Source of the DNA: Adhaeribacter aquaticus DSM 16391
GTDB taxonomy: Bacteria > Bacteroidota > Bacteroidia > Cytophagales > Hymenobacteraceae
Reading direction: 5' to 3'
Assembly: GCF_000473365.1 (NCBI RefSeq)
Contig: NZ_KI421517.1
Location: 1,579,606 to 1,643,605, forward strand
Length of the DNA stretch: 64,000 nt
In this document: in pieces, positions 1-64,000 of the stretch
How the letters are laid out: each line of letters opens with the position of its first letter
Position numbering within the stretch: the first letter of the stretch is position 1
The notes under the pieces: model-generated
What the model was told of the DNA's origin: nothing
The model's database searches: none
What the model saw: the letters and a program-made list of their open reading frames with translations, nothing else
Program-made: the position numbers and the translations under genes

Positions 1-219
1 CAAACAGCGCTAACACTAAATTCGGAACCTAGAACCTTTGCCATTGCCATAATGCTGGCAGCTTCTGTTTCGTTAGTAACACCTTTTGAGCCTTCTTGTA
101 TCTTGGTTTATGGCCCAGGGAAATATAAGTTCAGCGATTTTCTAAAAGTGGGCTCTGGCCTGACCTTATTGTTATTAGTAATCATAATTTTTATGCTACC
201 TATGTTTTGGCCACTATAA
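1..219 (+). CDS. SLC13 (DASS) family permease, C-terminal fragment
   Basis: The window opens inside a reading frame (frame 1) that ends at TAA 217-219, leaving the last 72 residues. The segment has a short TPFEP turn, a VYGPGKYKFSDFLKVG stretch and a final hydrophobic helix ending FWPL. This is the usual C-terminus of SLC13/DASS-type anion symporters, which often read YGPGxYxFxDFxKxG before the last transmembrane helix. The substrate (sulfate, dicarboxylate or other anion) cannot be told from the fragment. The start lies outside the window. Confidence 0.75.
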   Translation, partial: QTALTLNSEPRTFAIAIMLAASVSLVTPFEPSCILVYGPGKYKFSDFLKVGSGLTLLLLVIIIFMLPMFWPL

Positions 220-337
220 ATAAGGCAAAGCGCATTTAGTAGTGCAATTTAATACAGGGCCATTTAAACTGGTTATAATAATTTAAGTATAACGTTAATG
301 GAACTGCCCAAAAATTTAAATGGCTAGAGGAAGAAAA

Positions 338-970
338 ATGAGGGGATTAAAACACATTGTTATACTGCTAATAAGTTATTTCCTATTCCAATGTCAAGCT
401 AAAAAGTCGGAACCGGAACAAATTTTAAGTCAAATTAACCGCACTGAACCGGAAAATCAGGTGGATTCATTAAACAATATTCGGCAGGATGGTCTGGATT
501 ATGAAGACATAAATACTGGTTTATACCGCCAGTTACCGGCCTTTATAACCAGTTATTTAAATGAAAAATATCCTGGATGGCTATTACCAACAATTTCTAA
601 AGAATTTATAGAAGAAACCAGCCAATCCCCTACGGGGCCTTATGTTATTACCGCCGATTTAGATAATAATCAGGTAACGGATTATGCTGTTTTATTTCAA
701 TTTAAAGATAGTATTTATGTTTCTGCTTTTTTCAGACAAAATAATAATCAAATGTCAGAAAAAGTAGTTTCTAAACACCTTGTAAACTCCTATACTAAAA
801 ATGGAAATGCTTTCTTATATATAGAGAGACCTCCCGAAGGAGGTCTTAATAAGGACGCAAAAAATAAAAACACAAAAGCTGGAGATGGAAAAACCATAGT
901 AATTCATGCGGAAAATACTACCCAAACTTTTGTGTATAATGGAAATGATTTTGAAATATCTCCTAATTAA
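338..970 (+). CDS. Hypothetical lipoprotein
   Basis: A 210-residue secreted protein of unknown family. The N-terminus is a basic residue pair, a hydrophobic stretch (HIVILLISYFLF) and a lipobox-like LFQC, so it is probably a lipoprotein anchored at the Cys. The rest is hydrophilic, with a central part (about residues 85-130) that looks like a small alpha/beta fold. I chose ATG 338 because it puts a normal signal peptide at the N-terminus and has an SD-like AGAGGAAG at 326-333; an in-frame ATG at 320 would add six residues. Its stop codon overlaps the convergent TerB-like gene's stop by 2 bp. No function is assigned. Confidence 0.6.
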   Translation: MRGLKHIVILLISYFLFQCQAKKSEPEQILSQINRTEPENQVDSLNNIRQDGLDYEDINTGLYRQLPAFITSYLNEKYPGWLLPTISKEFIEETSQSPTGPYVITADLDNNQVTDYAVLFQFKDSIYVSAFFRQNNNQMSEKVVSKHLVNSYTKNGNAFLYIERPPEGGLNKDAKNKNTKAGDGKTIVIHAENTTQTFVYNGNDFEISPN

Positions 971-1395
971 AAGTTTAAGAAGTTTTGCGATTCCTGTTTT
1001 ATTTGCTCCCGGGATAATCCATCTTTTACACCCATGGATATTTTACGCACTAAAACCCCCACAATCGCTTTCCTAAAGCCTAGTTTAACAGCCATATCCA
1101 CACAAAATTCCATCTCATTGTCATCTACAATACCATCGGCCAGCATCATCTCTACTAAATCATAAATTTGGTCAAACCGTTCGGAATCATTATCCGGAAC
1201 ATGGTGCTTAAAAGAACCAGCATTCGCAATCAAAGATCTAACTTCCTCAGGCTTTAATCCATTTTTCTGACCAATAGTAACAATGTAGTTTAATTCTGTA
1301 GCATCAATATGGCCGTCTACTTTGGCCAATTCTCCTAAATTAAGTAAATGGTTTTTAACCTTTTTTACTTGTTCGCTTTCAAAAAAATTAAACAT
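967..1395 (-). CDS. TerB-like (tellurite-resistance TerB fold) protein
   Basis: A 142-residue all-helical cytoplasmic protein. It has two acidic metal-binding-like segments typical of TerB-like folds: KVDGHIDATEL near residues 24-35 and ADGIVDDNEMEF near residues 86-97, each followed by a helix. The length matches single-domain TerB-like proteins. TerB proteins are linked to stress and metal responses, but the role of isolated ones is unknown. It is a single gene, convergent with the upstream lipoprotein gene (stop codons overlap), with about 300 bp of noncoding DNA behind its start. The family call is from motif and fold impression only. Confidence 0.6.
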   Translation of the reverse strand: MFNFFESEQVKKVKNHLLNLGELAKVDGHIDATELNYIVTIGQKNGLKPEEVRSLIANAGSFKHHVPDNDSERFDQIYDLVEMMLADGIVDDNEMEFCVDMAVKLGFRKAIVGVLVRKISMGVKDGLSREQIKQESQNFLNF

Positions 1396-1702
1396 ATATT
1401 TTTATACATTAAGGTTTAAGGCCAATGGAATCAGGTAATCTAAAAAAATGTTATGTTTAAATTTAAAGGCAAAGAGTGAAACCTTATAATTTAAATATGG
1501 CTATATAGCACCTTACGGGCTCCATTAAGATACGGTGATTTTTTAATTTGGTGCTTAATTTTTGGTTGTTTTTTAATAAAACCAATTATAAAATAGCCTA
1601 TTGAAGAATATTTAATTTTAATGCTTATTTAGACGTCAGGATGAGAGAAAATATAACTTATATTTTCTACAAATATGAATTTGCCAGCTTAATATATATC
1701 AA
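1396..1702. other. Intergenic region upstream of pfkA
   Basis: AT-rich noncoding stretch between the divergent TerB-like gene and pfkA. No convincing ORF or RNA gene was seen. The one clear structure is a 23-bp palindrome at 1646-1668, listed separately. Confidence 0.6.
1646..1668. promoter_or_regulatory. Perfect 23-bp palindrome upstream of pfkA
   Basis: Arms AGAAAATATAA and TTATATTTTCT flank a single central C. It ends 34 bp before the pfkA ATG. It could be an operator for a dimeric regulator or a 5'-UTR hairpin; no T-run follows, so it is not a normal terminator. Confidence 0.4.
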
Positions 1703-2674
1703 ATGAAGAGAATTGCGGTTTTTACATCCGGAGGCGACTCCCCAGGTATGAATGCTTGTATCAGGGCAGTAGTCCGGACGGCCATTTATCATGGTTTAGA
1801 AGTCTATGGCATCCGGAGAGGTTACAATGGTATGATTAAAGGAGAATTCTGGAAAATGGAATCTTCATCGGTAAGCAATACCATCCAAAAAGGTGGAACT
1901 ATCTTAAAATCAGCTCGCAGCCAAGACTTTATGACAAAAGAAGGTAGGCAGAAAGCGTATGAACAACTTAAAGAATACGAAATTGATGGCTTAGTTGCCA
2001 TTGGCGGGAATGGTACATTTACCGGCGCTACCCTCTTTTTCGAAGAATTTGGCATACCCGTAGTAGGAGCTCCCGGCACAATAGATAACGACCTATATGG
2101 CACTGATTATACTATTGGCTACGACACGGCGGTTAACACTGCCCTGGATGCCATCGATAAAATACGGGATACAGCCGATAGCCATGAAAGGGTATTTTTT
2201 GTGGAGGTAATGGGAAGAGACTCAGGTTATATTGCCATGCCTTGTGCAATTGGGGGCGGAGCCGAAATAGTAATGATTCCCGAAACTATTACCTCTGTTC
2301 CGCAGGTAATAGATACGATAAAAAATGGTTGGGAGCGCTCTAAAACTTCTTTTATTATTGTGGTGGCCGAAGGAGATGAAGAAGGTAACGCAACTGATAT
2401 TGCCGCCAAAGTAAAAGAAGCCCTACCTATAATGGATATTAAGGTAACTATTTTGGGCCACGTTCAACGGGGTGGTTCGCCAACGGCGGCCGATCGAATG
2501 TTGGCCAGCCAAATAGGCATTGCTACGGTAGAAGGATTATTGAATGGCAAAACAGATGTAATGGCCGGTATTGTAAATTCTAAATTAGTATTTACGCCTT
2601 TCAAAGATACTATCAATAAAAAGAAAATAATTAACCAGCGCTTTACCCGAATGGTAGAGATATTAAGTGTTTAA
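1703..2674 (+). CDS. pfkA: 6-phosphofructokinase
   Basis: ATP-dependent phosphofructokinase (fructose-6-phosphate to fructose-1,6-bisphosphate, glycolysis), 323 residues, the usual length for the short bacterial enzyme. Visible motifs are the N-terminal nucleotide loop TSGGDSPGMNA (residues 8-18), the catalytic GTIDND loop (125-130, with Asp128 and Asp130), MGRDSG (about 170) and LGHVQRGGSPT. One oddity is that the Mg-ATP motif normally written GGDG reads GGNG here (residues 101-104), so the Asp that helps bind magnesium in the E. coli enzyme is Asn103. The overall family call is firm. It is convergent with miaA, with a shared hairpin between them. Confidence 0.95.
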   Translation: MKRIAVFTSGGDSPGMNACIRAVVRTAIYHGLEVYGIRRGYNGMIKGEFWKMESSSVSNTIQKGGTILKSARSQDFMTKEGRQKAYEQLKEYEIDGLVAIGGNGTFTGATLFFEEFGIPVVGAPGTIDNDLYGTDYTIGYDTAVNTALDAIDKIRDTADSHERVFFVEVMGRDSGYIAMPCAIGGGAEIVMIPETITSVPQVIDTIKNGWERSKTSFIIVVAEGDEEGNATDIAAKVKEALPIMDIKVTILGHVQRGGSPTAADRMLASQIGIATVEGLLNGKTDVMAGIVNSKLVFTPFKDTINKKKIINQRFTRMVEILSV

Positions 2675-2680
2675 GGCTGA

Positions 2681-2716
2681 GGCAGCGTTAAAGATGGAAT
2701 AACCTTTAACGCTGCC
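2681..2716. terminator. Shared hairpin between pfkA and miaA
   Basis: Perfect 13-bp inverted repeat (GGCAGCGTTAAAG / CTTTAACGCTGCC) with a 10-nt loop. It lies just after the pfkA stop and overlaps the last codons of convergent miaA. It lacks a strong T-run on either side, so it may terminate weakly or protect 3' ends. Confidence 0.6.
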
Positions 2717-3635
2717 CTTCATATATTTTCAGGAAGTGTAAAATTTTTCCCCACTCTTCCGGATGAAACCAGGAAAATTCCTGATCCTTCCGAAACCATG
2801 TTAACTGTCGTTTGGCATACCGCCGGCTATTTCTTTTTAAAAGTCTTATCGTTTCCTCCCAATCTTGCTTTCCTTCTAAAAAATCAAAAATTTCTTTGTA
2901 CCCTACTGTTTGTAAAGCGTTATGATTCCGATACGGAAATAATTGCTTTGCTTCTGCCAGTAAACCTTGTTCTAACATTAAATCCATTCGTAAATCAATG
3001 CGCCGATAAAGCTCCTCCCGATCGCGGGTTAGACCAATTTTAACTATGTTAAATGGCCTCTCCTGCTTCTCCTGCAACCGGAAAGATGAATAAGGCTTGC
3101 CACTGGCATAACAGACCTCCAAAGCCCGAATTACCCGCTGGCTATTAGCCTTATCTACAAATTCATAATATTCCGGATCTACTTGTTGCAACTTTATTAA
3201 TAAAGGATTTAACCCCTCGCGGTCTAATTCCTGAATAAGAGCTTCCCGGATATCTGGGGTTACCTCTGGCATCTGATCCATTCCTTCGCAAACAGCCCGT
3301 ATATATAATCCTGATCCTCCAGTTAAGATCACATGATTTTTCAGCTTAAATAATTCTTCTAATTTTTGGAGGGCATCTATTTCAAAAGCACCAGCATTAT
3401 ATTCTTCAGCTATATGATGGGAATTTATGAAATGATGTTTCGCAAGCGCTAACTCTTCTGGCGATGGTTTGGCAGTACCTATATTCATCTCCATATAAAA
3501 CTGCCGCGAATCCGCTGAAATAATTTCAGTGTTTAATATCTGTGCTAAGCGGATGCTAAGGTCGGTTTTACCCACAGCCGTAGGCCCTGCAATTACTATT
3601 AAAGTTTTAGAAGCATTGCTATCCTTGAAGCCCAT
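2706..3635 (-). CDS. miaA: tRNA dimethylallyltransferase
   Basis: MiaA adds a dimethylallyl group from DMAPP to A37 of tRNAs that read codons starting with U. The 309-residue length fits the family. Diagnostic motifs are the P-loop GPTAVGKT (residues 17-24), the ISADSRQFY substrate segment that follows, TGGSGLYI (about 100-107) and the C-terminal KRNSRRYAKRQLTWFR segment that contacts tRNA. It stands alone on the minus strand, convergent with pfkA. Confidence 0.96.
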   Translation of the reverse strand: MGFKDSNASKTLIVIAGPTAVGKTDLSIRLAQILNTEIISADSRQFYMEMNIGTAKPSPEELALAKHHFINSHHIAEEYNAGAFEIDALQKLEELFKLKNHVILTGGSGLYIRAVCEGMDQMPEVTPDIREALIQELDREGLNPLLIKLQQVDPEYYEFVDKANSQRVIRALEVCYASGKPYSSFRLQEKQERPFNIVKIGLTRDREELYRRIDLRMDLMLEQGLLAEAKQLFPYRNHNALQTVGYKEIFDFLEGKQDWEETIRLLKRNSRRYAKRQLTWFRKDQEFSWFHPEEWGKILHFLKIYEGQR

Positions 3636-4222
3636 ATTTTTGATTTTACTTTTAAATTGATTACCCTGCTTCTTGGCATTACTTTACCAGGAGGTAAAGC
3701 CCTTTTGTTCTAAGCGGTAAAAATACTAAAATTAATGGCCAATAATAGTATACTTTTTAAGCTGACAAGCAAGTATCAGGTTCGATTAGGACCAAATATT
3801 ATTTTATTTTTCTAAGCCTTGAGGTACATTCTTTAAAGAAATTATCAGAATTAAACATTAAAAAAGAAACTGGTATAAAGGCATAAAAGCAAGTCAACTA
3901 TTTTATAAGAGAGGCTAACCTCGCTGGTAAATATGTGTTTGCAGAGAAAGAACCAGAATTAAATTTATCTAAACTAACAAATGTTGGAATGAATTCGTTT
4001 ATCCTTTAACAAGGAAACAACTAATAATTAAGGAGCATAATGTTTCGTTTTTATGCTGAACAATAATCCTTGGTAAAAAAGGTTTATTATTGATTAACAA
4101 TTACAAAAACAAGGCAGTTTATCAGGATAACCTCTACGAAATAAATGTTATTGTTTACAGGAATTTTTCTGGTTAATTGATAGTAAACTAATAGGAGCTT
4201 TTATTAAAACTTCCTAACATTA
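3636..4222. other. Noncoding region between miaA and the large histidine kinase
   Basis: About 590 bp of AT-rich DNA with no ORF, RNA or repeat that I can support. Its right end carries the -7 promoter element of the kinase operon (listed separately). Confidence 0.6.
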
Positions 4223-4230
4223 TACTTTTG
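4223..4230 (+). promoter_or_regulatory. Bacteroidota -7 promoter element for the kinase operon
   Basis: TACTTTTG matches the Bacteroidota sigma-A -7 consensus TAnnTTTG. Transcription would begin near 4237, about 9 nt before ATG 4246. This rules out the in-frame TTG at 4228, which lies inside the promoter element. Confidence 0.7.
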
Positions 4231-4245
4231 TTTGCAAACCTACTT

Positions 4246-7200
4246 ATGGCCACTAATAATACTTCTACGCTTCCATTTCCAATAATTAAACTTGCAGAAA
4301 GCCTCTTACAATTGACGGCCCAGGTAAATGGCCAGGATAATGGCATTTTAATTTGTCAGACTGATGGCGATATATTAGCTATAAATAATAAAGCCTCTGT
4401 TATATTAAACGCACAGGGGAGCCAGAATAACAACCTCCTAACCTATTTTCCAAATCAGGAAGAACAAAAAATAAAAATTTTATTTAAGCAGGTACTGCAA
4501 GGCGAAAAAGGAGAAGTAACCATTACCAATACAAACGAATTACAGGATATTAGTCAGAGTTCTCTTTCTGGCTACCGGGTTGATTTTGAAGGAGAAGTAT
4601 TTATTTGCCTGCAATTAAAAAACCCTATTGCTCTGCCTGGTGGGGCAACGCCAAAAACAGAAGAATGCTTTAAAGATATTTTTGAAAATAGTGGAGAGGG
4701 TATCTGTTTATTAGACGAAGAAGGCAACATTCAGGAATCAAATAAAGCCTTCCTGAAATATACAACCTTGTCTAAGGAAGAGTTAAAAGGACAATCTTTC
4801 CGTAATGCTTTATTATTAACAGAATCAGAGTGGGCTAATCTGCTAAAATACGTTTCTAAAGCTTTAACTGGGCAGACTATTAAATTTGATTGGTGGTTCA
4901 AACGAGAAAATGATCAGCAAGTAAATCCTGTAGAAATATTATTAACACCTGGCCTGTTTGCCGGTAAACCAGTAATTGTTTTACGGGCTTTTGATATTCA
5001 GGAGCATGATAATAAAGAACAACATGTATTTTTCGAAAGTAATCAATTAGAGTTTGTTAATTACTTACAAACAAATCTGGCACGGTTTAAATCTTCTGCG
5101 GAGATTTTACAATTTGTTCTGGACCAGTTACTGGAAAAAACACCCGTTATTGGCGGTGGCATTTACCTATACCATAGCTGCGACCACAAGGTTCATTTAT
5201 TAACTATTAATGGCATGCATGGCAGCCTGCTTCAAAGCCACTCCTCCATTCCATTACATCCGGATTTGGCAGGAAATATGACGGCCAGAAATATAAGTAA
5301 GTCTCATAAAAAATTATTTTCTGATTTCGAAAAGCTTATTCCGGCTAAAAATATGGTGCTAATGCCGGTAAGCTCGGACAAGGCTTTTGTGGCAGTTCTG
5401 GTTTTATTTTTACCTGATTCTAAAGATATTGCTTCTTCCTTTACCTCATTAATAAATTCTATTGGTAATAGTATAGGTCAATACATAACCAAACTGGAGC
5501 TTAACAGGCAATTATCTTTTTCAGAAGAGAAATACATGGCTTTGTTTGACTCATCGTCAGATGCCATAATCCTTAGTGATAACAGCCAGATAATTGATTT
5601 TAACCAGGCCGCACTTACCATTCTTGGTTTAAATAAAGAAGATTTACCCGGCGCTGATCTGGCCGAATTATTAAGTAATCAGTGTATAGCAGAGGAAAAA
5701 GCTATCCAGCAAAAAATTCAGGATGTACTGGAAAATGGCAATAAGATAACAACTGAATGGTACACGCAGGTAATTGATAGATCATTAGAAGCCGAAGTAA
5801 CTTTTAATCGCATCCTTATAAACGGGAAATTTTTTCTCCAAACTATTATCCGGGATACAGCCCAACGAAAAGACATACTGGTAGCCAAGCGTAAAGAAGA
5901 ACTTCTTTCGGAGTCGATGAATCAGTTTCGGGAATTTATCAGCCATGTGGAAATGGCTTACCTGAGCCTGGATACAGAAGGACGTATTAAATACCTGAAC
6001 ACCTATTATCAGAAAGTATTAGGATTTGATACCCAGGAGTTATTTGGGAAAGATTACTTTTCATTATTTGTACAGGAAGGTGAACGAGATATTCGCCGGG
6101 CGCAGTACAAACAAATGATTACGGAACGAAACCTGATTAATCATTTTGAAAGGGATATTCTGACAAAATCGGGAGAAATAAAAACCCTTTTCTGGCAGCG
6201 CATGTTTGAATATGATGCCGAGGGCAAAATTGCCGGCGTGATAAGCATTGGCAAAGATGTGACAGATAAAAAAGCTGCCATGGAAGCCTTGAAAGATAAT
6301 AAAAGCCGCCTTCAGGACATTTTTGACAATGCGCACGACTTAATTCAGAATATATCCATTGACAATAAATTTATCTTCGTTAACAAAGCCTGGAAAGATA
6401 AATTAGGGTACGATGACTACGATATTGAGAACCTGACCTTAAACGATATTGTTCACCCGTACTATAAAGCCAAACTGATTTACCAACTCCGCAATTTATA
6501 TAAAGGAGAACATGTAAATAAAATTGAAACTGTTTTTTTAACTAAAGCTGGTAAGCCGGTTCACTTAATTGGCAGTATAAACTGTACCTGGCAAAACGGA
6601 AAACCCGTAGCTTCCCGGGCTATATTACACGATATTACCGACCGTATTAAAGCCGAGCGCCTGCAAAAGGTTTATTACAGTATTGCTAATCTGGCCATTA
6701 GTAGCAAAGACCTTACTTCGCTTTATGGGGCGATTCATAGGGAATTGAGTAAAATCATTGAAACAAATAATATTTTTATTGCTCTTTGTGACGAAGCCCG
6801 TACAACCCTCAATTTCGTATATTATGTAGATCAGTATAAACCCACTGCCCGGTTTATAAATGAACAACCTTTTGCTAACGGTATCTCAGAATACATTATT
6901 AATACCGGAAAACCTCTTTTCCTGCTGAAAGGGGATATTGAGAATTTGCAGGAAAAAGGAGTATTGGCAATACAAACGGCCATACCGGAAGTAATTCTTT
7001 GCTCGCCGTTGGCAGTTGGCGACCGGATTATTGGGGTTATTGCCGTACAGGATTACCGGAAACAGGATGCCTATGTAAGTACAGATATAGAAATACTGCA
7101 TTTTATCTCTAACCAGGTGGCTCTGGCCATTGAACGGAAACATAACGAGGTTCAGATTAACAATCAAAACGCGCGGTTAAAGGCTATATTCGAAAGCGGC

Positions 7201-9477
7201 ACCCACTTAATGTGGTCCATTAACCGAAATGATATTTTTACTTCCTTCAACCAGAACTTTGCTGCTAATTACGAAAGGAAAACCGGAAGCCAGCCCGAAC
7301 TTACTAAAAATTTTGAGGCCTACCTCCGCTCCTATGCCGATCAGGATCAATTTCAGGTTTGGAAATATAATTATGAAAAAGCTTTTGAAGGACAACCGCG
7401 TCATTTCGAAGTTTATTCTCTGACAAATGAAAAAACAGAAGAATGGCAGGAAGTATTCTTAAACCCGATATACCTGGAAGACGGTTCTTTTGAAGAAATA
7501 TCGGCTATGGCGCTTGATATAACGGAGAAAAAGCTTTCCCAGATTGCCCTGGCCGAAAATGAGGTAAAATTCCGGAGCATTTTCGAATCTTTCCAAGACT
7601 TGTATTACCGTACGGATGTGAATGGCTTTATTAATTTAATGAGCCCATCCGTAACTGAAATGCTTAATTTTGATGCAGAGGAGGTACTACATAAGCCCGC
7701 TCATGACCTCTTTGAACATGCCGATGATTTCAAACTTTTACTTGACCGTTTAGAAACAAACGGCCGGGTTCGAAATTTTGAAACGCAGTTGAAAGTTAAA
7801 GACAATGCTATAAAAGAGGTTTTAATTAACTCCAATTTTACCCGCGACAAAGAAGGTAACATCACTGGAATTGAAGGAGTAGCCCGTGACATTACGGAGA
7901 TGAAGCAAATTCAACTCGAATTAATTCGGGCCAAAGAATTAGCTGAAAACTCCTTACAGGCCAAAACCCAGTTCCTGGCCAACATGAGCCACGAGTTGCG
8001 GACTCCAATGAACGGGATTATTGGTATGATTGATTTATTACTCCATACCGTTTCTTCTGACGAACAGCGCGAATACGTTGACACCTTAAGAAGATCATCA
8101 GATGCCTTACTGGCCATTCTAAATGATATTTTGGATTTATCTAAAGTTCAGGCCGGTAAAATGGTTTTAAATATTGATGGGGTAGACCTGCATTATACGC
8201 TGGAAAAAATTCATTCTTTGTTTGACAACCGGGCTACGCAAAAAGATTTAACCTTTACCTATAATATTACTTCTGATACGCCCCGGTTTATCCGGTCAGA
8301 CGAAACCCGTTTATTACAGGTATTGTCTAATCTTACTTCCAATGCTATTAAATTTACTAACTCCGGGGGTATTCATATAGAAGTAAACACGCCTAAAGTA
8401 GAAAACAACTTTTATACAATTCAATTCCGGGTTATTGACAGTGGTATTGGCATTACCGAATTAGATAAAAAAATATTATTCACCAATTTTACTCAATTAG
8501 ATAACTCTTCCACTAAATCATTTGGAGGTACTGGTTTAGGGCTGGCTATTTCTAAACATCTAAGCGAATTGCTAGGTGGCGAAATTGGGGTAGAATCTGT
8601 TTATGGCGAGGGCAGTACCTTCTGGTTTACGATTAAGTGCGAGCGGGCTTTCAATGAAGCTGAGATTTTAAATAACAAGCAAATCCGGGAAGAAGAAAAG
8701 CAAGTACAACATTTTGAGGATTCTCCGGAAATATTACTCGTAGATGATAATGCCATTAATTTAAAAGTAGCAGAACAAATTTTAATCCGGATGGGCTGCC
8801 GTCCTGATATTGCCTATAATGGTTTTGAAGCCATTGAAATGGCCATTAGCAAAAGGTACGATGTTATTTTTATGGATATTCAGATGCCGGAAATGGATGG
8901 CATTACGGCTACCAATGAAATAAAGAAAATGTTAGGTACTGGTTGTCCGCCCATTATAGCCATGACCGCTTATTCGATGAAGGATGATGCAGAAAAATTC
9001 CTGAAACAAGGCCTAGACGATTATATATCTAAACCAGTGAAAGCCAATAATGTGTTTGCTGTTATAAACCGATGGATGCAACCTAACACAGGTGAAAAAA
9101 TATTTATCCTAGCTGAAAACAATAAAAATACTAATATATTTATCGACGAAAATGTTTTAGAACAATTGCGGCAATTAGGCGGTGAAGAATTTGCCAAACA
9201 ATTATATTTTGAGTTTGAGGAAGAAGTAGAACCTTTATTAGAAGAAGCAGCCCAAGAGGTTAAGGCAAAACATTACGTAGAAATATTAAGTACACTACAT
9301 TTAATTAAGGGTACCGGCTTTACCCTTGGCCTTAACCCAATTGCAGAAATGGCTAAAAAACTGGAACATGCAATTCGCCAGCAGGACTTTACCCATGTAG
9401 AGGAAGATTTTGCCCTACTTATTCAAAATTTTAAAGATTTTAAAGAAATTTATCCGAAAAAATTTATTTTAAACTAA
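4246..9477 (+). CDS. Giant hybrid sensor histidine kinase with PAS/GAF array, REC and HPt
   Basis: A 1743-residue soluble kinase with no membrane segment. Approximate order: PAS-like 30-130, PAS 142-255, GAF 266-422, PAS 430-540, PAS 559-675, PAS 687-801, GAF 806-962, PAS 976-1095, PAS 1108-1220, then HisKA (MSHELRTPMNG, phospho-His1249), HATPase (NAIKF N-box, GTGLGLAIS G-box), REC (phospho-Asp1544 in FMDIQMP) and HPt (HLIKGTG, His1685). All relay residues are present, so a full His-Asp-His relay is possible in one chain, with the next gene's REC protein as likely final acceptor. Start chosen at ATG 4246 because of the promoter position. The signal is unknown; the many PAS/GAF domains suggest cytoplasmic redox, gas or small-molecule cues. 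Confidence 0.93.
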   Translation: MATNNTSTLPFPIIKLAESLLQLTAQVNGQDNGILICQTDGDILAINNKASVILNAQGSQNNNLLTYFPNQEEQKIKILFKQVLQGEKGEVTITNTNELQDISQSSLSGYRVDFEGEVFICLQLKNPIALPGGATPKTEECFKDIFENSGEGICLLDEEGNIQESNKAFLKYTTLSKEELKGQSFRNALLLTESEWANLLKYVSKALTGQTIKFDWWFKRENDQQVNPVEILLTPGLFAGKPVIVLRAFDIQEHDNKEQHVFFESNQLEFVNYLQTNLARFKSSAEILQFVLDQLLEKTPVIGGGIYLYHSCDHKVHLLTINGMHGSLLQSHSSIPLHPDLAGNMTARNISKSHKKLFSDFEKLIPAKNMVLMPVSSDKAFVAVLVLFLPDSKDIASSFTSLINSIGNSIGQYITKLELNRQLSFSEEKYMALFDSSSDAIILSDNSQIIDFNQAALTILGLNKEDLPGADLAELLSNQCIAEEKAIQQKIQDVLENGNKITTEWYTQVIDRSLEAEVTFNRILINGKFFLQTIIRDTAQRKDILVAKRKEELLSESMNQFREFISHVEMAYLSLDTEGRIKYLNTYYQKVLGFDTQELFGKDYFSLFVQEGERDIRRAQYKQMITERNLINHFERDILTKSGEIKTLFWQRMFEYDAEGKIAGVISIGKDVTDKKAAMEALKDNKSRLQDIFDNAHDLIQNISIDNKFIFVNKAWKDKLGYDDYDIENLTLNDIVHPYYKAKLIYQLRNLYKGEHVNKIETVFLTKAGKPVHLIGSINCTWQNGKPVASRAILHDITDRIKAERLQKVYYSIANLAISSKDLTSLYGAIHRELSKIIETNNIFIALCDEARTTLNFVYYVDQYKPTARFINEQPFANGISEYIINTGKPLFLLKGDIENLQEKGVLAIQTAIPEVILCSPLAVGDRIIGVIAVQDYRKQDAYVSTDIEILHFISNQVALAIERKHNEVQINNQNARLKAIFESGTHLMWSINRNDIFTSFNQNFAANYERKTGSQPELTKNFEAYLRSYADQDQFQVWKYNYEKAFEGQPRHFEVYSLTNEKTEEWQEVFLNPIYLEDGSFEEISAMALDITEKKLSQIALAENEVKFRSIFESFQDLYYRTDVNGFINLMSPSVTEMLNFDAEEVLHKPAHDLFEHADDFKLLLDRLETNGRVRNFETQLKVKDNAIKEVLINSNFTRDKEGNITGIEGVARDITEMKQIQLELIRAKELAENSLQAKTQFLANMSHELRTPMNGIIGMIDLLLHTVSSDEQREYVDTLRRSSDALLAILNDILDLSKVQAGKMVLNIDGVDLHYTLEKIHSLFDNRATQKDLTFTYNITSDTPRFIRSDETRLLQVLSNLTSNAIKFTNSGGIHIEVNTPKVENNFYTIQFRVIDSGIGITELDKKILFTNFTQLDNSSTKSFGGTGLGLAISKHLSELLGGEIGVESVYGEGSTFWFTIKCERAFNEAEILNNKQIREEEKQVQHFEDSPEILLVDDNAINLKVAEQILIRMGCRPDIAYNGFEAIEMAISKRYDVIFMDIQMPEMDGITATNEIKKMLGTGCPPIIAMTAYSMKDDAEKFLKQGLDDYISKPVKANNVFAVINRWMQPNTGEKIFILAENNKNTNIFIDENVLEQLRQLGGEEFAKQLYFEFEEEVEPLLEEAAQEVKAKHYVEILSTLHLIKGTGFTLGLNPIAEMAKKLEHAIRQQDFTHVEEDFALLIQNFKDFKEIYPKKFILN

Positions 9478-9478
9478 T

Positions 9479-9856
9479 ATGGCAGACGCTAAAACGATTC
9501 TAATTGCAGAGGACAGCTCTGTAATTCTTAACCTGACAAAGAAAATTCTGGAGTTACAGAATTATCATATTGTTACAGCTAAAAATGGCGGTGAGGTAAT
9601 TAAACAAATCGAGAAACAAAAAATTGATGCTATTTTGATGGATTTAAATATTCCGGTAAAGAATGGCATGGAATGTACGAAAGAAATCCGTAGCCATCAG
9701 GATCCTGAAATTTCTAAAATTCCAATAATAGCAGTAACCGGTAATGCCAATAATTATTCTATGGATGATTTTAAGGAAGCAGGCATTAATGCTTACTTAC
9801 CTAAGCCTCTGGATTTTGACATGCTGGTACAAACTGTAAAACAATATGTTGCTTAA
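9479..9856 (+). CDS. Single-domain response regulator (REC)
   Basis: A 125-residue receiver domain with no output domain. It has the acidic pocket (IAEDSS near residues 9-14), a phospho-Asp in ILMDLNIP (about residue 57), the switch Thr in AVTGNA and Lys in LPKPLD. It starts 1 nt after the kinase stop, so it is translationally linked and very likely takes phosphate from the kinase's HPt domain. Output would be by protein contact rather than DNA binding. Confidence 0.93.
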   Translation: MADAKTILIAEDSSVILNLTKKILELQNYHIVTAKNGGEVIKQIEKQKIDAILMDLNIPVKNGMECTKEIRSHQDPEISKIPIIAVTGNANNYSMDDFKEAGINAYLPKPLDFDMLVQTVKQYVA

Positions 9857-9865
9857 TCCTAACGG

Positions 9866-10141
9866 ATGGAATTAAAATATACTAAATCTTTTTTAAGCCG
9901 CCTTGAAGATATTTTTGCCGAATCGGACTTTGTACTCCGGTACGAGAAAGGTAACTTCAAGGCGGGTTATTGTCTTATCAAAGACATGAAAGTTGCCATT
10001 ATTAATAAATACTTTCCGCTTGAAGGAAGAATAAATTGTTTATACGATATTTTACGAGGTATCCAGATAAACACCACTGGCCTAAGCGCAAAAAGCTTAG
10101 AGCTTTATGAGGAAATCTGCAAACAGGAACAGCCCCAGTGA
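9866..10141 (+). CDS. Small conserved hypothetical protein
   Basis: A 91-residue soluble protein; the first half forms beta strands (FVLRYEKGNFKAGYCL, VAIINKYFP) followed by a helical half. I recognise it as resembling small uncharacterised Bacteroidota proteins but know no function. It lies 9 nt after the REC gene, and its TGA overlaps the GTG start of the MBL hydrolase (GTGA), which points to coupled translation. The pairing with the hydrolase may be functional. Confidence 0.75.
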   Translation: MELKYTKSFLSRLEDIFAESDFVLRYEKGNFKAGYCLIKDMKVAIINKYFPLEGRINCLYDILRGIQINTTGLSAKSLELYEEICKQEQPQ

Positions 10142-10899
10142 TTGTTACTTTTTTAGGAACCGGCACCTCCCAGGGTGTACCCATTATTGGTTGTGATTGC
10201 GAAGTTTGCCGTTCACTTGATTTTCGTGACAAACGGTTACGCGTATCTGTTCATTTGGAAATAGCAGGCAAGAGTATTATAATTGATTCTGGCCCTGATT
10301 TTAGACAACAGGTTTTACGCGAGCGCATCAAGCACTTGGATGCTTTGCTCTTTACCCATGAGCACAAAGACCACACAGCTGGTTTAGATGACATTCGGGC
10401 CTATAATTTTATGCAGCATACCGATATGCCAGTTTATGGGGAAGAGCGGGTATTAAACCAGCTAAAGCAAGAATTCTCCTACATATTTTCCGAAAAGAAA
10501 TACCCGGGCATTCCGCGGGTAAACCTGCAGCGTATTACCACCGAGCCTTTTGAAATGGAAGGCATACCCGTTACCCCCATTCGGGTGATGCATTATAAAT
10601 TGCCTGTGTTGGGTTTTAGAATTGGCAACTTTACCTATATAACCGATGCTAATTCTATTTCGGAAGAAGAAAAAGAAAAAATCAAAGGCTCAGAAGTAGT
10701 GGTAATTAATGCCCTGCGGAAAGAACCCCATATCTCCCATTTTTCCCTATCAGAAGCAATAGACCTTTTAACAGAATTACAACCCCAACGGGCTTATCTT
10801 ACCCATATTAGCCATTTATTGGGCTTACACCGCGAAGTCGAAGAAGAGCTTCCTGACTTTATTCACCTGGCCTACGATGGCTTAAAAATAAGATTATAA
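10138..10899 (+). CDS. MBL-fold metallo-hydrolase (PhnP/lactamase_B2 type)
   Basis: A 253-residue metallo-beta-lactamase-fold hydrolase. Visible are an N-terminal GTGTSQGVP, a possible extra metal site with two Cys (GCDCEVC, near residues 20-26), the zinc motif HEHKDH (about residues 79-84), an Asp ligand in YITDANS and a His near the C-terminus (LTHISHLLG). The CxC...C segment and overall layout resemble PhnP-like phosphodiesterases, which cleave cyclic phosphates, but the substrate is unproven. It starts with GTG overlapping the previous stop. Part of the 4.2-12.5 kb operon. Confidence 0.88.
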   Translation: MIVTFLGTGTSQGVPIIGCDCEVCRSLDFRDKRLRVSVHLEIAGKSIIIDSGPDFRQQVLRERIKHLDALLFTHEHKDHTAGLDDIRAYNFMQHTDMPVYGEERVLNQLKQEFSYIFSEKKYPGIPRVNLQRITTEPFEMEGIPVTPIRVMHYKLPVLGFRIGNFTYITDANSISEEEKEKIKGSEVVVINALRKEPHISHFSLSEAIDLLTELQPQRAYLTHISHLLGLHREVEEELPDFIHLAYDGLKIRL

Positions 10900-10902
10900 C
10901 AG

Positions 10903-12471
10903 GTGCACAATAATTTTTATTTCCTCAGGCATTTATCGGCTGCTCTGAAACAAAAACTTATTGGTTTTTGGGTAACTGCGTGCTTTAGCCAAAACAAATA
11001 TGAATTAATTACTGCCTTAACAAATGGCACCGAAGACTTTTATATCAAGGCTATTTTATCACCCCAGTTTTCTGCCTTAAGCTTTCCCCCTGTTTTTAAC
11101 CGCGCCAAAGCAAATAGTATTAATTTATTTCCTGAAATTATTTCGAAAACAATAATTGATGTTGTTCAGCAGGAAAATGAACGAAGCTTTTATTTAGCTT
11201 TAGAAGATAACTTATCTTTTCTTTTTAAAATGTTTGGCAACCGGTCCAACATTGTTTTATTTCAGGAAGATGAACCCATTAACTTATTCCGGAAAAAATT
11301 TGATAAAGATCTGGAACTAAGACTTTCCGGCTTAAACCGAACACTACAAACAACTCAGGAGTATTTTCTACAGAACAAACCATCGCTGCAAAAGCTCTAC
11401 CCTACTTTTGGCGATGTTCCGGCTAAGTACCTGAACCAACAAGGCTATGAATCTGCCCCGCCCGAAAAACAATGGAAATTGTTGCAGCAAACATTACATC
11501 TTTTAGAAAGCCCCAACTATTACATTATTAAATTAGCCAATACTACCCGGTTATCACTGCTGCCAATTGGTGAAATCAAGGCTACTTTTGATGAACCCAT
11601 TACCGCTGTACAAAATTTTGTCAGGAGTTATTTAACCGAATATAATTTTGAAAAAAATTATAACCTGGTTCAACAGCAAATTAAGAAAAAGTTAGAAGGG
11701 TCCGGAAACTACCTGGAACAATTAGAATACAAAGCTTTAGAGCTGGAATATGATAACTCGTTTGCGCAAACTGCTGATTTAATAATGGCGAATCTTACCC
11801 AGATTAAACCTGGTTCAACTGAAGTTGAGGTTTTTGATTTTTATCATGATAAACAAACTGTTATAAAATTATCGGGCAAAGAAACTCCTCAAAAGTTTGC
11901 AGAACGGCTTTATAAAAAAAATAAAAGCCGCCAAATTGAATTGAAATATGTGCAGGAAAGAATAGAAGCTAAGAAAAAAGAAAATACTCTTTTAGAAACA
12001 CAAGCCAATCAACTAAATAAAATTACCTCGTACCGGGAGCTGAAAGTTTTTATTCAACAACATAATTTATTACCTACAGAAAAAAAAGAAGAGACTCAGC
12101 ATCTTTTCCGCACTTTTGAAACAGAAGGTTTTAAAATTTTAGTAGGCAAAAATGCTAAAAACAATGACCTGCTAACCCAACAGCATACTTACAAGGAAGA
12201 TATGTGGCTACACGCAAAAGATGTAAGTGGATCACATGTTGTAATTAAATTTCAAGCTGGTAAAAATATTCCAGAGTCGGTTCTGGAGAAAGCAGCTCAA
12301 TTAGCAGCCTGGTATTCGAAACGTAAAAACGATTCGCTTTGCCCGGTACTTTATACTCCTAAAAAATATGTAAGAAAACCTAAAGGAGCCGAACCCGGCG
12401 AAGTTTTCGTAGAGCGGGAGAAAGTTTTATTAGTAAAACCCGAAAATCCCTTTAGCCAATATCCGGAATAA
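10903..12471 (+). CDS. rqcH: NFACT family protein (RqcH/FbpA/Rqc2-like)
   Basis: A 522-residue NFACT protein. The N-terminal NFACT-N-like region runs to about 230, a helical coiled-coil middle spans about 260-390, and the C-terminal NFACT-R domain (about 400-500) has the conserved DMWLHAKDVSGSHVVIK motif. Bacterial RqcH binds stalled 50S-peptidyl-tRNA complexes and recruits Ala-tRNA to add C-terminal alanine tails that mark nascent chains for degradation. The N-terminal catalytic-like residues are less clear here, so ribosome-quality-control function is inferred from the family. It starts at GTG 10903, 3 nt after the hydrolase stop, so it is the last gene of the operon. Confidence 0.88.
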   Translation: MHNNFYFLRHLSAALKQKLIGFWVTACFSQNKYELITALTNGTEDFYIKAILSPQFSALSFPPVFNRAKANSINLFPEIISKTIIDVVQQENERSFYLALEDNLSFLFKMFGNRSNIVLFQEDEPINLFRKKFDKDLELRLSGLNRTLQTTQEYFLQNKPSLQKLYPTFGDVPAKYLNQQGYESAPPEKQWKLLQQTLHLLESPNYYIIKLANTTRLSLLPIGEIKATFDEPITAVQNFVRSYLTEYNFEKNYNLVQQQIKKKLEGSGNYLEQLEYKALELEYDNSFAQTADLIMANLTQIKPGSTEVEVFDFYHDKQTVIKLSGKETPQKFAERLYKKNKSRQIELKYVQERIEAKKKENTLLETQANQLNKITSYRELKVFIQQHNLLPTEKKEETQHLFRTFETEGFKILVGKNAKNNDLLTQQHTYKEDMWLHAKDVSGSHVVIKFQAGKNIPESVLEKAAQLAAWYSKRKNDSLCPVLYTPKKYVRKPKGAEPGEVFVEREKVLLVKPENPFSQYPE

Positions 12472-12751
12472 AGCATTACCTGATCTAAATTATTAAACTC
12501 AAATTGGTTTTCAGTTTCCTGTATGGTACCTGCCAGTTTAGCAGGCCCAAATGTATTTTAATTAAGCGTTACTAAATCAATAGCTTCTCAGCACTTAGTA
12601 AAAAAATTATACTATCCAGTTAGCGTTCCTGCTCCCAGTTAAAAACATCCTAAATTTCCTTTTTTTCAACGCAACCATCTATATAATAAAAACATTTTAA
12701 TATAAATTATTTTTTATTAGCAACTTTTTAGTTTTTAATCCGTTTTGTTAT
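12472..12751. other. Noncoding region after the NFACT gene
   Basis: About 280 bp of AT-rich sequence. No ORF or terminator hairpin that I can support. The right end leads into the strong promoter at 12752. Confidence 0.55.
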
Positions 12752-12759
12752 TATATTTG
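12752..12759 (+). promoter_or_regulatory. Bacteroidota -7 promoter element
   Basis: TATATTTG, exact match to TAnnTTTG, 27 nt before the ATG at 12787. Together with the terminator at 13152 it defines a compact two-gene transcript. Confidence 0.75.
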
Positions 12760-12786
12760 CATCATAAATATTAAAACAATTAAAAA

Positions 12787-12969
12787 ATGAAAATTTTATT
12801 AAACTCAACTTTTACAACCATTTTAGCGGTTGTTCTGGTATTATCGATCCTAGGGATTGTAATAGCCGGTAATAGTTTAGGCCTATTTGCTAGCACATTT
12901 TTAATAAGCTACTTATTATTAGCCTTTACTTTAAGCTTAAAAATCGATAAAGTTTTACACAAAGTTTAA
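12787..12969 (+). CDS. Small membrane protein (60 aa)
   Basis: Sixty residues with two predicted transmembrane helices (about residues 10-28 and 33-50) and a short basic C-terminal tail. No known family recognised. Support for a real gene comes from an exact -7 promoter upstream, the immediately following second small membrane gene (2 nt gap) and a shared terminator. The abundance of Leu and Ile and lack of polar motifs suggest a structural or regulatory membrane peptide. Confidence 0.65.
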   Translation: MKILLNSTFTTILAVVLVLSILGIVIAGNSLGLFASTFLISYLLLAFTLSLKIDKVLHKV

Positions 12970-12971
12970 GT

Positions 12972-13166
12972 ATGAAAAAGAATCTGATTTTTGGCCTGGC
13001 TATTCTGGCAGTATCCTTAGTGGCTAGTTTTAATGTGTCTACCTACTTATTAGGTTTAACCTATTTATCTTTTATTTTAAGTTTAGGTTATATTGTAGTT
13101 CTATTGCACGTTATGCTGTATATGAAATATGGCAATATTTGGGATTTTAAGAAGGGTGAATTTTAA
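12972..13166 (+). CDS. Small membrane protein (64 aa)
   Basis: Sixty-four residues with two hydrophobic helices (about 5-20 and 26-50) and a charged tail (NIWDFKKGEF). It starts 2 nt after the previous small membrane gene, so the two are cotranscribed and perhaps coupled. No family recognised. The terminator stem overlaps its last codons. Confidence 0.62.
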   Translation: MKKNLIFGLAILAVSLVASFNVSTYLLGLTYLSFILSLGYIVVLLHVMLYMKYGNIWDFKKGEF

Positions 13167-13183
13167 ACAATCACCCTTTTTTA
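13152..13183 (+). terminator. Rho-independent terminator of the small-membrane-protein pair
   Basis: Stem AAGGGTGA (13152-13159) / TCACCCTT (13171-13178), followed by a T-run. It overlaps the stop codon of the 64-aa gene. Confidence 0.88.
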
Positions 13184-13473
13184 TTCTATAAATTTATAAC
13201 AGCTATTTTAGGTAGCCATCCTCGGTTCCACCGGAACCACCTCCCTCCAATTAGTTCATTACCATTTTAGGTTCACTCCTCCCTATTAACAGTTCTCCTA
13301 ATTTATTAAATAAGCTTTAGTACAAGTTTTTATTCTGCACATCCAGATTTATCTTATTCCTCTATTTTCTATTTTTCTCTTTTATTATGTACAGACTAAA
13401 TAGGTTATTCAGGAAACATAAAAAGAGTATTATTTCCGTTATTAAAAAAGTCGTTAAGCAAGAAGTTATAAAA
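13184..13473. other. Noncoding region
   Basis: About 290 bp with a pyrimidine-rich stretch around 13250-13390. It contains only a weak 46-codon lysine-rich ORF at 13387-13527 that I reject. No other structure seen. Confidence 0.5.
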
Positions 13474-13516
13474 GAAAAAACCTTGCAATCAGGCGTATGT
13501 CCTAATTACAAGGTTA
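13474..13516 (-). terminator. Terminator of the tRNA-Leu gene
   Basis: On the minus strand, a 15-bp stem (AACCTTGTAATTAGG / CCTGATTGCAAGGTT, two G-U pairs) with a 7-nt loop, followed by a T-run. It lies 17 nt after the 3' end of tRNA-Leu. Confidence 0.85.
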
Positions 13517-13532
13517 TAAAAATTTAAAGAAG

Positions 13533-13615
13533 TGCGCGCGGGGAGATTCGAACTCCCACACCCGTAAGGCACCACCCCCTCAAGATGGCGTGTCTACCAG
13601 TTTCACCACGTGCGC
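13533..13615 (-). tRNA. tRNA-Leu (anticodon GAG)
   Basis: On the minus strand the 83-nt sequence folds as a class II tRNA: 7-bp acceptor stem, D arm with CTGGTAGA, anticodon stem CCATC/GGTGG with loop TTGAGGG (anticodon GAG, codon CUC and by wobble CUU), a long variable arm typical of Leu, and T arm GGGAG-TTCGAAT-CTCCC. The discriminator is A and CCA is not encoded. Acceptor pair 5-68 is an A-C mismatch; all other acceptor pairs are Watson-Crick. Confidence 0.95.
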
Positions 13616-13642
13616 AAGAAAGCCTTTAGCTAATAAAGTACG

Positions 13643-13650
13643 CAAATGTA
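13643..13650 (-). promoter_or_regulatory. -7 promoter element of tRNA-Leu
   Basis: Read on the minus strand it is TACATTTG (matches TAnnTTTG), with a TTG about 20 nt further upstream in the -33 position. Transcription would begin about 20 nt before the mature tRNA 5' end. Confidence 0.7.
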
Positions 13651-13839
13651 AGAAGCATTTAAATCGTGTGCAAGAAAGACTGGATGTGGTATAGCTAATT
13701 TAAATTTAAAAGTGAATTTTTGTAATCTTAATTAGCTTTAAGTTATTACTGAAAGTAGCTCCTGAATTTTAAATTTATTTAAAATTTTTTAAATAATTGG
13801 GTTACAATCAGCTATTAGTAGTATTAAAGGAGAACATGA

Positions 13840-14418
13840 ATGCCTAACGTACTTTATTTTTCAGATAAGGCTTTGCTGGCGGGAATTCAGAACGAAAATG
13901 AAGAAGCATTAGCGTATTTGTACAAGCTTCATTTTCCAATGATTCTGCATCTTGTACAGAATAACAACGGAACCGACGATGAAGCAAAAGATATTTACCA
14001 GGAAGCGGTCATTATTTTTTACGAGAAGGTACGGGAAGGAAGCTTAGAACTGAATTGTCAGATTAAAACGTATTTGTATTCCATCTGTCGCCGGTTATGG
14101 CTCAAGCGGCTGGCTTTAAAAAACAGATTTGCCGGTATTGTTTCCGAATCAGATACTTTTGTGGAGGTAGAAAATGATATAGCGGAGGCAACTGAAAAAG
14201 AAGAGCAGTTTTCTAAAATGGGAGAAGCTTTGGCTTTATTAGGGGAGCCCTGCAAAACATTACTGGAAGATTTTTATATCCAGGATTTATCTATGCAAAC
14301 CATTACCGATAAGTTTGGCTATACCAATTCTGACAATACTAAAAATCAAAAATATAAGTGTCTGCTACGATTAAAGAAGTTATTCTTTAATATTTATAAG
14401 GCAGATGTAGTTAAATAA
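13840..14418 (+). CDS. ECF-type RNA polymerase sigma factor
   Basis: A 192-residue sigma-70 family factor. Region 2 covers about residues 20-90 (AYLYKLHFPMI, DIYQEAVIIFYEKV, IKTYLYSICRRLWLKR) and region 4 about 120-185, with a helix-turn-helix (SMQTITDKFGYTNSDNTKNQK). It is preceded by a good SD, AAAGGAGA at 13826-13833. The next gene, 67 bp downstream, encodes a membrane protein with an anti-sigma-like cytoplasmic part, which is the likely partner. It resembles the Bacteroidota ECF factors paired with membrane partners. Confidence 0.9.
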   Translation: MPNVLYFSDKALLAGIQNENEEALAYLYKLHFPMILHLVQNNNGTDDEAKDIYQEAVIIFYEKVREGSLELNCQIKTYLYSICRRLWLKRLALKNRFAGIVSESDTFVEVENDIAEATEKEEQFSKMGEALALLGEPCKTLLEDFYIQDLSMQTITDKFGYTNSDNTKNQKYKCLLRLKKLFFNIYKADVVK

Positions 14419-14485
14419 AACAAAGTAAACAGTTTTTTAAGTCGGATTACCTCATTGGATTATTAGGATTAATTCGCAAAAATAT

Positions 14486-15601
14486 ATGAAAGAGTTAGAA
14501 GCTTTTAAACTAATAGAAAATTACCTCAACGGTCAGTTGCAAGGAGATGCTCTGTTAGATTTTGAACACCAACTAGAAACTGATCCGGTAATGGCTGAGT
14601 ACTTTAAACAGTACAAGGAAGTTACCAGCACTTTAGGTTTCTATAATAACCGGAAAGCTTTAAAACAAAAGCTTAATGCCATACATGCCGACTTGGAAGA
14701 AAATCAAGCGCCTGCTCTATCTCCTTTTGGAAATAAAGAAAAGCGTAAATTCTTCTGGAACCAGCATTATGCAACTATTGCAGTGGCGGCCTCGGTAGCC
14801 ATTCTAACTGTTTTTGGGACTTTGCTTAGTGTTGATTTATGGCGGTCTATGGGCAAGCAACAGGCAGCCAGATATTCGGCTCTGCGCCGGGAAGTAGAAA
14901 ACATAAAGAGCAGCCAGCGGGCTATAATCCGGGATATTACCGGCAGTTTGGCAAATCCATCCAAAGAAGAAGTTAATCCGGGAAATTTCACAGGTACTGG
15001 ATTTGTAATTAGCCCCGACGGGTATTTAGTTACCAGCTATCATGTTATAAATGGTGCTGACTCTGTTTTTATTGAGAACCGGGTAGGTAAGCGTTATAAA
15101 GTAAAAAGCATTTTCCGGGATAAAGCGCATGATTTAGCTATACTTAAAATTGAGGATAAAGAATTTACCTCTTTTGGCACCTTACCATATGCTTTTAAAT
15201 CCGGGGATTCTGATTTAGGTGAAAAAGTATATACGTTAGGTTACCCACGCGAAGATATGGTTTTTGGAGAAGGTTCTCTCAGTTCCCGTAGTGGATTTGA
15301 AGGCGATACCACCTCTTATCAGATTTCTATTCCGGTAAATCCTGGTAATAGCGGAGGCCCTTTAATGGATAATCAGGGCAATCTAATAGGTGTAATAAGC
15401 GGTAAACAATTAGATTTACAAGGTGCTGCCTTTGCGGTAAAATCGGCTTATTTGAAGCAATTAGTAGAACAGCTTTCCAGTGATTCTTTGGATGCCCCAA
15501 TTAAATTATCTAAGAAGAATTCATTGGCCGGCACTTCCCGGACCAATCAATTAAAGAAAATAGAGGATTATGTTTTTGTAGTGAAAGTATACAACAACTA
15601 A
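14486..15601 (+). CDS. Anti-sigma-like membrane protein fused to trypsin-like (HtrA-type) protease
   Basis: A 371-residue single-pass protein. Residues 1-95 form a cytoplasmic helical part that starts like Bacteroidota anti-sigma proteins (LIENYLNGQLQGDALLDFE, then a positively charged linker); residues 97-117 are a membrane helix; residues about 165-330 are a periplasmic trypsin-like (S1C) domain with an intact triad: His186 (TSYHVING), Asp216 (HDLAILKI) and Ser289 (GNSGGPL). There is no PDZ domain. Next to an ECF sigma gene, this suggests one protein that both holds the sigma factor and senses or processes envelope damage. The sigma-binding role is inferred from the N-terminal pattern and gene order. 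Confidence 0.85.
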   Translation: MKELEAFKLIENYLNGQLQGDALLDFEHQLETDPVMAEYFKQYKEVTSTLGFYNNRKALKQKLNAIHADLEENQAPALSPFGNKEKRKFFWNQHYATIAVAASVAILTVFGTLLSVDLWRSMGKQQAARYSALRREVENIKSSQRAIIRDITGSLANPSKEEVNPGNFTGTGFVISPDGYLVTSYHVINGADSVFIENRVGKRYKVKSIFRDKAHDLAILKIEDKEFTSFGTLPYAFKSGDSDLGEKVYTLGYPREDMVFGEGSLSSRSGFEGDTTSYQISIPVNPGNSGGPLMDNQGNLIGVISGKQLDLQGAAFAVKSAYLKQLVEQLSSDSLDAPIKLSKKNSLAGTSRTNQLKKIEDYVFVVKVYNN

Positions 15602-15647
15602 AGTTCCAATCCTTCAGGTAAAAGCACGATCAGTTCCTGCTATTAGC

Positions 15648-15685
15648 AAACGGCCTAACTAATTTATATTAGTTAGGCCGTTTCT
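15648..15685. terminator. Bidirectional terminator
   Basis: Perfect 15-bp arms AAACGGCCTAACTAA / TTAGTTAGGCCGTTT with a 6-nt loop, between the convergent protease and esterase genes. Confidence 0.9.
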
Positions 15686-17080
15686 TTAAAAATTCCAGGA
15701 GAAATAAGGATTGTTCACAAAACTAATTCGTTGCCCCGATCCTATTCCTGTTAAAGGATGCAAAGCGCTTGTCTTATCTATGAAAATAAAAGAATCGTAA
15801 CGGTTGGGCAGATCAGAAGGCACATAATTTCCTGCTTCCTGCGCTGGGTTATAAACAACTCCAATGGCCCGATGCCCCCGGGGCTGGGTAAGCGTTTTAT
15901 TATTTCGCCATTCCTTCAGGTTAATAATTTTAGTTCGAGGTTCTTTCTCATGCAATAAAGCTTCCCAGGAACCTGCTCGTCCCGGAGGTACAGCCATAGT
16001 AGTAGTGGGTCCACCCCAATAAGCAGAAGCAATTACCGTTCCTTCATAGGTGCCAAACCCAACTAGATGCACCCCGTCCTTGGCATGTTGTTCCCGAACC
16101 AATTGCCCCACATTCACCATCCCTTCCCGAGCCATAGAGGTGTAGCGGGCATCTCCTATGTGGGTATTATGCTCCCAGATAATAATTTTGGCATTTGCCC
16201 CATATAAATTTATTAAACGATTTATAGTTTCCGTCATGTGCCGGTCCCGGATGTTCCAGGACTCAGCATTTCCGGTTGAAGTATAGTACCTTTCACCATT
16301 CACTGCTACCAAAGCATTTTGCTCTAAACTAAAAGCTTCTTCATTTCTAGCTTGCACCTGACCCATTCTGTTCCGCACGGCCTTAAGCACATTCTCAATT
16401 TCTCCGGCACAGCCTTTACCTCGGTTAGCTGCCTGGGCATAGGCTTGTTCATTGCGGTTATAAGGGTTCAGGCACTGCATAGCTTGATTAACGGCCTGAA
16501 CAGTTGCCGCATCTGCTGTGCTACTTTGGCGAATCATTTCTAAAGCTTCCCACAAGCCATAAACATCTAAGCCATAGAAACCCACTTGCTGATTAGTGGC
16601 ATTATTGGTATTGTGGGTTTTTAACCACTCAACTAAAGCGGCAACTTCCTGGTTGGCCCACATCCAAGTTGGCCACCGCTGAAAAGGTTTTAATGCATCA
16701 GTTGCCGATGTGGCATTACCGTTGCCTTTTATGTATTTGTTTACTTCATAAGTAGCTGGCCAATCCCCTTCTATGGCAATTATATTAAATCCTTTTTCCT
16801 GGATAAGCCGCCTGGAGATAGCTGCCCGCCAGGTATAAAATTCTGCTGTACCATGTGAGGCTTCTCCCAGAAGCACATATTTAGCGTCCCCGATCTGATT
16901 TAGCAAAATATCTAAATCTGCTTCAGCTTGTAAAGGAGCAATTCCATTATCGGGTAGTGTTATTTCGGAGGTGGTTGTATTGTTTCCACCAGCCGGAGTA
17001 ATACCATCGTCTTCTTTTGTATTGCAACCTAATACCAGGTTTAATAAAATAAATAAATATAAAGTTGTGATCCGTCCCAT
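15686..17080 (-). CDS. Erythromycin-esterase-like lipoprotein
   Basis: A 464-residue protein of the erythromycin esterase (Ere/succinoglycan biosynthesis) family. It has a lipoprotein signal (LVLGC, Cys19), then the family motifs GEASHGTAEF (Glu73, His76), EGDWPA, FYGLDVYG, WEHNTHIGD and a C-terminal NPYFSWNF. Ere enzymes open macrolide lactones with the His in the first motif; many homologues, however, act on unknown substrates, and here the protein is anchored in the envelope. Macrolide resistance is therefore not established. It is a single gene behind a bidirectional terminator. Confidence 0.87.
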   Translation of the reverse strand: MGRITTLYLFILLNLVLGCNTKEDDGITPAGGNNTTTSEITLPDNGIAPLQAEADLDILLNQIGDAKYVLLGEASHGTAEFYTWRAAISRRLIQEKGFNIIAIEGDWPATYEVNKYIKGNGNATSATDALKPFQRWPTWMWANQEVAALVEWLKTHNTNNATNQQVGFYGLDVYGLWEALEMIRQSSTADAATVQAVNQAMQCLNPYNRNEQAYAQAANRGKGCAGEIENVLKAVRNRMGQVQARNEEAFSLEQNALVAVNGERYYTSTGNAESWNIRDRHMTETINRLINLYGANAKIIIWEHNTHIGDARYTSMAREGMVNVGQLVREQHAKDGVHLVGFGTYEGTVIASAYWGGPTTTMAVPPGRAGSWEALLHEKEPRTKIINLKEWRNNKTLTQPRGHRAIGVVYNPAQEAGNYVPSDLPNRYDSFIFIDKTSALHPLTGIGSGQRISFVNNPYFSWNF

Positions 17081-17620
17081 CTTCCCCTTTTTACTTCCCC
17101 TTTTTAACTCCTGTTTCAGAATAATTATGCACTTTGCCTTGCCGGTTTTTTATTATTTTATTTAACAAATAAGTAAAGTTGAACCAAATTTTAAACTAGA
17201 TCAAACTACCATAAAGCTACACAACAACCTACGACAGGTATATTGGCAAGTTTATTACATATAAAATAAATACAATTATTTACTTAGTTAAAAAGGCAAA
17301 ATCCGTGAAAATACGGTCTCCTGGTGAGAAGTCAGAGGATTAGAATGGCAGCAATAATTTGATCTGTTTTCGGAAGCAAGCTTTACAAGTAAAAGGGATT
17401 AAACAGGTTTAGTTAACCATTATTCGGAATAGGTAATACATATTGTATTGACACATCGCTTTCCCAATTAAAATAAATTTTTAGAGAAATCTGGCGGCAA
17501 TTATACTACCATCATGGGCTGCTTACCTTAATAAGGTATTATAAATTCCCTTAAAAACTTTACCAAATGAGGTTATATCAAATCAGAAAATTTGCTCAAA
17601 ATAGAAAACAGGCAGAACTA
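17081..17620. other. Noncoding region
   Basis: About 540 bp, AT-rich, holding the upstream region of the esterase-like lipoprotein (minus strand). I saw no ORF, repeat, RNA or clear TAnnTTTG element. Confidence 0.5.
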
Positions 17621-17821
17621 CTATTCTTTAGAATGGCAGTGTTGAATATAGTATTCATTTTCCTGGTACAATCTTCTGGCTATTTCTTCTGCAAGAATGT
17701 ATGAATCAAAGGCTCCTATTAAAGCCCCGGCTTTAATTAATATGTATTGGTTTGGATATCTTCTGGAAAATCTGTCCTTGTTATCCAAATAATATCTAAA
17801 ATCTCTTTCCTTCGCGTACAT
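17621..17821 (-). CDS. Small hypothetical protein (66 aa, DUF5678-like)
   Basis: Sixty-six residues, hydrophilic, no membrane segment. The pattern YPNQYILIKAGALIGAFDSYILAEEIAR resembles the small DUF5678-type proteins (a beta hairpin followed by a helix), which have no established role. Family assignment is tentative. It stands alone; the codon pattern and the fold-like pattern support it as a real gene. Confidence 0.5.
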   Translation of the reverse strand: MYAKERDFRYYLDNKDRFSRRYPNQYILIKAGALIGAFDSYILAEEIARRLYQENEYYIQHCHSKE

Positions 17822-18134
17822 GACAAAATTCCTAATGCTCTAAATTAGGAAAAATTGCTTAAATATTGGCAAGGTGATTTACGTATTTTCACCTGAATTT
17901 ATACGGAGAAATACCGCAACCTTTCTTTTATACTAAAAACGAACCTAGTTAACCTTTCACTTACCAACTAAGGGTGAATAACAAGGCCTACTAAATAAGA
18001 ACTCCAAATCCTTTTTAAAGGCCTTGTTTTCTTATTCTTGTTTAAGAGTTGAGGGGTAAAAAAATCTGGATGGTTTAATCCTCTAAAACAACCGCCTCGG
18101 CAGGAAGAAACAACCTTTTCTTTGTTATGATTGA
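17822..18134. other. Noncoding region with a weak inverted repeat
   Basis: Contains a 10-bp inverted repeat (AACAAGGCCT at 17980-17989, AGGCCTTGTT at 18019-18028) with a 29-nt loop and a short T-run on the plus side. No upstream plus-strand gene explains it as a terminator. Otherwise nothing seen. Confidence 0.4.
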
Positions 18135-19493
18135 TTATACCTTATCTGGTTCGGGATGTATCCAGGGCTGACGATAAGGTCTTTTCAGTAAAGCATTTGC
18201 TTCCGGATCATTTGCTATTTGTTTTTTTACCGGGTCGTACACCAAAGGCCGGCCTAATTGCATGGACATATTGGCTAATATACAACTGGCCGTAGATATA
18301 TGCCCTTGCTCAATATCGGCAACCGGCTTACCTCCCTTTTCAATTGCATCTATAAAATTACGCATATGTTGCCGGGTGGCCGGCGCAGCATTCAATTCAA
18401 TGCGGGCTTCGGTTACATCTTCAGGATACTTTTCTTTCTCGAACACCACATCTGCATGCATTTTCTGACCTTGGCCAACAGGAATAAAATCATAGCTGTT
18501 TACACTACCCCACAAGGTTCCTTTGTCTCCATAAATAGCAAAGGCCCAAGGATAATCAGGATTTACAGGTGTACCCCAGGACCGGTGTTGCCAAACGCAG
18601 TTTAGACCCTCATATTCAAAAGTAGCGGTTTGGGTATCTGCGGTATTAGCTTTAGCCTCCTTTTGTACATAAATACCACCGCTGGAGCTAACTCTTTTAG
18701 GCCAACCTAAATCCAACATCCAACGCACTGAATCAAACATATGCACACACATATCGCCCATAATCCCATTGCCGTACTCCATAAATGCCCGCCAAGGAAT
18801 TCCATCGTATGGCCGCATAGGTGCCGGACCAGTCCACATTTCATAATCCAGGTAGTCTGGCACAGCTTTTTCAGCAGTGGTAGCGTTATTACGCATATGG
18901 AAATAACAATTCATTTCCGCATGCGAAACCTTACCTAATAACCCTGCATCTACAATATTCTTTTTGGCCTCCATTAAGTGGGGGGTGCTCCTACGCTGTG
19001 TGCCAATCTGTACTACTTTATTATACTTTCGTGCGGCCGCTAAAATAGCTTCGCCTTCCATGATATCTACACTAATGGGCTTTTGCAGGTAAACATGTGC
19101 TCCGGCCCTTAATGCTGCAATAGCTTGTAAGGCATGCCAATGATCTGGAGTTCCTATAATGACGATATCCAATTTATTTTCAGAAAGCAATTTACGGTAA
19201 TCGTTATACAGCTTTGGCATTTTGCGTGACTTCTGGCGCTGACTTACCAGGGTTGCAGCTCCATTTAATTGAGTTTTATCTACATCGCAAAGAGCTACAA
19301 CTTCTATGGGAGCCACCTGAATCAGCCGAAACAAATCGCTTTTCCCATACCACCCGGCACCAATCAGCCCTACCCGATAAGGTTTGGCGGCCGAATAATC
19401 TATTTCCATGGCATGCGCTCCTAAGGCAGTAAGCGCTAATGTAGCCGTAGCTCCTTTTAAAAAAGTACGGCGATCCAGGTTAAACTTTTGCAT
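18135..19493 (-). CDS. Gfo/Idh/MocA family oxidoreductase, Tat-exported
   Basis: A 452-residue NAD(P)-dependent oxidoreductase. The N-terminus is a twin-arginine signal (NLDRRTFLKGA then a hydrophobic run ending ALGAHA), then a Rossmann fold starting YRVGLIGAGWYG, a conserved QKPISVD segment (the EKP motif position), and C-terminal sheet domain with GIMGDMCVHMFDSVRW. Tat-exported members usually act on sugars or cyclitols in the periplasm. I start it at ATG 19493, since the codon two positions upstream is TTG and the ATG gives a standard Tat signal. Alone in its region. Confidence 0.87.
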   Translation of the reverse strand: MQKFNLDRRTFLKGATATLALTALGAHAMEIDYSAAKPYRVGLIGAGWYGKSDLFRLIQVAPIEVVALCDVDKTQLNGAATLVSQRQKSRKMPKLYNDYRKLLSENKLDIVIIGTPDHWHALQAIAALRAGAHVYLQKPISVDIMEGEAILAAARKYNKVVQIGTQRRSTPHLMEAKKNIVDAGLLGKVSHAEMNCYFHMRNNATTAEKAVPDYLDYEMWTGPAPMRPYDGIPWRAFMEYGNGIMGDMCVHMFDSVRWMLDLGWPKRVSSSGGIYVQKEAKANTADTQTATFEYEGLNCVWQHRSWGTPVNPDYPWAFAIYGDKGTLWGSVNSYDFIPVGQGQKMHADVVFEKEKYPEDVTEARIELNAAPATRQHMRNFIDAIEKGGKPVADIEQGHISTASCILANMSMQLGRPLVYDPVKKQIANDPEANALLKRPYRQPWIHPEPDKV

Positions 19494-19845
19494 ATACAAG
19501 ACAATTTAATTTGGGTGGATAAGGCAAAAGGAACTGCTTCTTCCAAGAATAATCCTTTACTAAAGTAGTACCTATATTAAAAGCAATATACATTATTCTT
19601 TCGCTAAAATCATGAGTATAATTTTATTTTGATGAGTATGGCTTTTACCTCTGGCAGGTAACTTAAATTACCAGTAGACTTATTTTAGAGGAGAACAACC
19701 AAAAACTTTTCCTACCTATTCGGGTTCGAAAGTCTGGAAAAGTTAAAAATATTTTATATATTATAAGCTATATATCAAACATCTCCTTTTAAAGATTAGC
19801 TACTATATAAAAAGCTACTATCTAAAAAATGAAAACTTAATCTGA
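19494..19845. other. Noncoding region between divergent genes
   Basis: About 350 bp between the oxidoreductase and the 149-aa gene. Holds no clear structure. A sequence TTACTAAAGTAG at 19558-19569 resembles the regulatory palindrome of the 28-35 kb region with two mismatches, which I treat as chance. Confidence 0.4.
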
Positions 19846-20295
19846 ATGGGCAGCAATAGTGAAATTTTAGATTCTGCTACCTTAGTCGTAGAGAATGCCT
19901 TTGTTAAAATCTTTATAATTCAAGCAGAATCCATACTTATTTTAGAATGGAAATTCCAGATAACTTTAGCTGAAAGAAAAAGTGGCTTTTTGCAAGCTTT
20001 AGAAATAATCAAAGCTTATGAATTAAGATCCTGGGTAGTTAGTAATAAAAATATTTATTATGTGAGCCCGGAAGAAAAAAGTTGGATCATAAATGAATGG
20101 CTTGATTTGCTTAACCAATCCACCTTGGAAAGATCGGCAATAGTTTGCCATGAAAATTATGATGTATTAATGAGTACATGGGATTTGACCAGCGAAGTGC
20201 AACAACAGTTTCAGAAAAAAGGAATCATTCAACATCGGGTATTCATGAATTTTCCTAATGCCCTCAACTGGCTTTTATCTGATATGAGTAATTAA
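19846..20295 (+). CDS. Hypothetical protein (149 aa)
   Basis: A soluble 149-residue protein with no signal or membrane segment. Alternating strands and helices (FVKIFIIQAESILILEWKF near residues 18-36, then helix, NKNIYYVSPEEKSWI) suggest a STAS/SpoIIAA-like alpha/beta fold, which is a fold impression only. No known family is claimed. It is followed by a strong bidirectional terminator at 20336. Confidence 0.6.
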   Translation: MGSNSEILDSATLVVENAFVKIFIIQAESILILEWKFQITLAERKSGFLQALEIIKAYELRSWVVSNKNIYYVSPEEKSWIINEWLDLLNQSTLERSAIVCHENYDVLMSTWDLTSEVQQQFQKKGIIQHRVFMNFPNALNWLLSDMSN

Positions 20296-20335
20296 GAAGT
20301 TTACCTTCATCGGCTTTTTTTATAATACATATAAT

Positions 20336-20378
20336 AAAAAAGCCCTTAATAGGCATATGCTTATTAAGGGCTTTTTTA
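20336..20378. terminator. Bidirectional terminator at the end of the urea/guanidine operon
   Basis: Stem AGCCCTTAATA / TATTAAGGGCT with A-run before and T-run after, so it can end transcription from both the 149-aa gene and the minus-strand operon. Confidence 0.88.
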
Positions 20379-20391
20379 TTACAGAAGAGCA

Positions 20392-21018
20392 TTAAGCTAA
20401 GGTTAAAGCATGTTTTAATTGTTCTTTAACTGCTGTTATCCAATCTTCAAAAAGTCTGGTTTCAATTGCTACTGCTGTTTCAGCATAAACTTCCCAATTT
20501 ATGGAAAAACTTTTTAACTGATGGAGCATTTCTTCCAGGTGCCCTTCCTCTTCCAGGATAATTGATTTAACGTTTACCTTGCTTTTTACCTCATCCAAAG
20601 CAGCCTGGTATATTGGATATAAGGCATCGGCTCTTACCTCAATGGCATAAGTAACCAGTAAATATGCCGCAAATTTTAACTCATAACTTTGCAATCCTAA
20701 AGTTGTTTTCAGGTATTTACAAACCTCCAGGTCTAATCTGTTTAAATAGTTACGGCTAGCTACCGGCGCTAATAAACTATCGTCTGCATAAGTTAAATAA
20801 TTACTTTCGGCTAATCTGCTAATTTGGCGCTTCAGGTAATAAGCATGGCGGTGCTCTTCAGCGGCATGCTTTAGTACCAGTAAGGTTACTTCTGTTTTAT
20901 GCTCCGACGCCGATATTTTCCGGGCACCGGTATTTTCCATTAAGGAAAGGGTATTTAACCACCGGCAATGTAAATCGGTATCCTTTACAATCTCTTTGAT
21001 TATTTCCTGAAGCGCCAT
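20392..21018 (-). CDS. Ferritin-like putative di-iron protein, last gene of the carboxylase operon
   Basis: A 208-residue all-helical protein. It shows the ferritin-type di-iron ligand pattern over four helices: Glu28, then ExxH (Glu55, His58), Glu127, then ExxH (Glu157, His160), in segments LSLMENTGARK, AAEEHRHAYY, YAIEVRADAL and EEEGHLEEM. It begins 17 bp after biotin synthase on the same strand, so it is cotranscribed with bioB. I do not know its function; candidates are a peroxide-scavenging or oxygenase-type enzyme, or iron supply for BioB. The di-iron reading rests on motif spacing only. Confidence 0.68.
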   Translation of the reverse strand: MALQEIIKEIVKDTDLHCRWLNTLSLMENTGARKISASEHKTEVTLLVLKHAAEEHRHAYYLKRQISRLAESNYLTYADDSLLAPVASRNYLNRLDLEVCKYLKTTLGLQSYELKFAAYLLVTYAIEVRADALYPIYQAALDEVKSKVNVKSIILEEEGHLEEMLHQLKSFSINWEVYAETAVAIETRLFEDWITAVKEQLKHALTLA

Positions 21019-21035
21019 TAAATTTTGATTTAAAA

Positions 21036-22037
21036 TTAGGCTAATACACTGTCTTCTTGTTTTACTTGCGGCCGGCCACTTTTAAAAGCTTCGCGTGGTT
21101 TTAACCCTAATAACTCAAACATCTGCATATCTTCATTAAAGGCCGGATTTGGCGTGGTTAATAATTTATCCCCGGCAAATATTGAGTTTGCACCTGCCAT
21201 AAAACAAAATGCCTGATCGGTTAAGCTCATTTCAGTACGGCCAGCAGATAACCTAACTACCGTTTTAGGCATAATAATTCGGGCGGTCGCAATCATGCGT
21301 ACCATGTCCCAGATTGGAACCCGCGGCTGATCCGCTAAAGGTGTTCCTTTAACCGGCACTAAGGCATTAATGGGCACAGACTCCGGATGCTTTGGCATGT
21401 TCGATAATACCTTCAGCATAGAAACTCTATCTTCTACTGTTTCGCCTAAACCTATGATACCACCACTACAAACTGTTAACTTAGCTTTGCGGGCATTTTC
21501 AATGGTTTTCAGACGATCATCATACGTACGGGTAGAAATAATTCTTTTGTAATCTTCTTCTGACGTATCCAGGTTGTGGTTGTAAGCATATAAACCGGCA
21601 TCGGCCAAGCGTTGCGCCTGATTCTCGGAAAGCATACCTAAAGTACAGCATACCTCCATATCCAGTGAATTTACGGCTTTCACCATTTCTATTACCCGGT
21701 CAAAGTCGCGGTTATCCCGCACTTCACGCCAGGCGGCTCCCATACATAAACGGGAAGCCCCGCCGTCTTTCGCTTTTTGGGCAGCATTGGTAACCTGCTC
21801 TACTGACATAAGCGCCTGCACTTCCACATCAGTATGAAAACGCGCTGCTTGCGGACAATAAGCACAATCTTCCGGACAGCCACCTGTTTTAATCGAGAGC
21901 AAACTACTGATTTGTACCTCGGCGTAATCTTCATTTTCGCGGTGTACCGTAGCTGCTTCGTATATCAAGTCTAATAAAGGACGGTGATATATTTCCGATA
22001 TTTCTTCTTTTGTCCAGTTGTTCCTAACCTCTGCCAT
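21036..22037 (-). CDS. bioB: Biotin synthase
   Basis: Radical-SAM enzyme that inserts sulfur into dethiobiotin to make biotin. The 333-residue length fits. The [4Fe-4S] motif CPEDCAYC has Cys54, Cys58 and Cys61; later motifs include [14 protein letters not shown] (the substrate loop), [10 protein letters not shown] and LSAGRTEM. It lies 74 bp after the biotin-dependent carboxylase on the same strand, so biotin supply is coupled to the enzyme that uses it. No other bio genes are nearby. Confidence 0.96.
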
Positions 22038-22111
22038 TATTAATATTTTTTATTACTATGGCAAATATGCTGTTATTCTGCCTATCTGCCATAGTTTTTT
22101 ATAAATTAAAT

Positions 22112-25100
22112 TTACTCTACAACTTCTTCTACTTCCTCTACTTCTTCTGTTACTTTAACTTCTATCGTAACTAGCAAATCACCGGAGCTAATTTGTTTGC
22201 CAGGCTGACAAAGGATTCCGGATATAGCTCCGGCAAACTCCGAGGCAACTGTAAACTCCATTTTCATGGCCTCAATAATTAAAATCGGCTGGCCAACCTC
22301 TACTTCCTGTCCTTCCTCTACCAATACTTTCCAGATACTGCCGTTGATTACCGAATAAACCCCTTCGTGGCCTTCCTGCACTTCTACCGTGCCAGTGTCT
22401 TGCTGTTTAGTTTCTTCCTCGGCAATTTTGTTAAAGCCTTCCCGCTTCCAGTATTCCACCTCCTCATCAAAAGCAATTTTTTGTTTTGCCTTAAATTGGT
22501 CTATACTTTCTTCATTGTCTTTTAAGAACTTCTCATAAGCACCCAAGTCAAAAGTAGATTCTTCGATGCGAACAATAGTTTTACCTTGCTGGAAGCCTTT
22601 GCGCATTTCCAGTAATTCTTCTTCGGTAACCGGGTAGTAGCGAATCTGGTCGAAGAAACGTAACAGCCACGGCTTACCTTCACCAAATGATTTGTTTTTC
22701 AGGAAGCGATTCCAAACTGGTAACGTACGGCCCACAATCTGATAACCGCCCGGCGAGCCCTGCATCGGGTAAATACACATGTAAACTCCGCCAATACCCA
22801 CCGTACCTTCCACGGTAAAGGTCCGGGCCGGATTGTATTTAGAAGTAATTAACCGGTGGCGCGGATCAACCGGAACCCCGCACGGTGCTCCCAGGTACAC
22901 ATCTCCTAAGCCCAGAATTATATAACTAGTATCAAAAACTACTTTCCGGACATCATCCTGGCTTGGCAAGCCATTCATCCGCCTGATAAATTCAATATTA
23001 CTTGGCAACCAAGGCGCCTTGTCCCGCACCGATTTCCGGTAATGCTCAACTGATTCCAAAGTAGCTTTATCTTCGTAAGCCAACGGCATGTGCACAATGC
23101 GGCTAGGTACCACCATTTGTTCTACTGGCGGTAAACTGGCTTCCAAGGCTACTAACGTTTCTACTAGTTTGCTTTGGGTGACTTTTCGTCCATCGTAATG
23201 AATTTGCAGGGAGCGCACACCCGGCGATAATTCAATAATACCCGCTACCGGATTTTTACTTAAGGCATCCATTAGGGCATGTACCCGGAACCGCAGCTTG
23301 AAATCCAGTACGTTTGGTCCATATTCAATCAGGATGTACTTGTCGCCGGCTTGACGATACGCTACTGCCGGCACATTTCCATTCGGTTCAGAGCTAAATA
23401 AAACGCATTCTGAAACGGTATTTAAAGGTGCTTTAATTGGTGTCTCGGTTATTTGTGCTTTAGGCTGTAGTTTTTCAATAGCCGCATCCATAGCTAACTC
23501 CAGGTCCAGGGCCGTTTCAAAACTTACCCGTTTAAACCGGATGGTATCACCGGGTTTTAACTGGCCTATTTTCCAGATTTCCGCTTTTACAATAGTCGCC
23601 GGACAAACGAAACCGCCTAAACTCGGACCATCCTGTGCCAGAATTACCGGCATATCGCCCGTAAAGTTGATGGTACCAATGGCATATTCGGAATCGTGGA
23701 TATTGGATGGGTGCAAACCCGCTTCGCCTCCATCAGTCCGGGTCCAGATCGGTTTAGGGCCAATTAAGCGCACTCCTAAACGGTTGGAGTTATAATGTAC
23801 TTCCCAATCCGTAGAGAAGAACGTATCTATATATTCTTGCTGAAAGAAATCAGGAGCACCGTGCGGACCATACAGCACGCCAATTTCCCAGGCGGTGGCA
23901 TATTCCGGTATTAATTCTTTTGGTGCAGGAGCTGGTTCGTAAACCGGGGCTGGTGTAGTACAAGCCGCTATTTCCGGTTGGCTAATGGCCAGCATATCGG
24001 AAGCTTTTAATGGTCGGCCAGCGTGGCCACCAAACTGCCCCATGGCAAACGTAGAGCGGCTACCTAAATAAAGCGGCACATCAATTCCATTCCGAACGGC
24101 TAAGTAGGTACGGCAACCCGTTTCTACTTTACCTAAATCTAATACCTGACCAGCCTTAACCGTAATAGGTACGTAAAAAGCTACTGGCTTTCCGTCCAGA
24201 GTTGCTTTAGAGGTAGCACCGGTAATGGCTACCACGGCATCAGTATGAAACTTAAGTTTAGGACCAATAATAGTACTTTCAATGGCAGCAGCAGAAGCAT
24301 CGTTTCCTACAATCCGGTTAGCCAAACGGAAAGCATAGTGGTCCATTGGTCCGGATGGTGGAACACCTATATCCCAATAACCAATCCGACCCGGATAGTC
24401 CTGAATAGTAGAATATGTACCGGGTTGCATTACTTCAATTACTGGTGGCACATAAGTAAATTGAGCTAATTTTCCGGTAGAAACTTCGGCTTTGGCAAAA
24501 AAGTCCGTTTTAATGATTTTGCGCAAATAATCTAAGTTGGTAGCAATACCCGCCAAACTAGTTGCATCTAATGCAGCCTGTAATTTGGCAATGGCATCGT
24601 TCCGATCTTCGCCGTGCACAATTAATTTGGCGATCATCGGGTCGTAGTAAGGCGAAACTTCCGTGCCAGTTTCAACCCAGGTATCAACCCGAACATTTTC
24701 CGGGAAACTAACTTCGGTTAATATGCCGGGCGAGGGTTGAAAATCACGCACCGGATCTTCGGCATAAATTCGCACTTCGATGGAGGCTCCTTTTGGCTCT
24801 AACGGTTGCGTAGGCATTTCCCAACGGCCACAAGCGGCCAAGATCATCCATTCTACCAAATCTACACCCGTTACCATTTCGGTTACTGGGTGTTCTACCT
24901 GCAAACGGGTATTTACTTCCAGGAAGTAAAACTCATCCCGTACCGGATCATAAATATATTCTACCGTACCTGCCGAACGGTAATTTACGCGCTCGCCTAA
25001 TTTTACCGCTGAATCTAATAAATGAGCACGGGTAGCAGCCGGTAAGTTTGGAGCCGGCGTTTCCTCTACTACTTTTTGGTTCCGGCGCTGCAACGAACAA

Positions 25101-25804
25101 TCACGTTCGCCCACAGCCAACACGTTTCCTTTTCCATCGCCGAAAATCTGCACCTCTACGTGACGCGCATTGCTCACAAAACGCTCTAAAAACACACCGC
25201 TGTCGCTGAAGAAATTTTCGCCTAACCTTTTTACCGATTCAAAAGCCGCTATCAAACCAGCTTCATCTTCGCAACGGGTTAAACCAATACCGCCCCCACC
25301 GGCCGTACTTTTTAACATCACCGGATAACCTAACCGGTTGGCTTCCGCAATAGCTTCCTCTAAACTGCCTAATAAACCGGTACCGGGCGTTAAAGGCACG
25401 CCGGCCTCCTCGGCTATTTCGCGGGAAGTATGTTTCAACCCAAATTGCCGGATCTGATCGGCGGTAGGCCCCACAAAAGCAATACCTTCTTTCTCGCAAC
25501 GTTCGGCAAAAGCTAAGTTTTCGGATAAGAAACCATAACCGGGGATAATGGCCTGGGCACCGGTTTGCTTGGCAGCTGCAATAATTTTATCGCCTAGTAA
25601 ATAGCTTTCGGAGGCTGAATTTCCGCCTAAACAAACTGCTTCATCGGCGGCGGTTACGTGGTTGCTATACGTGTCGGCTTCGGAATAAACGGCTACACTT
25701 TTGATGCCCATTTTCCTTAGAGTACGGGCAATCCGTACGGCAATTTCGCCGCGGTTAGCAATAAGAACGGTATGAAATAAAGGTTGTGTATTAGTATTTT
25801 GCAT
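22112..25804 (-). CDS. Biotin-dependent urea/guanidine carboxylase
   Basis: A 1230-residue single-chain carboxylase. Order: biotin carboxylase with ATP-grasp (about 10-455; GGGGIGLTRCEDE, EVNTRLQVEHPVTE), AHS2/KipA-like carboxyltransferase half (about 459-768; YSTIQDYPGRIG), AHS1/KipI-like half (about 808-1035), and a C-terminal biotinyl domain with EAMKMEF (biotin-Lys1181). This is the architecture of urea carboxylase (without the fused amidase of the yeast enzyme), which makes allophanate from urea. In bacteria with the DUF1989 pair next to it, as here, related enzymes carboxylate guanidine. The choice between urea and guanidine cannot be made from domain order. A Glu/Val-rich tail ends the protein. 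Confidence 0.94.
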   Translation of the reverse strand: MQNTNTQPLFHTVLIANRGEIAVRIARTLRKMGIKSVAVYSEADTYSNHVTAADEAVCLGGNSASESYLLGDKIIAAAKQTGAQAIIPGYGFLSENLAFAERCEKEGIAFVGPTADQIRQFGLKHTSREIAEEAGVPLTPGTGLLGSLEEAIAEANRLGYPVMLKSTAGGGGIGLTRCEDEAGLIAAFESVKRLGENFFSDSGVFLERFVSNARHVEVQIFGDGKGNVLAVGERDCSLQRRNQKVVEETPAPNLPAATRAHLLDSAVKLGERVNYRSAGTVEYIYDPVRDEFYFLEVNTRLQVEHPVTEMVTGVDLVEWMILAACGRWEMPTQPLEPKGASIEVRIYAEDPVRDFQPSPGILTEVSFPENVRVDTWVETGTEVSPYYDPMIAKLIVHGEDRNDAIAKLQAALDATSLAGIATNLDYLRKIIKTDFFAKAEVSTGKLAQFTYVPPVIEVMQPGTYSTIQDYPGRIGYWDIGVPPSGPMDHYAFRLANRIVGNDASAAAIESTIIGPKLKFHTDAVVAITGATSKATLDGKPVAFYVPITVKAGQVLDLGKVETGCRTYLAVRNGIDVPLYLGSRSTFAMGQFGGHAGRPLKASDMLAISQPEIAACTTPAPVYEPAPAPKELIPEYATAWEIGVLYGPHGAPDFFQQEYIDTFFSTDWEVHYNSNRLGVRLIGPKPIWTRTDGGEAGLHPSNIHDSEYAIGTINFTGDMPVILAQDGPSLGGFVCPATIVKAEIWKIGQLKPGDTIRFKRVSFETALDLELAMDAAIEKLQPKAQITETPIKAPLNTVSECVLFSSEPNGNVPAVAYRQAGDKYILIEYGPNVLDFKLRFRVHALMDALSKNPVAGIIELSPGVRSLQIHYDGRKVTQSKLVETLVALEASLPPVEQMVVPSRIVHMPLAYEDKATLESVEHYRKSVRDKAPWLPSNIEFIRRMNGLPSQDDVRKVVFDTSYIILGLGDVYLGAPCGVPVDPRHRLITSKYNPARTFTVEGTVGIGGVYMCIYPMQGSPGGYQIVGRTLPVWNRFLKNKSFGEGKPWLLRFFDQIRYYPVTEEELLEMRKGFQQGKTIVRIEESTFDLGAYEKFLKDNEESIDQFKAKQKIAFDEEVEYWKREGFNKIAEEETKQQDTGTVEVQEGHEGVYSVINGSIWKVLVEEGQEVEVGQPILIIEAMKMEFTVASEFAGAISGILCQPGKQISSGDLLVTIEVKVTEEVEEVEEVVE

Positions 25805-25827
25805 GATGTGATTCGTCTGAATTAAAA

Positions 25828-27597
25828 TTAGGAAAGGGCTGGTGCAGCCGGTTGGGTTAAAGAGGCCAGGAAATTTTCCCAGCTAAAAAATTCCGTAATA
25901 TCTTCGGAAAAGGCAGCAATGTATTGTTCGCAGATAAATCCTTGCACCCAGCTACCATCGGCTAACTCTACTTTACCCAAACCCAGCGGATGCGGAATTT
26001 GCACCAGAAATTTTCCCAGGTTGCCTACCGGAATTTGCCAGATTTCTACTTCCACCGGTAATCCGGCTTGCCCTTCTTCCACCCGTACTACGCCTGGCTT
26101 CTTTTTGCCTTTCGGGTCTACCAAATACATGCGGTAATTGGCACTGGTGGAAGTGGTATAACTGTACTGCGCGTTCAGGTCGGTAAGCTGAGGCACTAAA
26201 GGTTGATTTCTTTTGTGCAACCCAGCTACGGCGATATCAATATAATCTGCCTTCTTTACTGATTCGACCTGCAATTGCTTTTGCAACCTTTTAGCCCAAA
26301 TGGCCAATTGCTGGTCTTTGCCTCCAGCGGCAATTAAGGTAACACCAAACGGTACACCTGCCTCGGTAAAACCTACCGGAATGGCTAAAGCACATAAACC
26401 TAGCAGATTTACATAATTAGTGTAATACCCCAGTTTTGTATTTAACTCAATAGGATTTTGCTGCACCTCGGCGATGGAAAAAATACCGGGAGCCGTTGGC
26501 ACTAATAGGAAGTCTGTTTCGGCAAATATATTTTGTGCCTCTTTCTTCAGCGCATCCAATTTATAAATGGCTTTGAAAGTATCGATAGCGGAGTAATTAG
26601 CGGCTTTACTTATAATCTCCCGTACTACCGGATTCATTTTTTCGGCTTGTTCAGCATAGAAAGTTCCTATGGCTGCCATCCGCTCGGCCACCCAGGGCCC
26701 ATGGTATAATAGTTTAGCCGCTTCCTGGAATACTTCAAAAGCAATTGATTTTGTCTCGAAAACTTCGGCAGCTTTATCTTTTACCCCATCAAACAAAACA
26801 GCATAATCAAATGCTTCCTCGAAATACAGGGATTTGGCCTCTGGTATAGCAACTTTTAGAGAGCGGGTCTCTTCTTTAGTTACTTCTATATTTTTAACTG
26901 ATTCTTTAGCAATACTAAATACTAGTTCGGCATCCTCAATGGAGTTGGCGAAAATAGAAACACAATCCAATGTTTTGCAGGCAGGTACTACGCCTTCGGT
27001 GCTTATTTCCCCAATAGTAGGCTTTAACCCTACCAGGTTATTAAAGCCTGCCGGAATCCTGCCGGAACCGGCAGTATCGGTACCTAAAGAGAAGGCGGCC
27101 ATGCCTAAAGCTACTGCCACCGCCGAACCAGAACTGGAACCGCCACTAATGTATTCTGGCTGAAAAGCATTTTTTACAGCACCATACGGGCTACGCGTTC
27201 CTACCAAACCGGTAGCAAACTGGTCCATATTGGTTTTGCCAATTAGAATAGCGCCTGCGGCTAATAACTGCTCCACTACCGGGGCATTTTTTTCTGGCGT
27301 ATAAGCAAACTCGGCGCAAGCTGCCGTTGTGGGTATACCAGCAACATCTATATTATCTTTTACGGCAAAAGGTATTCCGAATAACGGCAGTTTTTGACCT
27401 GCAGTCAATTTTGCCCGTGCTTCTGCTAATTGTCCGTAAACAGTTACTTTTTGGTTCAGGTGTATCCAGATGTTGTAATCTTGGAATTGCTGCGCGCGCA
27501 CAAAAATTTGATCGATTACCTGCTCCGGTATTAAACTACCGGTTAAGTATGCGTTCTGTAAAACCTGTATTTGCAGTTGATTTGTTTCTATTTCCAT
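25828..27597 (-). CDS. atzF: Allophanate hydrolase
   Basis: Amidase-signature enzyme that cleaves allophanate to ammonia and CO2. The 589 residues hold an amidase core with Lys80 (FAVKDNID), GGSSSGSA (cis-Ser about 154) and GTDTAGSGR (nucleophile Ser178; the TAGSGR form is typical of allophanate hydrolases), followed by a C-terminal AtzF-type domain (about 475-575). It is 23 bp upstream of the carboxylase in the same operon, whose product allophanate it would use directly. Confidence 0.93.
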   Translation of the reverse strand: MEIETNQLQIQVLQNAYLTGSLIPEQVIDQIFVRAQQFQDYNIWIHLNQKVTVYGQLAEARAKLTAGQKLPLFGIPFAVKDNIDVAGIPTTAACAEFAYTPEKNAPVVEQLLAAGAILIGKTNMDQFATGLVGTRSPYGAVKNAFQPEYISGGSSSGSAVAVALGMAAFSLGTDTAGSGRIPAGFNNLVGLKPTIGEISTEGVVPACKTLDCVSIFANSIEDAELVFSIAKESVKNIEVTKEETRSLKVAIPEAKSLYFEEAFDYAVLFDGVKDKAAEVFETKSIAFEVFQEAAKLLYHGPWVAERMAAIGTFYAEQAEKMNPVVREIISKAANYSAIDTFKAIYKLDALKKEAQNIFAETDFLLVPTAPGIFSIAEVQQNPIELNTKLGYYTNYVNLLGLCALAIPVGFTEAGVPFGVTLIAAGGKDQQLAIWAKRLQKQLQVESVKKADYIDIAVAGLHKRNQPLVPQLTDLNAQYSYTTSTSANYRMYLVDPKGKKKPGVVRVEEGQAGLPVEVEIWQIPVGNLGKFLVQIPHPLGLGKVELADGSWVQGFICEQYIAAFSEDITEFFSWENFLASLTQPAAPALS

Positions 27598-27611
27598 CGT
27601 TCAGGTTTAAC

Positions 27612-28262
27612 TTATTTATCCCAGATTAAAATTTCAATTGGCGTAGGATTGTAAGCATTACACGGGTTGTTTAATTGCGGGCAATTGCTGATTAAAACCG
27701 TGGTATGGGCAAGCGAAACCAACTCTACATATTTACCCGGAGCAGATACGCCATCATCAAATTTTAGCCCTCCTTCGGCTGTAACCGGCACATTCATGAA
27801 GAAGTTGATATTAGGAGCTAAATCCCGTTTAGTATAGTTCTTGCCAAACTTGGCCATTTGCAGCATAAAAGTATCGCGGCAGTTATGCATGTGCAGTTTT
27901 TCGTGGGCATACCGTACGGTATTGCTCTGGGCTGAGCAGGAACCACCAACGGTATCGTGACGACCACAGGTATCGGCCACTATTTCCAATAAAGGTTTAC
28001 CAGATTCGGCTTTTAAAACCGAGCCCGTGGTTAAGTAAATATTGCCTTGGGCGGCAATAGTAGCTACGGCACTATAATGGTCCTCCGGGTTTTCACTATC
28101 AAAAAATAAAGTATCGGCAGCCTGGTTACCTTCTAAATCCACTATCCGCAATACTTTTCCTGGCAGCAATTCGTGCATCCAGCCATCCCCGGCTAATATT
28201 GTTTTTGCATAAGTTGCTTCCTCGGCAACTCTTGTGCTTTTTACTTGCGTTAAAACAGCCAT
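27612..28262 (-). CDS. DUF1989 protein, urea-amidolyase-associated (UAAP2 / carboxyguanidine deiminase subunit)
   Basis: A 216-residue DUF1989 protein. It contains [12 protein letters not shown] (about residues 93-104), a Cys/His-rich metal-binding-type segment, and MHNCRDTF near 125. It is the second of two DUF1989 genes 14 bp upstream of atzF. Published work on such paired genes (Wackett laboratory) identified them as carboxyguanidine deiminase subunits: they turn carboxyguanidine to allophanate and ammonia. I assign this from family and synteny; catalysis is not proven here. Confidence 0.88.
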
Positions 28263-28273
28263 TTTTTATCTGC

Positions 28274-28993
28274 TTATTGTAATAGTGAATAATATTCCAG
28301 GGTATTTTCGAAAGCCCGGCGATTCTCCCCGCGGAAGTTGGCACAATAATCTGTTTCCAGGTCTACTGGCTCTGCATCAAAAACTTCTACCTGAACTGAT
28401 ACCGAGGTATAAGTTTTAGAAGTATCCAGGGGGTTTGGAGTATTGGAAAGAATTAGCAGTACATCCATTTCTGTGCGCAGGGTAACCATAGCGCCTTCCG
28501 TGCAATGGTTAGCATCAAAGAACATTTCGCCGGCATCGTTACAGAAAACTTTCGAGAACAAGTTTACATTGGGCATTATATCCCGCACCGATAAACCATT
28601 CCGTACTAATTCTACCGCAAAATTTTCCTGCCCACTGCGTAACCATTCGTTGCGCAATTCCTGGTAAGTAGTCTTACCATATTTAACATCTGTCAAGTCC
28701 CGGCTGGTATAGCCGCAAATAGTATCGTGCCAATCCAAAGTGTCTTCCACGATGCTGGCCAATACCCGTCCGTTATCACTCATTAAAGTATGACCTTTGG
28801 TTAAGCGGGAGGTATATTGACCTTTTAAAGTATCCGGCATATTATACCGCTCCGTCAGGTCAGCAGCATTATATAATAATAAAGACACGTTTGCTCCTTT
28901 TTCTAAGGCCGTAAATCGGACTGCTTTTCCTTTGCTAATTCTGCCGGACCATTTAGCGCCCGGACGAAGAATGGTGCTCCAATGTTTTCCCAT
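28274..28993 (-). CDS. DUF1989 protein, urea-amidolyase-associated (UAAP1 / carboxyguanidine deiminase subunit)
   Basis: A 239-residue DUF1989 protein, the first gene of the operon, 11 bp before its paralogue. Motifs: SIVEDTLDWHDTICGYTS (residues 100s) and a later DANHCTEGAM. The DUF1989 pair plus allophanate hydrolase plus biotin carboxylase is the full guanidine-to-ammonia set. The operator-like palindromes lie 46 and 68 bp upstream of its start. Confidence 0.88.
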   Translation of the reverse strand: MGKHWSTILRPGAKWSGRISKGKAVRFTALEKGANVSLLLYNAADLTERYNMPDTLKGQYTSRLTKGHTLMSDNGRVLASIVEDTLDWHDTICGYTSRDLTDVKYGKTTYQELRNEWLRSGQENFAVELVRNGLSVRDIMPNVNLFSKVFCNDAGEMFFDANHCTEGAMVTLRTEMDVLLILSNTPNPLDTSKTYTSVSVQVEVFDAEPVDLETDYCANFRGENRRAFENTLEYYSLLQ

Positions 28994-29055
28994 ATCACTT
29001 AATAGAAGTATATTTTAATTTGATTGCGCCACAACACTTAAGCAGCGTCATTAAA

Positions 29056-29067
29056 TTACTTAAGTAA
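29056..29067. promoter_or_regulatory. Regulon palindrome, site A (TTACTTAAGTAA)
   Basis: Perfect 12-bp palindrome whose centre is 68 bp upstream of the DUF1989 operon start. A partial copy (CTTAAG at 29037-29042) lies 22 bp, about two helical turns, closer to the gene. Confidence 0.7.
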
Positions 29068-29428
29068 AAGTATGGGAGTAATTTTTAAAAGGCAAGAAAA
29101 ATGTTAAGTATTTTAATTTTTAATAGCTTTTAAACAAAAACAATAAAAATCCCTTATGTATGCCTTAAATTTTAAGCTTCTTTTTAAAATTATTACGCAT
29201 TTATGCTAACATAAGTCAATATTCAAAGCCTGACTTACAACAACCTTATTTTAACCATTTCTTACAAACTTCTTCTTGACCCTATAAAGGAAGTAGCGCC
29301 TATCATAAATACCTTTGTGTAGTAGGACCAAATTTAAATCAGGAATCATAAAAATCAGGTTACCTAATTAGGCTGTTAAATTTTGTAAATCACCTAACCC
29401 AATTATATTCTAAAAATTTTTCTTAACT

Positions 29429-29440
29429 TTACTTAAGTAT
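29429..29440. promoter_or_regulatory. Regulon palindrome, site B (TTACTTAAGTAT)
   Basis: One mismatch to site A; it ends 12 nt before the histidine kinase ATG. The upstream TAACTTTA (29424-29431) resembles the -7 element, so the site would overlap the start of transcription, as expected for autoregulation. Confidence 0.65.
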
Positions 29441-29452
29441 ACCAAGTTTAGA

Positions 29453-31267
29453 ATGATATTCAACGATTTAAACTCAAGGAAAGAACTTAAGACCTTTAAA
29501 ACTTTTACCCGCTTATACATTTTAGCGCTTTCGGCCATAGCACTTATATCTGTTTTTAGCCAGGTTCTTATTCAAATGCACTTAAGCAACCAGGCCAACG
29601 ATGCCCACATAATAAATTATGCTGCCCGACTAAGAACCTATAGCCAATCGCTTACCAAATTAGCCCTGCTTTTAGAAAAAGGAGAAGACCTGGAAACTAT
29701 TAGCCGGGATTTTAACAACACCCTTAAACAATGGCAAAGCTTACATGAGGGCTTATTACAAGGAAGTGAATTTCTTAACATTCGGAAAAACGACCGGGAG
29801 GAGCTTACTCAAATGTACAAGGTTGTGCAGGAGCCTTATGAAGAAATAATAAAAGCCGCCAGCCAATTATCATTTGAAATAGCGAGCAAAAAGCCTTTCG
29901 AGGAGTTAAAAATAACGCCTTATGTAAAAAGAATACTTGCCCATGAGAAGTCATATTTGCTTACAATGGACCTTATTGTATTTGATTATGATAGATTTTC
30001 CCGAAACAACCTATACCAACTAAAGAAAATTGAATATTGGTTGCTAGGCATTTTATTACTACTACTGGTACTGGAGGCATTATTTATATTTTACCCGCTT
30101 TCTAAACGTATCCGGGAAATTATAAGTGGCTTAACTGAATCAGAAACCCATGCTACCTCCCTGGCCAGAGAATTACAGAATGCCAACATATCTCTGGAAA
30201 GCTCTAATAAAGAATTAAAAGAAACGAACCTAGCATTGGAAAGAGCTACGTACCTGGTAAAAACAGATGCCGCTGGCAAGATTCTTTATGCCAATGATAA
30301 ATATTGCCATGTAACCAGATACAACATGAGCGAGCTTATTGGCAAACCCTTATTTTATAATAGTTTTGGAGAAGAAGAAAGCATCATTTACCAGCACATC
30401 CGGGATCAGGACCGCCATAAAGAAGTTTGGCAGGGAGAAATTTTTGACCGCGCATCTGATGGCACCGGATTCTGGCTGGATGTCACCATGATGCCCATTG
30501 TAGATAACAAAGGTTGCCTGTACCAATACCTGGTAGTTTCCAATGACATTACTAAACGGAAGAATACCGAACAAGAGCTGCAGCAATTAATGGAAGAGCA
30601 GTTAAAAGCCAAAAGCATGGAACAAAAGATAAAGTCTTATTCCATAATTGTGGGCCAGGAAAATGAACGCAAACGGGTAGCAGCTGAAATACACGATGGC
30701 ATTGGCCAGATGCTCACCAGTATGCGCATGCGGTTAGAAATGCTGGAGAACAAACGCCCGGATCTGGAACAGGAAATGGGCGGCGTAAATAAACTCCTGA
30801 AATCCATAATAGACGAAACCCGCCGTATTTGCTCCGACTTATTACCCAGCGTTTTAGGTGATTTTGGGTTAAAGGCCGCTGTAACTGAACTATTAAGAAG
30901 CGTAGAAGAAGAAGCCAACATTGTTATAAACCTGGATGAAGAAATAGCCCCTCAATATTTAAGCAAAGAAATAGAAATGGGGGTTTACCGGATTTTACAG
31001 GAATCTTTAAACAACGCCGTAAAACACGCTCAAACAGAAAGCATGGAGGTATCTTTATGTAATAATCAGGATAAACTTGTACTTTCGGTTACCGACTATG
31101 GAAAGGGTTTTAATTTTAAAGAAGAAACCTTATATATACAGGACATGGCTAAAAAAAATAATGGACTACGCATTATGAAGGAACGAGCTGAAATGATTGG
31201 CGGGAAATTAAAAATAAGCACAAAGAAAAACGAAGGAACTACTATTCATTTAGACATAGCTTTATAA
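29453..31267 (+). CDS. Sensor histidine kinase with PilJ/NarX-type sensing domain
   Basis: A 604-residue membrane kinase. TM1 is about 21-42; a periplasmic helical domain follows with a NarX P-box-like segment (INYAARLRTYSQSLTKLALLL, about 52-72) of the PilJ/NIT family; TM2 is about 195-215; then a coiled coil, a PAS domain (about 258-370), HisKA_3 with phospho-His414 (ERKRVAAEIHDGIGQ) and a HATPase. NarX-type kinases sense nitrate or nitrite; here the neighbours suggest a nitrogenous ligand such as guanidine or urea. It is 6 bp from its response regulator and divergent from the catabolic operon. Confidence 0.9.
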   Translation: MIFNDLNSRKELKTFKTFTRLYILALSAIALISVFSQVLIQMHLSNQANDAHIINYAARLRTYSQSLTKLALLLEKGEDLETISRDFNNTLKQWQSLHEGLLQGSEFLNIRKNDREELTQMYKVVQEPYEEIIKAASQLSFEIASKKPFEELKITPYVKRILAHEKSYLLTMDLIVFDYDRFSRNNLYQLKKIEYWLLGILLLLLVLEALFIFYPLSKRIREIISGLTESETHATSLARELQNANISLESSNKELKETNLALERATYLVKTDAAGKILYANDKYCHVTRYNMSELIGKPLFYNSFGEEESIIYQHIRDQDRHKEVWQGEIFDRASDGTGFWLDVTMMPIVDNKGCLYQYLVVSNDITKRKNTEQELQQLMEEQLKAKSMEQKIKSYSIIVGQENERKRVAAEIHDGIGQMLTSMRMRLEMLENKRPDLEQEMGGVNKLLKSIIDETRRICSDLLPSVLGDFGLKAAVTELLRSVEEEANIVINLDEEIAPQYLSKEIEMGVYRILQESLNNAVKHAQTESMEVSLCNNQDKLVLSVTDYGKGFNFKEETLYIQDMAKKNNGLRIMKERAEMIGGKLKISTKKNEGTTIHLDIAL

Positions 31268-31273
31268 TATATT

Positions 31274-31927
31274 ATGACCAAAATCAAGGTTTTACTGGCT
31301 GATGACCATGAAATTTTTCGGAACGGTGTTCGAACGTTGATTGATAATGAACCTGACATGACGGTGGTTGGCGAAGCATCCAATGGGGAAGAAGTAATTG
31401 CCAAAGTCGAAACCTTAGAACCAGATGTGCTGATTATGGACATCCGCATGCCCAGGCTAAACGGAATAGATTCAAGTAAACTTTTGCTGAATAAAAACCC
31501 AAACCTCAAAATCTTAATATTTTCACTTTATGATAACGTTGAATACGTAGTACAAGCGTTGAACCTGGGCGCAAAAGGTTATTTATTAAAAGATACCAGC
31601 AATAAAATTTTTCTGGATGCTATTCGGGCGGTTTATAAAAATCAGTTTTATTATATAGGCGATGTTTCTAACAGCGTAATCAGTTATTACAAAACCCATG
31701 GCCAACAGGAACCGGAAGTAAAAAACTCGGCAAACGTGGCAGAGCACTTGTCTAAAAAAGAGCAGGAAATAATTCAGTTAATAAAAGAGGGCAAAAACAG
31801 TAAAGAGATTGCTGATATATTAGGGAATAGCGTACGGACCATTGATGCGCATCGGTATAATATTATAAAAAAATTTGGAGCCAGAAGCATGGAAGAAGTT
31901 ATTAGTCAGATAGAAAGAATAGCGTAA
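31274..31927 (+). CDS. LuxR/NarL-type response regulator
   Basis: A 217-residue regulator: REC domain with phospho-Asp56 (LIMDIRMP), linker, and LuxR-type helix-turn-helix (SKKEQEIIQLIKEGKNSKEIAD, then TIDAHRYNI). It starts 6 bp after the kinase and is surely its partner. It is the best candidate to bind the palindromes found in this region. The pair ends at the terminator 31930. Confidence 0.93.
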   Translation: MTKIKVLLADDHEIFRNGVRTLIDNEPDMTVVGEASNGEEVIAKVETLEPDVLIMDIRMPRLNGIDSSKLLLNKNPNLKILIFSLYDNVEYVVQALNLGAKGYLLKDTSNKIFLDAIRAVYKNQFYYIGDVSNSVISYYKTHGQQEPEVKNSANVAEHLSKKEQEIIQLIKEGKNSKEIADILGNSVRTIDAHRYNIIKKFGARSMEEVISQIERIA

Positions 31928-31929
31928 AT

Positions 31930-31963
31930 AAAAAAGGAGAAGTAGTTATACTTCTCCTTTTTT
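31930..31963. terminator. Bidirectional terminator
   Basis: Arms AAAAAAGGAGAAGTA / TACTTCTCCTTTTTT with a 4-nt loop, between the convergent response-regulator and porin-like genes. Confidence 0.92.
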
Positions 31964-31982
31964 ATTTACTAATAAGTTACGT

Positions 31983-32705
31983 TTAAAAAAAGCTCATTCT
32001 CACCATTACATTGAACATATCTAATTGGGTATGGTAGCTTAAAGTACCCGTTAAAGGCAAGCTAAAGCTATCCGAAAATTTTATAGACTTTGTAGTATTA
32101 AAACCCACATTTAATAGACCGGCTTGTTCAGCAGCATGCCAGTTCGGACTTTCTGTAAAAACCACGCCCACAAATGGCTCAAAGCCTATTCCATTTACAT
32201 TAAATTTATAAGCCACCTCACCATAAGTAGATTTTTCCGGATCATTCGCCACATTTATAGAAGTATAGATCCGGATTGGAAACTTAGTACCTAAATACTG
32301 AATACCAGCTTCGGTCGTGTGCGAAAAACTTTCCGGGTTCTTGCGGTAGTCGCTTATTCTTACCGGATCGTAAGGATAATAATAATGTGTTAAACTCGGT
32401 GTAATAGTGCCTGCCCCTACTGCAATGTCATAAGTTAACAAGGTCATGATGTTGTTAAAATTGTACTTAAAAGAATAGGATCCTAAAAAGGAAAGTTTCA
32501 CATTCCGATGACTTAGAATTAAGGTAGGCTGTAGATTAGGCCCCTGATCAAGCGGAATCCCGCGCCAGAGAAAGTTATTCAGAATATCAACACCTGCATC
32601 TACCGTAAATTTTGGTTTAGCTGCAACAGAATCAATATGTTGCGCAAAAGATTTAAAAGACAAGCATAGAGCCAGCAAAAGAAGGAGTAAAAGTGTTTTT
32701 TTCAT
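31983..32705 (-). CDS. Porin-like outer-membrane protein (TorF-like)
   Basis: A 240-residue protein with a signal peptide (ending SFAQ), and alternating aromatic strands typical of an outer-membrane barrel, ending in Phe. The early segment NNFLWRGIPLDQGPNLQPTL resembles the TorF family of putative porins (vRG near the first strand). In this neighbourhood it could let the nitrogen source cross the outer membrane, which is inference. Its start has no operator-like palindrome. Confidence 0.68.
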   Translation of the reverse strand: MKKTLLLLLLLALCLSFKSFAQHIDSVAAKPKFTVDAGVDILNNFLWRGIPLDQGPNLQPTLILSHRNVKLSFLGSYSFKYNFNNIMTLLTYDIAVGAGTITPSLTHYYYPYDPVRISDYRKNPESFSHTTEAGIQYLGTKFPIRIYTSINVANDPEKSTYGEVAYKFNVNGIGFEPFVGVVFTESPNWHAAEQAGLLNVGFNTTKSIKFSDSFSLPLTGTLSYHTQLDMFNVMVRMSFF

Positions 32706-32939
32706 GCTTCATAAAAGTTAAAGGGTTAAGAATAATATATATGTGTGAGCGTGGAGCTGGCAGCAGAGCAAAGTTTTAAACAAATAAGACAAAACCTTAA
32801 CTCGTAAAATTTTGGCAATAGAATTCCCTCCATGAGAAAATCTCATTTTAAAAATTTCACTTGGAATTGTATTCTTAAAAGTGCCTAGAAAATATTTTTA
32901 AGACCGACAAGGAGGCACACCATAATAAAGCTTCTTTGT

Positions 32940-34241
32940 CTACTTTTTTACTAGATATGAATTACTTGCTTTAGCAATAGGTTGAGCATTTAACTTAACC
33001 TTATCAACGGATCCTGGCACCAACTGCTCCGAATGCCACAACACATTAATCTGACCTTCAGAATCACTTTCTCCCACCATAATTGGCTTATTTAAACTCA
33101 AGGCCTGATCGTTTATTTGCACCATACCAGCCGGTGAATTAAATTCTAACCCATACAAAGCTTTTTCAATAAGTATTCTATCAAAAGAACCAGCTTTTTC
33201 TACTGCCTTTTTCCATAAATAAATTCCGGTATACGCACGGTTTATAGCCTCTCCGGTTACTCGGTCTACACCCTCCGGTAATTCATTGATGGCACAAAAC
33301 AATCTAAAATCACTTACAAACCGAATATTTTTATCGGTATCCACGGATTGAAAGTAATTGCGACTGAAAAGGTGACCAATTATAAATTCGGCACCCATTT
33401 GCCTCAGCTCATCTTCAGAAATGGTAAACGACATTATCGGACACCCCAGCGAAGACAACCCCTGGTTGGCAAATTCTTTAAAAAAGGCAAGGTTTACAGC
33501 CCCCTGCATGGTATTTAAGACACAGGCTTTTCCATCAGTAGAATATCTTTTAATGGCTACAATTTCATCAGCCAAGTCTTCGCTTGTAACATCAACCAGA
33601 CTTTCCCTAATGTTTTCCCTTGCTATACCCTGACTAAGTAAATAAGCTTTTATTATCTTATTAGCTCCTTTAGAATACGCATCCTCTGTACCCATCAAAT
33701 AAAATTTTGAGTAAGGATGCTTTGGCAAGCCCAACAAATATTGTATGCCTGGCTTTAATAGCTGATCCGGAGACGAACCCAAACAAATTAACCCCGGGGA
33801 AAAATTTCTTTCACCAACATAATCACTCAAATCAAAAAGCAAGCTATTGCTTTGTTCTACTTTAGGTAATATATAAGCTCGCGCACCTACCGGCAGATTA
33901 CAAAAAACTGCCGAAACCATTGATTTATTAACCAATTGTACCAAACTGCCTTTATATACATTATCCTTCGACTCGGCATCCACCGCTATTATTTCAACCT
34001 GCTTACCAAGAACGCCTCCATCATTATTTATCTCTTCAACAGCCATAGCAGCTGCATCCCGCATAGACGCCTCTGTAACACTTCTAGCACCTGTCTTAGA
34101 GAACAACACTCCTATTCGCACTGAACTTTCTAAAGAATCCCTAGTGCTGCTTTTATCAACAGGACTTCTACAGGAAAAAATAAAAAGCGTGAGCCATGCA
34201 ATCCTAAATGTAAACGTTCTTATGCTTTTCAAATACTTCAT
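32940..34241 (-). CDS. Amide/urea-type periplasmic binding lipoprotein (UrtA/AmiC-like), orphan
   Basis: A 433-residue type I periplasmic-binding-protein-fold lipoprotein (Cys24, segment IFSC). It opens with IGVLFSKTGARSVTEASMRDAAAMAVEEIN, the pattern of UrtA/AmiC-type amide or urea receptors, and runs on with Peripla_BP_5-like features. No membrane permease lies beside it, unlike a true transporter subunit. Together with the NarX-like kinase it may act as a ligand-capture or sensing protein. Divergent from the ABC transporter operon with shared regulatory DNA. Confidence 0.83.
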   Translation of the reverse strand: MKYLKSIRTFTFRIAWLTLFIFSCRSPVDKSSTRDSLESSVRIGVLFSKTGARSVTEASMRDAAAMAVEEINNDGGVLGKQVEIIAVDAESKDNVYKGSLVQLVNKSMVSAVFCNLPVGARAYILPKVEQSNSLLFDLSDYVGERNFSPGLICLGSSPDQLLKPGIQYLLGLPKHPYSKFYLMGTEDAYSKGANKIIKAYLLSQGIARENIRESLVDVTSEDLADEIVAIKRYSTDGKACVLNTMQGAVNLAFFKEFANQGLSSLGCPIMSFTISEDELRQMGAEFIIGHLFSRNYFQSVDTDKNIRFVSDFRLFCAINELPEGVDRVTGEAINRAYTGIYLWKKAVEKAGSFDRILIEKALYGLEFNSPAGMVQINDQALSLNKPIMVGESDSEGQINVLWHSEQLVPGSVDKVKLNAQPIAKASNSYLVKK

Positions 34242-34330
34242 TCCCCTACAGCAGATTTTATAACTAGAAATAATACTTTAAAACTCCTGCATTGAATACT
34301 TACGCAATGTTAGTAAATCTTTTAACACAA

Positions 34331-34342
34331 TTACCTAAGTAA
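34331..34342. promoter_or_regulatory. Regulon palindrome, site C (TTACCTAAGTAA)
   Basis: One mismatch to the consensus; centre 95 bp upstream of the orphan binding-protein start (34241, minus strand). Confidence 0.65.
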
Positions 34343-34626
34343 ACTAAAATTTTTTAAAGAATTATCTGTTTTGAAATTTAAACTTACAAAATAATAAATT
34401 TTTAAAAAAAACTTAATGATTTGAGTAAAAATTTAAATACTATACAATATAAAATCCTTCATAAGCAAATCATCTTTAAAGCCTAACACTTTATCATTAT
34501 CTTAAGTTTTTAAAGGAAGGCATTTTTTTAAGGCCAATACTTTCTTTTCACATCATTTACACCTCTTACCAGCTAATTTTTAATAGGGTATTTAAAATTT
34601 TTAGATTTTTTCTAACCAACACTTGC

Positions 34627-34638
34627 TTACTTAAGTAA
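34627..34638. promoter_or_regulatory. Regulon palindrome, site D (TTACTTAAGTAA)
   Basis: Exact copy of site A; centre 102 bp upstream of the ABC operon ATG 34735, and 34 bp from site E. Confidence 0.7.
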
Positions 34639-34660
34639 TTATTCCAACCTTTACCATTAG

Positions 34661-34672
34661 TTGCTTAAGCAA
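34661..34672. promoter_or_regulatory. Regulon palindrome, site E (TTGCTTAAGCAA)
   Basis: Perfect palindrome with compensating changes; centre 68 bp upstream of the ABC operon ATG, the same distance as site A from its gene. Confidence 0.68.
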
Positions 34673-34734
34673 GTATATATTTTATCAATGTATATATCCC
34701 TAGTATTCATAAATAAATTTAATTAAAGAGTCCC

Positions 34735-35841
34735 ATGAACAACTTTAAAAGAATCAGTCAATTTTTCATCCTGTTGCTTTTAACAGGGTTTATTGCAGCC
34801 TGCAGCTCTCCTTCTGGTCAGGAATCGAACGCATCATCTTCTACTTCCGGAAAATCAAAAAAATTTAAAGTAGCCTGGTCTATCTATTCTGGCTGGCAGC
34901 CTTGGGATTATGCCAACCAATCTAAAATTTTAGAAAAGTGGGCTAAAAAATATGGGATTGAGATTGAATTGATAAAAATGGATTACATTCCTTCTGTTGA
35001 AGCCTATGTAGCCGGCCAGGTAGATGCCTGTGTAATGACTAATATGGAAGCGCTGGATATGCCGGCAGCCTCCGGTGTAACCAGTACTGCTTTAATATTA
35101 GGAGACTATTCTAATGGCAACGATGCCTTATTAACCCGCGATAACTTACAGGTAAAAGATCTGGTTGGTAAAGAAGTAAACCTGGTAGAGCTTTCTGTCT
35201 CGCACTACATTTTATCCAGAGCATTGGAGAAAAATGGTTTAAAAGAATCAGATGTTACTATTGTAAATACCAGTGATAGTGATATTGCTCCTGCTTTTAT
35301 TTCCAACAATAGCCAAAAAGCAGTAATAACCTGGAACCCGCTGATCATGGAAATTAAAAAGCAACCCGATGTAAAACAAGTATTTGCTTCTTCTTCTATT
35401 CCGGGCGAAATAATGGACCTGATGATTGTAAAAACCAATGTGCTAAAAGATAATCCGGAATTAGGAAATGCTTTAACCGGTGCCTGGTACGAGGTAATGG
35501 CCATTATGAAAAAAGAAGATAAGGCAACTGAAGAAGCTTTAGCCATCATGGCAGAATCTGCGGGATGCAGTTTGCAAGAATACAAAGACCAGCTAAAAAC
35601 TACAGCTATGTTTTATTCTCCAAAAAGCGCCTTAAACTATACCACTAGCAAAGCAGTCATTCAAAGCATGGATTATGTAAGAAAGTTTTGCTTTAGCCAT
35701 GGGTTGTTAGGCGAAAACGCTACTTCTTTCGATCAAATCGGAATTCAATATCCTAACGGTGAAATTCAGGGAGACAAAAATAACATTCAATTGTATTTTG
35801 ATTCTTCCTTTATGGAAAAAGCAGCTAACGCCCAGCTTTAG
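34735..35841 (+). CDS. Urea/guanidine-type ABC transporter substrate-binding lipoprotein
   Basis: A 368-residue lipoprotein (Cys23, FIAAC) with a type II binding-protein fold. The segment AWSIYSGWQPWDYANQS and the MTNMEALDMPAASGVTS loop match the binding protein of the ABC system always found beside urea carboxylase genes. Such transporters are thought to bring in urea or guanidine-type substrates. First gene of an operon with permease, ATPase, deoxyhypusine-synthase-like enzyme and a membrane protein; intergenic gaps are short. Confidence 0.88.
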   Translation: MNNFKRISQFFILLLLTGFIAACSSPSGQESNASSSTSGKSKKFKVAWSIYSGWQPWDYANQSKILEKWAKKYGIEIELIKMDYIPSVEAYVAGQVDACVMTNMEALDMPAASGVTSTALILGDYSNGNDALLTRDNLQVKDLVGKEVNLVELSVSHYILSRALEKNGLKESDVTIVNTSDSDIAPAFISNNSQKAVITWNPLIMEIKKQPDVKQVFASSSIPGEIMDLMIVKTNVLKDNPELGNALTGAWYEVMAIMKKEDKATEEALAIMAESAGCSLQEYKDQLKTTAMFYSPKSALNYTTSKAVIQSMDYVRKFCFSHGLLGENATSFDQIGIQYPNGEIQGDKNNIQLYFDSSFMEKAANAQL

Positions 35842-35882
35842 GTCTGCTTAAAATCATTTCTCACTCTAAAATAAGGATAGCT

Positions 35883-36680
35883 ATGTTGTCGGTAACCAAA
35901 AGATCATCCTGGACAGACACCCTCCTGTCAATATTCCTGTTTGTTCTCATTATAATTTTGTATCAGTATTTTGCCCACCAGCGTCATTTACTCAACCCTC
36001 ATGATAAACTGGTTCCAACTTTTGCTCAGATGCTGGATGCCTTTACCCGCTCGACTTTTGAGCCCGACCGCAATGGGGTATATCGCTTATTAGACGACAC
36101 ACTGGCTAGTGGTCAACGGGTATTGATTAGCATGGTGTTTGTTTTTGGAGGTGTGTTAATGGGAGCTTATATGGGGTTATTCCCTGTAATGGATAAATTA
36201 TTTTATAAATTCTTTCTATTCTTTGATAAAATTCCGGCCTTGGCAATTCTTCCTATATTATTCATTTTCTTTGGTTTAGGTGAAGTTTCAAAAGTAGCCC
36301 TTATTGTTATTGGCGTGGTTCCTACTATTATACTGGATACCTATTTACGGGCAAAGGCCTTTCCGCAAGAGCAAGTAATAAAGGCCATTACCATGAGCGC
36401 CAGCAAATCCCAGATTATCTTCAAGATCATTCTGCCAAAGATTTTCCCCATGGCATTAGATTCCATCCGGCTCAATTTTAAAGCCATTGTTCTGTTTCTT
36501 ATTTCCGGAGAGGCACTGGCCGCAACAGCGGGCTTAGGTTACCGGATATTTGTGGTGCGGCGGTACATGGCTATGGATATCATTATCTCTTATGTTATCT
36601 GGATTGGCTTACTCTCCTACCTGATTGATGCAGGAATATGCTTATGGATTAAAAAACAGTATCGCTGGTACAACAAATAA
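35883..36680 (+). CDS. ABC transporter permease of the urea/guanidine operon
   Basis: A 265-residue integral membrane subunit with about six helices. The conserved EAA-type cytoplasmic loop is around residues 160-190 (VIKAITMSASKSQIIFKIILPKIF), as in binding-protein-dependent permeases of the taurine/nitrate type. It lies 41 bp after the binding-protein gene and 11 bp before the ATPase gene. Confidence 0.9.
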   Translation: MLSVTKRSSWTDTLLSIFLFVLIIILYQYFAHQRHLLNPHDKLVPTFAQMLDAFTRSTFEPDRNGVYRLLDDTLASGQRVLISMVFVFGGVLMGAYMGLFPVMDKLFYKFFLFFDKIPALAILPILFIFFGLGEVSKVALIVIGVVPTIILDTYLRAKAFPQEQVIKAITMSASKSQIIFKIILPKIFPMALDSIRLNFKAIVLFLISGEALAATAGLGYRIFVVRRYMAMDIIISYVIWIGLLSYLIDAGICLWIKKQYRWYNK

Positions 36681-36691
36681 TAATAGAACAC

Positions 36692-37579
36692 ATGACAGGA
36701 AAATATATACTTGAAGTAGAAGGCGCCTCTCAGCAGTACTTCGACCAATCAGAAAAAAGCTTTCAGGTTTTAAATAACATTAATCTCCAAATCCGGGAAG
36801 GTGAATTTGTAACCATTGTGGGACCCACCGGCTGCGGCAAATCTACCTTACTGCGCATGATTTTGGGTTCTGAGCGTCCCTCGGCCGGTAACGTATTGAT
36901 GGATCAAAAACCAATTCTAAAACCAGACCGGAACCGGGGGGTAGTTTTTCAAAAATATTCCTTATTTGATAATTTAACCGTGAGGCAAAATGTAAGAATA
37001 GGATTAGAACTGGAGAACTTCAGCATTTTTGGCAACCTCTTAAACACTGTTTTCCCGGGTTGGAAATATGAAGAATACAGCACTTTAGTAGATGAATACT
37101 TAGAAAGAGTAGGCCTGCTCCAACACGGGGATAAATACCCTTATCAGCTATCGGGCGGTATGCGCCAACGGGTTGCTATTGCCCAAGCCATGATAATGAA
37201 ACCTAAGGTTTTGCTAATGGACGAGCCTTTTGGTGCTTTAGATGCGGGCACAAAAGACCAGATGCATGCCTTTATGCTGGAACAATGGCAACAAACTGGT
37301 CAGACCATACTTTTTGTAACGCACGACCTGGAGGAAGCTGTTTATTTAGGTACCCGGGTAATTGTTTTGTCCCAGTATTACCAGGGAGCCAATGGTGCTA
37401 AAATTGTAAAAGACTTTAATACCCCGTGGCCACATCCCCGCGACCAATCAGTTAAGGAAGAAGAACTATTCCAGGATATGATTAAAACCATCCGCAACCA
37501 GGGATTAAATTCAAATTACCTGCTAAACCAGGAAGAATTTGACCTTTCTCATGCCGATGCCATTCAATTAGCTAGTTAA
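36692..37579 (+). CDS. ABC transporter ATP-binding protein
   Basis: A 295-residue ATPase. Walker A is VGPTGCGKST (about residues 43-52), the Q-loop FQKYSLF follows, then the signature LSGGMRQRVAIAQA, Walker B VLLMDEPFGALD and the H-loop FVTHDLEEAVYLG. It belongs to the nitrate/taurine-type importer ATPases. The C-terminal 60 residues are specific to this group. It is 21 bp before the deoxyhypusine-synthase-like gene. Confidence 0.95.
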   Translation: MTGKYILEVEGASQQYFDQSEKSFQVLNNINLQIREGEFVTIVGPTGCGKSTLLRMILGSERPSAGNVLMDQKPILKPDRNRGVVFQKYSLFDNLTVRQNVRIGLELENFSIFGNLLNTVFPGWKYEEYSTLVDEYLERVGLLQHGDKYPYQLSGGMRQRVAIAQAMIMKPKVLLMDEPFGALDAGTKDQMHAFMLEQWQQTGQTILFVTHDLEEAVYLGTRVIVLSQYYQGANGAKIVKDFNTPWPHPRDQSVKEEELFQDMIKTIRNQGLNSNYLLNQEEFDLSHADAIQLAS

Positions 37580-37600
37580 AATAGAAAGAACTATAAACAA

Positions 37601-38572
37601 ATGACAATTACTCAATTTTTAAAAACGAATTTTAAACATTTCAATGCTGCCGCCTTAGTTGATGCAGCAGAAGCATACAAACTACATGTAGACAATGGCC
37701 ATAAAATGATGGTAACCCTGGCTGGTGCTATGTCTACAGCTGAATTAGGAATTACTTTAGCCGAAATGATCCGGGAAGACAAAATCCACGCCATTAGCTG
37801 CACCGGAGCAAACCTGGAAGAAGACGTATTTAATTTGGTAGCGCACAACTTTTACGAGCGCATTCCTAATTACCGGGATTTAACGCCCCAGGATGAGGAA
37901 GATTTACTAAACCGGCACATGAACCGGGTAACCGATACCTGCATACCAGAAATGGAAGCCATGCGCCGGATAGAAAACGTAGTTTTAAAATACTGGCAAA
38001 AGGCCGATACCGAAGGTAAAAGGTATTTCCCACACGAGTTCATGTATCAGATTTTACTTTCCGGTGAACTAGATCCATCTTTCCAGATTGACCCGAAAAA
38101 CAGCTGGTTATTAGAAGCAGCCAAGAAAAACCTACCTATGGTAGTACCAGGTTGGGAAGACTCTACCCTGGGTAATATTTATGCTGGCCACGTTATCAGC
38201 GGCGATATTAAAAATGTACATACTGTTAGAACAGGTATTGAATACATGATGGAACTGGCCGATTACTACACCAAAACTGCCACTGCCGAGAGCCCGATTG
38301 GCTTCTTCCAGATTGGCGGAGGAATCGCTGGCGACTTCCCAATTTGTGTGGTTCCAATGCTGCACCAGGATTTACAGCGGCCTGAGGTACCTCTATGGGG
38401 TTACTTCTGCCAAATATCTGATTCTACCACTAGCTATGGCTCCTTCTCTGGCTGTATCCCAAATGAGAAAATAACCTGGGGGAAATTAAGCAAGGACACA
38501 CCTAAATTCATTATTGAATCTGATGCTACTATAGTAGCTCCTCTTGTTTTTGCATTAGTGTTGGGAAAATAA
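37601..38572 (+). CDS. Deoxyhypusine-synthase-like protein
   Basis: A 323-residue deoxyhypusine synthase family member. It has the NAD-binding-type segments SCTGANLEED (about 66-75) and GGGIAGDFPI (239-248), and the catalytic lysine segment ITWGKL (Lys295). The His-rich loop of the eukaryotic enzyme is not kept. Bacteria have no eIF5A, so such proteins probably move aminobutyl groups between polyamines (homospermidine-type reactions). In this operon it could link agmatine or polyamines to guanidine; that is only a hypothesis (see findings). Confidence 0.9.
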   Translation: MTITQFLKTNFKHFNAAALVDAAEAYKLHVDNGHKMMVTLAGAMSTAELGITLAEMIREDKIHAISCTGANLEEDVFNLVAHNFYERIPNYRDLTPQDEEDLLNRHMNRVTDTCIPEMEAMRRIENVVLKYWQKADTEGKRYFPHEFMYQILLSGELDPSFQIDPKNSWLLEAAKKNLPMVVPGWEDSTLGNIYAGHVISGDIKNVHTVRTGIEYMMELADYYTKTATAESPIGFFQIGGGIAGDFPICVVPMLHQDLQRPEVPLWGYFCQISDSTTSYGSFSGCIPNEKITWGKLSKDTPKFIIESDATIVAPLVFALVLGK

Positions 38573-38583
38573 AAATTAAAGGT

Positions 38584-39009
38584 ATGCCGCTCGAGATACG
38601 AAAATCAAAAATAAGAAATGGTATAAATGTTTTATTCAGTATCTCGGCGCTAGCCTTTTATTTTTTTCTGGTTTTTTCTGAGGAAAATAACCCGAATACA
38701 TTTATAACCTCGGTACCAGGACTTGTTTTGATCTTATTAACGACACTTTTTATAAGAGACTTCCTGGATACTACTCCTATATACATTTTAACCGAGGAAG
38801 GCTTACATAATAAGGCAAAAGATTTTTTCGTAGCCTGGAAAGATATCCAGGATTTTAAACTTTATTTTATCCAGGAGCGCTATGTAGGCATTCAAGTCTT
38901 ACAGCTACAAGATATTAAAAAGCAAACCGTGTCTACCCTGGTACTAACTGGCACAGACTTTAATGAACAAAATTTACAGGATTATATAAACAAAAATATC
39001 CAGAAATAG
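38584..39009 (+). CDS. STM3941-like small membrane protein
   Basis: A 141-residue protein with two N-terminal membrane helices (about 14-32 and 41-57) and a soluble C-terminal beta-rich part (VAWKDIQDFKLYFIQERYVGIQVLQL), the layout of STM3941-type proteins with a PH-like domain. Function unknown. It is 11 bp after the deoxyhypusine-synthase-like gene, so it is the last gene of the transporter operon. Confidence 0.6.
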   Translation: MPLEIRKSKIRNGINVLFSISALAFYFFLVFSEENNPNTFITSVPGLVLILLTTLFIRDFLDTTPIYILTEEGLHNKAKDFFVAWKDIQDFKLYFIQERYVGIQVLQLQDIKKQTVSTLVLTGTDFNEQNLQDYINKNIQK

Positions 39010-39537
39010 AATAGAGGCTAAACTATGTATAATATTAATGTTTGTTAACCAAAGCCCCTTTGAACAGACCATAGAACGCTAACAACTTCTTAAAACAGTT
39101 TTTTTTAAATTTAAGCTTTAGATCTATCAGCTTCACTCAAATCTGTAACCATTTGGTTAACAATATAGTATAAGACAAAAAATAAATTATCGATATTATT
39201 TTACTAAGGGTAACTTCTAAATAGTTACCTTTTTTATTTTATAAGGTGCGCCCTTATTTTCTTACTAATTAAGGTCTAATTTTCTGAAAGGTTATCTGCC
39301 AAATTTCTTCCATACCTCCTTTCCTTCAGCTAAAACTTGCCTAAAGAATTGCTCCTATTTTAAACTTCTTGGTGGCTTAACACTATTTATAAAAAATAAT
39401 ATTATATAAAGTTTAATTTGAAACTAATACAGTTCTTGACAAAAAATAAATATTTATTCCTATTTTATATAATTATCATTATAAAACTGTAATTTCCCTT
39501 CTTATTAATAGTTCTATATCCTGAGTTATATTTTTAA
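39010..39537. other. Noncoding region with terminator
   Basis: About 530 bp, AT-rich. Contains the operon terminator at 39207-39236 and, further right, the upstream DNA of the ethylene-receptor-like kinase; no other gene seen. Confidence 0.55.
39207..39236 (+). terminator. Terminator of the transporter operon
   Basis: Stem GGTAACT (39209-39215) / AGTTACC (39223-39229) followed by a seven-T run. About 200 nt after the operon's last stop codon. Confidence 0.78.
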
Positions 39538-41457
39538 GTGACTATTTTACTTGATTTTTTTAAGGATTTATTTGATCCTAATGGATTTCCGGCCAGATGG
39601 GTTTGTGGCAAGTGGACTCCTTTTCATGGGTGGACTTATATTCTATCCAGTCTGGCTATATGGCTAGCTTATTTTGCAATTCCATTTTTATTGTTCCTTT
39701 TTCTGAGAAGGAAAAAAGAAGTGCTTCCCTTTGGACGAATCTTCTGGTTATTCATTGCCTTTATTTTTGCCTGCGGTGTTACGCACTTATCCGACAGTAT
39801 CATGTTTTGGTACCCTGCCTACCGGATGAGCGCCCTTATTTTATTTATTACTGCTATTATTTCCTGGGTAGCTGTTATAACGCTGGCAAAAAGTTTACCC
39901 CAACTGCTCACCCTAAAAACGCCTAAACAAATTGAGGAAATTCTTCAAAAGCAATTTGAGAGCTTAACGCAACAACTCCGGGAAAGTGAAGAAAGATGGC
40001 AATTTGCTTTAGAAGGCAGCCAATTAGGAGTATGGGATTGGGATGCCCAGAAAAAGCAAGTATTTTATTCTAAAAAATGGAAAGAAATTATCGGCTATGA
40101 GGACCATGAAATACAAAACGATTCTAAAGAGTGGGAATCCAGACTACACCCGGAAGATAAAACAGCAACTTTAGCTGAAATAGATAAACACGCTTCTGGT
40201 GAAACCCCCTTTTATAAAGCTGAATACCGCTTACGCTGCAAAGATGGTAGTTATAAATGGATACGCGCCTCCGCAAAAATAACCTACCGCCTCCCTAATG
40301 GCAAGCCTGGGCGAATTGTAGGCACCCATGAAGATATCCATTATGCAAAAGAATTTCAGGAGCAACTCCGGTTAAGTGAAAACACCTTTTCCAGTGCTTT
40401 TACTTATTCAGGCATTGGAATGGCATTTGTTTCACCTGCTGGTTGCTGGTTAAATGTAAACCCTGCTCTTTGTCGTTTATTAGGTTTTTCAAAAGAAGAG
40501 TTGCTTAAAAAAACGGTGCAAGAGCTAACTTATCCTGAAGATTTAGAAGTAGACATGGAGTATGTGCAGAAAATGCTTCATAAAGAAATAAGCTCCTACC
40601 AAATGGAGAAAAGGTATTTCCATAAAAACGGGCAAATAATATGGGTAATGCTGACCGTATCACTGGTCTGGGAGAATACCAATGAACCTAAGTTTTTTAT
40701 TTCTGAAATTGTAGACATCACCAATACTAAACATTTAATAACAGCATTAGAGCAAAAAAACGAGGCGCTTCAGGTTACTGCCCTTGATTTAGAAGGTAAA
40801 ATTGAGCAGGTAGAAGAATTCAATAAAATTGTAGCCCACAACTTACGGGGGCCAGCCGGTAACATTAAAATTTTACTCGAAGCCTTACCAACAGACTATC
40901 CAGATATTGAAAGCAACATCTACTTCAACATGCTGAACCAGGCCAATGTAAACATGCTAGACACCTTGGATGAGCTAATGAAAGTATTGGAAGTACGTTT
41001 GAACAAGGAAATTGAATTTAATGAATGTGACCTGGAAGAAACGCTGAACAAAATTCTTTTATCCTTTAAAGCCCAAATTATAGAAAAAAATGCCATTATT
41101 GATTATGATTTAGCCGAGCCTATTATTAAATACCCAAAAGTTTACCTGGAGAGCATCCTGCATAACTTAATGAGTAATGCATTAAAGTATTCGCAGCCAA
41201 GTAAAAGACCCATAATAAAAGTAATGTCTTACACCGAAAAGGGTAAGTTATATTTAACTGTAAAAGACAATGGGCTTGGCATTGACCTGGATACCTATGG
41301 CAAACAAGTGTTTAAACTAAAAAAAATATTCCATCCGGGCTACGACAGTAAGGGTGTTGGTTTATTTATTACCAAAAATCAGATTGAGACATTTGGAGGC
41401 AGTATTGCTGTAAAAAGTGTACCGTTGGAAGGCAGTGAATTTACTATTAAGTTTTAA
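39538..41457 (+). CDS. Sensor histidine kinase with ethylene-receptor-like membrane domain
   Basis: A 639-residue kinase starting at GTG. The N-terminal membrane domain (about 30-125) resembles the ETR1 ethylene-binding domain: AYFAIP at residues 44-49 (ETR1 AYFSIP) and CGVTHL with Cys79 and His83 at the positions of the ETR1 copper ligands Cys65 and His69. The residue matching ETR1 Asp25, needed for ethylene binding, is Ser38. A coiled coil (GAF absent), two PAS domains (about 152-275 and 280-400), HisKA-like phospho-His434 (VAHNLRGPAGN) and a HATPase (LMSNALKYS, GVGLFI) follow. Ligand binding is inferred from sequence only. The response regulator gene starts 5 bp after it. Confidence 0.87.
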   Translation: MTILLDFFKDLFDPNGFPARWVCGKWTPFHGWTYILSSLAIWLAYFAIPFLLFLFLRRKKEVLPFGRIFWLFIAFIFACGVTHLSDSIMFWYPAYRMSALILFITAIISWVAVITLAKSLPQLLTLKTPKQIEEILQKQFESLTQQLRESEERWQFALEGSQLGVWDWDAQKKQVFYSKKWKEIIGYEDHEIQNDSKEWESRLHPEDKTATLAEIDKHASGETPFYKAEYRLRCKDGSYKWIRASAKITYRLPNGKPGRIVGTHEDIHYAKEFQEQLRLSENTFSSAFTYSGIGMAFVSPAGCWLNVNPALCRLLGFSKEELLKKTVQELTYPEDLEVDMEYVQKMLHKEISSYQMEKRYFHKNGQIIWVMLTVSLVWENTNEPKFFISEIVDITNTKHLITALEQKNEALQVTALDLEGKIEQVEEFNKIVAHNLRGPAGNIKILLEALPTDYPDIESNIYFNMLNQANVNMLDTLDELMKVLEVRLNKEIEFNECDLEETLNKILLSFKAQIIEKNAIIDYDLAEPIIKYPKVYLESILHNLMSNALKYSQPSKRPIIKVMSYTEKGKLYLTVKDNGLGIDLDTYGKQVFKLKKIFHPGYDSKGVGLFITKNQIETFGGSIAVKSVPLEGSEFTIKF

Positions 41458-41462
41458 AATAC

Positions 41463-41861
41463 ATGAAAACTTTAAGCCTAATTAGCTTAATTGATGACGA
41501 TGACATTTATCGGTTCATGATGAAAAAAACAATTGAAAATACAGGCCTTGTAGATTCAATTATTCAATTTAAAAATGGACTGGAGGCCATAGAATATTTT
41601 TCTGCAAATGAAAATCAAACCAATGAACTACCCGATTGCATCTTTTTAGATCTTGAGATGCCGTTTATGGATGGATGGCAGTTTTTGAATAAATATACTC
41701 AACTCAAATTCCCAAAGCAGATAACATTATTTGTTATCAGTTCCTCAAACAGCCTGGATGATATGGATAAGGCTAGAACTTTTGATCAGGTAAAAGGTTA
41801 TTTAATTAAACCTGTTAACCGGGATGAAATAAGATCCATTATTAAGAGTTTGTTAGTTTAG
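41463..41861 (+). CDS. Single-domain response regulator
   Basis: A 132-residue receiver with acidic pocket IDDDD, phospho-Asp63 (IFLDLEMP), a Ser at the switch position (VISSSNS) and the conserved Lys (LIKPVN). No output domain. It is cotranscribed with the ethylene-receptor-like kinase, 5 bp apart, and is its likely phospho-acceptor. Confidence 0.92.
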   Translation: MKTLSLISLIDDDDIYRFMMKKTIENTGLVDSIIQFKNGLEAIEYFSANENQTNELPDCIFLDLEMPFMDGWQFLNKYTQLKFPKQITLFVISSSNSLDDMDKARTFDQVKGYLIKPVNRDEIRSIIKSLLV

Positions 41862-41994
41862 TTTTACATAAGATAGTTGAATTCTACCGGCACCAGTAAT
41901 TTACCAGCAAAATTCAAAAATAAATTTAACTAATTCGTAGGATTCTATAATCCAATTACTTATATTAGTAAATTACTTTCTAAAGTTTTAGATT

Positions 41995-42168
41995 ATGAGG
42001 ATCCTGGATAACTATCTTTTGCCAATTTCTCTGCTGTTTTTCTTCTGCACATATCTAATTGGCTATTTTTTAAATGTTTCCGATTTCATTGACGGTCTTT
42101 TGAAAGGAATTGGGATCGGACTTCTCTTATTATCTTTGATCAAGCCAAAAGCTGAACCAACGCGGTAA
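41995..42168 (+). CDS. Small membrane protein (57 aa)
   Basis: A 57-codon ORF with two hydrophobic helices (about 9-25 and 34-50) and a short basic tail ending PKAEPTR. No family recognised. ATG to TAA is clean, and hydrophobic composition with positive flanks suggests it is real, but no promoter or RBS evidence is strong. Confidence 0.5.
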   Translation: MRILDNYLLPISLLFFFCTYLIGYFLNVSDFIDGLLKGIGIGLLLLSLIKPKAEPTR

Positions 42169-42292
42169 ATTTTTTACCTGCCCTGGCATCACCAGATCAG
42201 ATTCTGTTACTCTAAGCTTTTTGAAGCAACATCTTTATTCAAAATCTAATAATAATCAAGCTTTTAAAATAAGATGTTGCATATTATTTCCT

Positions 42293-43108
42293 GCTAACCA
42301 GCTGCGGCATAACTGGCAAAAACCAAACTGTAAGACAGCAGCTGGTTACCCTCTTTTCCCTGCATAAATTTCTTCATTAAATCTTGATACTTTTGTAACT
42401 TAAGCACCGCTTTTACCCAATTCTCCCGTTTGTGCTTAAAAATATAATAACTAGGTGCTGCTTATGAAGGAGGTAACGTATATATTATGATGCCTTCTAA
42501 CTTTACTTTACCACCTACTACCTGCTTCATCAGGTGATCGAGGTAGTACTGAACCGGTGCTTGTTTTCCTATTATAGTCACGTCTTTATCAAACCACCGG
42601 TAGATAAGAATATTATCAATTCAGAAATAAAACTTGTTAATCGGTTAATCTATCCGAAACTACACGAGGACCATAATCAGCAAAGAACACCCGTACACAC
42701 TCCGCCTGACCTCCGTTATACCCGCCATATAAATCAGTATACCTGAATAAAGCAGTAGCTTTTTCGGTCATAAATCCACCATCAGTTCGAATTGGAATTT
42801 TAACATTGTGTTGGCCATGGGTGGGTACAAAAGTAGCATTACCCGCAAGCCAATGAAGGGCACCACTACCCGATCTCATTTTTTAAGTTGGTTACGCCTG
42901 CGCCTCCTTCTTTCACAATACCCATACATTCATGCCCTAACACCATATTATACATTTATGGATCAAAGCCATCTAAAACAAGTAAATCAGAACCACGAAC
43001 TGCTGTAGAAATTACCTAAATAATTGCTTCACGCAGCTGCTCAATTACCAGATCCAGCACATTACCTACCCTTACATCTTAAATTTTATTAAATACCAGT
43101 ACTTTCAT
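42293..43108 (-). pseudogene. Decayed zinc-dependent alcohol/formaldehyde dehydrogenase
   Basis: Fragments on the minus strand match one zinc-type alcohol dehydrogenase (glutathione-independent formaldehyde dehydrogenase group) in order: an N-terminal MKVLVFNK start at 43108, MVLGHECMGIVKEGGAGVTNLK (broken by stops), a CGHCYFC-like zinc region shifted in frame, GGYNGGQAECVRVFFADYGPRVV, then a C-terminal segment with GKQAPVQYYLDHLMKQVVGGKVKL and YYIFKHKRENWVKAVLK. Several stop codons, frameshifts and a missing Rossmann-domain middle show it is dead. Ends are approximate. Confidence 0.82.
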
Positions 43109-43244
43109 AGGTTCTTCATACTTACTAAAGTAAAATACATCCATTTTAAAGCATTTATTTTTCATTCATTTAAGAATTAAGTTATTACTATTTATCAGTC
43201 ATTCCTGCGTATTTCCCGTACTTCCAAAGTAAATTAAATTATTC

Positions 43245-44492
43245 ATGACTACTTTTATCTTGGTAATTACGGTAATTGGTTTAGCCGCACTAGCCATGGC
43301 ATGGTTGCCTTCCTTGCTCCAAAATGCTCCTTTTTCTTATGCAATGATTTTTTTAGGATTAGGCTACTTGTTATATAAAATACCGCTAAATCTGCCTGCT
43401 CCCGATCCTTTAAAATACAATAACCTGACCACCCGGCTTACAGAATTAGGCGTTATTACCACTTTAATGGGTACAGGCTTAAAAATAAATCGAGATGTAA
43501 GTTTAAAGAATTGGAAAATACCACTATTGTTAGTCTCGGTTACCATGCTACTGTGCATAAGCTTTTTAGGTTTTATGGGATGGTGGGTATTAGGCTTCAC
43601 GCCGGCTGCCGCAGTTTTATTAGGAGCTGTAATGGCACCGACCGATCCGGTTCTGGCAGCAGATATTCAAGTAGGACCGCCCAGCGAAGAGCAGGAAGAC
43701 CATGTTCGGTTCTCTCTTACTTCTGAAGCAGGCTTAAACGATGGCGTAGCCTTTCCTTTTACCTGGTTAGCTGTAACCCTGGCCTTAGCAAGTCAAACCG
43801 GTGAAGCTTGGTTCTGGCCCTGGTTCTGGGATGATTTGATTTATAAAATTGTTTGTGGCGTCGCTTCTGGCTATTTCTTGGGCAGAGCCCTTTCCTACTT
43901 ACTTTTTGTACTACCCAAGCAAACAAACTTTCCTAAATCACGCGATGGTTTTGTAGCCATTGCAGCTACTTTACTTGTTTACGGGGTAACGGAGTTGGTG
44001 CACGGATATGGCTTTATTGCTGTTTTTATAGCCGGATTAACCATTCGTCACCTCGAAAAAAACCACCATTACCACCTGGAACTACATGACTTTACAGAAC
44101 AAATAGAGAGGTTGTTTTTAGTAATTTTACTTTTATTATTCGGAGGAAGCCTGGCGAATGGATTATTAGATAACCTGACCGGACGAGGAATAGCCGTTGG
44201 GCTAGCCTTTATTTTCTTAGCAAGACCACTTACTACTCTGGCAACTTTATACAATCAGAAAATAACTATTCGGGAAAAGCTGGCTATTAGCTTTTTTGGT
44301 ATCCGGGGTATTGGCTCTTTTTATTACCTGGCCTTTGCCTTAGGTAAAGCAACGTTTCCGGAGGCAAAGGAGCTTTGGGCAATAGCTGGTTTTATAGTTT
44401 TGGTTTCTATAATTATCCATGGTGTTTTAGCTGCCCCCACCATGAAATATCTGGATTTAAGAAGAACTCATTCTGATTTGGAAATTAAATGA
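43245..44492 (+). CDS. Cation:proton antiporter (CPA1, NhaP-like)
   Basis: A 415-residue membrane protein with about 12 helices. CPA1 motifs are visible: MAPTDPVLAADIQVG (the TDP unwound region), FSLTSEAGLNDGVAFPF (the ND motif with the ion-binding Asn-Asp) and GIRGIGSFYYLAFA near the end. It exchanges Na+ or K+ for protons. Single gene, no clear promoter seen. Confidence 0.93.
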   Translation: MTTFILVITVIGLAALAMAWLPSLLQNAPFSYAMIFLGLGYLLYKIPLNLPAPDPLKYNNLTTRLTELGVITTLMGTGLKINRDVSLKNWKIPLLLVSVTMLLCISFLGFMGWWVLGFTPAAAVLLGAVMAPTDPVLAADIQVGPPSEEQEDHVRFSLTSEAGLNDGVAFPFTWLAVTLALASQTGEAWFWPWFWDDLIYKIVCGVASGYFLGRALSYLLFVLPKQTNFPKSRDGFVAIAATLLVYGVTELVHGYGFIAVFIAGLTIRHLEKNHHYHLELHDFTEQIERLFLVILLLLFGGSLANGLLDNLTGRGIAVGLAFIFLARPLTTLATLYNQKITIREKLAISFFGIRGIGSFYYLAFALGKATFPEAKELWAIAGFIVLVSIIIHGVLAAPTMKYLDLRRTHSDLEIK

Positions 44493-44736
44493 GGATACAC
44501 GGCAGCCGTAGTATAAACCAAACCATCAGGTACACACCCTTTTCGTATAAAAGGTTAAAGGTTTAAAATTAGCATTAAACTAAGTTTTAGCTTTAGTTAT
44601 AACTTCAAGGTAAAAGAAATATTCATTACCAAGATATTACAGGTAAAAATGAGACGTAACTACCTGCTCAAATAATCAGGAGAAAAGCATTTTAGCCATA
44701 AGCATGTTGAAAACTTATGTACTCAAAGCTGATGGT
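44493..44736. other. Noncoding region before the tRNA-Lys terminator
   Basis: About 240 bp with no gene or structure that I can support. Confidence 0.45.
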
Positions 44737-44785
44737 ATAAAAAAACAAAAGCCTGTAAGAAAATTCTTACAGGCTTTTGTTTTTA
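44737..44785 (-). terminator. Long palindromic terminator of the tRNA-Lys genes
   Basis: Perfect 21-bp arms (AAAAACAAAAGCCTGTAAGAA and its complement) with a 2-nt loop. It ends the minus-strand tRNA-Lys transcript, and the T-runs on both sides allow it to act both ways. Confidence 0.92.
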
Positions 44786-44786
44786 G

Positions 44787-44859
44787 TGATCCCGCTGGGA
44801 TTCGAACCCAGGACCCATACATTAAAAGTGTATTGCTCTACCAGCTGAGCTACAGAATC
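44787..44859 (-). tRNA. tRNA-Lys (anticodon TTT), copy 2
   Basis: The 73-nt minus-strand sequence has acceptor stem GATTCTG/CGGGATC, D arm with CAGCTGGTAGA, anticodon loop CTTTTAA (anticodon TTT), T arm with GGTTCGAAT and discriminator A. CCA is not encoded. Identical in sequence to the copy at 44965. Confidence 0.96.
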
Positions 44860-44964
44860 AGAAGTAAAATGTAAATGCAAGAACTACGTTCACTAAAAAA
44901 ACAATTGTTCTTTATTAAAGCTATATGCCTGCTATTACTTAAACAGACAATATTTAAAGCTTTG

Positions 44965-45037
44965 TGATCCCGCTGGGATTCGAACCCAGGACCCATACAT
45001 TAAAAGTGTATTGCTCTACCAGCTGAGCTACAGAATC
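44965..45037 (-). tRNA. tRNA-Lys (anticodon TTT), copy 1
   Basis: Same 73-nt sequence as 44787-44859, in the same orientation and 105 bp upstream of it. A promoter with -33 and -7 elements lies at 45084-45115, so both copies come from one transcript. Confidence 0.96.
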
Positions 45038-45083
45038 TTTTTACTATCTTTACAACCTTAGGGCGTTTCCCTGAATTGCGATG

Positions 45084-45091
45084 CAAAAGTA
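45084..45091 (-). promoter_or_regulatory. -7 element of the tRNA-Lys pair
   Basis: Read on the minus strand: TACTTTTG, with TTTG 20 nt upstream (45112-45115, inside the start of the divergent TPR gene). Confidence 0.72.
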
Positions 45092-45107
45092 GCGCACTTA
45101 TTTCAAA

Positions 45108-45845
45108 ATGACAAATAAAAAGAACAAATTATACCTATTTTTTTTAATTTCTTTCCTCTTTTTTTACCAACCTTGTAATAGTCAGGACAATAATTTATTA
45201 TTAACAAAGGCCGATAGTTTATTTAATCTTCGGAAATATTCCGAAAGTTTCCATATTTACGATTCTATTCTAAAAAAAGATCAATCTTATACGCCGCAAA
45301 TGCTGCTCAAGATGGCCTTTATTCAAGAGTTAGAAAAAAACTATACCTCCTCTATTTATTACCTCCACCTTTATTACAATAAAACGCCCAACCGGTCAGT
45401 CTTAAAAAAAATGGAAGATCTGGCGCAACGCCAGCATTATATGGGTTACGTCTATAGCGACCTTGATTTTTTCCAGACCCAGTTTAATAAACATTACCTG
45501 AATATATTGCAGGCTCTGTTGATGGGGGCCGTTGGAATAGGAACCATTCTTTTTATTACCTACCGTAAAAAGCGCTTGCTACCAATTCCCATTCGGGTTT
45601 TATTTTTATTCTATTTATTATTTATTGCTTACTACATCAACTTCCTAAGATTTGGCCGGAAAGGAATTATTCAGGAAAATAATGTGGCCATTATGTCGGC
45701 GCCATCAGCTGCCTCTACCTGGCTGGCTACTGCAACGGAGGGGCATAAAATAGACCTGAAGGGTGAGCAGGATATATGGTACGAAACAGAATGGATGGGA
45801 AAGAAAGCCTACATCCGCAAAAAAAATGTTTTAGAACTTCCATAA
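45108..45845 (+). CDS. TPR/SH3-domain envelope protein (BatE-like)
   Basis: A 245-residue protein with a signal segment, TPR-like helices (about residues 33-110), two membrane helices (about 133-153 and 158-176) and a C-terminal SH3-type part (NVAIMSAPSAASTWLATATEGHKIDL, WYETEWMGKKAYIRKKNV). The layout is that of SH3-containing TPR proteins seen in Bacteroidota. Function not established. Its first codons overlap the promoter of the divergent tRNA-Lys genes. Confidence 0.72.
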   Translation: MTNKKNKLYLFFLISFLFFYQPCNSQDNNLLLTKADSLFNLRKYSESFHIYDSILKKDQSYTPQMLLKMAFIQELEKNYTSSIYYLHLYYNKTPNRSVLKKMEDLAQRQHYMGYVYSDLDFFQTQFNKHYLNILQALLMGAVGIGTILFITYRKKRLLPIPIRVLFLFYLLFIAYYINFLRFGRKGIIQENNVAIMSAPSAASTWLATATEGHKIDLKGEQDIWYETEWMGKKAYIRKKNVLELP

Positions 45846-45914
45846 GGAGGCTCCATTCAAAAATGGGTTAATTATAACATTTAACTCTATTTAACATAAT
45901 AAATTAAATACAAC

Positions 45915-46718
45915 CTAAACTGGTGAATCTTTTTCTTTTTTAAAATGATTTAGCACCAGCTTATCTGTTAGCCCCGGTAGCCATTTGTTTAAAAACACTG
46001 TTAATTTACCCTGGGTGGTCATTACCAAATCACGCTTACGTTGTTTAGTCGCTTTTAAAATGCGGTTGGCGACCTCTTCGGCACTCATTATATTCCCTTC
46101 ATCTAGCGGGGATTCTCCTTGCACTGCGCCGGTAGCTGTAAGTGCGGTATTCCGAATGTTAGAGGACGTAAATCCCGGGCAGGCAATCATTACATGTACT
46201 CCTTTGTTCATTACCTCCGTCCGTAAAGTTTCCAGGAAACCATGCATGGCAAATTTAGAAGCTGAATAACCTGTACGTGCTGGCAAACCCCGATAACCCG
46301 CAATAGAAGAAATACCAATAATAGATCCCTTTGCCTCTATAATGTAAGGCAGGGCAAATTTGGTGGCATAAACGGTCCCGTAAAAATTAATGTTCATTAC
46401 CTTTCGGATTACATCCAGGTCTAAACTCTCGAACAAGGCCCGCATGGAAATACCGGCATTATTTATTAAAACATCTAGCTGCCCAAATTTGGCAATTGTT
46501 TCGGCTACCATTCGTTGGCAATCAGCTTCATTACTTACATCGGCCTTAACTGACAGGTTATCAATATTTTGCTGCTGTAGTTCCTGAGATGTTGCAATCA
46601 AGTTTTCCTGATTACGGCCGGTAATTACTACTTTAGCTCCTTCCCTGCCAAAGCTAAATGCCAATGCTTTCCCAATACCAGAGGTACCACCTGTAATCAG
46701 AACTACTTTATTTTTCAT
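45915..46718 (-). CDS. Short-chain dehydrogenase/reductase (SDR)
   Basis: A 267-residue classical SDR. Cofactor motif TGGTSGIG (residues 9-16), NNAG (86-89) and the catalytic set Ser138, Tyr151, Lys155 (YSASK) are all present. The substrate cannot be told. It has a minus-strand -7 element (TACCTTTG) at 46764-46771. Confidence 0.9.
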   Translation of the reverse strand: MKNKVVLITGGTSGIGKALAFSFGREGAKVVITGRNQENLIATSQELQQQNIDNLSVKADVSNEADCQRMVAETIAKFGQLDVLINNAGISMRALFESLDLDVIRKVMNINFYGTVYATKFALPYIIEAKGSIIGISSIAGYRGLPARTGYSASKFAMHGFLETLRTEVMNKGVHVMIACPGFTSSNIRNTALTATGAVQGESPLDEGNIMSAEEVANRILKATKQRKRDLVMTTQGKLTVFLNKWLPGLTDKLVLNHFKKEKDSPV

Positions 46719-46763
46719 GATGAATTGCTAAAATCAGGATCTTAAGTGCCTAAATAAGCAACA

Positions 46764-46771
46764 CAAAGGTA
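46764..46771 (-). promoter_or_regulatory. -7 element of the SDR gene
   Basis: Minus strand TACCTTTG, exact TAnnTTTG match, 46 nt before the SDR start codon. Confidence 0.65.
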
Positions 46772-46881
46772 AGAGATATCTACCACTTCTGTATAAGCCT
46801 TCCTTACTGCTATAATGCAACTTTCACCTCAATCTTTGCTGCTGATGCACTTATAATCTTTAAAAAGAATATTATTTACCG

Positions 46882-46889
46882 TAATTTTG
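46882..46889 (+). promoter_or_regulatory. -7 element of rlmD
   Basis: TAATTTTG, exact TAnnTTTG match. Expected transcription start is near 46896, directly before the GTG start codon at 46897, so the mRNA may be leaderless. Confidence 0.65.
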
Positions 46890-46896
46890 CGGTACT

Positions 46897-48312
46897 GTGA
46901 GAAAGAAGAAGAAAAAGCATCAGTTTGATATAATTCCGAATATTCGGATTGAAGAAATGGCGGCCGAGGGTAAATGCCTGGCGCGGCACGAAAACCAGGT
47001 CGTATTTATTACGGGTGTTGCTCCCGGCGATGTAGTAGATCTAAGAATAACCAAGCAAAAGAAAAATTACCTGGAAGCAGTACCAGTAAAATTTCATGCG
47101 TATTCAGATTTACGAACCGAGCCCTTTTGCGAGCATTTTGGCACCTGTGGCGGTTGCAAATGGCAACATATTGGGTACGACACCCAATTATTTTATAAGC
47201 ACAAGCAGGTAAAAGATAACCTGGAGCGCATTGGGAAAATTGGACATAAGCCAATGGAACCCATTTGGGGCTCAGATAAAACTACTTATTACCGCAATAA
47301 GCTTGAATATACTTTCTCCAATAACAGTTGGCTGACTACGGAACAAATTAAGTCAGATCAGGAATACGACCGGGATGCACTTGGTTTTCATATACCGGGT
47401 CGATTCGATAAAATATTAGATATTAAGCATTGTTATCTACAACCTGAACCTTCCAACAATATCCGGTTAGCGGTTCGGCAATACGCTAAAATGCATAACC
47501 TCGTCTTTTTCGATATGGTAAGGATGGAGGGCTTTTTGCGAAACCTGATTATCCGGACAGCTAATACCGGTGAAATCATGGTTATTCTGCAGGTTTATTT
47601 TGAGGACATGCCAGCGATTAATGGCCTAATGGAGCACCTGAAAAATAGTTTCCCCGAAATTAGTTCCTTGCATTATGTAATAAACAATAAAGGAAACGAA
47701 ACTTTCCACGACCTGGAGGTAATTTGCTACCACGGCCAACCTTACATCCACGAGAGCATGGAAGGCTTACTATTTCGGGTAGGTCCTAAATCGTTTTACC
47801 AAACCAACTCTGACCAGGCTTACGAATTGTACCGGATAACCCGTGACATGGCTGGCCTAACCGGTGAAGAAGTGGTATACGACCTGTATACCGGAGCCGG
47901 CACCATTGCTAATTTTGTGGCCAGGCAGGCTAAAGAAGTAATTGGCGTGGAGTATATAGCCAGTGCCATAGAGGACGCCAAAATTAATTCTGGCATCAAT
48001 AATATAACCAATACCAAATTCTATGCTGGTGATATGAAAGATGTTTTGAATGATGATTTCATAGCGGAACATGGGCAACCCGATGTAATTATAACCGACC
48101 CTCCCCGCGCTGGAATGCACCCCGATGTAGTTGAAAAGCTAAACCAGATCAAAGCCAAACGAATTGTGTATGTAAGCTGCAATCCGGCTACCCAAGCACG
48201 TGACCTTGAAGCTTTATCAGCTAATTACGAGGTAACAAAAATTCAGCCGGTTGATATGTTTCCGCAAACGCACCACGTAGAAAACGTAGTATCCCTTGAA
48301 CTTAAATTTTAA
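46897..48312 (+). CDS. rlmD: 23S rRNA (uracil-5-)-methyltransferase, RlmD/TrmA family
   Basis: A 471-residue enzyme with an N-terminal TRAM domain (about 15-70), an [4Fe-4S] segment EHFGTCGGCKWQH (about 80-92) and a methyltransferase core: VVYDLYTGAGTIANF (SAM motif), ITDPPRAGMH and VSCNP (catalytic Cys). It makes m5U in 23S rRNA, though RumA/TrmA-type paralogues differ only in target. It starts at GTG 46897, since the TRAM domain needs those residues. Confidence 0.9.
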   Translation: MRKKKKKHQFDIIPNIRIEEMAAEGKCLARHENQVVFITGVAPGDVVDLRITKQKKNYLEAVPVKFHAYSDLRTEPFCEHFGTCGGCKWQHIGYDTQLFYKHKQVKDNLERIGKIGHKPMEPIWGSDKTTYYRNKLEYTFSNNSWLTTEQIKSDQEYDRDALGFHIPGRFDKILDIKHCYLQPEPSNNIRLAVRQYAKMHNLVFFDMVRMEGFLRNLIIRTANTGEIMVILQVYFEDMPAINGLMEHLKNSFPEISSLHYVINNKGNETFHDLEVICYHGQPYIHESMEGLLFRVGPKSFYQTNSDQAYELYRITRDMAGLTGEEVVYDLYTGAGTIANFVARQAKEVIGVEYIASAIEDAKINSGINNITNTKFYAGDMKDVLNDDFIAEHGQPDVIITDPPRAGMHPDVVEKLNQIKAKRIVYVSCNPATQARDLEALSANYEVTKIQPVDMFPQTHHVENVVSLELKF

Positions 48313-48318
48313 AGAAGC

Positions 48319-48690
48319 ATGTACAACAACGATCCAGAGCTAAACGGTAAATATTTAGGTACTATTACAAAAGATTTTGCAGCTGTTTCTGATACATTGA
48401 AGGAGGCTTCTTACCAGATTCGGAAACGCGAGATTTCCCGTTACCCTATTTTTATTTTCGCGAAGCAGGAAACCTCTTTAGGCTCTCTTTTAATTAATGC
48501 AGATGAACTGGCTTTAGATTGGCACATTTATGCTTCCTATTTATACGATTTTGTACAGCGGGATGTCATTAGTGTAGATAAAGTAGAAGACTTTGAACAG
48601 GCTTATAAAAACCCTGATGAATTTTGCTGCCTGTTTGTTATAGATGAAGATTTTACAAATTTCGTTTTTATACCATTCCCGGAAGATTAA
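48319..48690 (+). CDS. Conserved hypothetical protein downstream of rlmD
   Basis: A 123-residue soluble acidic protein, 6 bp after rlmD. The pattern (KREISRYPIFIFAKQ, LDWHIYASYLYDF, FCCLFVIDEDFTNFVFIPFPED) is that of an uncharacterised family seen in Bacteroidota; no function known. Its stop is followed by a terminator. Confidence 0.72.
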   Translation: MYNNDPELNGKYLGTITKDFAAVSDTLKEASYQIRKREISRYPIFIFAKQETSLGSLLINADELALDWHIYASYLYDFVQRDVISVDKVEDFEQAYKNPDEFCCLFVIDEDFTNFVFIPFPED

Positions 48691-48712
48691 CTAGCTAAGG
48701 TCTTGATAACTT

Positions 48713-48763
48713 AAAAAAAGCTTTTGAGTAAGAATAATAACTTACTACACAAAAGCTTTTTTT
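48713..48763. terminator. Terminator hairpin ending at the start codon of the next gene
   Basis: Arms AAAAAAAGCTTTTG and CAAAAGCTTTTTTT, with an inner AGTAAG/CTTACT stem, followed by the DUF1206 ATG at 48764 with no spacer. Confidence 0.85.
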
Positions 48764-49606
48764 ATGGATGTTCCTGCTTTTACTTCTAAATTCCCGCCTT
48801 CCCACAATTCTAAAATTGATACCTTTGCCCGGGTCGGGTTAACTGCCAAAGGAATAGTTTACTGCTTAATCGGCACCTTAGCTTTTATGGCCGCCTTGGA
48901 AGTTAATGGCCAAACCGCAAAAGATTCTGGTATAAAGGGTATATTTAAATTTATCCAGGAACAGCCATTTGGCAAATTTTTATTGGCAGTTTTGGGCGTA
49001 GGCTTACTTTCCTATACCATTTGGCGCTTAGCCATGGCCATTTTAGATACCGAAAATAAAGGAACCGATTTAAAAGGAATAGGTCGTAGAGTTGGTTATG
49101 CCTTTACTGGATTAGTTTATGGTGCTTTTGCTTTTTCGGCTTTTTCTCTGAATAATGGACCTGGCGGAAATAATAGCGATACTAATTCCCGCCAAGTACT
49201 TGCCGAAAAACTCCTTCATCAACCGTTTGGGCAATGGCTGGTAGGCATTGTTGCAGCAGGTACTATTCTAGCTGGTTTATATCAAATTTACAAAGCTTTT
49301 TCGGGAAAGTATTTAAAGAAAATCCAATCTATGGGGTACAATTCCGAAACCAAAAATCTGCTTTGCCGAGCGGGGAAAGTAGGACATATTGCCCGGGGAG
49401 CCGTTTGGCTTGTAATTGGGTATATGCTATTTAAAGCCGCTTATAATACCAATTCCAAAGAAGCCGGCGGTACGGAAGAAGCCTTTCAATTTTTAGAAAA
49501 AAACACCCACGGTTCCATAATATTAGGTGCTTTAGCCTTAGGATTTATAGGCTATGGCATTTTCATGTTTGTCCGGGCCAGATACGAAGTGATTAATACC
49601 CCATAA
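48764..49606 (+). CDS. DUF1206 membrane protein
   Basis: A 280-residue protein with three tandem DUF1206 repeats, each a pair of helices: about 22-90, 105-175 and 200-270 (FARVGLTAKGIVYCLIG, IGRRVGYAFTGLVYG, KVGHIARGAVWLVIG). Function unknown in the family. It starts immediately after a terminator hairpin, so it needs its own promoter or regulated read-through. Followed by a bidirectional terminator. Confidence 0.85.
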   Translation: MDVPAFTSKFPPSHNSKIDTFARVGLTAKGIVYCLIGTLAFMAALEVNGQTAKDSGIKGIFKFIQEQPFGKFLLAVLGVGLLSYTIWRLAMAILDTENKGTDLKGIGRRVGYAFTGLVYGAFAFSAFSLNNGPGGNNSDTNSRQVLAEKLLHQPFGQWLVGIVAAGTILAGLYQIYKAFSGKYLKKIQSMGYNSETKNLLCRAGKVGHIARGAVWLVIGYMLFKAAYNTNSKEAGGTEEAFQFLEKNTHGSIILGALALGFIGYGIFMFVRARYEVINTP

Positions 49607-49607
49607 A

Positions 49608-49653
49608 CAAATAAATAAAAAGCCCATTTAACAATGGGCTTTTTATTTATTTG
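49608..49653. terminator. Bidirectional terminator
   Basis: Perfect 20-bp arms (CAAATAAATAAAAAGCCCAT and its complement) with a 6-nt loop between the convergent DUF1206 and thiL genes. Confidence 0.9.
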
Positions 49654-49673
49654 TTTATTCAGACTTGCTGTTC

Positions 49674-50699
49674 TTAAAAGTGGGTCCAGCCCTGTGCTTT
49701 AATAGGGAAGGTATTACCACTTGGCGTTACCAGCCTCACGCCTTCCGAAGCTTCCGTTATTTTACCAATAATTGAAATATCCGGGTGGTTTTTAAGTTTA
49801 TCAAAATCAGCTAATTTTACTGTAAACAACAATTCGTAGTCTTCGCCACCGTTCAAAATACACATAACCGGATCTAACCGAAACTCATCAGCGGTATTTA
49901 ACACCTGCGGATCAGCGGGCAATTTATCCTGATAAATGGCGGCTCCTACTTTAGACTGGGAGCAGATATGCATTAATTCTGAGGCCAATCCGTCCGATAT
50001 ATCAATCATAGAAGTAGGTTTAATACCTAACTCCTTTAACTCATGAATTACATCCATCCGAGCTTCGGGTTTTAGTTGCCGTTGTACCAAATATTCTTTT
50101 TCCTGTAAATCCGGCTGCATCTCCGGGTTATCTAAAAACACCTGCTTTTCGCGCTCCAGCACCTGCAAACCTAAATAGGCGCCGCCCAAATCGCCGGTAA
50201 CACAAACTAAATCATTTACCTCAGCTGTGCTGCGCAATACGGCCTCACCGGCCGCTACCTCTCCTATTGCCGTTACACTGATCACTAACCCCCCTTTAGA
50301 AGAAGTTGTATCACCACCAACTAAATCTACTTTATAATTTTCGCAAGCAATCCGGATGCCTTCATATAAGTCTTCAATAGCCTCCACAGTATAGCGGGCT
50401 CCAATAGCCAAACTAACAGTTATTTGAGTAGGAATAGCATTCATAGCTGCTATATCAGACACGTTCACGGCTACAGCTTTGTATCCCAGGTGGCGCAACG
50501 GACAAAAAGTTAAATCAAAATGAACGCCTTCTACCAGCATATCCGTAGAAACAACAATGTTTTTCTGACCCGGTTCCAGTACGGCGGCATCATCTCCAAT
50601 CCCAATTTTGGTAGATGCATTCTCCAGTTTAATATTTTCCTGAATCTTCCGGATTAACCCAAATTCGCCTAAATCACTTAGGGCTGTATATTCACTCAT
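49674..50699 (-). CDS. thiL: Thiamine-monophosphate kinase
   Basis: Converts thiamine monophosphate to thiamine diphosphate. The 341-residue protein has the ThiL/AIR-synthase fold: IGIGDDAAVL (about 34-43), VSTDMLVEGVHFD (50s), VNVSDIAAM (about 79), VGGDTTSS, DISDGLASEL and the C-terminal LNGGEDYELLF. No other thiamine genes are nearby. Confidence 0.94.
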   Translation of the reverse strand: MSEYTALSDLGEFGLIRKIQENIKLENASTKIGIGDDAAVLEPGQKNIVVSTDMLVEGVHFDLTFCPLRHLGYKAVAVNVSDIAAMNAIPTQITVSLAIGARYTVEAIEDLYEGIRIACENYKVDLVGGDTTSSKGGLVISVTAIGEVAAGEAVLRSTAEVNDLVCVTGDLGGAYLGLQVLEREKQVFLDNPEMQPDLQEKEYLVQRQLKPEARMDVIHELKELGIKPTSMIDISDGLASELMHICSQSKVGAAIYQDKLPADPQVLNTADEFRLDPVMCILNGGEDYELLFTVKLADFDKLKNHPDISIIGKITEASEGVRLVTPSGNTFPIKAQGWTHF

Positions 50700-50768
50700 A
50701 TTATTTTTTTATTTATTTACAGGACTCCTCAGCAAGTAATCCTGATGTAAAAATTTAAGCCAGGATTC

Positions 50769-52490
50769 TTATAATTTAGCCATTTCTGCTCTTACAAATT
50801 CAGCCAGGCTCTTAATGTACTCCGCTGAAAAATCAAACTTAATACCGGCGGCCGCATAAACCTCTCCAATAGATTTGGTGTAGCCCAGACTTAATGCATT
50901 TTTATAGCCTTCTAAACCAGCCAGCGGGTCTTGTTTAAAGTTTTTCCAAACGGCTATTGCGCCCAATTGAGCCATAGCATATTCAATGTAATAAAAAGGT
51001 ACTTCGTACAGGTGCAGCTGTTTCTGCCAGATATAAGGCTTATATTGTTCTAAACCGGCCCAACTCACTTCGTGCTGATTAAAACTATTGAAAATTTGCA
51101 ACCAATTAGCTTCGCGCTCTTCCAGCGTATGATTGGGGTTTTCATATACCCAATGCTGAAACCGATCGATGGTGGCTACCCACGGGAATGTTTCCAATAC
51201 ACTTTCCAGATGGGTTTTCTTGGCCCGACGCAGCTCATCTTCATCTTCAAAAAATAAATCCCAATGGTCCATACTGATTAATTCCATGGACATGGAAGCT
51301 AATTCAGCCACTTCTGAAGGCGGATGCTTGAAGGCGCCTAAAGATAAGGGGTGCGTTAAAAAAGAATGAACAGCATGGCCACCTTCGTGCAGCATCGTTA
51401 CTACATCGCGTAGCGAGGAAGTAGCATTCATAAAAATAAAAGGCACACCAGTTTCGTCTAAAGGATAGTTATACCCGCCGGGTGCTTTTCCTTTCCGCGA
51501 TTCCAAATCCAGGCGATTCATGTTCTTCATGGTTACCAGGCAATCGCCGAGAAACTGGTCTAAGCGGTAAAAGCAGTCAATAGTTTTCTGCAGTAATTCC
51601 TCACCGGTTTTAAATGGCTCCAAAGGTGCCTTACCAGAGTCATCTACATCTAAATCCCAAGGCTTTAACTCCTCCAATCCCAGGTTTTGTTTCCGTTTCT
51701 GGTCTATTTCATCTATAATTGGCACCACCGTAGCCCGAATTGCTTCATGAAAATCAAAACAATCCTGAGGGGTGTAATCAAAACGGCCCAGGGAGGCAAA
51801 CATATAATCACGGAAGTTGGCAAAACTGGCATTTTGAGCTACCTGGTGCCGCAAATGAATAAGCTCTGAATATAAATTGTTTAGCTCATCCCGGTCTTGT
51901 ATGCGCCGGTCCTGAATAGCTAAATATGCTTCCCGCCTGATGTCGCGGTTCAGGTTCTTTAACCGGTCAGAAGCCCGTTGCAAGGTCATTTCTTCCCCAT
52001 CAAGGGTTACCGTCATAGCTCCGGTTATGGCTGCATAATGCTGTTGTTTTGTAGTAATTTCTGTATTCAGCGGAATGTTTTCTTCCCGGAATATTTCGAT
52101 TGCTTTTTTAACTGAACGCAAATAAATCCGGTATTTCTCCTGATCTAACTCCTGCAGATACGGCGACTCTACCAGTTTTACATTATAGGCATGGTCGTAA
52201 GGGGCGGCTTTGGGCTCTATTTCGCTTACAAAGTATTGGAAAGCTTCAGTGGCTTTTTCATCCTGGGTATCGCAGGTCATCCGAACATAGCGCCAACCCA
52301 TATCCTCTCCCAGTATGCTTTCTAATTCACTTCGATCCAGGAGCCATTGCTCTAACTCCTGGGCAGAATGTATGGGCCTGTTCTTTAAATCCTCCAGGTA
52401 TGGTTCCAGGGTATCCCAGTTAGTTACCTTATAATCCGGAGGTAAAAAAGTACGTGGTTTTGGTTCTAAAACAGCTGTATTTTGTGTCAT
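50769..52490 (-). CDS. M3 family oligoendopeptidase (PepF-type)
   Basis: A 573-residue zinc peptidase. The HExxH motif reads HEGGH at His368, Glu369, His372 with a downstream Glu (ELASMSMELISMDHW). Typical M3 layout: long helical N-terminal part and C-terminal catalytic part. No signal peptide, so it probably clips short peptides in the cytoplasm. Confidence 0.9.
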   Translation of the reverse strand: MTQNTAVLEPKPRTFLPPDYKVTNWDTLEPYLEDLKNRPIHSAQELEQWLLDRSELESILGEDMGWRYVRMTCDTQDEKATEAFQYFVSEIEPKAAPYDHAYNVKLVESPYLQELDQEKYRIYLRSVKKAIEIFREENIPLNTEITTKQQHYAAITGAMTVTLDGEEMTLQRASDRLKNLNRDIRREAYLAIQDRRIQDRDELNNLYSELIHLRHQVAQNASFANFRDYMFASLGRFDYTPQDCFDFHEAIRATVVPIIDEIDQKRKQNLGLEELKPWDLDVDDSGKAPLEPFKTGEELLQKTIDCFYRLDQFLGDCLVTMKNMNRLDLESRKGKAPGGYNYPLDETGVPFIFMNATSSLRDVVTMLHEGGHAVHSFLTHPLSLGAFKHPPSEVAELASMSMELISMDHWDLFFEDEDELRRAKKTHLESVLETFPWVATIDRFQHWVYENPNHTLEEREANWLQIFNSFNQHEVSWAGLEQYKPYIWQKQLHLYEVPFYYIEYAMAQLGAIAVWKNFKQDPLAGLEGYKNALSLGYTKSIGEVYAAAGIKFDFSAEYIKSLAEFVRAEMAKL

Positions 52491-52582
52491 ATAATTCTAG
52501 ATTTGAGTAATTAGGTAAATGTTAAAATTCAGTTAAGAAGACTTCAGCTGATAAGTAATTACCTAAAATTCTAAAAACATTT

Positions 52583-53749
52583 TTAGCCTATCTCAATTAC
52601 CACATTGTCAGTAATTGGGTGGCCAACGCAGTTTAATACGTAACCTTCGTTAATTTCGGCATCTGATAAGCCATCCCTTTCATCTAGGTGCACTTTACCC
52701 GATAAACATTTGCCCCGGCAAGCGGTGCATAAACCAGCCTGGCACGAATAAGGTAAATCTATCTCTTGGGCTAAGCCAGCTTCCAGAATAGTCTGACCTT
52801 TTTTTACAGGGACTTTGTATTCAGCACCTTCGTAAATTAAAGTTACCAGGTGCTCCTCCTTTTTCTCCCCAGTCTCTTCCAGCGTTACACTTCCCTCCAA
52901 AGGCTGCTGTTTCTCTTTTTCGGTTACAAAGCTTTCCTTATAAATACGCTCTGGCGCAACTTTTAATATATTCAGGGCTTCCCGGGCTTCCGTCATCATA
53001 CCTTCAGGACCACATAAATAATATTCTGTATTTGGAGCGCCTGAAAAGTTAAGGTTTTCCAGTATCTGAATAAGCATTTTTCGGTTTAAACGGCCGGTAT
53101 ATTTATGTAGAGTCGGCTCAACTGGGGCCGGCTCTTCTTTCTTCTTAGAAAATAAAGAAGAAAGGCTCTTAAAAACACCTGACTTTTGCGTTTCACCCGA
53201 ACTTTTAGGCTGGCTAAATACATGCTCTACCGCAAACCGGCCAGCGTATTCTGCTACCATATCAGTTAGCTTATTTTTGAAAATAACCGTGCCTTCGTTT
53301 CGGTTACCATATATTAAGGTTACCCGGCTCTTAGGTTCATCGTGCAGAACAGCCTTCGCCATGGCTAGTAAGGGAGTAATACCGCTGCCGGCCCCAATCA
53401 AAACCATATTTCGGCTATTAGCTGGATTAGTATCTACTTTAAAATTGCCCAAGGGCTCCAAAACCTCCAGTTCCATGCCTAGTTTACAATCATCAACCAG
53501 GTAATTGGAAACTAAACCATTCGGAACCCGTTTGACCGTAACGGCTAATTGGGGCGCTTCGTACGGCGCAGAGCTTAATGAATAAGAACGTCTTTCCTGC
53601 TTCCCATTTACCGGAATGATTAAGGTTAAAAACTGTCCGGCTTTACTCGGAATATTTTTACGCTCAGGATGTTCAAAATGAATGGTAACAGCATCAGGTG
53701 TTTCGCGGGTAACAGCAACTACTTTTAGTTTGGTATATTGGTTACTCAT
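52583..53749 (-). CDS. PaaE-type FAD/NAD(P)-dependent reductase with 2Fe-2S domain
   Basis: A 388-residue flavoprotein reductase: FAD-binding part (RRSYSLSSAP, about 54-63), NAD part (GAGSGITPLLAMAK, about 118-131), and a plant-type ferredoxin domain at the C-terminus with the iron-sulfur Cys set CQAGLCTACRGKC. The order resembles phenylacetyl-CoA epoxidase reductase, but no epoxidase genes are near, so it probably serves another oxygenase. An insert rich in Lys and Glu occurs around 205-225. A -7 element (TAACTTTG on the minus strand) lies at 53795. Confidence 0.9.
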   Translation of the reverse strand: MSNQYTKLKVVAVTRETPDAVTIHFEHPERKNIPSKAGQFLTLIIPVNGKQERRSYSLSSAPYEAPQLAVTVKRVPNGLVSNYLVDDCKLGMELEVLEPLGNFKVDTNPANSRNMVLIGAGSGITPLLAMAKAVLHDEPKSRVTLIYGNRNEGTVIFKNKLTDMVAEYAGRFAVEHVFSQPKSSGETQKSGVFKSLSSLFSKKKEEPAPVEPTLHKYTGRLNRKMLIQILENLNFSGAPNTEYYLCGPEGMMTEAREALNILKVAPERIYKESFVTEKEKQQPLEGSVTLEETGEKKEEHLVTLIYEGAEYKVPVKKGQTILEAGLAQEIDLPYSCQAGLCTACRGKCLSGKVHLDERDGLSDAEINEGYVLNCVGHPITDNVVIEIG

Positions 53750-53794
53750 GTATATTTACAAAAGTGAAATTCTATAATAACTAAATTTTGCGGC

Positions 53795-53802
53795 CAAAGT
53801 TA
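53795..53802 (-). promoter_or_regulatory. -7 element of the reductase gene
   Basis: Minus strand TAACTTTG, exact TAnnTTTG match, 46 nt before the start codon. Confidence 0.65.
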
Positions 53803-53842
53803 CGACTTAATATTTTAGGTATGATATGAAATTACCATCTGC

Positions 53843-53850
53843 TACCTTTG
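53843..53850 (+). promoter_or_regulatory. -7 element of the M23-like peptidase gene
   Basis: TACCTTTG, exact TAnnTTTG match. An upstream TTG (53848) in frame with the gene lies inside this element, so it cannot be a start; ATG 53872 follows about 15 nt after the expected transcription start. Confidence 0.68.
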
Positions 53851-53871
53851 GCAACCTCTTTTCAAAAACAA

Positions 53872-54567
53872 ATGCAAACCCAAACTTTAATTCAATATTT
53901 AGAACAAAACCAGGAAGAAATTGGCCCGGTTGTACCGCATGATTTAAGCGCTCCCAATGTATGCCGTTTAGATTTAACAGCTAATAATCAGGCATTAGCC
54001 CATGCCAATTTAACCAATACCCAGGCTTTTGATGAATTGATAAACGAAATGCTTCAAATCCAAAATGCTACCATCGGGGTAGGCGGCTATTTAGAAGACC
54101 GGGTAATTTACCGTCGCAGTCAGCACTTTGATGCTTTACAGGATAAACGGAGCGTGCATTTAGGTATTGATATCTGGACCGCCGCTTTTACTCCTATACT
54201 GGCTCCGCTGGACGGACGGGTACACAGTTTCCAGGATAACAATAACTTTGGCGATTATGGTCCTACCATAATATTGGAGCACGAACTGGAAGAAGGTAAA
54301 TTTTATACGCTATACGGACACTTAACCCGTACTTCTTTACAGCACCTGCACCCTGGTCAGATTATTAAAAAAGGAGAAGAATTTGCCCAGTTTGGGCCTT
54401 TCCCGGAAAATGGTGATTGGCCTCCGCACTTACATTTTCAGTTAATGACTGATTTATTAGGAATGATGGGAGATTTCCCGGGAGTATGCACTCTTAAACA
54501 ACAAGATCAATTTTCAAAAATTTGTTTAGACCCAAACCTCATCTTAAAAAGCAAAGTATTAGCTTAG
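53872..54567 (+). CDS. M23-type metallopeptidase domain protein
   Basis: A 231-residue protein with an M23 (LytM-like) core: HLGIDIW (first His and Asp ligands, near residues 90-97), DGRVHSFQD, TLYGHLT and PHLHFQL near residue 190. No signal peptide is seen, so it may be cytoplasmic or exported by another route. I start it at ATG 53872 because the upstream TTG lies in the promoter. Substrate unknown. Confidence 0.86.
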   Translation: MQTQTLIQYLEQNQEEIGPVVPHDLSAPNVCRLDLTANNQALAHANLTNTQAFDELINEMLQIQNATIGVGGYLEDRVIYRRSQHFDALQDKRSVHLGIDIWTAAFTPILAPLDGRVHSFQDNNNFGDYGPTIILEHELEEGKFYTLYGHLTRTSLQHLHPGQIIKKGEEFAQFGPFPENGDWPPHLHFQLMTDLLGMMGDFPGVCTLKQQDQFSKICLDPNLILKSKVLA

Positions 54568-54624
54568 TTATATATACTTTAATGATAAAGTCAAAAAATT
54601 TTAAACTACTCTAAATCCGAGGTT

Positions 54625-55401
54625 ATGTTTGATTTTGAAAAATACCGGGAAACCATCACCCAGCTATTTCTTATTTATGGTGCTCGTTTGGTGGTTGCTC
54701 TGGTTATACTATTTATCGGGCTTTGGCTTATTTCAAAAATTATAAAGTTCCTGGACTATGAAATGCAAAGCCGGCAGGTAGATGCCTCTCTTCGTCCCTT
54801 TTTAAGGAGCCTACTTAATATTTCGCTAAAAATCCTACTTCTAATATTAGTTATTTCCCAATTAGGAATGGAAATGACCTCATTCTTTGCTGTTTTGGGT
54901 TCAGCAGGTTTAGCGGTAGGTTTGGCTTTACAAGGCAGTCTTTCCAATTTTGCCGGTGGTATATTAATTTTAGCGGTAAAACCTTTTCGAGTGGGTGATT
55001 ACATAGAAGCCCAAAATGTGGGCGGTACCGTTGCAGAAATTAATATTTTACATACTATAATTAAAACCACTGAAAACAAAACAATATTTATACCTAATGG
55101 GCCTTTAGCTGCCTCTACTATTGTAAACTACGATGTGGAGGAAACCCGCCGGACAGATATCAGAATTCAGATTAAATATGATAACGACATAGATGCTGCT
55201 AAAGCGCTTATTACCAACTTACTTTTAGCAGATCAACGCATTATAACCAATCCTGCACCTCAGGTGTTAACGGAAAATACGCCGGCCGGAGTAATTCTTA
55301 TTACGCGGGTTTGGGCAGATAAGCAGCACATTGGCAGCCTGACCAATGACTTGCATGATATAATTAGAAGTACCTTACAAAAGCAAAATTTTAATATTTA
55401 G
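54625..55401 (+). CDS. MscS-type mechanosensitive channel
   Basis: A 258-residue MscS. Three membrane helices lead into the pore helix GSAGLAVGLALQGSLSNFAGG (about 92-112), then a beta domain (VGDYIEAQNVGGTVAEI) and a C-terminal alpha/beta domain. Releases solutes during osmotic downshock. Short form of the family. Confidence 0.93.
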   Translation: MFDFEKYRETITQLFLIYGARLVVALVILFIGLWLISKIIKFLDYEMQSRQVDASLRPFLRSLLNISLKILLLILVISQLGMEMTSFFAVLGSAGLAVGLALQGSLSNFAGGILILAVKPFRVGDYIEAQNVGGTVAEINILHTIIKTTENKTIFIPNGPLAASTIVNYDVEETRRTDIRIQIKYDNDIDAAKALITNLLLADQRIITNPAPQVLTENTPAGVILITRVWADKQHIGSLTNDLHDIIRSTLQKQNFNI

Positions 55402-55468
55402 CTCCTTAAATAAAAGGCTGTATTTATTTGAAATTTTACCAGAAAACGCAATAACTTCTAATTCTGCT

Positions 55469-57055
55469 TTAATTAGCAGGATCAGAAAACAATCTTAACA
55501 AAACACCATTAGTCCAGCCGAAACCATCCTGGAGCGGGTACTCCCCGCCGCCGCCTTCCAAATTAATGTCCAGTACATTGTATTTCTCCACCAGTTTACC
55601 ACTCTTTTTATAAATATTGGTATTTAGCTTAATCCAGTTTTGGGCTATAGTCTGGGCTAATTGCTGATGCCCATATTGGCGCAAACCCTGAATACTCATC
55701 CATTGTAAAGGAGCCCAGCCATTAGGCACATCCCATTGTTCGCCGGTATCTGTTAAAGTAGTTACAACACCTCCTGGTTTAAGAAAGTCGGCTTCTATTT
55801 TGCGGGCTACAGCCGCGGCCTGTTTATTCTTTGCCAGGTTAAAAAACAATGGTACTACAGCGGCTAAAGTAGGAATATTAGTGGTGGTGCCTTTCACAAA
55901 ATCATAATCATAAAAAAACCTATCCCCGTTATTCCAGCAATATTTAAGTAAAGCCTTGCTCCTAGCTTTTGCTACTTGCTTATAAAATTTAGCGTCTGAA
56001 TTGTTTCCGCTTAATACGGCCATTTCGGCCAAGGTAATTTCCATGAAATATAGCAAAGCATTTAAATCTACCGGAATCAGTTCAGAGGTCCGAATTGTAG
56101 CCAACGATTTTCCATCAGCAAACCAGCGGCTGCTAAAATCCCAACCTGATTCGGCAGCTGCTTTAATATGCCGGTAAATTTCCTCCGGCTTTCTGCCCGA
56201 CTCATGTGCTAAGGTAATATCTTCCTTATATGGTTCCGGACGGGGTGTTGGGTTATCATCCCAATAACGGTTTAGGATACTACCATCGGGCAATTTTACC
56301 ACCCGTCGGTGCTCTTTATTGGTTGCGTTAAGTTGTGAAGCTCCATCCATCCAAAAGTTGTATTCTTTTTTAAGGGCTGGTTCATATTTTAATAGAATAT
56401 CTTTTCCTTTTACCTCCGCCAGCACCTGCAACATAAGAGCATAAAATGGCGGCTGCGACCGGCTTATGTAATAGCTACGGTTTCCATTAGGAATGTGCCC
56501 TACGGTATTGATTAAATAAGTAAAATTATCAACCATATTTTGAATCAGATCTGCTTCGCCACTTACCTGTAACCCTAATATGGTAAAATAACTGTCCCAG
56601 TAATAAATTTCCCGGAATCTGCCACCCGGAACCACATAAGCGTGTGGCAACGGAATAAGCGAACTTTCTTCAGCGTCGGGTTGCCGGGTTAATACCGGCC
56701 ACAATCTTCGGATATGCTGATCGACGGAAAGACTTGGATCGGAACGAAAATTATTAGCAGGCTCCGGAGGCAGTTTAAAATATTGTAAAACAAATCTATT
56801 TAAGTCAAAGCCTGGTTTATTTTTTTCCTGCCGGTAAGCATCCAAAATTTCCCTGGGAGGTTTAACTGGTATGCAATCAGGAAAAGTTTTAGAATCGGGG
56901 AAAACAGGCTTAAGCTGAACCTCCGCAAATAATTCTTCCAGCTCCTCTGCTGGCCGAAATTGTGCCTGTAAGGAAAATGTGAAGCTTTGAATCAGAAATA
57001 ATAAGAAAGCTAGTATTTTGTATTGGCTAAATAGAAGCTTAGTCGGTTTTTGCAT
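55469..57055 (-). CDS. treA: Periplasmic trehalase (GH37)
   Basis: A 528-residue secreted glycosidase with an N-terminal signal peptide. The GH37 signatures PGGRFREIYYWDSYF (about 141-155) and QWDVPNGWAPLQW (about 443-455) are both present. It splits trehalose to two glucoses. Single gene. Confidence 0.95.
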   Translation of the reverse strand: MQKPTKLLFSQYKILAFLLFLIQSFTFSLQAQFRPAEELEELFAEVQLKPVFPDSKTFPDCIPVKPPREILDAYRQEKNKPGFDLNRFVLQYFKLPPEPANNFRSDPSLSVDQHIRRLWPVLTRQPDAEESSLIPLPHAYVVPGGRFREIYYWDSYFTILGLQVSGEADLIQNMVDNFTYLINTVGHIPNGNRSYYISRSQPPFYALMLQVLAEVKGKDILLKYEPALKKEYNFWMDGASQLNATNKEHRRVVKLPDGSILNRYWDDNPTPRPEPYKEDITLAHESGRKPEEIYRHIKAAAESGWDFSSRWFADGKSLATIRTSELIPVDLNALLYFMEITLAEMAVLSGNNSDAKFYKQVAKARSKALLKYCWNNGDRFFYDYDFVKGTTTNIPTLAAVVPLFFNLAKNKQAAAVARKIEADFLKPGGVVTTLTDTGEQWDVPNGWAPLQWMSIQGLRQYGHQQLAQTIAQNWIKLNTNIYKKSGKLVEKYNVLDINLEGGGGEYPLQDGFGWTNGVLLRLFSDPAN

Positions 57056-57250
57056 AATAAACGCTTAATTAAGCTGCTTATACGTAGCATAGGAAAAATT
57101 AGCGGCAGGAAATATTATATCTGATTGTAAGCTTAGAAAGCAAGAGTCGATATTTCTTCGGCTGTAAACCTATTAGCACAACCACAATTCTTTTAGATCT
57201 TCCAAAGAAGAAATAAGTAAGAAAGAGCATTTTCTTTTCTATCTATTCTC

Positions 57251-57258
57251 TAAATTTG
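57251..57258 (+). promoter_or_regulatory. -7 element of the DUF559-like gene
   Basis: TAAATTTG, exact TAnnTTTG match, with an SD GGAGG at 57272-57276 before ATG 57283. Confidence 0.7.
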
Positions 57259-57282
57259 CAGCCATTTTCATGGAGGTTTTAG

Positions 57283-57699
57283 ATGGAGAGTATTCTTGGA
57301 ATTTTACTGGCTGGTTTAGGCTGCTTTTTGCTTATTTATTATATCTGGCAAAAGTTACGGCTTTGGTTCTTGCCAAAAATTTCACCCGAAGCCAAAGCCT
57401 TGCACCGGGCTTTAGTTGAAATGGGAATACCGGCAAAACTGGAGTTTTTTGATGGTTATAAAACCGTAGACATCGCCGTACCGGATGCCAATATTCATAT
57501 TGAAGTGGATGGTTCTCATCATAATACCATTGCCCGCCAAGCCTTGGCTGACTTAAAACGGACTTATTATTCCTTGCAACAAAATATTTATACCATTCGG
57601 ATTCCTAATTCCTTGATTCGCCATAACCTGGACGATACGGTGGAATATGTGAGCCGCATCATTCAAACTAATTATAACAAAACCCGCAGGAGAAAATAG
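57283..57699 (+). CDS. Membrane-anchored DUF559/restriction-endonuclease-fold protein
   Basis: A 138-residue protein with one N-terminal membrane helix (about 3-23) and a small endonuclease-like domain: YKTVDIAVPDANIHIEVDG (DUF559/Vsr-type PD-(D/E)xK core, about residues 63-81), then a His (SHH), helix and a conserved end NSLIRHNL. The membrane anchor is unusual for this nuclease group. Catalysis unproven; a Lys at the usual position is not obvious. Confidence 0.75.
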   Translation: MESILGILLAGLGCFLLIYYIWQKLRLWFLPKISPEAKALHRALVEMGIPAKLEFFDGYKTVDIAVPDANIHIEVDGSHHNTIARQALADLKRTYYSLQQNIYTIRIPNSLIRHNLDDTVEYVSRIIQTNYNKTRRRK

Positions 57700-57771
57700 C
57701 AAAGGGTAGGCTGGGCGGTTTTACTTTACAATAAAGACCTGTAGAAAAATTATTTCTATGGGTAAGCTAAA

Positions 57772-59271
57772 TTATCTTTGCTCCGGAAAGAATAAATGAA
57801 AAGTGGCACCTTTTCCTGGCTGACTATCAACCTGAATCTGCCCGTTAACCCTATCCATTATTCGTTTTACAATATAAAGCCCTATTCCGGTTCCTTCGGC
57901 TAGGTTATGCATTTTTTTAAACAAACCAAAAATTTTATCAGTAGTAGCCGGATCAAAGCCTATACCATTGTCCTGTACAGACAGAACAGTAAAATCCGGT
58001 AACTTCTTTGTGCGAATATAAATTCGTGGTGCTCTTTGGGGAGAGCGGTATTTTATAGCATTCTGAATAAGATTAAACAGGATTATCTGGAAATTATTTC
58101 TAGAAAAGTAAATATGGCCAGTTTCATTTAAATCTAATATAATTTCTGCTTTAGTTTCTTCAAATAAAGGTGCAATGGTCTGCTGAATTTCGGTCGTAAT
58201 TTCTTCAATTGATATTATTTCCGTATCAGAAAAACTACCTTCCTCCTCAATACCAGATACCAGAGCCAAATCTTCTATTACTTCTCTTAACGTTAAACTG
58301 GCATTTTCCAGCATCTGGATTAAAATTTTAGGTTCCTCTTCTTGGTAACAGTTGCTATCTTTTAATGCATAAGTAAGGCCCTCTATATTAGCAATAGGGG
58401 CTTTTAAGTCGTGCGAAGCCGTATAAATAAAATTATCCAGATCCGTATTTGTGCGCACCAGTTTGTTATTTTTCTTTATTAATTCTTGATTTAAATGATT
58501 TAAATCTACTTTTGCTTTCTCCAGATTTTGGGTACGTTCATCTACTTTTTTCTCCAGTTCCTGATTAAGGGTAAACAAGGATTCCTTGACCATAAGAAGT
58601 TCTGAGTTGGATGTAGCCAGTTCATGGTTTAAGTGTCTTGCTTTATGCATTGCCTCCTTGGTTTTTCGGTAAGCAAATATGGCTACAATTAGAGAAAGTA
58701 AAGTAGCAACAACCATTGTAATGGGCGTAACAAAAGAAGAAGTTCGTACCTGATCGTACCGAATTTCCTTAAGCCGGAGTTCTTCGGCCTGCATCCTTTT
58801 TATTACCCGCCGAATCTGATCCATAACCCGCTTTCCTTCTTTACTGGAAACTACAAAGTGGGCTTGTTGTACATTGCCTGCCTTTTCAAACTCAATAGTC
58901 CGATTCAAGATACTAAAACGTTTTTCTACCAAGGTAATCAGGGTATCCAGCTTTTGCTGCTGACTCGGGTTATCAATGGTAAGATTTCTAATTGCTTTAT
59001 AACTCTGAATGGTGTTATAGTAAGATCCAATGTAGGGTTCTAAGAATTCTTCATCATTTGTTAATAAAAACCCTCGCTGACCGGTTTCGGCATCCTTTAA
59101 CAAAGACAATATATTCTCCAGCTTTAATAAGACCTGGTTTGTATGCTCCACCCAATCTGCTTTGTTTACTAACCGATTCAGACTCCATAAAGAAAGGCCA
59201 AAAACTATAATTAATAAGCAGCAAGTGGTTATAAAACTTAACCTTATGTTTCTAGGAATTTTATGGTCCAT
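57772..59271 (-). CDS. CHASE3-domain sensor histidine kinase
   Basis: A 499-residue membrane kinase. TM1 (about 13-30), periplasmic CHASE3 domain with LLKDAETGQRGFLLT (about 57-71), TM2 (about 182-201), long coiled coil, HisKA with phospho-His287 (TASHDLKAPIAN), HATPase (LIQNAIKYR, GTGIGLYI). No response regulator gene lies beside it. Confidence 0.92.
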   Translation of the reverse strand: MDHKIPRNIRLSFITTCCLLIIVFGLSLWSLNRLVNKADWVEHTNQVLLKLENILSLLKDAETGQRGFLLTNDEEFLEPYIGSYYNTIQSYKAIRNLTIDNPSQQQKLDTLITLVEKRFSILNRTIEFEKAGNVQQAHFVVSSKEGKRVMDQIRRVIKRMQAEELRLKEIRYDQVRTSSFVTPITMVVATLLSLIVAIFAYRKTKEAMHKARHLNHELATSNSELLMVKESLFTLNQELEKKVDERTQNLEKAKVDLNHLNQELIKKNNKLVRTNTDLDNFIYTASHDLKAPIANIEGLTYALKDSNCYQEEEPKILIQMLENASLTLREVIEDLALVSGIEEEGSFSDTEIISIEEITTEIQQTIAPLFEETKAEIILDLNETGHIYFSRNNFQIILFNLIQNAIKYRSPQRAPRIYIRTKKLPDFTVLSVQDNGIGFDPATTDKIFGLFKKMHNLAEGTGIGLYIVKRIMDRVNGQIQVDSQPGKGATFHLFFPEQR

Positions 59272-59600
59272 GCTGGTGAAGAATGCTGTTGGGCCATATA
59301 CGTTAAAATAAAAGAGGAAAGCTATACCTGATAAGGAAGAAACTAACTATCTAATAGTATAGCTATCCTATTAGCATTGATAATTCGCGTCAGAAGTAAA
59401 GGCTATTTCACGAAATCCAGCAGTGCTTTACCAGTAATAGTTTAGGGGAAGGTGATATTTCCTGGCGTTGATACACCAGGAAATGTTAAGATTTTATTTT
59501 TAAGACGGTAGCCAAAACAGGGATAATAAATAATCAGAAGGAGAATTCTTCTTGAATTATATGCAATAAAGAACAGGATAAAACATGTAATTACAACATT
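59272..59600. other. Noncoding region
   Basis: About 330 bp of AT-rich sequence. No gene or structure that I can support. Confidence 0.45.
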
Positions 59601-59750
59601 TTATTTAGCTGTTCTTTTATTTTTTAGTCTATTTTTTCTAAACCGGTATAAGCTATACTCACTCTTAACATCCCGGTATAATAATTTAAGACAATAAAGA
59701 AATACTATCCCAACAACGGTTACAAGTACGATAGTAAAAATATTCCCCAT
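59601..59750 (-). CDS. Small membrane protein (49 aa)
   Basis: A 49-codon minus-strand ORF with one membrane helix (about residues 3-24) and a very basic tail (YRFRKNRLKNKRTAK). No family recognised. It is too short to judge with certainty, but the pattern of a hydrophobic helix followed by positive charge and the clean ATG argue for a real peptide. Confidence 0.4.
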   Translation of the reverse strand: MGNIFTIVLVTVVGIVFLYCLKLLYRDVKSEYSLYRFRKNRLKNKRTAK

Positions 59751-59940
59751 TCTAAATTGGTAAAATTAATTTTCAATAGGTTTAAGACCTTTTTATAATA
59801 TTAATACTAACTAATATATTATAAAAATAATTTTTAAAATTTTTATAAAGATAATTTATATAATTATATAAATCACAAATAAATAGCAAAAATATTTTAA
59901 CAAACTATACTATTTAAACACTGATTAGCAACAAGTTAAA

Positions 59941-61155
59941 TCAATCAAACTTTATAGCAGTAACAGGCTTTATGCGGGCAATCATAAAGGTGGGAATAAG
60001 AATGGACAACATAGTTAGAGCAAGCGTTAAGACATTTAGCAATATAATTATATTAAAATTCCAGTTTATTGGCACTGTCTCCATGTAATAGTTTTCCGGA
60101 TCGAGCGGAATAAGTTTAAATTTATCCTGAACAAAGCAAAAGCCGAGGGCAATTATATTTCCCCAAACCAGACCTTTAATTGTTAAATTTAAACCCCGAA
60201 AGAAGAATATTTGCCTGATTTGTTTATCGGTGGCACCAAGTGCTTTTAATAAACCTATCATGTTGGTTCGCTCCAGTATCATTATAAAAACGGTAGAAAC
60301 CATATTGAAAGTAGCCACAAAGAAGATGAGTACCAGAAAAATAACAACGTTCTTCTTTAACAGCTTCATCCAATCAAATAACTGAGCGTATTGATCCGTT
60401 ATTTTTTCAAGCTGCAGATCATAATTCATGTTATTAAAAATGGTAGTTGCAACGGTATCTATTTGATTAAAATCTTTTAGTACTACCTCGTAGCCCCCCG
60501 CTAAAGTATCCGCCCACTTGTTCAGATCCCGGATATGCTGAATATCGCCTATCACATAAGCCTGATCAAATTCCTCTAATCCTGTTTTATATATACCTAC
60601 TACCGTAAAGCGCCTTACCCGGGGAGGATTTTGAATAAAATAAAAAGTAGCTTTATCGCCAATATTTAGCTGAAGTTTATCTGCAATTTGCTGGCTTATC
60701 ATAATATCATTGGAAGCGGCCGTATCGGTAAAAGCAATGGTTTGCCCCTCTACCAGGTTACCTTGCATTGGGGTAAGGTCATAGTTTTTATCCACTCCTT
60801 TTAATACAATACCTAAAACATCATCTCCGGCTTTGGCAATAGCTGTTTTAAAAGCAAAAGATTGGTATTTTTTTATCTCCGGAATATTCTGAAGATCTTC
60901 TTCCACGGCCCGAATACTCACAGGTTCGTTATCAAACGAATTATTGGTATCGTATTTACTGATTTGTAAATGAGCCGCAAAACTAAAAATTTTATTTTGT
61001 ATCTCATTTCGGAACCCTTCCAGAATGGAGAAAGAGACAATCATAATAGCCAAACCAATAGCAATACTGGTAATGGCAATTTTAGTAACTGAAGCAGTAA
61101 AAGAATTGGATCCGGAGTCGGATATTTTACTTGAAATATACCTCGCTGTATTCAC
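59941..61155 (-). CDS. LolC/LolE-type ABC transporter permease (FtsX-like)
   Basis: A 404-residue membrane protein: TM1 near residues 28-45, a long periplasmic domain, and three C-terminal membrane helices with FtsX-type core (VFIMILERTNMIGLLKALGATDKQIR). This is the usual form of LolC/E-like lipoprotein-release permeases in Bacteroidota. The start is GTG. No ATPase gene is next to it. Confidence 0.88.
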   Translation of the reverse strand: MNTARYISSKISDSGSNSFTASVTKIAITSIAIGLAIMIVSFSILEGFRNEIQNKIFSFAAHLQISKYDTNNSFDNEPVSIRAVEEDLQNIPEIKKYQSFAFKTAIAKAGDDVLGIVLKGVDKNYDLTPMQGNLVEGQTIAFTDTAASNDIMISQQIADKLQLNIGDKATFYFIQNPPRVRRFTVVGIYKTGLEEFDQAYVIGDIQHIRDLNKWADTLAGGYEVVLKDFNQIDTVATTIFNNMNYDLQLEKITDQYAQLFDWMKLLKKNVVIFLVLIFFVATFNMVSTVFIMILERTNMIGLLKALGATDKQIRQIFFFRGLNLTIKGLVWGNIIALGFCFVQDKFKLIPLDPENYYMETVPINWNFNIIILLNVLTLALTMLSILIPTFMIARIKPVTAIKFD

Positions 61156-61365
61156 GCTGTTTATTTAGCTTTTGAACCATTAAACCATTCTTTGGGCCTT
61201 CTAGGAAACAATTAGTAGGAAATGGTTTTAATGGTGGTTCTAAAGTACGGATTTTTTTATAGGTAGATTATAAATAAAAAAACCGTATTATTTTTTAGTT
61301 AAAACTCTGCAATAAAATTTAAAAAAAATATTATTGTAAAATACACAATAAGTAAAACTCTTTTT
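61156..61365. other. Noncoding region upstream of the permease and sRNA
   Basis: About 210 bp of AT-rich DNA between the permease and the candidate RNA promoter. Nothing else seen. Confidence 0.4.
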
Positions 61366-61373
61366 TATATTTG
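61366..61373 (+). promoter_or_regulatory. -7 element of the candidate small RNA
   Basis: TATATTTG, exact TAnnTTTG match, with no coding start for over 300 nt downstream. Confidence 0.7.
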
Positions 61374-61379
61374 TACCGC

Positions 61380-61509
61380 GCACAATAAGTATATGTTTTT
61401 TTATCTTTCATGTTAAGTGGTTAGGCAGGTAACCCTTACCGGTTACCTGCCAAAAAGTTTTGGTTATTTAAGATTACAAGAAGGGCAATCAGAAATGATT
61501 GCCTTTTTT
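61380..61509 (+). ncRNA. Candidate small RNA
   Basis: Between an exact -7 promoter (61366) and a strong terminator there is a roughly 130-nt stretch with no ORF. It folds as an 11-bp perfect hairpin (GGCAGGTAACC at 61424-61434 with GGTTACCTGCC at 61441-61451) and then a terminator, GGCAATCA-GAAA-TGATTGCC and a T-run at 61484-61509. I do not recognise the family. It could alternatively be a leader of the downstream gene, but the terminator and 170-nt gap argue for a separate RNA. Confidence 0.6.
61484..61509 (+). terminator. Terminator of the candidate small RNA
   Basis: 8-bp stem with GAAA tetraloop followed by six T. Confidence 0.85.
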
Positions 61510-61685
61510 GTTAATGATCCATTACCTTTTTCTTTAACTTATTTCTGCGTTAACGGGTAATAATAAAATATAAACTTAGATTAAGGAAGGCCAAATCCAG
61601 AACACCGGAAGAAATAATTATATTCACGGCAAAATTCAGGATTTCAGAATAGCTTTTTATATTTTATTTCTAGAATAATATTCTT

Positions 61686-62909
61686 ATGTATACCCTTGTA
61701 GTGGTTCTCCTCTCTTCGCTTCTGTCACTAGGTAATTGTTCCGGACCGGCAAATGTAACCTCCCATGCTAAATCCGAACCAATACAAAAGAAAGAGGCTG
61801 CTTTTGTACAGCCAGCTGCCATTAAAACGGGAGCGGATCAAACTCCGCAGTATTTACCCCTGCTTAAGAACAAGCGGGTAGCAATGGTAGTTAACCAAAC
61901 ATCATTAATCGGCAAAAAACATTTAGTTGATACTTTACTATCGGAAGGCATAAACATTAAATTTATTTTTGCGCCGGAACATGGTTTCAGAGGCGATGCC
62001 GATGCTGGGGCCACCATTAGCAATGGTACCGATACTAAAACGGGTTTACCTATTATTTCTTTGTACGGCAAAAACAAAAAGCCATCAGCCGACCAATTAA
62101 AAGACATCGATATAGTGGTATTTGATATTCAGGATGTTGGAGCCCGCTTCTTTACTTACATTAGTACCATGCACTATGTAATGGAAGCCTGTGCAGAAAA
62201 TAACAAACCATTGATGGTGCTGGACCGCCCTAACCCAACGGGTTATTACGTGGATGGGCCGGTCTTAAATCTAAAACATCAATCCTTTGTGGGCATGCAT
62301 CCCATTCCGATTGTGCATGGCCTGACGGTAGGCGAACTGGCGCAAATGATAAACGGTGAAAAATGGTTAGCTGGTGGTAAAAATTGCCCGGTCACTATTA
62401 TTCCCGCAAAGAACTATACCCACAAATCCCGCTATTCGCTGCCGGTTAAGCCCTCTCCTAATTTACCTAATGATGTTGCCATTCAGATTTACCCTTCCAT
62501 CTGTTTATTTGAAGGCACCAATGTAAGTGTAGGACGAGGTACCGAAACCCCTTTTCAGGTTATTGGCAGCCCCTTTTATAGCAAAAAAGATTTTTCTTTT
62601 ACACCTAAATCTATGCCCGGTGCTACCAATCCGCCTCACCTGAACCAGGTTTGTTACGGCCAGAAATTTACCGCTAAAAATACTCCGGAAAAATTTACCC
62701 TTGCTTACCTGCTGGACTTTTACCAGAATTCAACTAATAAAGAAAAATTTTTTAATAACTATTTTACCAATTTAGCCGGGACTACTGAGCTAAAAGAACA
62801 GATTATAGCAGGCAAATCTGAAGCTGAAATAAAAGCCACCTGGCAACCAGCTTTGCAAGCCTATAAAAAAATGCGCAAGCAATATTTACTTTATCCTGAT
62901 TTCGAATAA
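61686..62909 (+). CDS. namZ: NamZ-type exo-beta-N-acetylmuramidase (DUF1343)
   Basis: A 407-residue DUF1343 protein with lipoprotein signal (Cys18, LGNC). Family motifs: MVVNQTSLIGKKHLVD (about residues 63-78), FAPEHGFRG, VFDIQDVGARFFTY, MVLDRPNPTG and GTNVSVGRGTETPFQ. Members remove MurNAc from the end of peptidoglycan fragments. It is 5 bp before fmt. Confidence 0.9.
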   Translation: MYTLVVVLLSSLLSLGNCSGPANVTSHAKSEPIQKKEAAFVQPAAIKTGADQTPQYLPLLKNKRVAMVVNQTSLIGKKHLVDTLLSEGINIKFIFAPEHGFRGDADAGATISNGTDTKTGLPIISLYGKNKKPSADQLKDIDIVVFDIQDVGARFFTYISTMHYVMEACAENNKPLMVLDRPNPTGYYVDGPVLNLKHQSFVGMHPIPIVHGLTVGELAQMINGEKWLAGGKNCPVTIIPAKNYTHKSRYSLPVKPSPNLPNDVAIQIYPSICLFEGTNVSVGRGTETPFQVIGSPFYSKKDFSFTPKSMPGATNPPHLNQVCYGQKFTAKNTPEKFTLAYLLDFYQNSTNKEKFFNNYFTNLAGTTELKEQIIAGKSEAEIKATWQPALQAYKKMRKQYLLYPDFE

Positions 62910-62914
62910 TAACG

Positions 62915-63841
62915 ATGCCCCAAGATTTACGGATTATATTTATGGGTACGCCTGATTTTGCCGTACCTACTTTACAAACTCTAGTTCAAAATAACTACCA
63001 GGTTGTAGCCGTCATAACGGCGCCTGATAAACCAGCCGGCAGGGGGTTAAAGTTATCGCAATCGCCGGTGAAGGAATATGCCGTTTCGCAAAATATACCG
63101 GTATTACAACCCACTAATTTAAAATCGGAAGCCTTCCTGGAAGAATTGAAGATTTATAAAGCCAACTTACAAATTGTAGTGGCTTTCCGGATGCTGCCAG
63201 AGGCGGTCTGGAATATGCCGGTTATAGGCACCTTTAATATTCATGCCTCTTTATTGCCGCAATACCGGGGTGCAGCCCCCATAAATTGGGCTATTATGCA
63301 CGGCGAAACCGAAACTGGCGTTACTTCCTTTTACCTGCAACATAAGATAGATACTGGTGATATTATTTTACAGGATAAAGTAGCCATAACGGATGAAGAT
63401 AATTTTGGCACACTTTACGAGAAACTAAAATATGCCGGGGCTGCTTTAGCCCTTAAAACAGTTAAAGCCATAGAAGCGGATTCTGTTACTACTCAACCAC
63501 AACCCAATACAGGAGAGCTTAAAGAAGCGCCCAAAATCTTCAAAGAAACGTGCCAAATCAACTGGAATCAACCTGCTATTCAGGTACGTAATTTTATCCG
63601 GGGCTTATCACCGTATCCAACCGCCTGGACAATATTAGAAGGTAAAGTACTTAAGATTTTTGCCGCCGAACTGGTTACAAATGATACATCGTCTTTAGCT
63701 CCTGGCGCGTTTAGCACCGACCATAAAACCTTTATATACTTTGGCACTACCACTGGCATTCTTTCCATTACAGACCTGCAGCTGGAAGGTAAAAAAAGAA
63801 TGACAATAGTAGATTTTTTGCGCGGCTACCGGTTTAAGTAA
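62915..63841 (+). CDS. fmt: Methionyl-tRNA formyltransferase
   Basis: Adds formyl to Met-tRNA-fMet. The 308-residue protein has MGTPDFAVPTL, the HASLLPQYRGAAP catalytic loop (Asn108, His110), and a C-terminal tRNA-binding domain (PQPNTGELKEAPKIF, FIRGLSPYPTAW). It lies 5 bp after namZ. Confidence 0.95.
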   Translation: MPQDLRIIFMGTPDFAVPTLQTLVQNNYQVVAVITAPDKPAGRGLKLSQSPVKEYAVSQNIPVLQPTNLKSEAFLEELKIYKANLQIVVAFRMLPEAVWNMPVIGTFNIHASLLPQYRGAAPINWAIMHGETETGVTSFYLQHKIDTGDIILQDKVAITDEDNFGTLYEKLKYAGAALALKTVKAIEADSVTTQPQPNTGELKEAPKIFKETCQINWNQPAIQVRNFIRGLSPYPTAWTILEGKVLKIFAAELVTNDTSSLAPGAFSTDHKTFIYFGTTTGILSITDLQLEGKKRMTIVDFLRGYRFK

Positions 63842-64000
63842 GATATTAAATGGCGAGTGATGGGTTTTAAGTAACCATTCACTAATAAATTTGGAGCCTG
63901 CCTACCCATTGTACTTGGACTTTTATTACCAATTTTGTTTCATCATATACCTGCCTTCAACAATTAACAGGTATTTTTAAGGAATTCATTTAACTTACCA
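63842..64000. other. Noncoding end of the window
   Basis: AT-rich sequence after fmt; no gene start, RNA or terminator that I can support before the window ends. Confidence 0.4.

Follow-up and report, generated by a model that had tools for sequence, protein, structure and literature searches.

Two-component systems of the NarX-NarL and NarQ-NarP type join a PilJ-type sensor with a HisKA_3 kinase and a LuxR-type regulator, and the NarL heptamer gives operators whose halves carry TAC...GTA, as does the box described here. For enzymes and transporters of urea-type compounds, sequence markers of substrate are available as well. An Asp/Asn rule at one marker position distinguishes guanidine from urea carboxylases (PMC12186494), and eight conserved residues form the urea pocket of UrtA (PMC10392092). 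A regulon of the kind considered below was not found described in the open-access literature, as judged from the titles and abstract openings of the matches listed.

The window (the whole 64,000-nucleotide stretch of the Adhaeribacter aquaticus genome that we analysed) contains a cluster in which a regulator with a receiver and a GerE helix-turn-helix domain adjoins a HisKA_3 kinase, the LuxR/NarL-type two-component layout. The cluster also contains a recurring palindromic box with the core TAC-N-TA-N-GTA, usually TTAC-N-TA-N-GTAA (Table 1). The sequence-only reading had placed five exact or near copies of TTACTTAAGTAA in front of four gene units and assigned them to one regulon. All five lie where it put them, with the degree of match it gave, and all are intergenic, preceding UAAP1 (DUF1989), the kinase, the orphan binding protein and the ABC operon. 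It had missed that the two boxes before the ABC operon, 34 bp apart, form a pair, and also the probable ancestral tie of kinase and regulator to urea transport and urease. Its remark that boxes 1 and 5 are both centred 68 bp from a start codon is literally true (68.5 bp in each case), but this symmetry is not conserved in G659, a genome of another order, where box centres lie 39.5 and 62.5 bp (two boxes) and 75.5 bp from start codons. Judging from sequence comparisons, we consider it very probable that the box is the operator of this regulator, in a NarXL-like system that would ancestrally have served urea uptake and urease and been rewired here to urea carboxylase and allophanate hydrolase.

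Table 1. Boxes and genes of the cluster, with positions in the window.
Feature	Position	Strand	Description
Urea carboxylase family enzyme	22112..25804	-	Asn713 at inferred urea/guanidine marker position
Allophanate hydrolase	25828..27597	-	
UAAP2 (DUF1989)	27612..28262	-	
UAAP1 (DUF1989)	28274..28993	-	First gene of carboxylase operon
Box 1	29056..29067		Exact TTACTTAAGTAA, 0 mismatches; precedes UAAP1/UAAP2/allophanate hydrolase/urea carboxylase
Box 2	29429..29440		TTACTTAAGTAT, 1 mismatch; centre 18.5 bp before kinase ATG
Sensor histidine kinase	29453..31267	+	PilJ/NarX-type sensor, PAS, HisKA_3, HATPase
LuxR/NarL-type response regulator	31274..31927	+	Response_reg and GerE; proposed binder of boxes
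Putative exported/outer-membrane protein	31983..32705	-	Inferred from sequence; downstream of UrtA-like gene; no Pfam family
Orphan UrtA-like periplasmic binding protein	32940..34241	-	Lacks all 8 UrtA urea-contact residues
Box 3	34331..34342		TTACCTAAGTAA, 1 mismatch; precedes orphan UrtA-like gene
Box 4	34627..34638		Exact TTACTTAAGTAA, 0 mismatches; distal of pair preceding ABC operon
Box 5	34661..34672		TTGCTTAAGCAA, 2 mismatches, symmetric; proximal of pair, 34 bp from box 4
UcaP-type ABC substrate-binding protein	34735..35841	+	TIGR03427
ABC permease of UcaP operon	35883..36680	+	Assignment from its place between the binding-protein and ATPase genes
ABC ATP-binding protein	36692..37579	+	Nitrate/taurine type
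Deoxyhypusine-synthase-like protein	37601..38572	+	In ABC operon; 87% identical in G659
Small hypothetical protein	38584..39009	+	Similar-sized G659 protein at same place, no BLAST match

That such a 12-mer exceeds chance expectation, as had been claimed, is borne out by the whole genome. Exact TTACTTAAGTAA occurs at just two places in 5,168,091 bases (5.17 Mb), both in the cluster, and four of the 49 places at up to one mismatch fall within the cluster's 5.6 kb, where 0.05 would be expected (49 x 5.6/5168). The two intergenic regions concerned (459 and 493 bases, GC 0.27 and 0.24) hold four sites at up to one mismatch; 20,000 dinucleotide shuffles averaged 0.047, and none reached four. Nor is the motif frequent across the genome, which had been named as evidence that would speak against a regulon: TTACNTANGTAA has seven places, three of them in the cluster. 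On the other side, the reversed control pattern also has seven, and in G659 TTACNTANGTAA has eight, two in the cluster, versus 19 for the reversed control. The other 45 places at up to one mismatch divide, by a simple ORF caller, into 27 in ORFs and 18 between them; 13 of the latter lie upstream of an ORF, at a distance of at most 250 bp, and so there may be a few additional regulon targets elsewhere. Looser matches are another matter. At up to two mismatches the whole window holds 15 against 9.8 expected, a number reached by 9 of 100 shuffles, so that weak matches by themselves carry no meaning.

Further support for the box comes from phylogenetic footprinting. In G659 the cluster keeps its order, 12 of 13 cluster genes encode proteins of 51-87% identity (59% for the exported/outer-membrane protein), and a box variant precedes each of the same four units. 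The kinase there is preceded by TTACCTAAGTAA, the UrtA-like gene by ATACTTAAGCAA (two mismatches), the ABC operon by a single box and UAAP1 by two boxes 23 bp apart; a pair at 30-34 bp was not found before the G659 ABC operon. The next 11 kinase orthologs, from other genomes of the A. aquaticus order (48-57% identity), all lie in urt (urea transporter) and urease clusters holding the box, as does that of a Persicobacter plasmid (44%). An exact box stands in the ureD-kinase region of four of four g68 genomes, in which a box pair precedes the porin-urtA unit; pairs 30-34 bp apart precede the transport unit in these four and in G270 and G449. Not every kinase has such a box: in G323, G332 and G271 no match in the ureD-kinase region comes closer than four mismatches. 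A palindrome-like stretch at kinase codons 46-56 (g68, G270, G323) was rejected as an operator: it is intra-ORF and, by alignment, encodes a conserved Y-L-S. The boxes are conserved upstream of several units across genomes; a lack of conservation in relatives, which the earlier reading had named as grounds against it, was not what was seen.

The same picture emerged from motif counts. In 11.8 kb of intergenic DNA from seven loci, the window excluded, TTACTTAAGTAA ranks first of 4096 palindromic 12-mers at up to one mismatch (nine matches, next seven), and among 30 palindromes of equal half-site composition it has 19 matches at up to two mismatches, the next having eight. The 13.2 kb of intergenic DNA inside the clusters contain 19 copies of the pattern WTACNTANGTAW, itself drawn from the sites, and the 23.7 kb of intergenic flanks contain 0; with the earlier motif at up to one mismatch, the same comparison gives 13 cluster intergenic, one flanking and two ORF matches. 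Chance assembly of the boxes from AT-rich intergenic DNA would fit the 15 loose matches in the window, and other AT-rich palindromes equal or exceed TTACTTAAGTAA at two mismatches (AATTAATTAATT, 22). Yet the rarity of exact copies, the shuffles, the footprints in seven other loci and the contrast between cluster and flanks all count against it, and the same promoters keep the box where the surrounding sequence is unrelated, in counts that are alignment-free and so involve no alignment artefact. We regard chance as extremely improbable.

Footprinting within the family was unsuccessful, as searches there did not recover the cluster: at E 1e-60 the kinase appeared in one of 200 family genomes, A. 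aquaticus itself. The binding protein was found in one of 390 order genomes, the carboxylase in two of 395 phylum genomes, and the kinase at E 1e-100 in one of 150 genomes of the G659 genus, namely G659. Footprinting through the ABC binding protein (80 loci) was unhelpful, with kinase/regulator matches just 25-28% identical and, counting exact copies alone, no box.

The boxes are co-inherited with the kinase/regulator pair. A tree of the kinases places the carboxylase-linked pair within the urease-linked ones. More distant kinases (~30-37% identity, and two from Persicobacter at 27-28%) were treated as paralogs. The 30 such loci in the family of G659, searched with window proteins alone, have four sites at up to one mismatch versus five predicted, and the two Persicobacter paralogs have one site. 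Nine paralogous loci of the own order have four in 173 kb versus ~1.6 predicted from the own genome's rate; one is inside the kinase gene, the others are kilobases off, and none adjoins the kinase start. A urease/urt search of these nine loci returned no urease match, just ABC ATPases at 25-31%. Since the box stands before each gene group of this nitrogen-scavenging cluster and recurs, with the same pair, next to the urea-degradation genes of distant relatives, it is very likely the docking site of the regulator.

The boxes could instead be real operators of another transcription factor encoded elsewhere, such as a nitrogen-status regulator, with the pair acting at other sites. Their tie to this regulator is drawn from sequence, and its recognition helix, nearly identical in paralogs, cannot single it out and was dropped as a link to the box; the 13 lone sites found ahead of other ORFs would also suit such a factor. 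Against this, the boxes accompany the pair even across loci with different target genes. Five same-order urease loci without a kinase or regulator match in the 20 kb read (an absence that covers those 20 kb, not whole genomes) have no site at up to one mismatch, although three of them are GC-rich (0.56-0.60), and no other transcription-factor family appeared among the 12 cluster proteins searched (all but the permease; two without any Pfam match). Another factor thus seems unlikely.

A role in RNA, as a riboswitch, attenuator or terminator stem, would draw on the ability of a 12-bp palindrome to form a hairpin. Rfam at gathering score found two tRNAs alone in the whole window and no guanidine riboswitch, and at E up to 1 the 28900-34800 interval gave six matches, all far below gathering scores and none a riboswitch. 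Given also that box centres in the window lie anywhere from 18.5 to 102.5 bp from the gene, such a role is hardly credible. Five of the six sub-threshold matches, at 31919-32009, represent a stem between two convergent genes.

If the boxes are operators of the regulator, the NarX-like kinase would phosphorylate it in the presence of the substrate or of a complex between the substrate and a periplasmic binding protein. The regulator would then bind each palindrome as a dimer, two dimers probably cooperating on the pair before the ABC operon, and activate rather than repress four units: the carboxylase operon, the kinase-regulator genes (by autoregulation through box 2), the UrtA-like/exported-protein unit and the ABC-transport operon. 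The module would be ancestral to urt-urease clusters, with the change to the carboxylase/allophanate hydrolase route common to the window and G659. The signal, we infer, is urea or a closely related compound such as guanidinium.

Alternatively, the same regulon might respond to nitrate/nitrite or to nitrogen status in general. In profile the kinase is similar to NarQ, and in fold weakly so: for its sensor model, a single-sequence prediction with pLDDT 76, the top Foldseek match is NarQ (E 0.012, TM 0.29 and 0.41), designed helical proteins scoring about equally. It also keeps an Arg in a P-box-like stretch, which we take to favour nitrate/nitrite sensing. The P-box-like stretch is, however, common to paralogs in other contexts and so not diagnostic of nitrate, and the closest kinase orthologs all sit with urea genes. 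We consider a nitrate or general nitrogen signal rather unlikely. By profile the kinase, with scores under the NarX and NarQ cut-offs, falls outside the nitrate-sensor families.

The carboxylase scores 1953 bits against TIGR02712, above the 1304 cut-off for urea carboxylase, and has Asn713 in place of the guanidine-carboxylase Asp (position inferred by alignment), as do the K. lactis, G659, Pantoea and Niveispirillum enzymes. The UrtA-like protein scores 299 bits against TIGR03407, below the 492.75 cut-off (Persicobacter UrtA, 558). It and its G659 counterpart have none of the eight urea-pocket residues, all present in each of 12 urease-cluster UrtAs, and three Asp replace urea-contact residues in the orphan protein. 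Its ligand has probably changed from urea. Tentatively, it could serve as a receptor in the periplasm, the three Asp having remodelled its urea pocket to take a cation such as guanidinium, and signal through the NarX-like kinase. This idea is doubtful; if true, protein-based extracytoplasmic guanidine sensing would have evolved from a urea-sensing module and replaced the guanidine riboswitch.

For urea use in Bacteroidota, these results point to a specific regulon, with an operator and a candidate regulator, in which one sensing module appears joined to two unrelated routes of urea-type nitrogen breakdown, urease or a biotin carboxylase with allophanate hydrolase. They also make testable how riboswitch-less carboxylase pathways are controlled, and by which ligand.

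Among known systems, NarX-NarL and NarQ-NarP differ from this one in its PAS domain, its urea-gene linkage and its compact 12-bp palindromic box, and against the NarQ, NarX and NarL cut-offs of 553, 578 and 250 bits the window proteins score 89, 74 and 134.6. Guanidine-riboswitch carboxylase operons share with the window the carboxylase, UAAP1/2, allophanate hydrolase and a UcaP-type ABC transporter, whereas the window has a two-component system and no riboswitch was found in it; its carboxylase Asn contrasts with Asp in 27 of 27 readable carboxylases (from 31 UcaP loci with a carboxylase match). The Pantoea urea carboxylase-urtABCDE operon, the best plasmid carboxylase relative among the matches listed (63.6%), has Asn at the marker but differs in its annotated GntR regulator, its complete urt transporter and its lack of a UAAP match. 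Unlike UrtABCDE-urease clusters, the window has no match to the urease alpha subunit or to UrtC (the latter without a match in the genome), a diverged UrtA-like protein alone remaining; what it shares with those clusters, in same-order relatives and in Persicobacter, is the same kinase/regulator pair together with the box.

The sequence-only reading held that a 12-bp palindrome (here, the box) ties four units into one regulon: a carboxylase operon, a kinase-regulator pair, an orphan UrtA-like gene and an ABC operon. All five sites it described are present, confined to the two intergenic regions listed in the table below. As it had expected, exact copies are too rare for two to meet by chance, with only two places in the 5.17 Mb genome, both in the cluster. 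When one mismatch is allowed, the genome has 49 matching places, including four inside the 5.6 kb spanned by the sites, and none of 20,000 dinucleotide shuffles of the two intergenic regions reached the four observed sites. Of the other 45 places, 13 are followed within 250 bp by an ORF and may be chance matches or further targets. The pattern TTACNTANGTAA occurs at seven places in the genome, three of them in the cluster, and its reversed control also at seven. With up to two mismatches, the whole window holds 15 matches vs 9.8 expected, which is no clear enrichment; the claim therefore rests on the strong sites and their conservation. Outside the cluster, TTACTAAAGTAA at 43122-43133, between ORFs and 117.5 bp before a 415-codon ORF, is probably a chance match. 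The observation of the palindrome is right and exceeds chance.

Features of the window considered in this analysis
Feature	Position	Strand	Remark
Carboxylase with Asn713 marker	22112-25804		
Intergenic region	28994-29452		Flanked by divergent UAAP1 and kinase genes
Kinase and regulator pair	29453-31927		
Stem	31929-31972		Between convergent regulator and exported-protein genes
UrtA-like protein with rebuilt ligand pocket	32940-34241		
Intergenic region	34242-34734		Flanked by divergent UrtA-like gene and ABC operon
Deoxyhypusine-synthase-like gene in ABC operon	37601-38572		
Two tRNA genes	44787-44859 and 44965-45037	minus	Equal scores

Each product of the carboxylase operon exceeds its curated cut-off: UAAP1 and UAAP2 (both DUF1989), allophanate hydrolase and urea carboxylase. 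The kinase carries PilJ, PAS, HisKA_3 and HATPase domains, and its partner is a receiver-GerE regulator whose nearest solved structures are VraR and NarL. The orphan binding protein is UrtA-like, scoring under the UrtA cut-off, and the ABC operon encodes, in order, a UcaP-type binding protein, permease, ATPase, deoxyhypusine-synthase-like protein and small protein. The stem is probably a two-way terminator, with Rfam matches far under gathering scores; no riboswitch was found in the window.

Few counterparts of the cluster were found. At E 1e-60 the kinase was found in one of 200 family genomes, its own, and the carboxylase in two of 395 phylum genomes, the second (G659) being a member of the same class but of a different order. 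G659 keeps 12 of the 13 cluster genes in unchanged order at 51-87% protein identity; where the small last protein would stand, it encodes one of comparable size. The whole cluster (22112-39009) appears sporadic and was probably horizontally acquired, the samples searched having given its own genome and one of another order. Its most conserved product is the deoxyhypusine-synthase-like protein (87% identity to the G659 counterpart), whose role next to urea/guanidine genes is unexplained. A search with the kinase at E 1e-75 matched 35 of 380 order genomes, own genome included; in each of the 11 others with 48-57% identity, the kinase gene belongs to a cluster containing urease and urt (urea ABC transporter) genes. 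A 44% ortholog on a Persicobacter plasmid has the same context, with UrtA, UrtB, UrtC, UrtD and three urease proteins confirmed by NCBIfam. Relatives such as these suggest that the window derives from a member of the Bacteroidota.

The sites are conserved in these relatives, the box recurring in the G659 cluster and in the urt/urease clusters, usually as TTAC-N-TA-N-GTAA since the base on either side of the central TA varies. In G659, UAAP1 is preceded by TCACTTAAGTAA and TTACTTAGGTAA, the kinase by TTACCTAAGTAA, the UrtA-like gene by ATACTTAAGCAA and the ABC operon by TTACTTAGGTAG, the last without a 30-34 bp box pair upstream; across the G659 genome, TTACNTANGTAA occurs at eight places, two in the cluster (reversed control, 19). 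All members of one group of four genomes (g68) have an exact TTACTTAAGTAA in the ureD-kinase interval, and the pair ATACGTAAGTAT / ATACGTAAGTAC, 31 bp apart, precedes the porin-urtA unit. Such pairs are spaced by 30 bp in G270 and by 34 bp in both G449 and the window; one G449 box falls inside a predicted ORF whose start may be called too early. The porin-urtA unit is preceded by TTACGTAAGTAA in G323 and by TTACTTACGTAA and TTACGTAAGTAA in a second group of four (g37). In Persicobacter, ureD is preceded by TTACGTAAGTAA, which recurs 316 bp before the porin-urtA unit, and TTACTTAGGTAA is found where the kinase gene starts. No good box was seen in the ureD-kinase region of G323, G332 or G271. 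Two further matches lie elsewhere: an exact TTACTTAAGTAA within the Persicobacter urtB reading frame (L197, 15113-15124), 155 bp past the predicted start, which is either chance or an internal site, and TTACGTAAGTAA about 3.3 kb from a paralogous kinase gene (31% identity) of another family (L217, 14100-14111).

To compare the box with every other palindromic 12-mer (4096 in all), we counted matches in the intergenic sequence of seven loci (11,814 bases), excluding the window and representing g68 and g37 by one genome each. The box came first at up to one mismatch (nine matches, next seven); with two allowed, it ranked second with 19 matches, after AATTAATTAATT with 22; among 30 palindromes of equal half-site composition it had 19 vs 8 for the next. 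Across eight loci including the window, WTACNTANGTAW, a pattern derived from the sites themselves, was counted 19 times in cluster intergenic sequence (13.2 kb), never in flanking intergenic sequence (23.7 kb) and five times in ORFs (212 kb); for the box at up to one mismatch, the corresponding counts are 13, 1 and 2. Two of seven urease-positive genomes carry the kinase; the other five, same-order urease loci without a kinase or regulator match in the 20 kb read, have three sites with two mismatches and none closer, a modest control because three of the five are GC-rich. The sequence-only interpretation stands: one predicted operator probably serves the four units, with the neighbouring LuxR-type regulator as its likely binder.

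In a FastTree phylogeny with 14 kinases and a root set by nine paralogs, the carboxylase-linked pair (window and G659) has support 1.00 and falls among the urease-linked kinases. It groups with those of G449, G323, G270 and g68, and the urease kinases of Persicobacter and g37 branch outside this group (support 0.90). On the simplest reading, the module would have served urt/urease first, the carboxylase route being attached later.

The inducer can be approached from the same genes. For urea, the closest kinase orthologs outside G659 all adjoin urea genes. The carboxylase marker position was set by alignment to the K. lactis enzyme, where the equivalent of Asn713 is Asn1330 by count, agreeing with what we take to be the number of its marker residue. 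PMC12186494 gives Asp as the guanidine and Asn as the urea carboxylase marker, and we infer that Asn713 occupies the position described there. Asp stands here in all 27 readable carboxylases of UcaP loci (31 loci had a carboxylase match, four being unmatched by pattern). Two nearer relatives (63% identity) also have Asn; the operon of the Pantoea one includes urtABCDE, and neither of the two stretches gave a UAAP match. UAAP1 and UAAP2 accompany guanidine carboxylases and act as carboxyguanidine deiminase. Their retention in the window operon despite the urea-type Asn713 speaks for another signal, and a carboxyguanidine deiminase-type enzyme is placed in guanidine operons in PMC12186494. Of eight residues given as conserved in the UrtA urea pocket in PMC10392092, all are present in 12 of 12 urease-cluster UrtAs and none in the UrtA-like protein of the window or G659, both having Asp at three of these positions. 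In the own genome, searches for a urease alpha subunit (E 1e-150) and for UrtC were both negative, the latter without a positive control, so that its empty answer tells little. Together with the lost pocket residues, this points to a UrtA-like protein that most probably works in sensing or has another ligand. We lean towards urea or a close relative as inducer, with guanidinium as a possible alternative.

No description of such a regulon was found in the open-access literature searched. Modelled by AlphaFold from the single sequence, kinase residues 1-250 form four long helices (mean pLDDT 76), for which the best Foldseek match was NarQ (E 0.012, low TM-scores), with designed helical proteins matching about equally well. 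This fold match is weak, and the likeness of the kinase to NarQ therefore rests mainly on sequence profiles.
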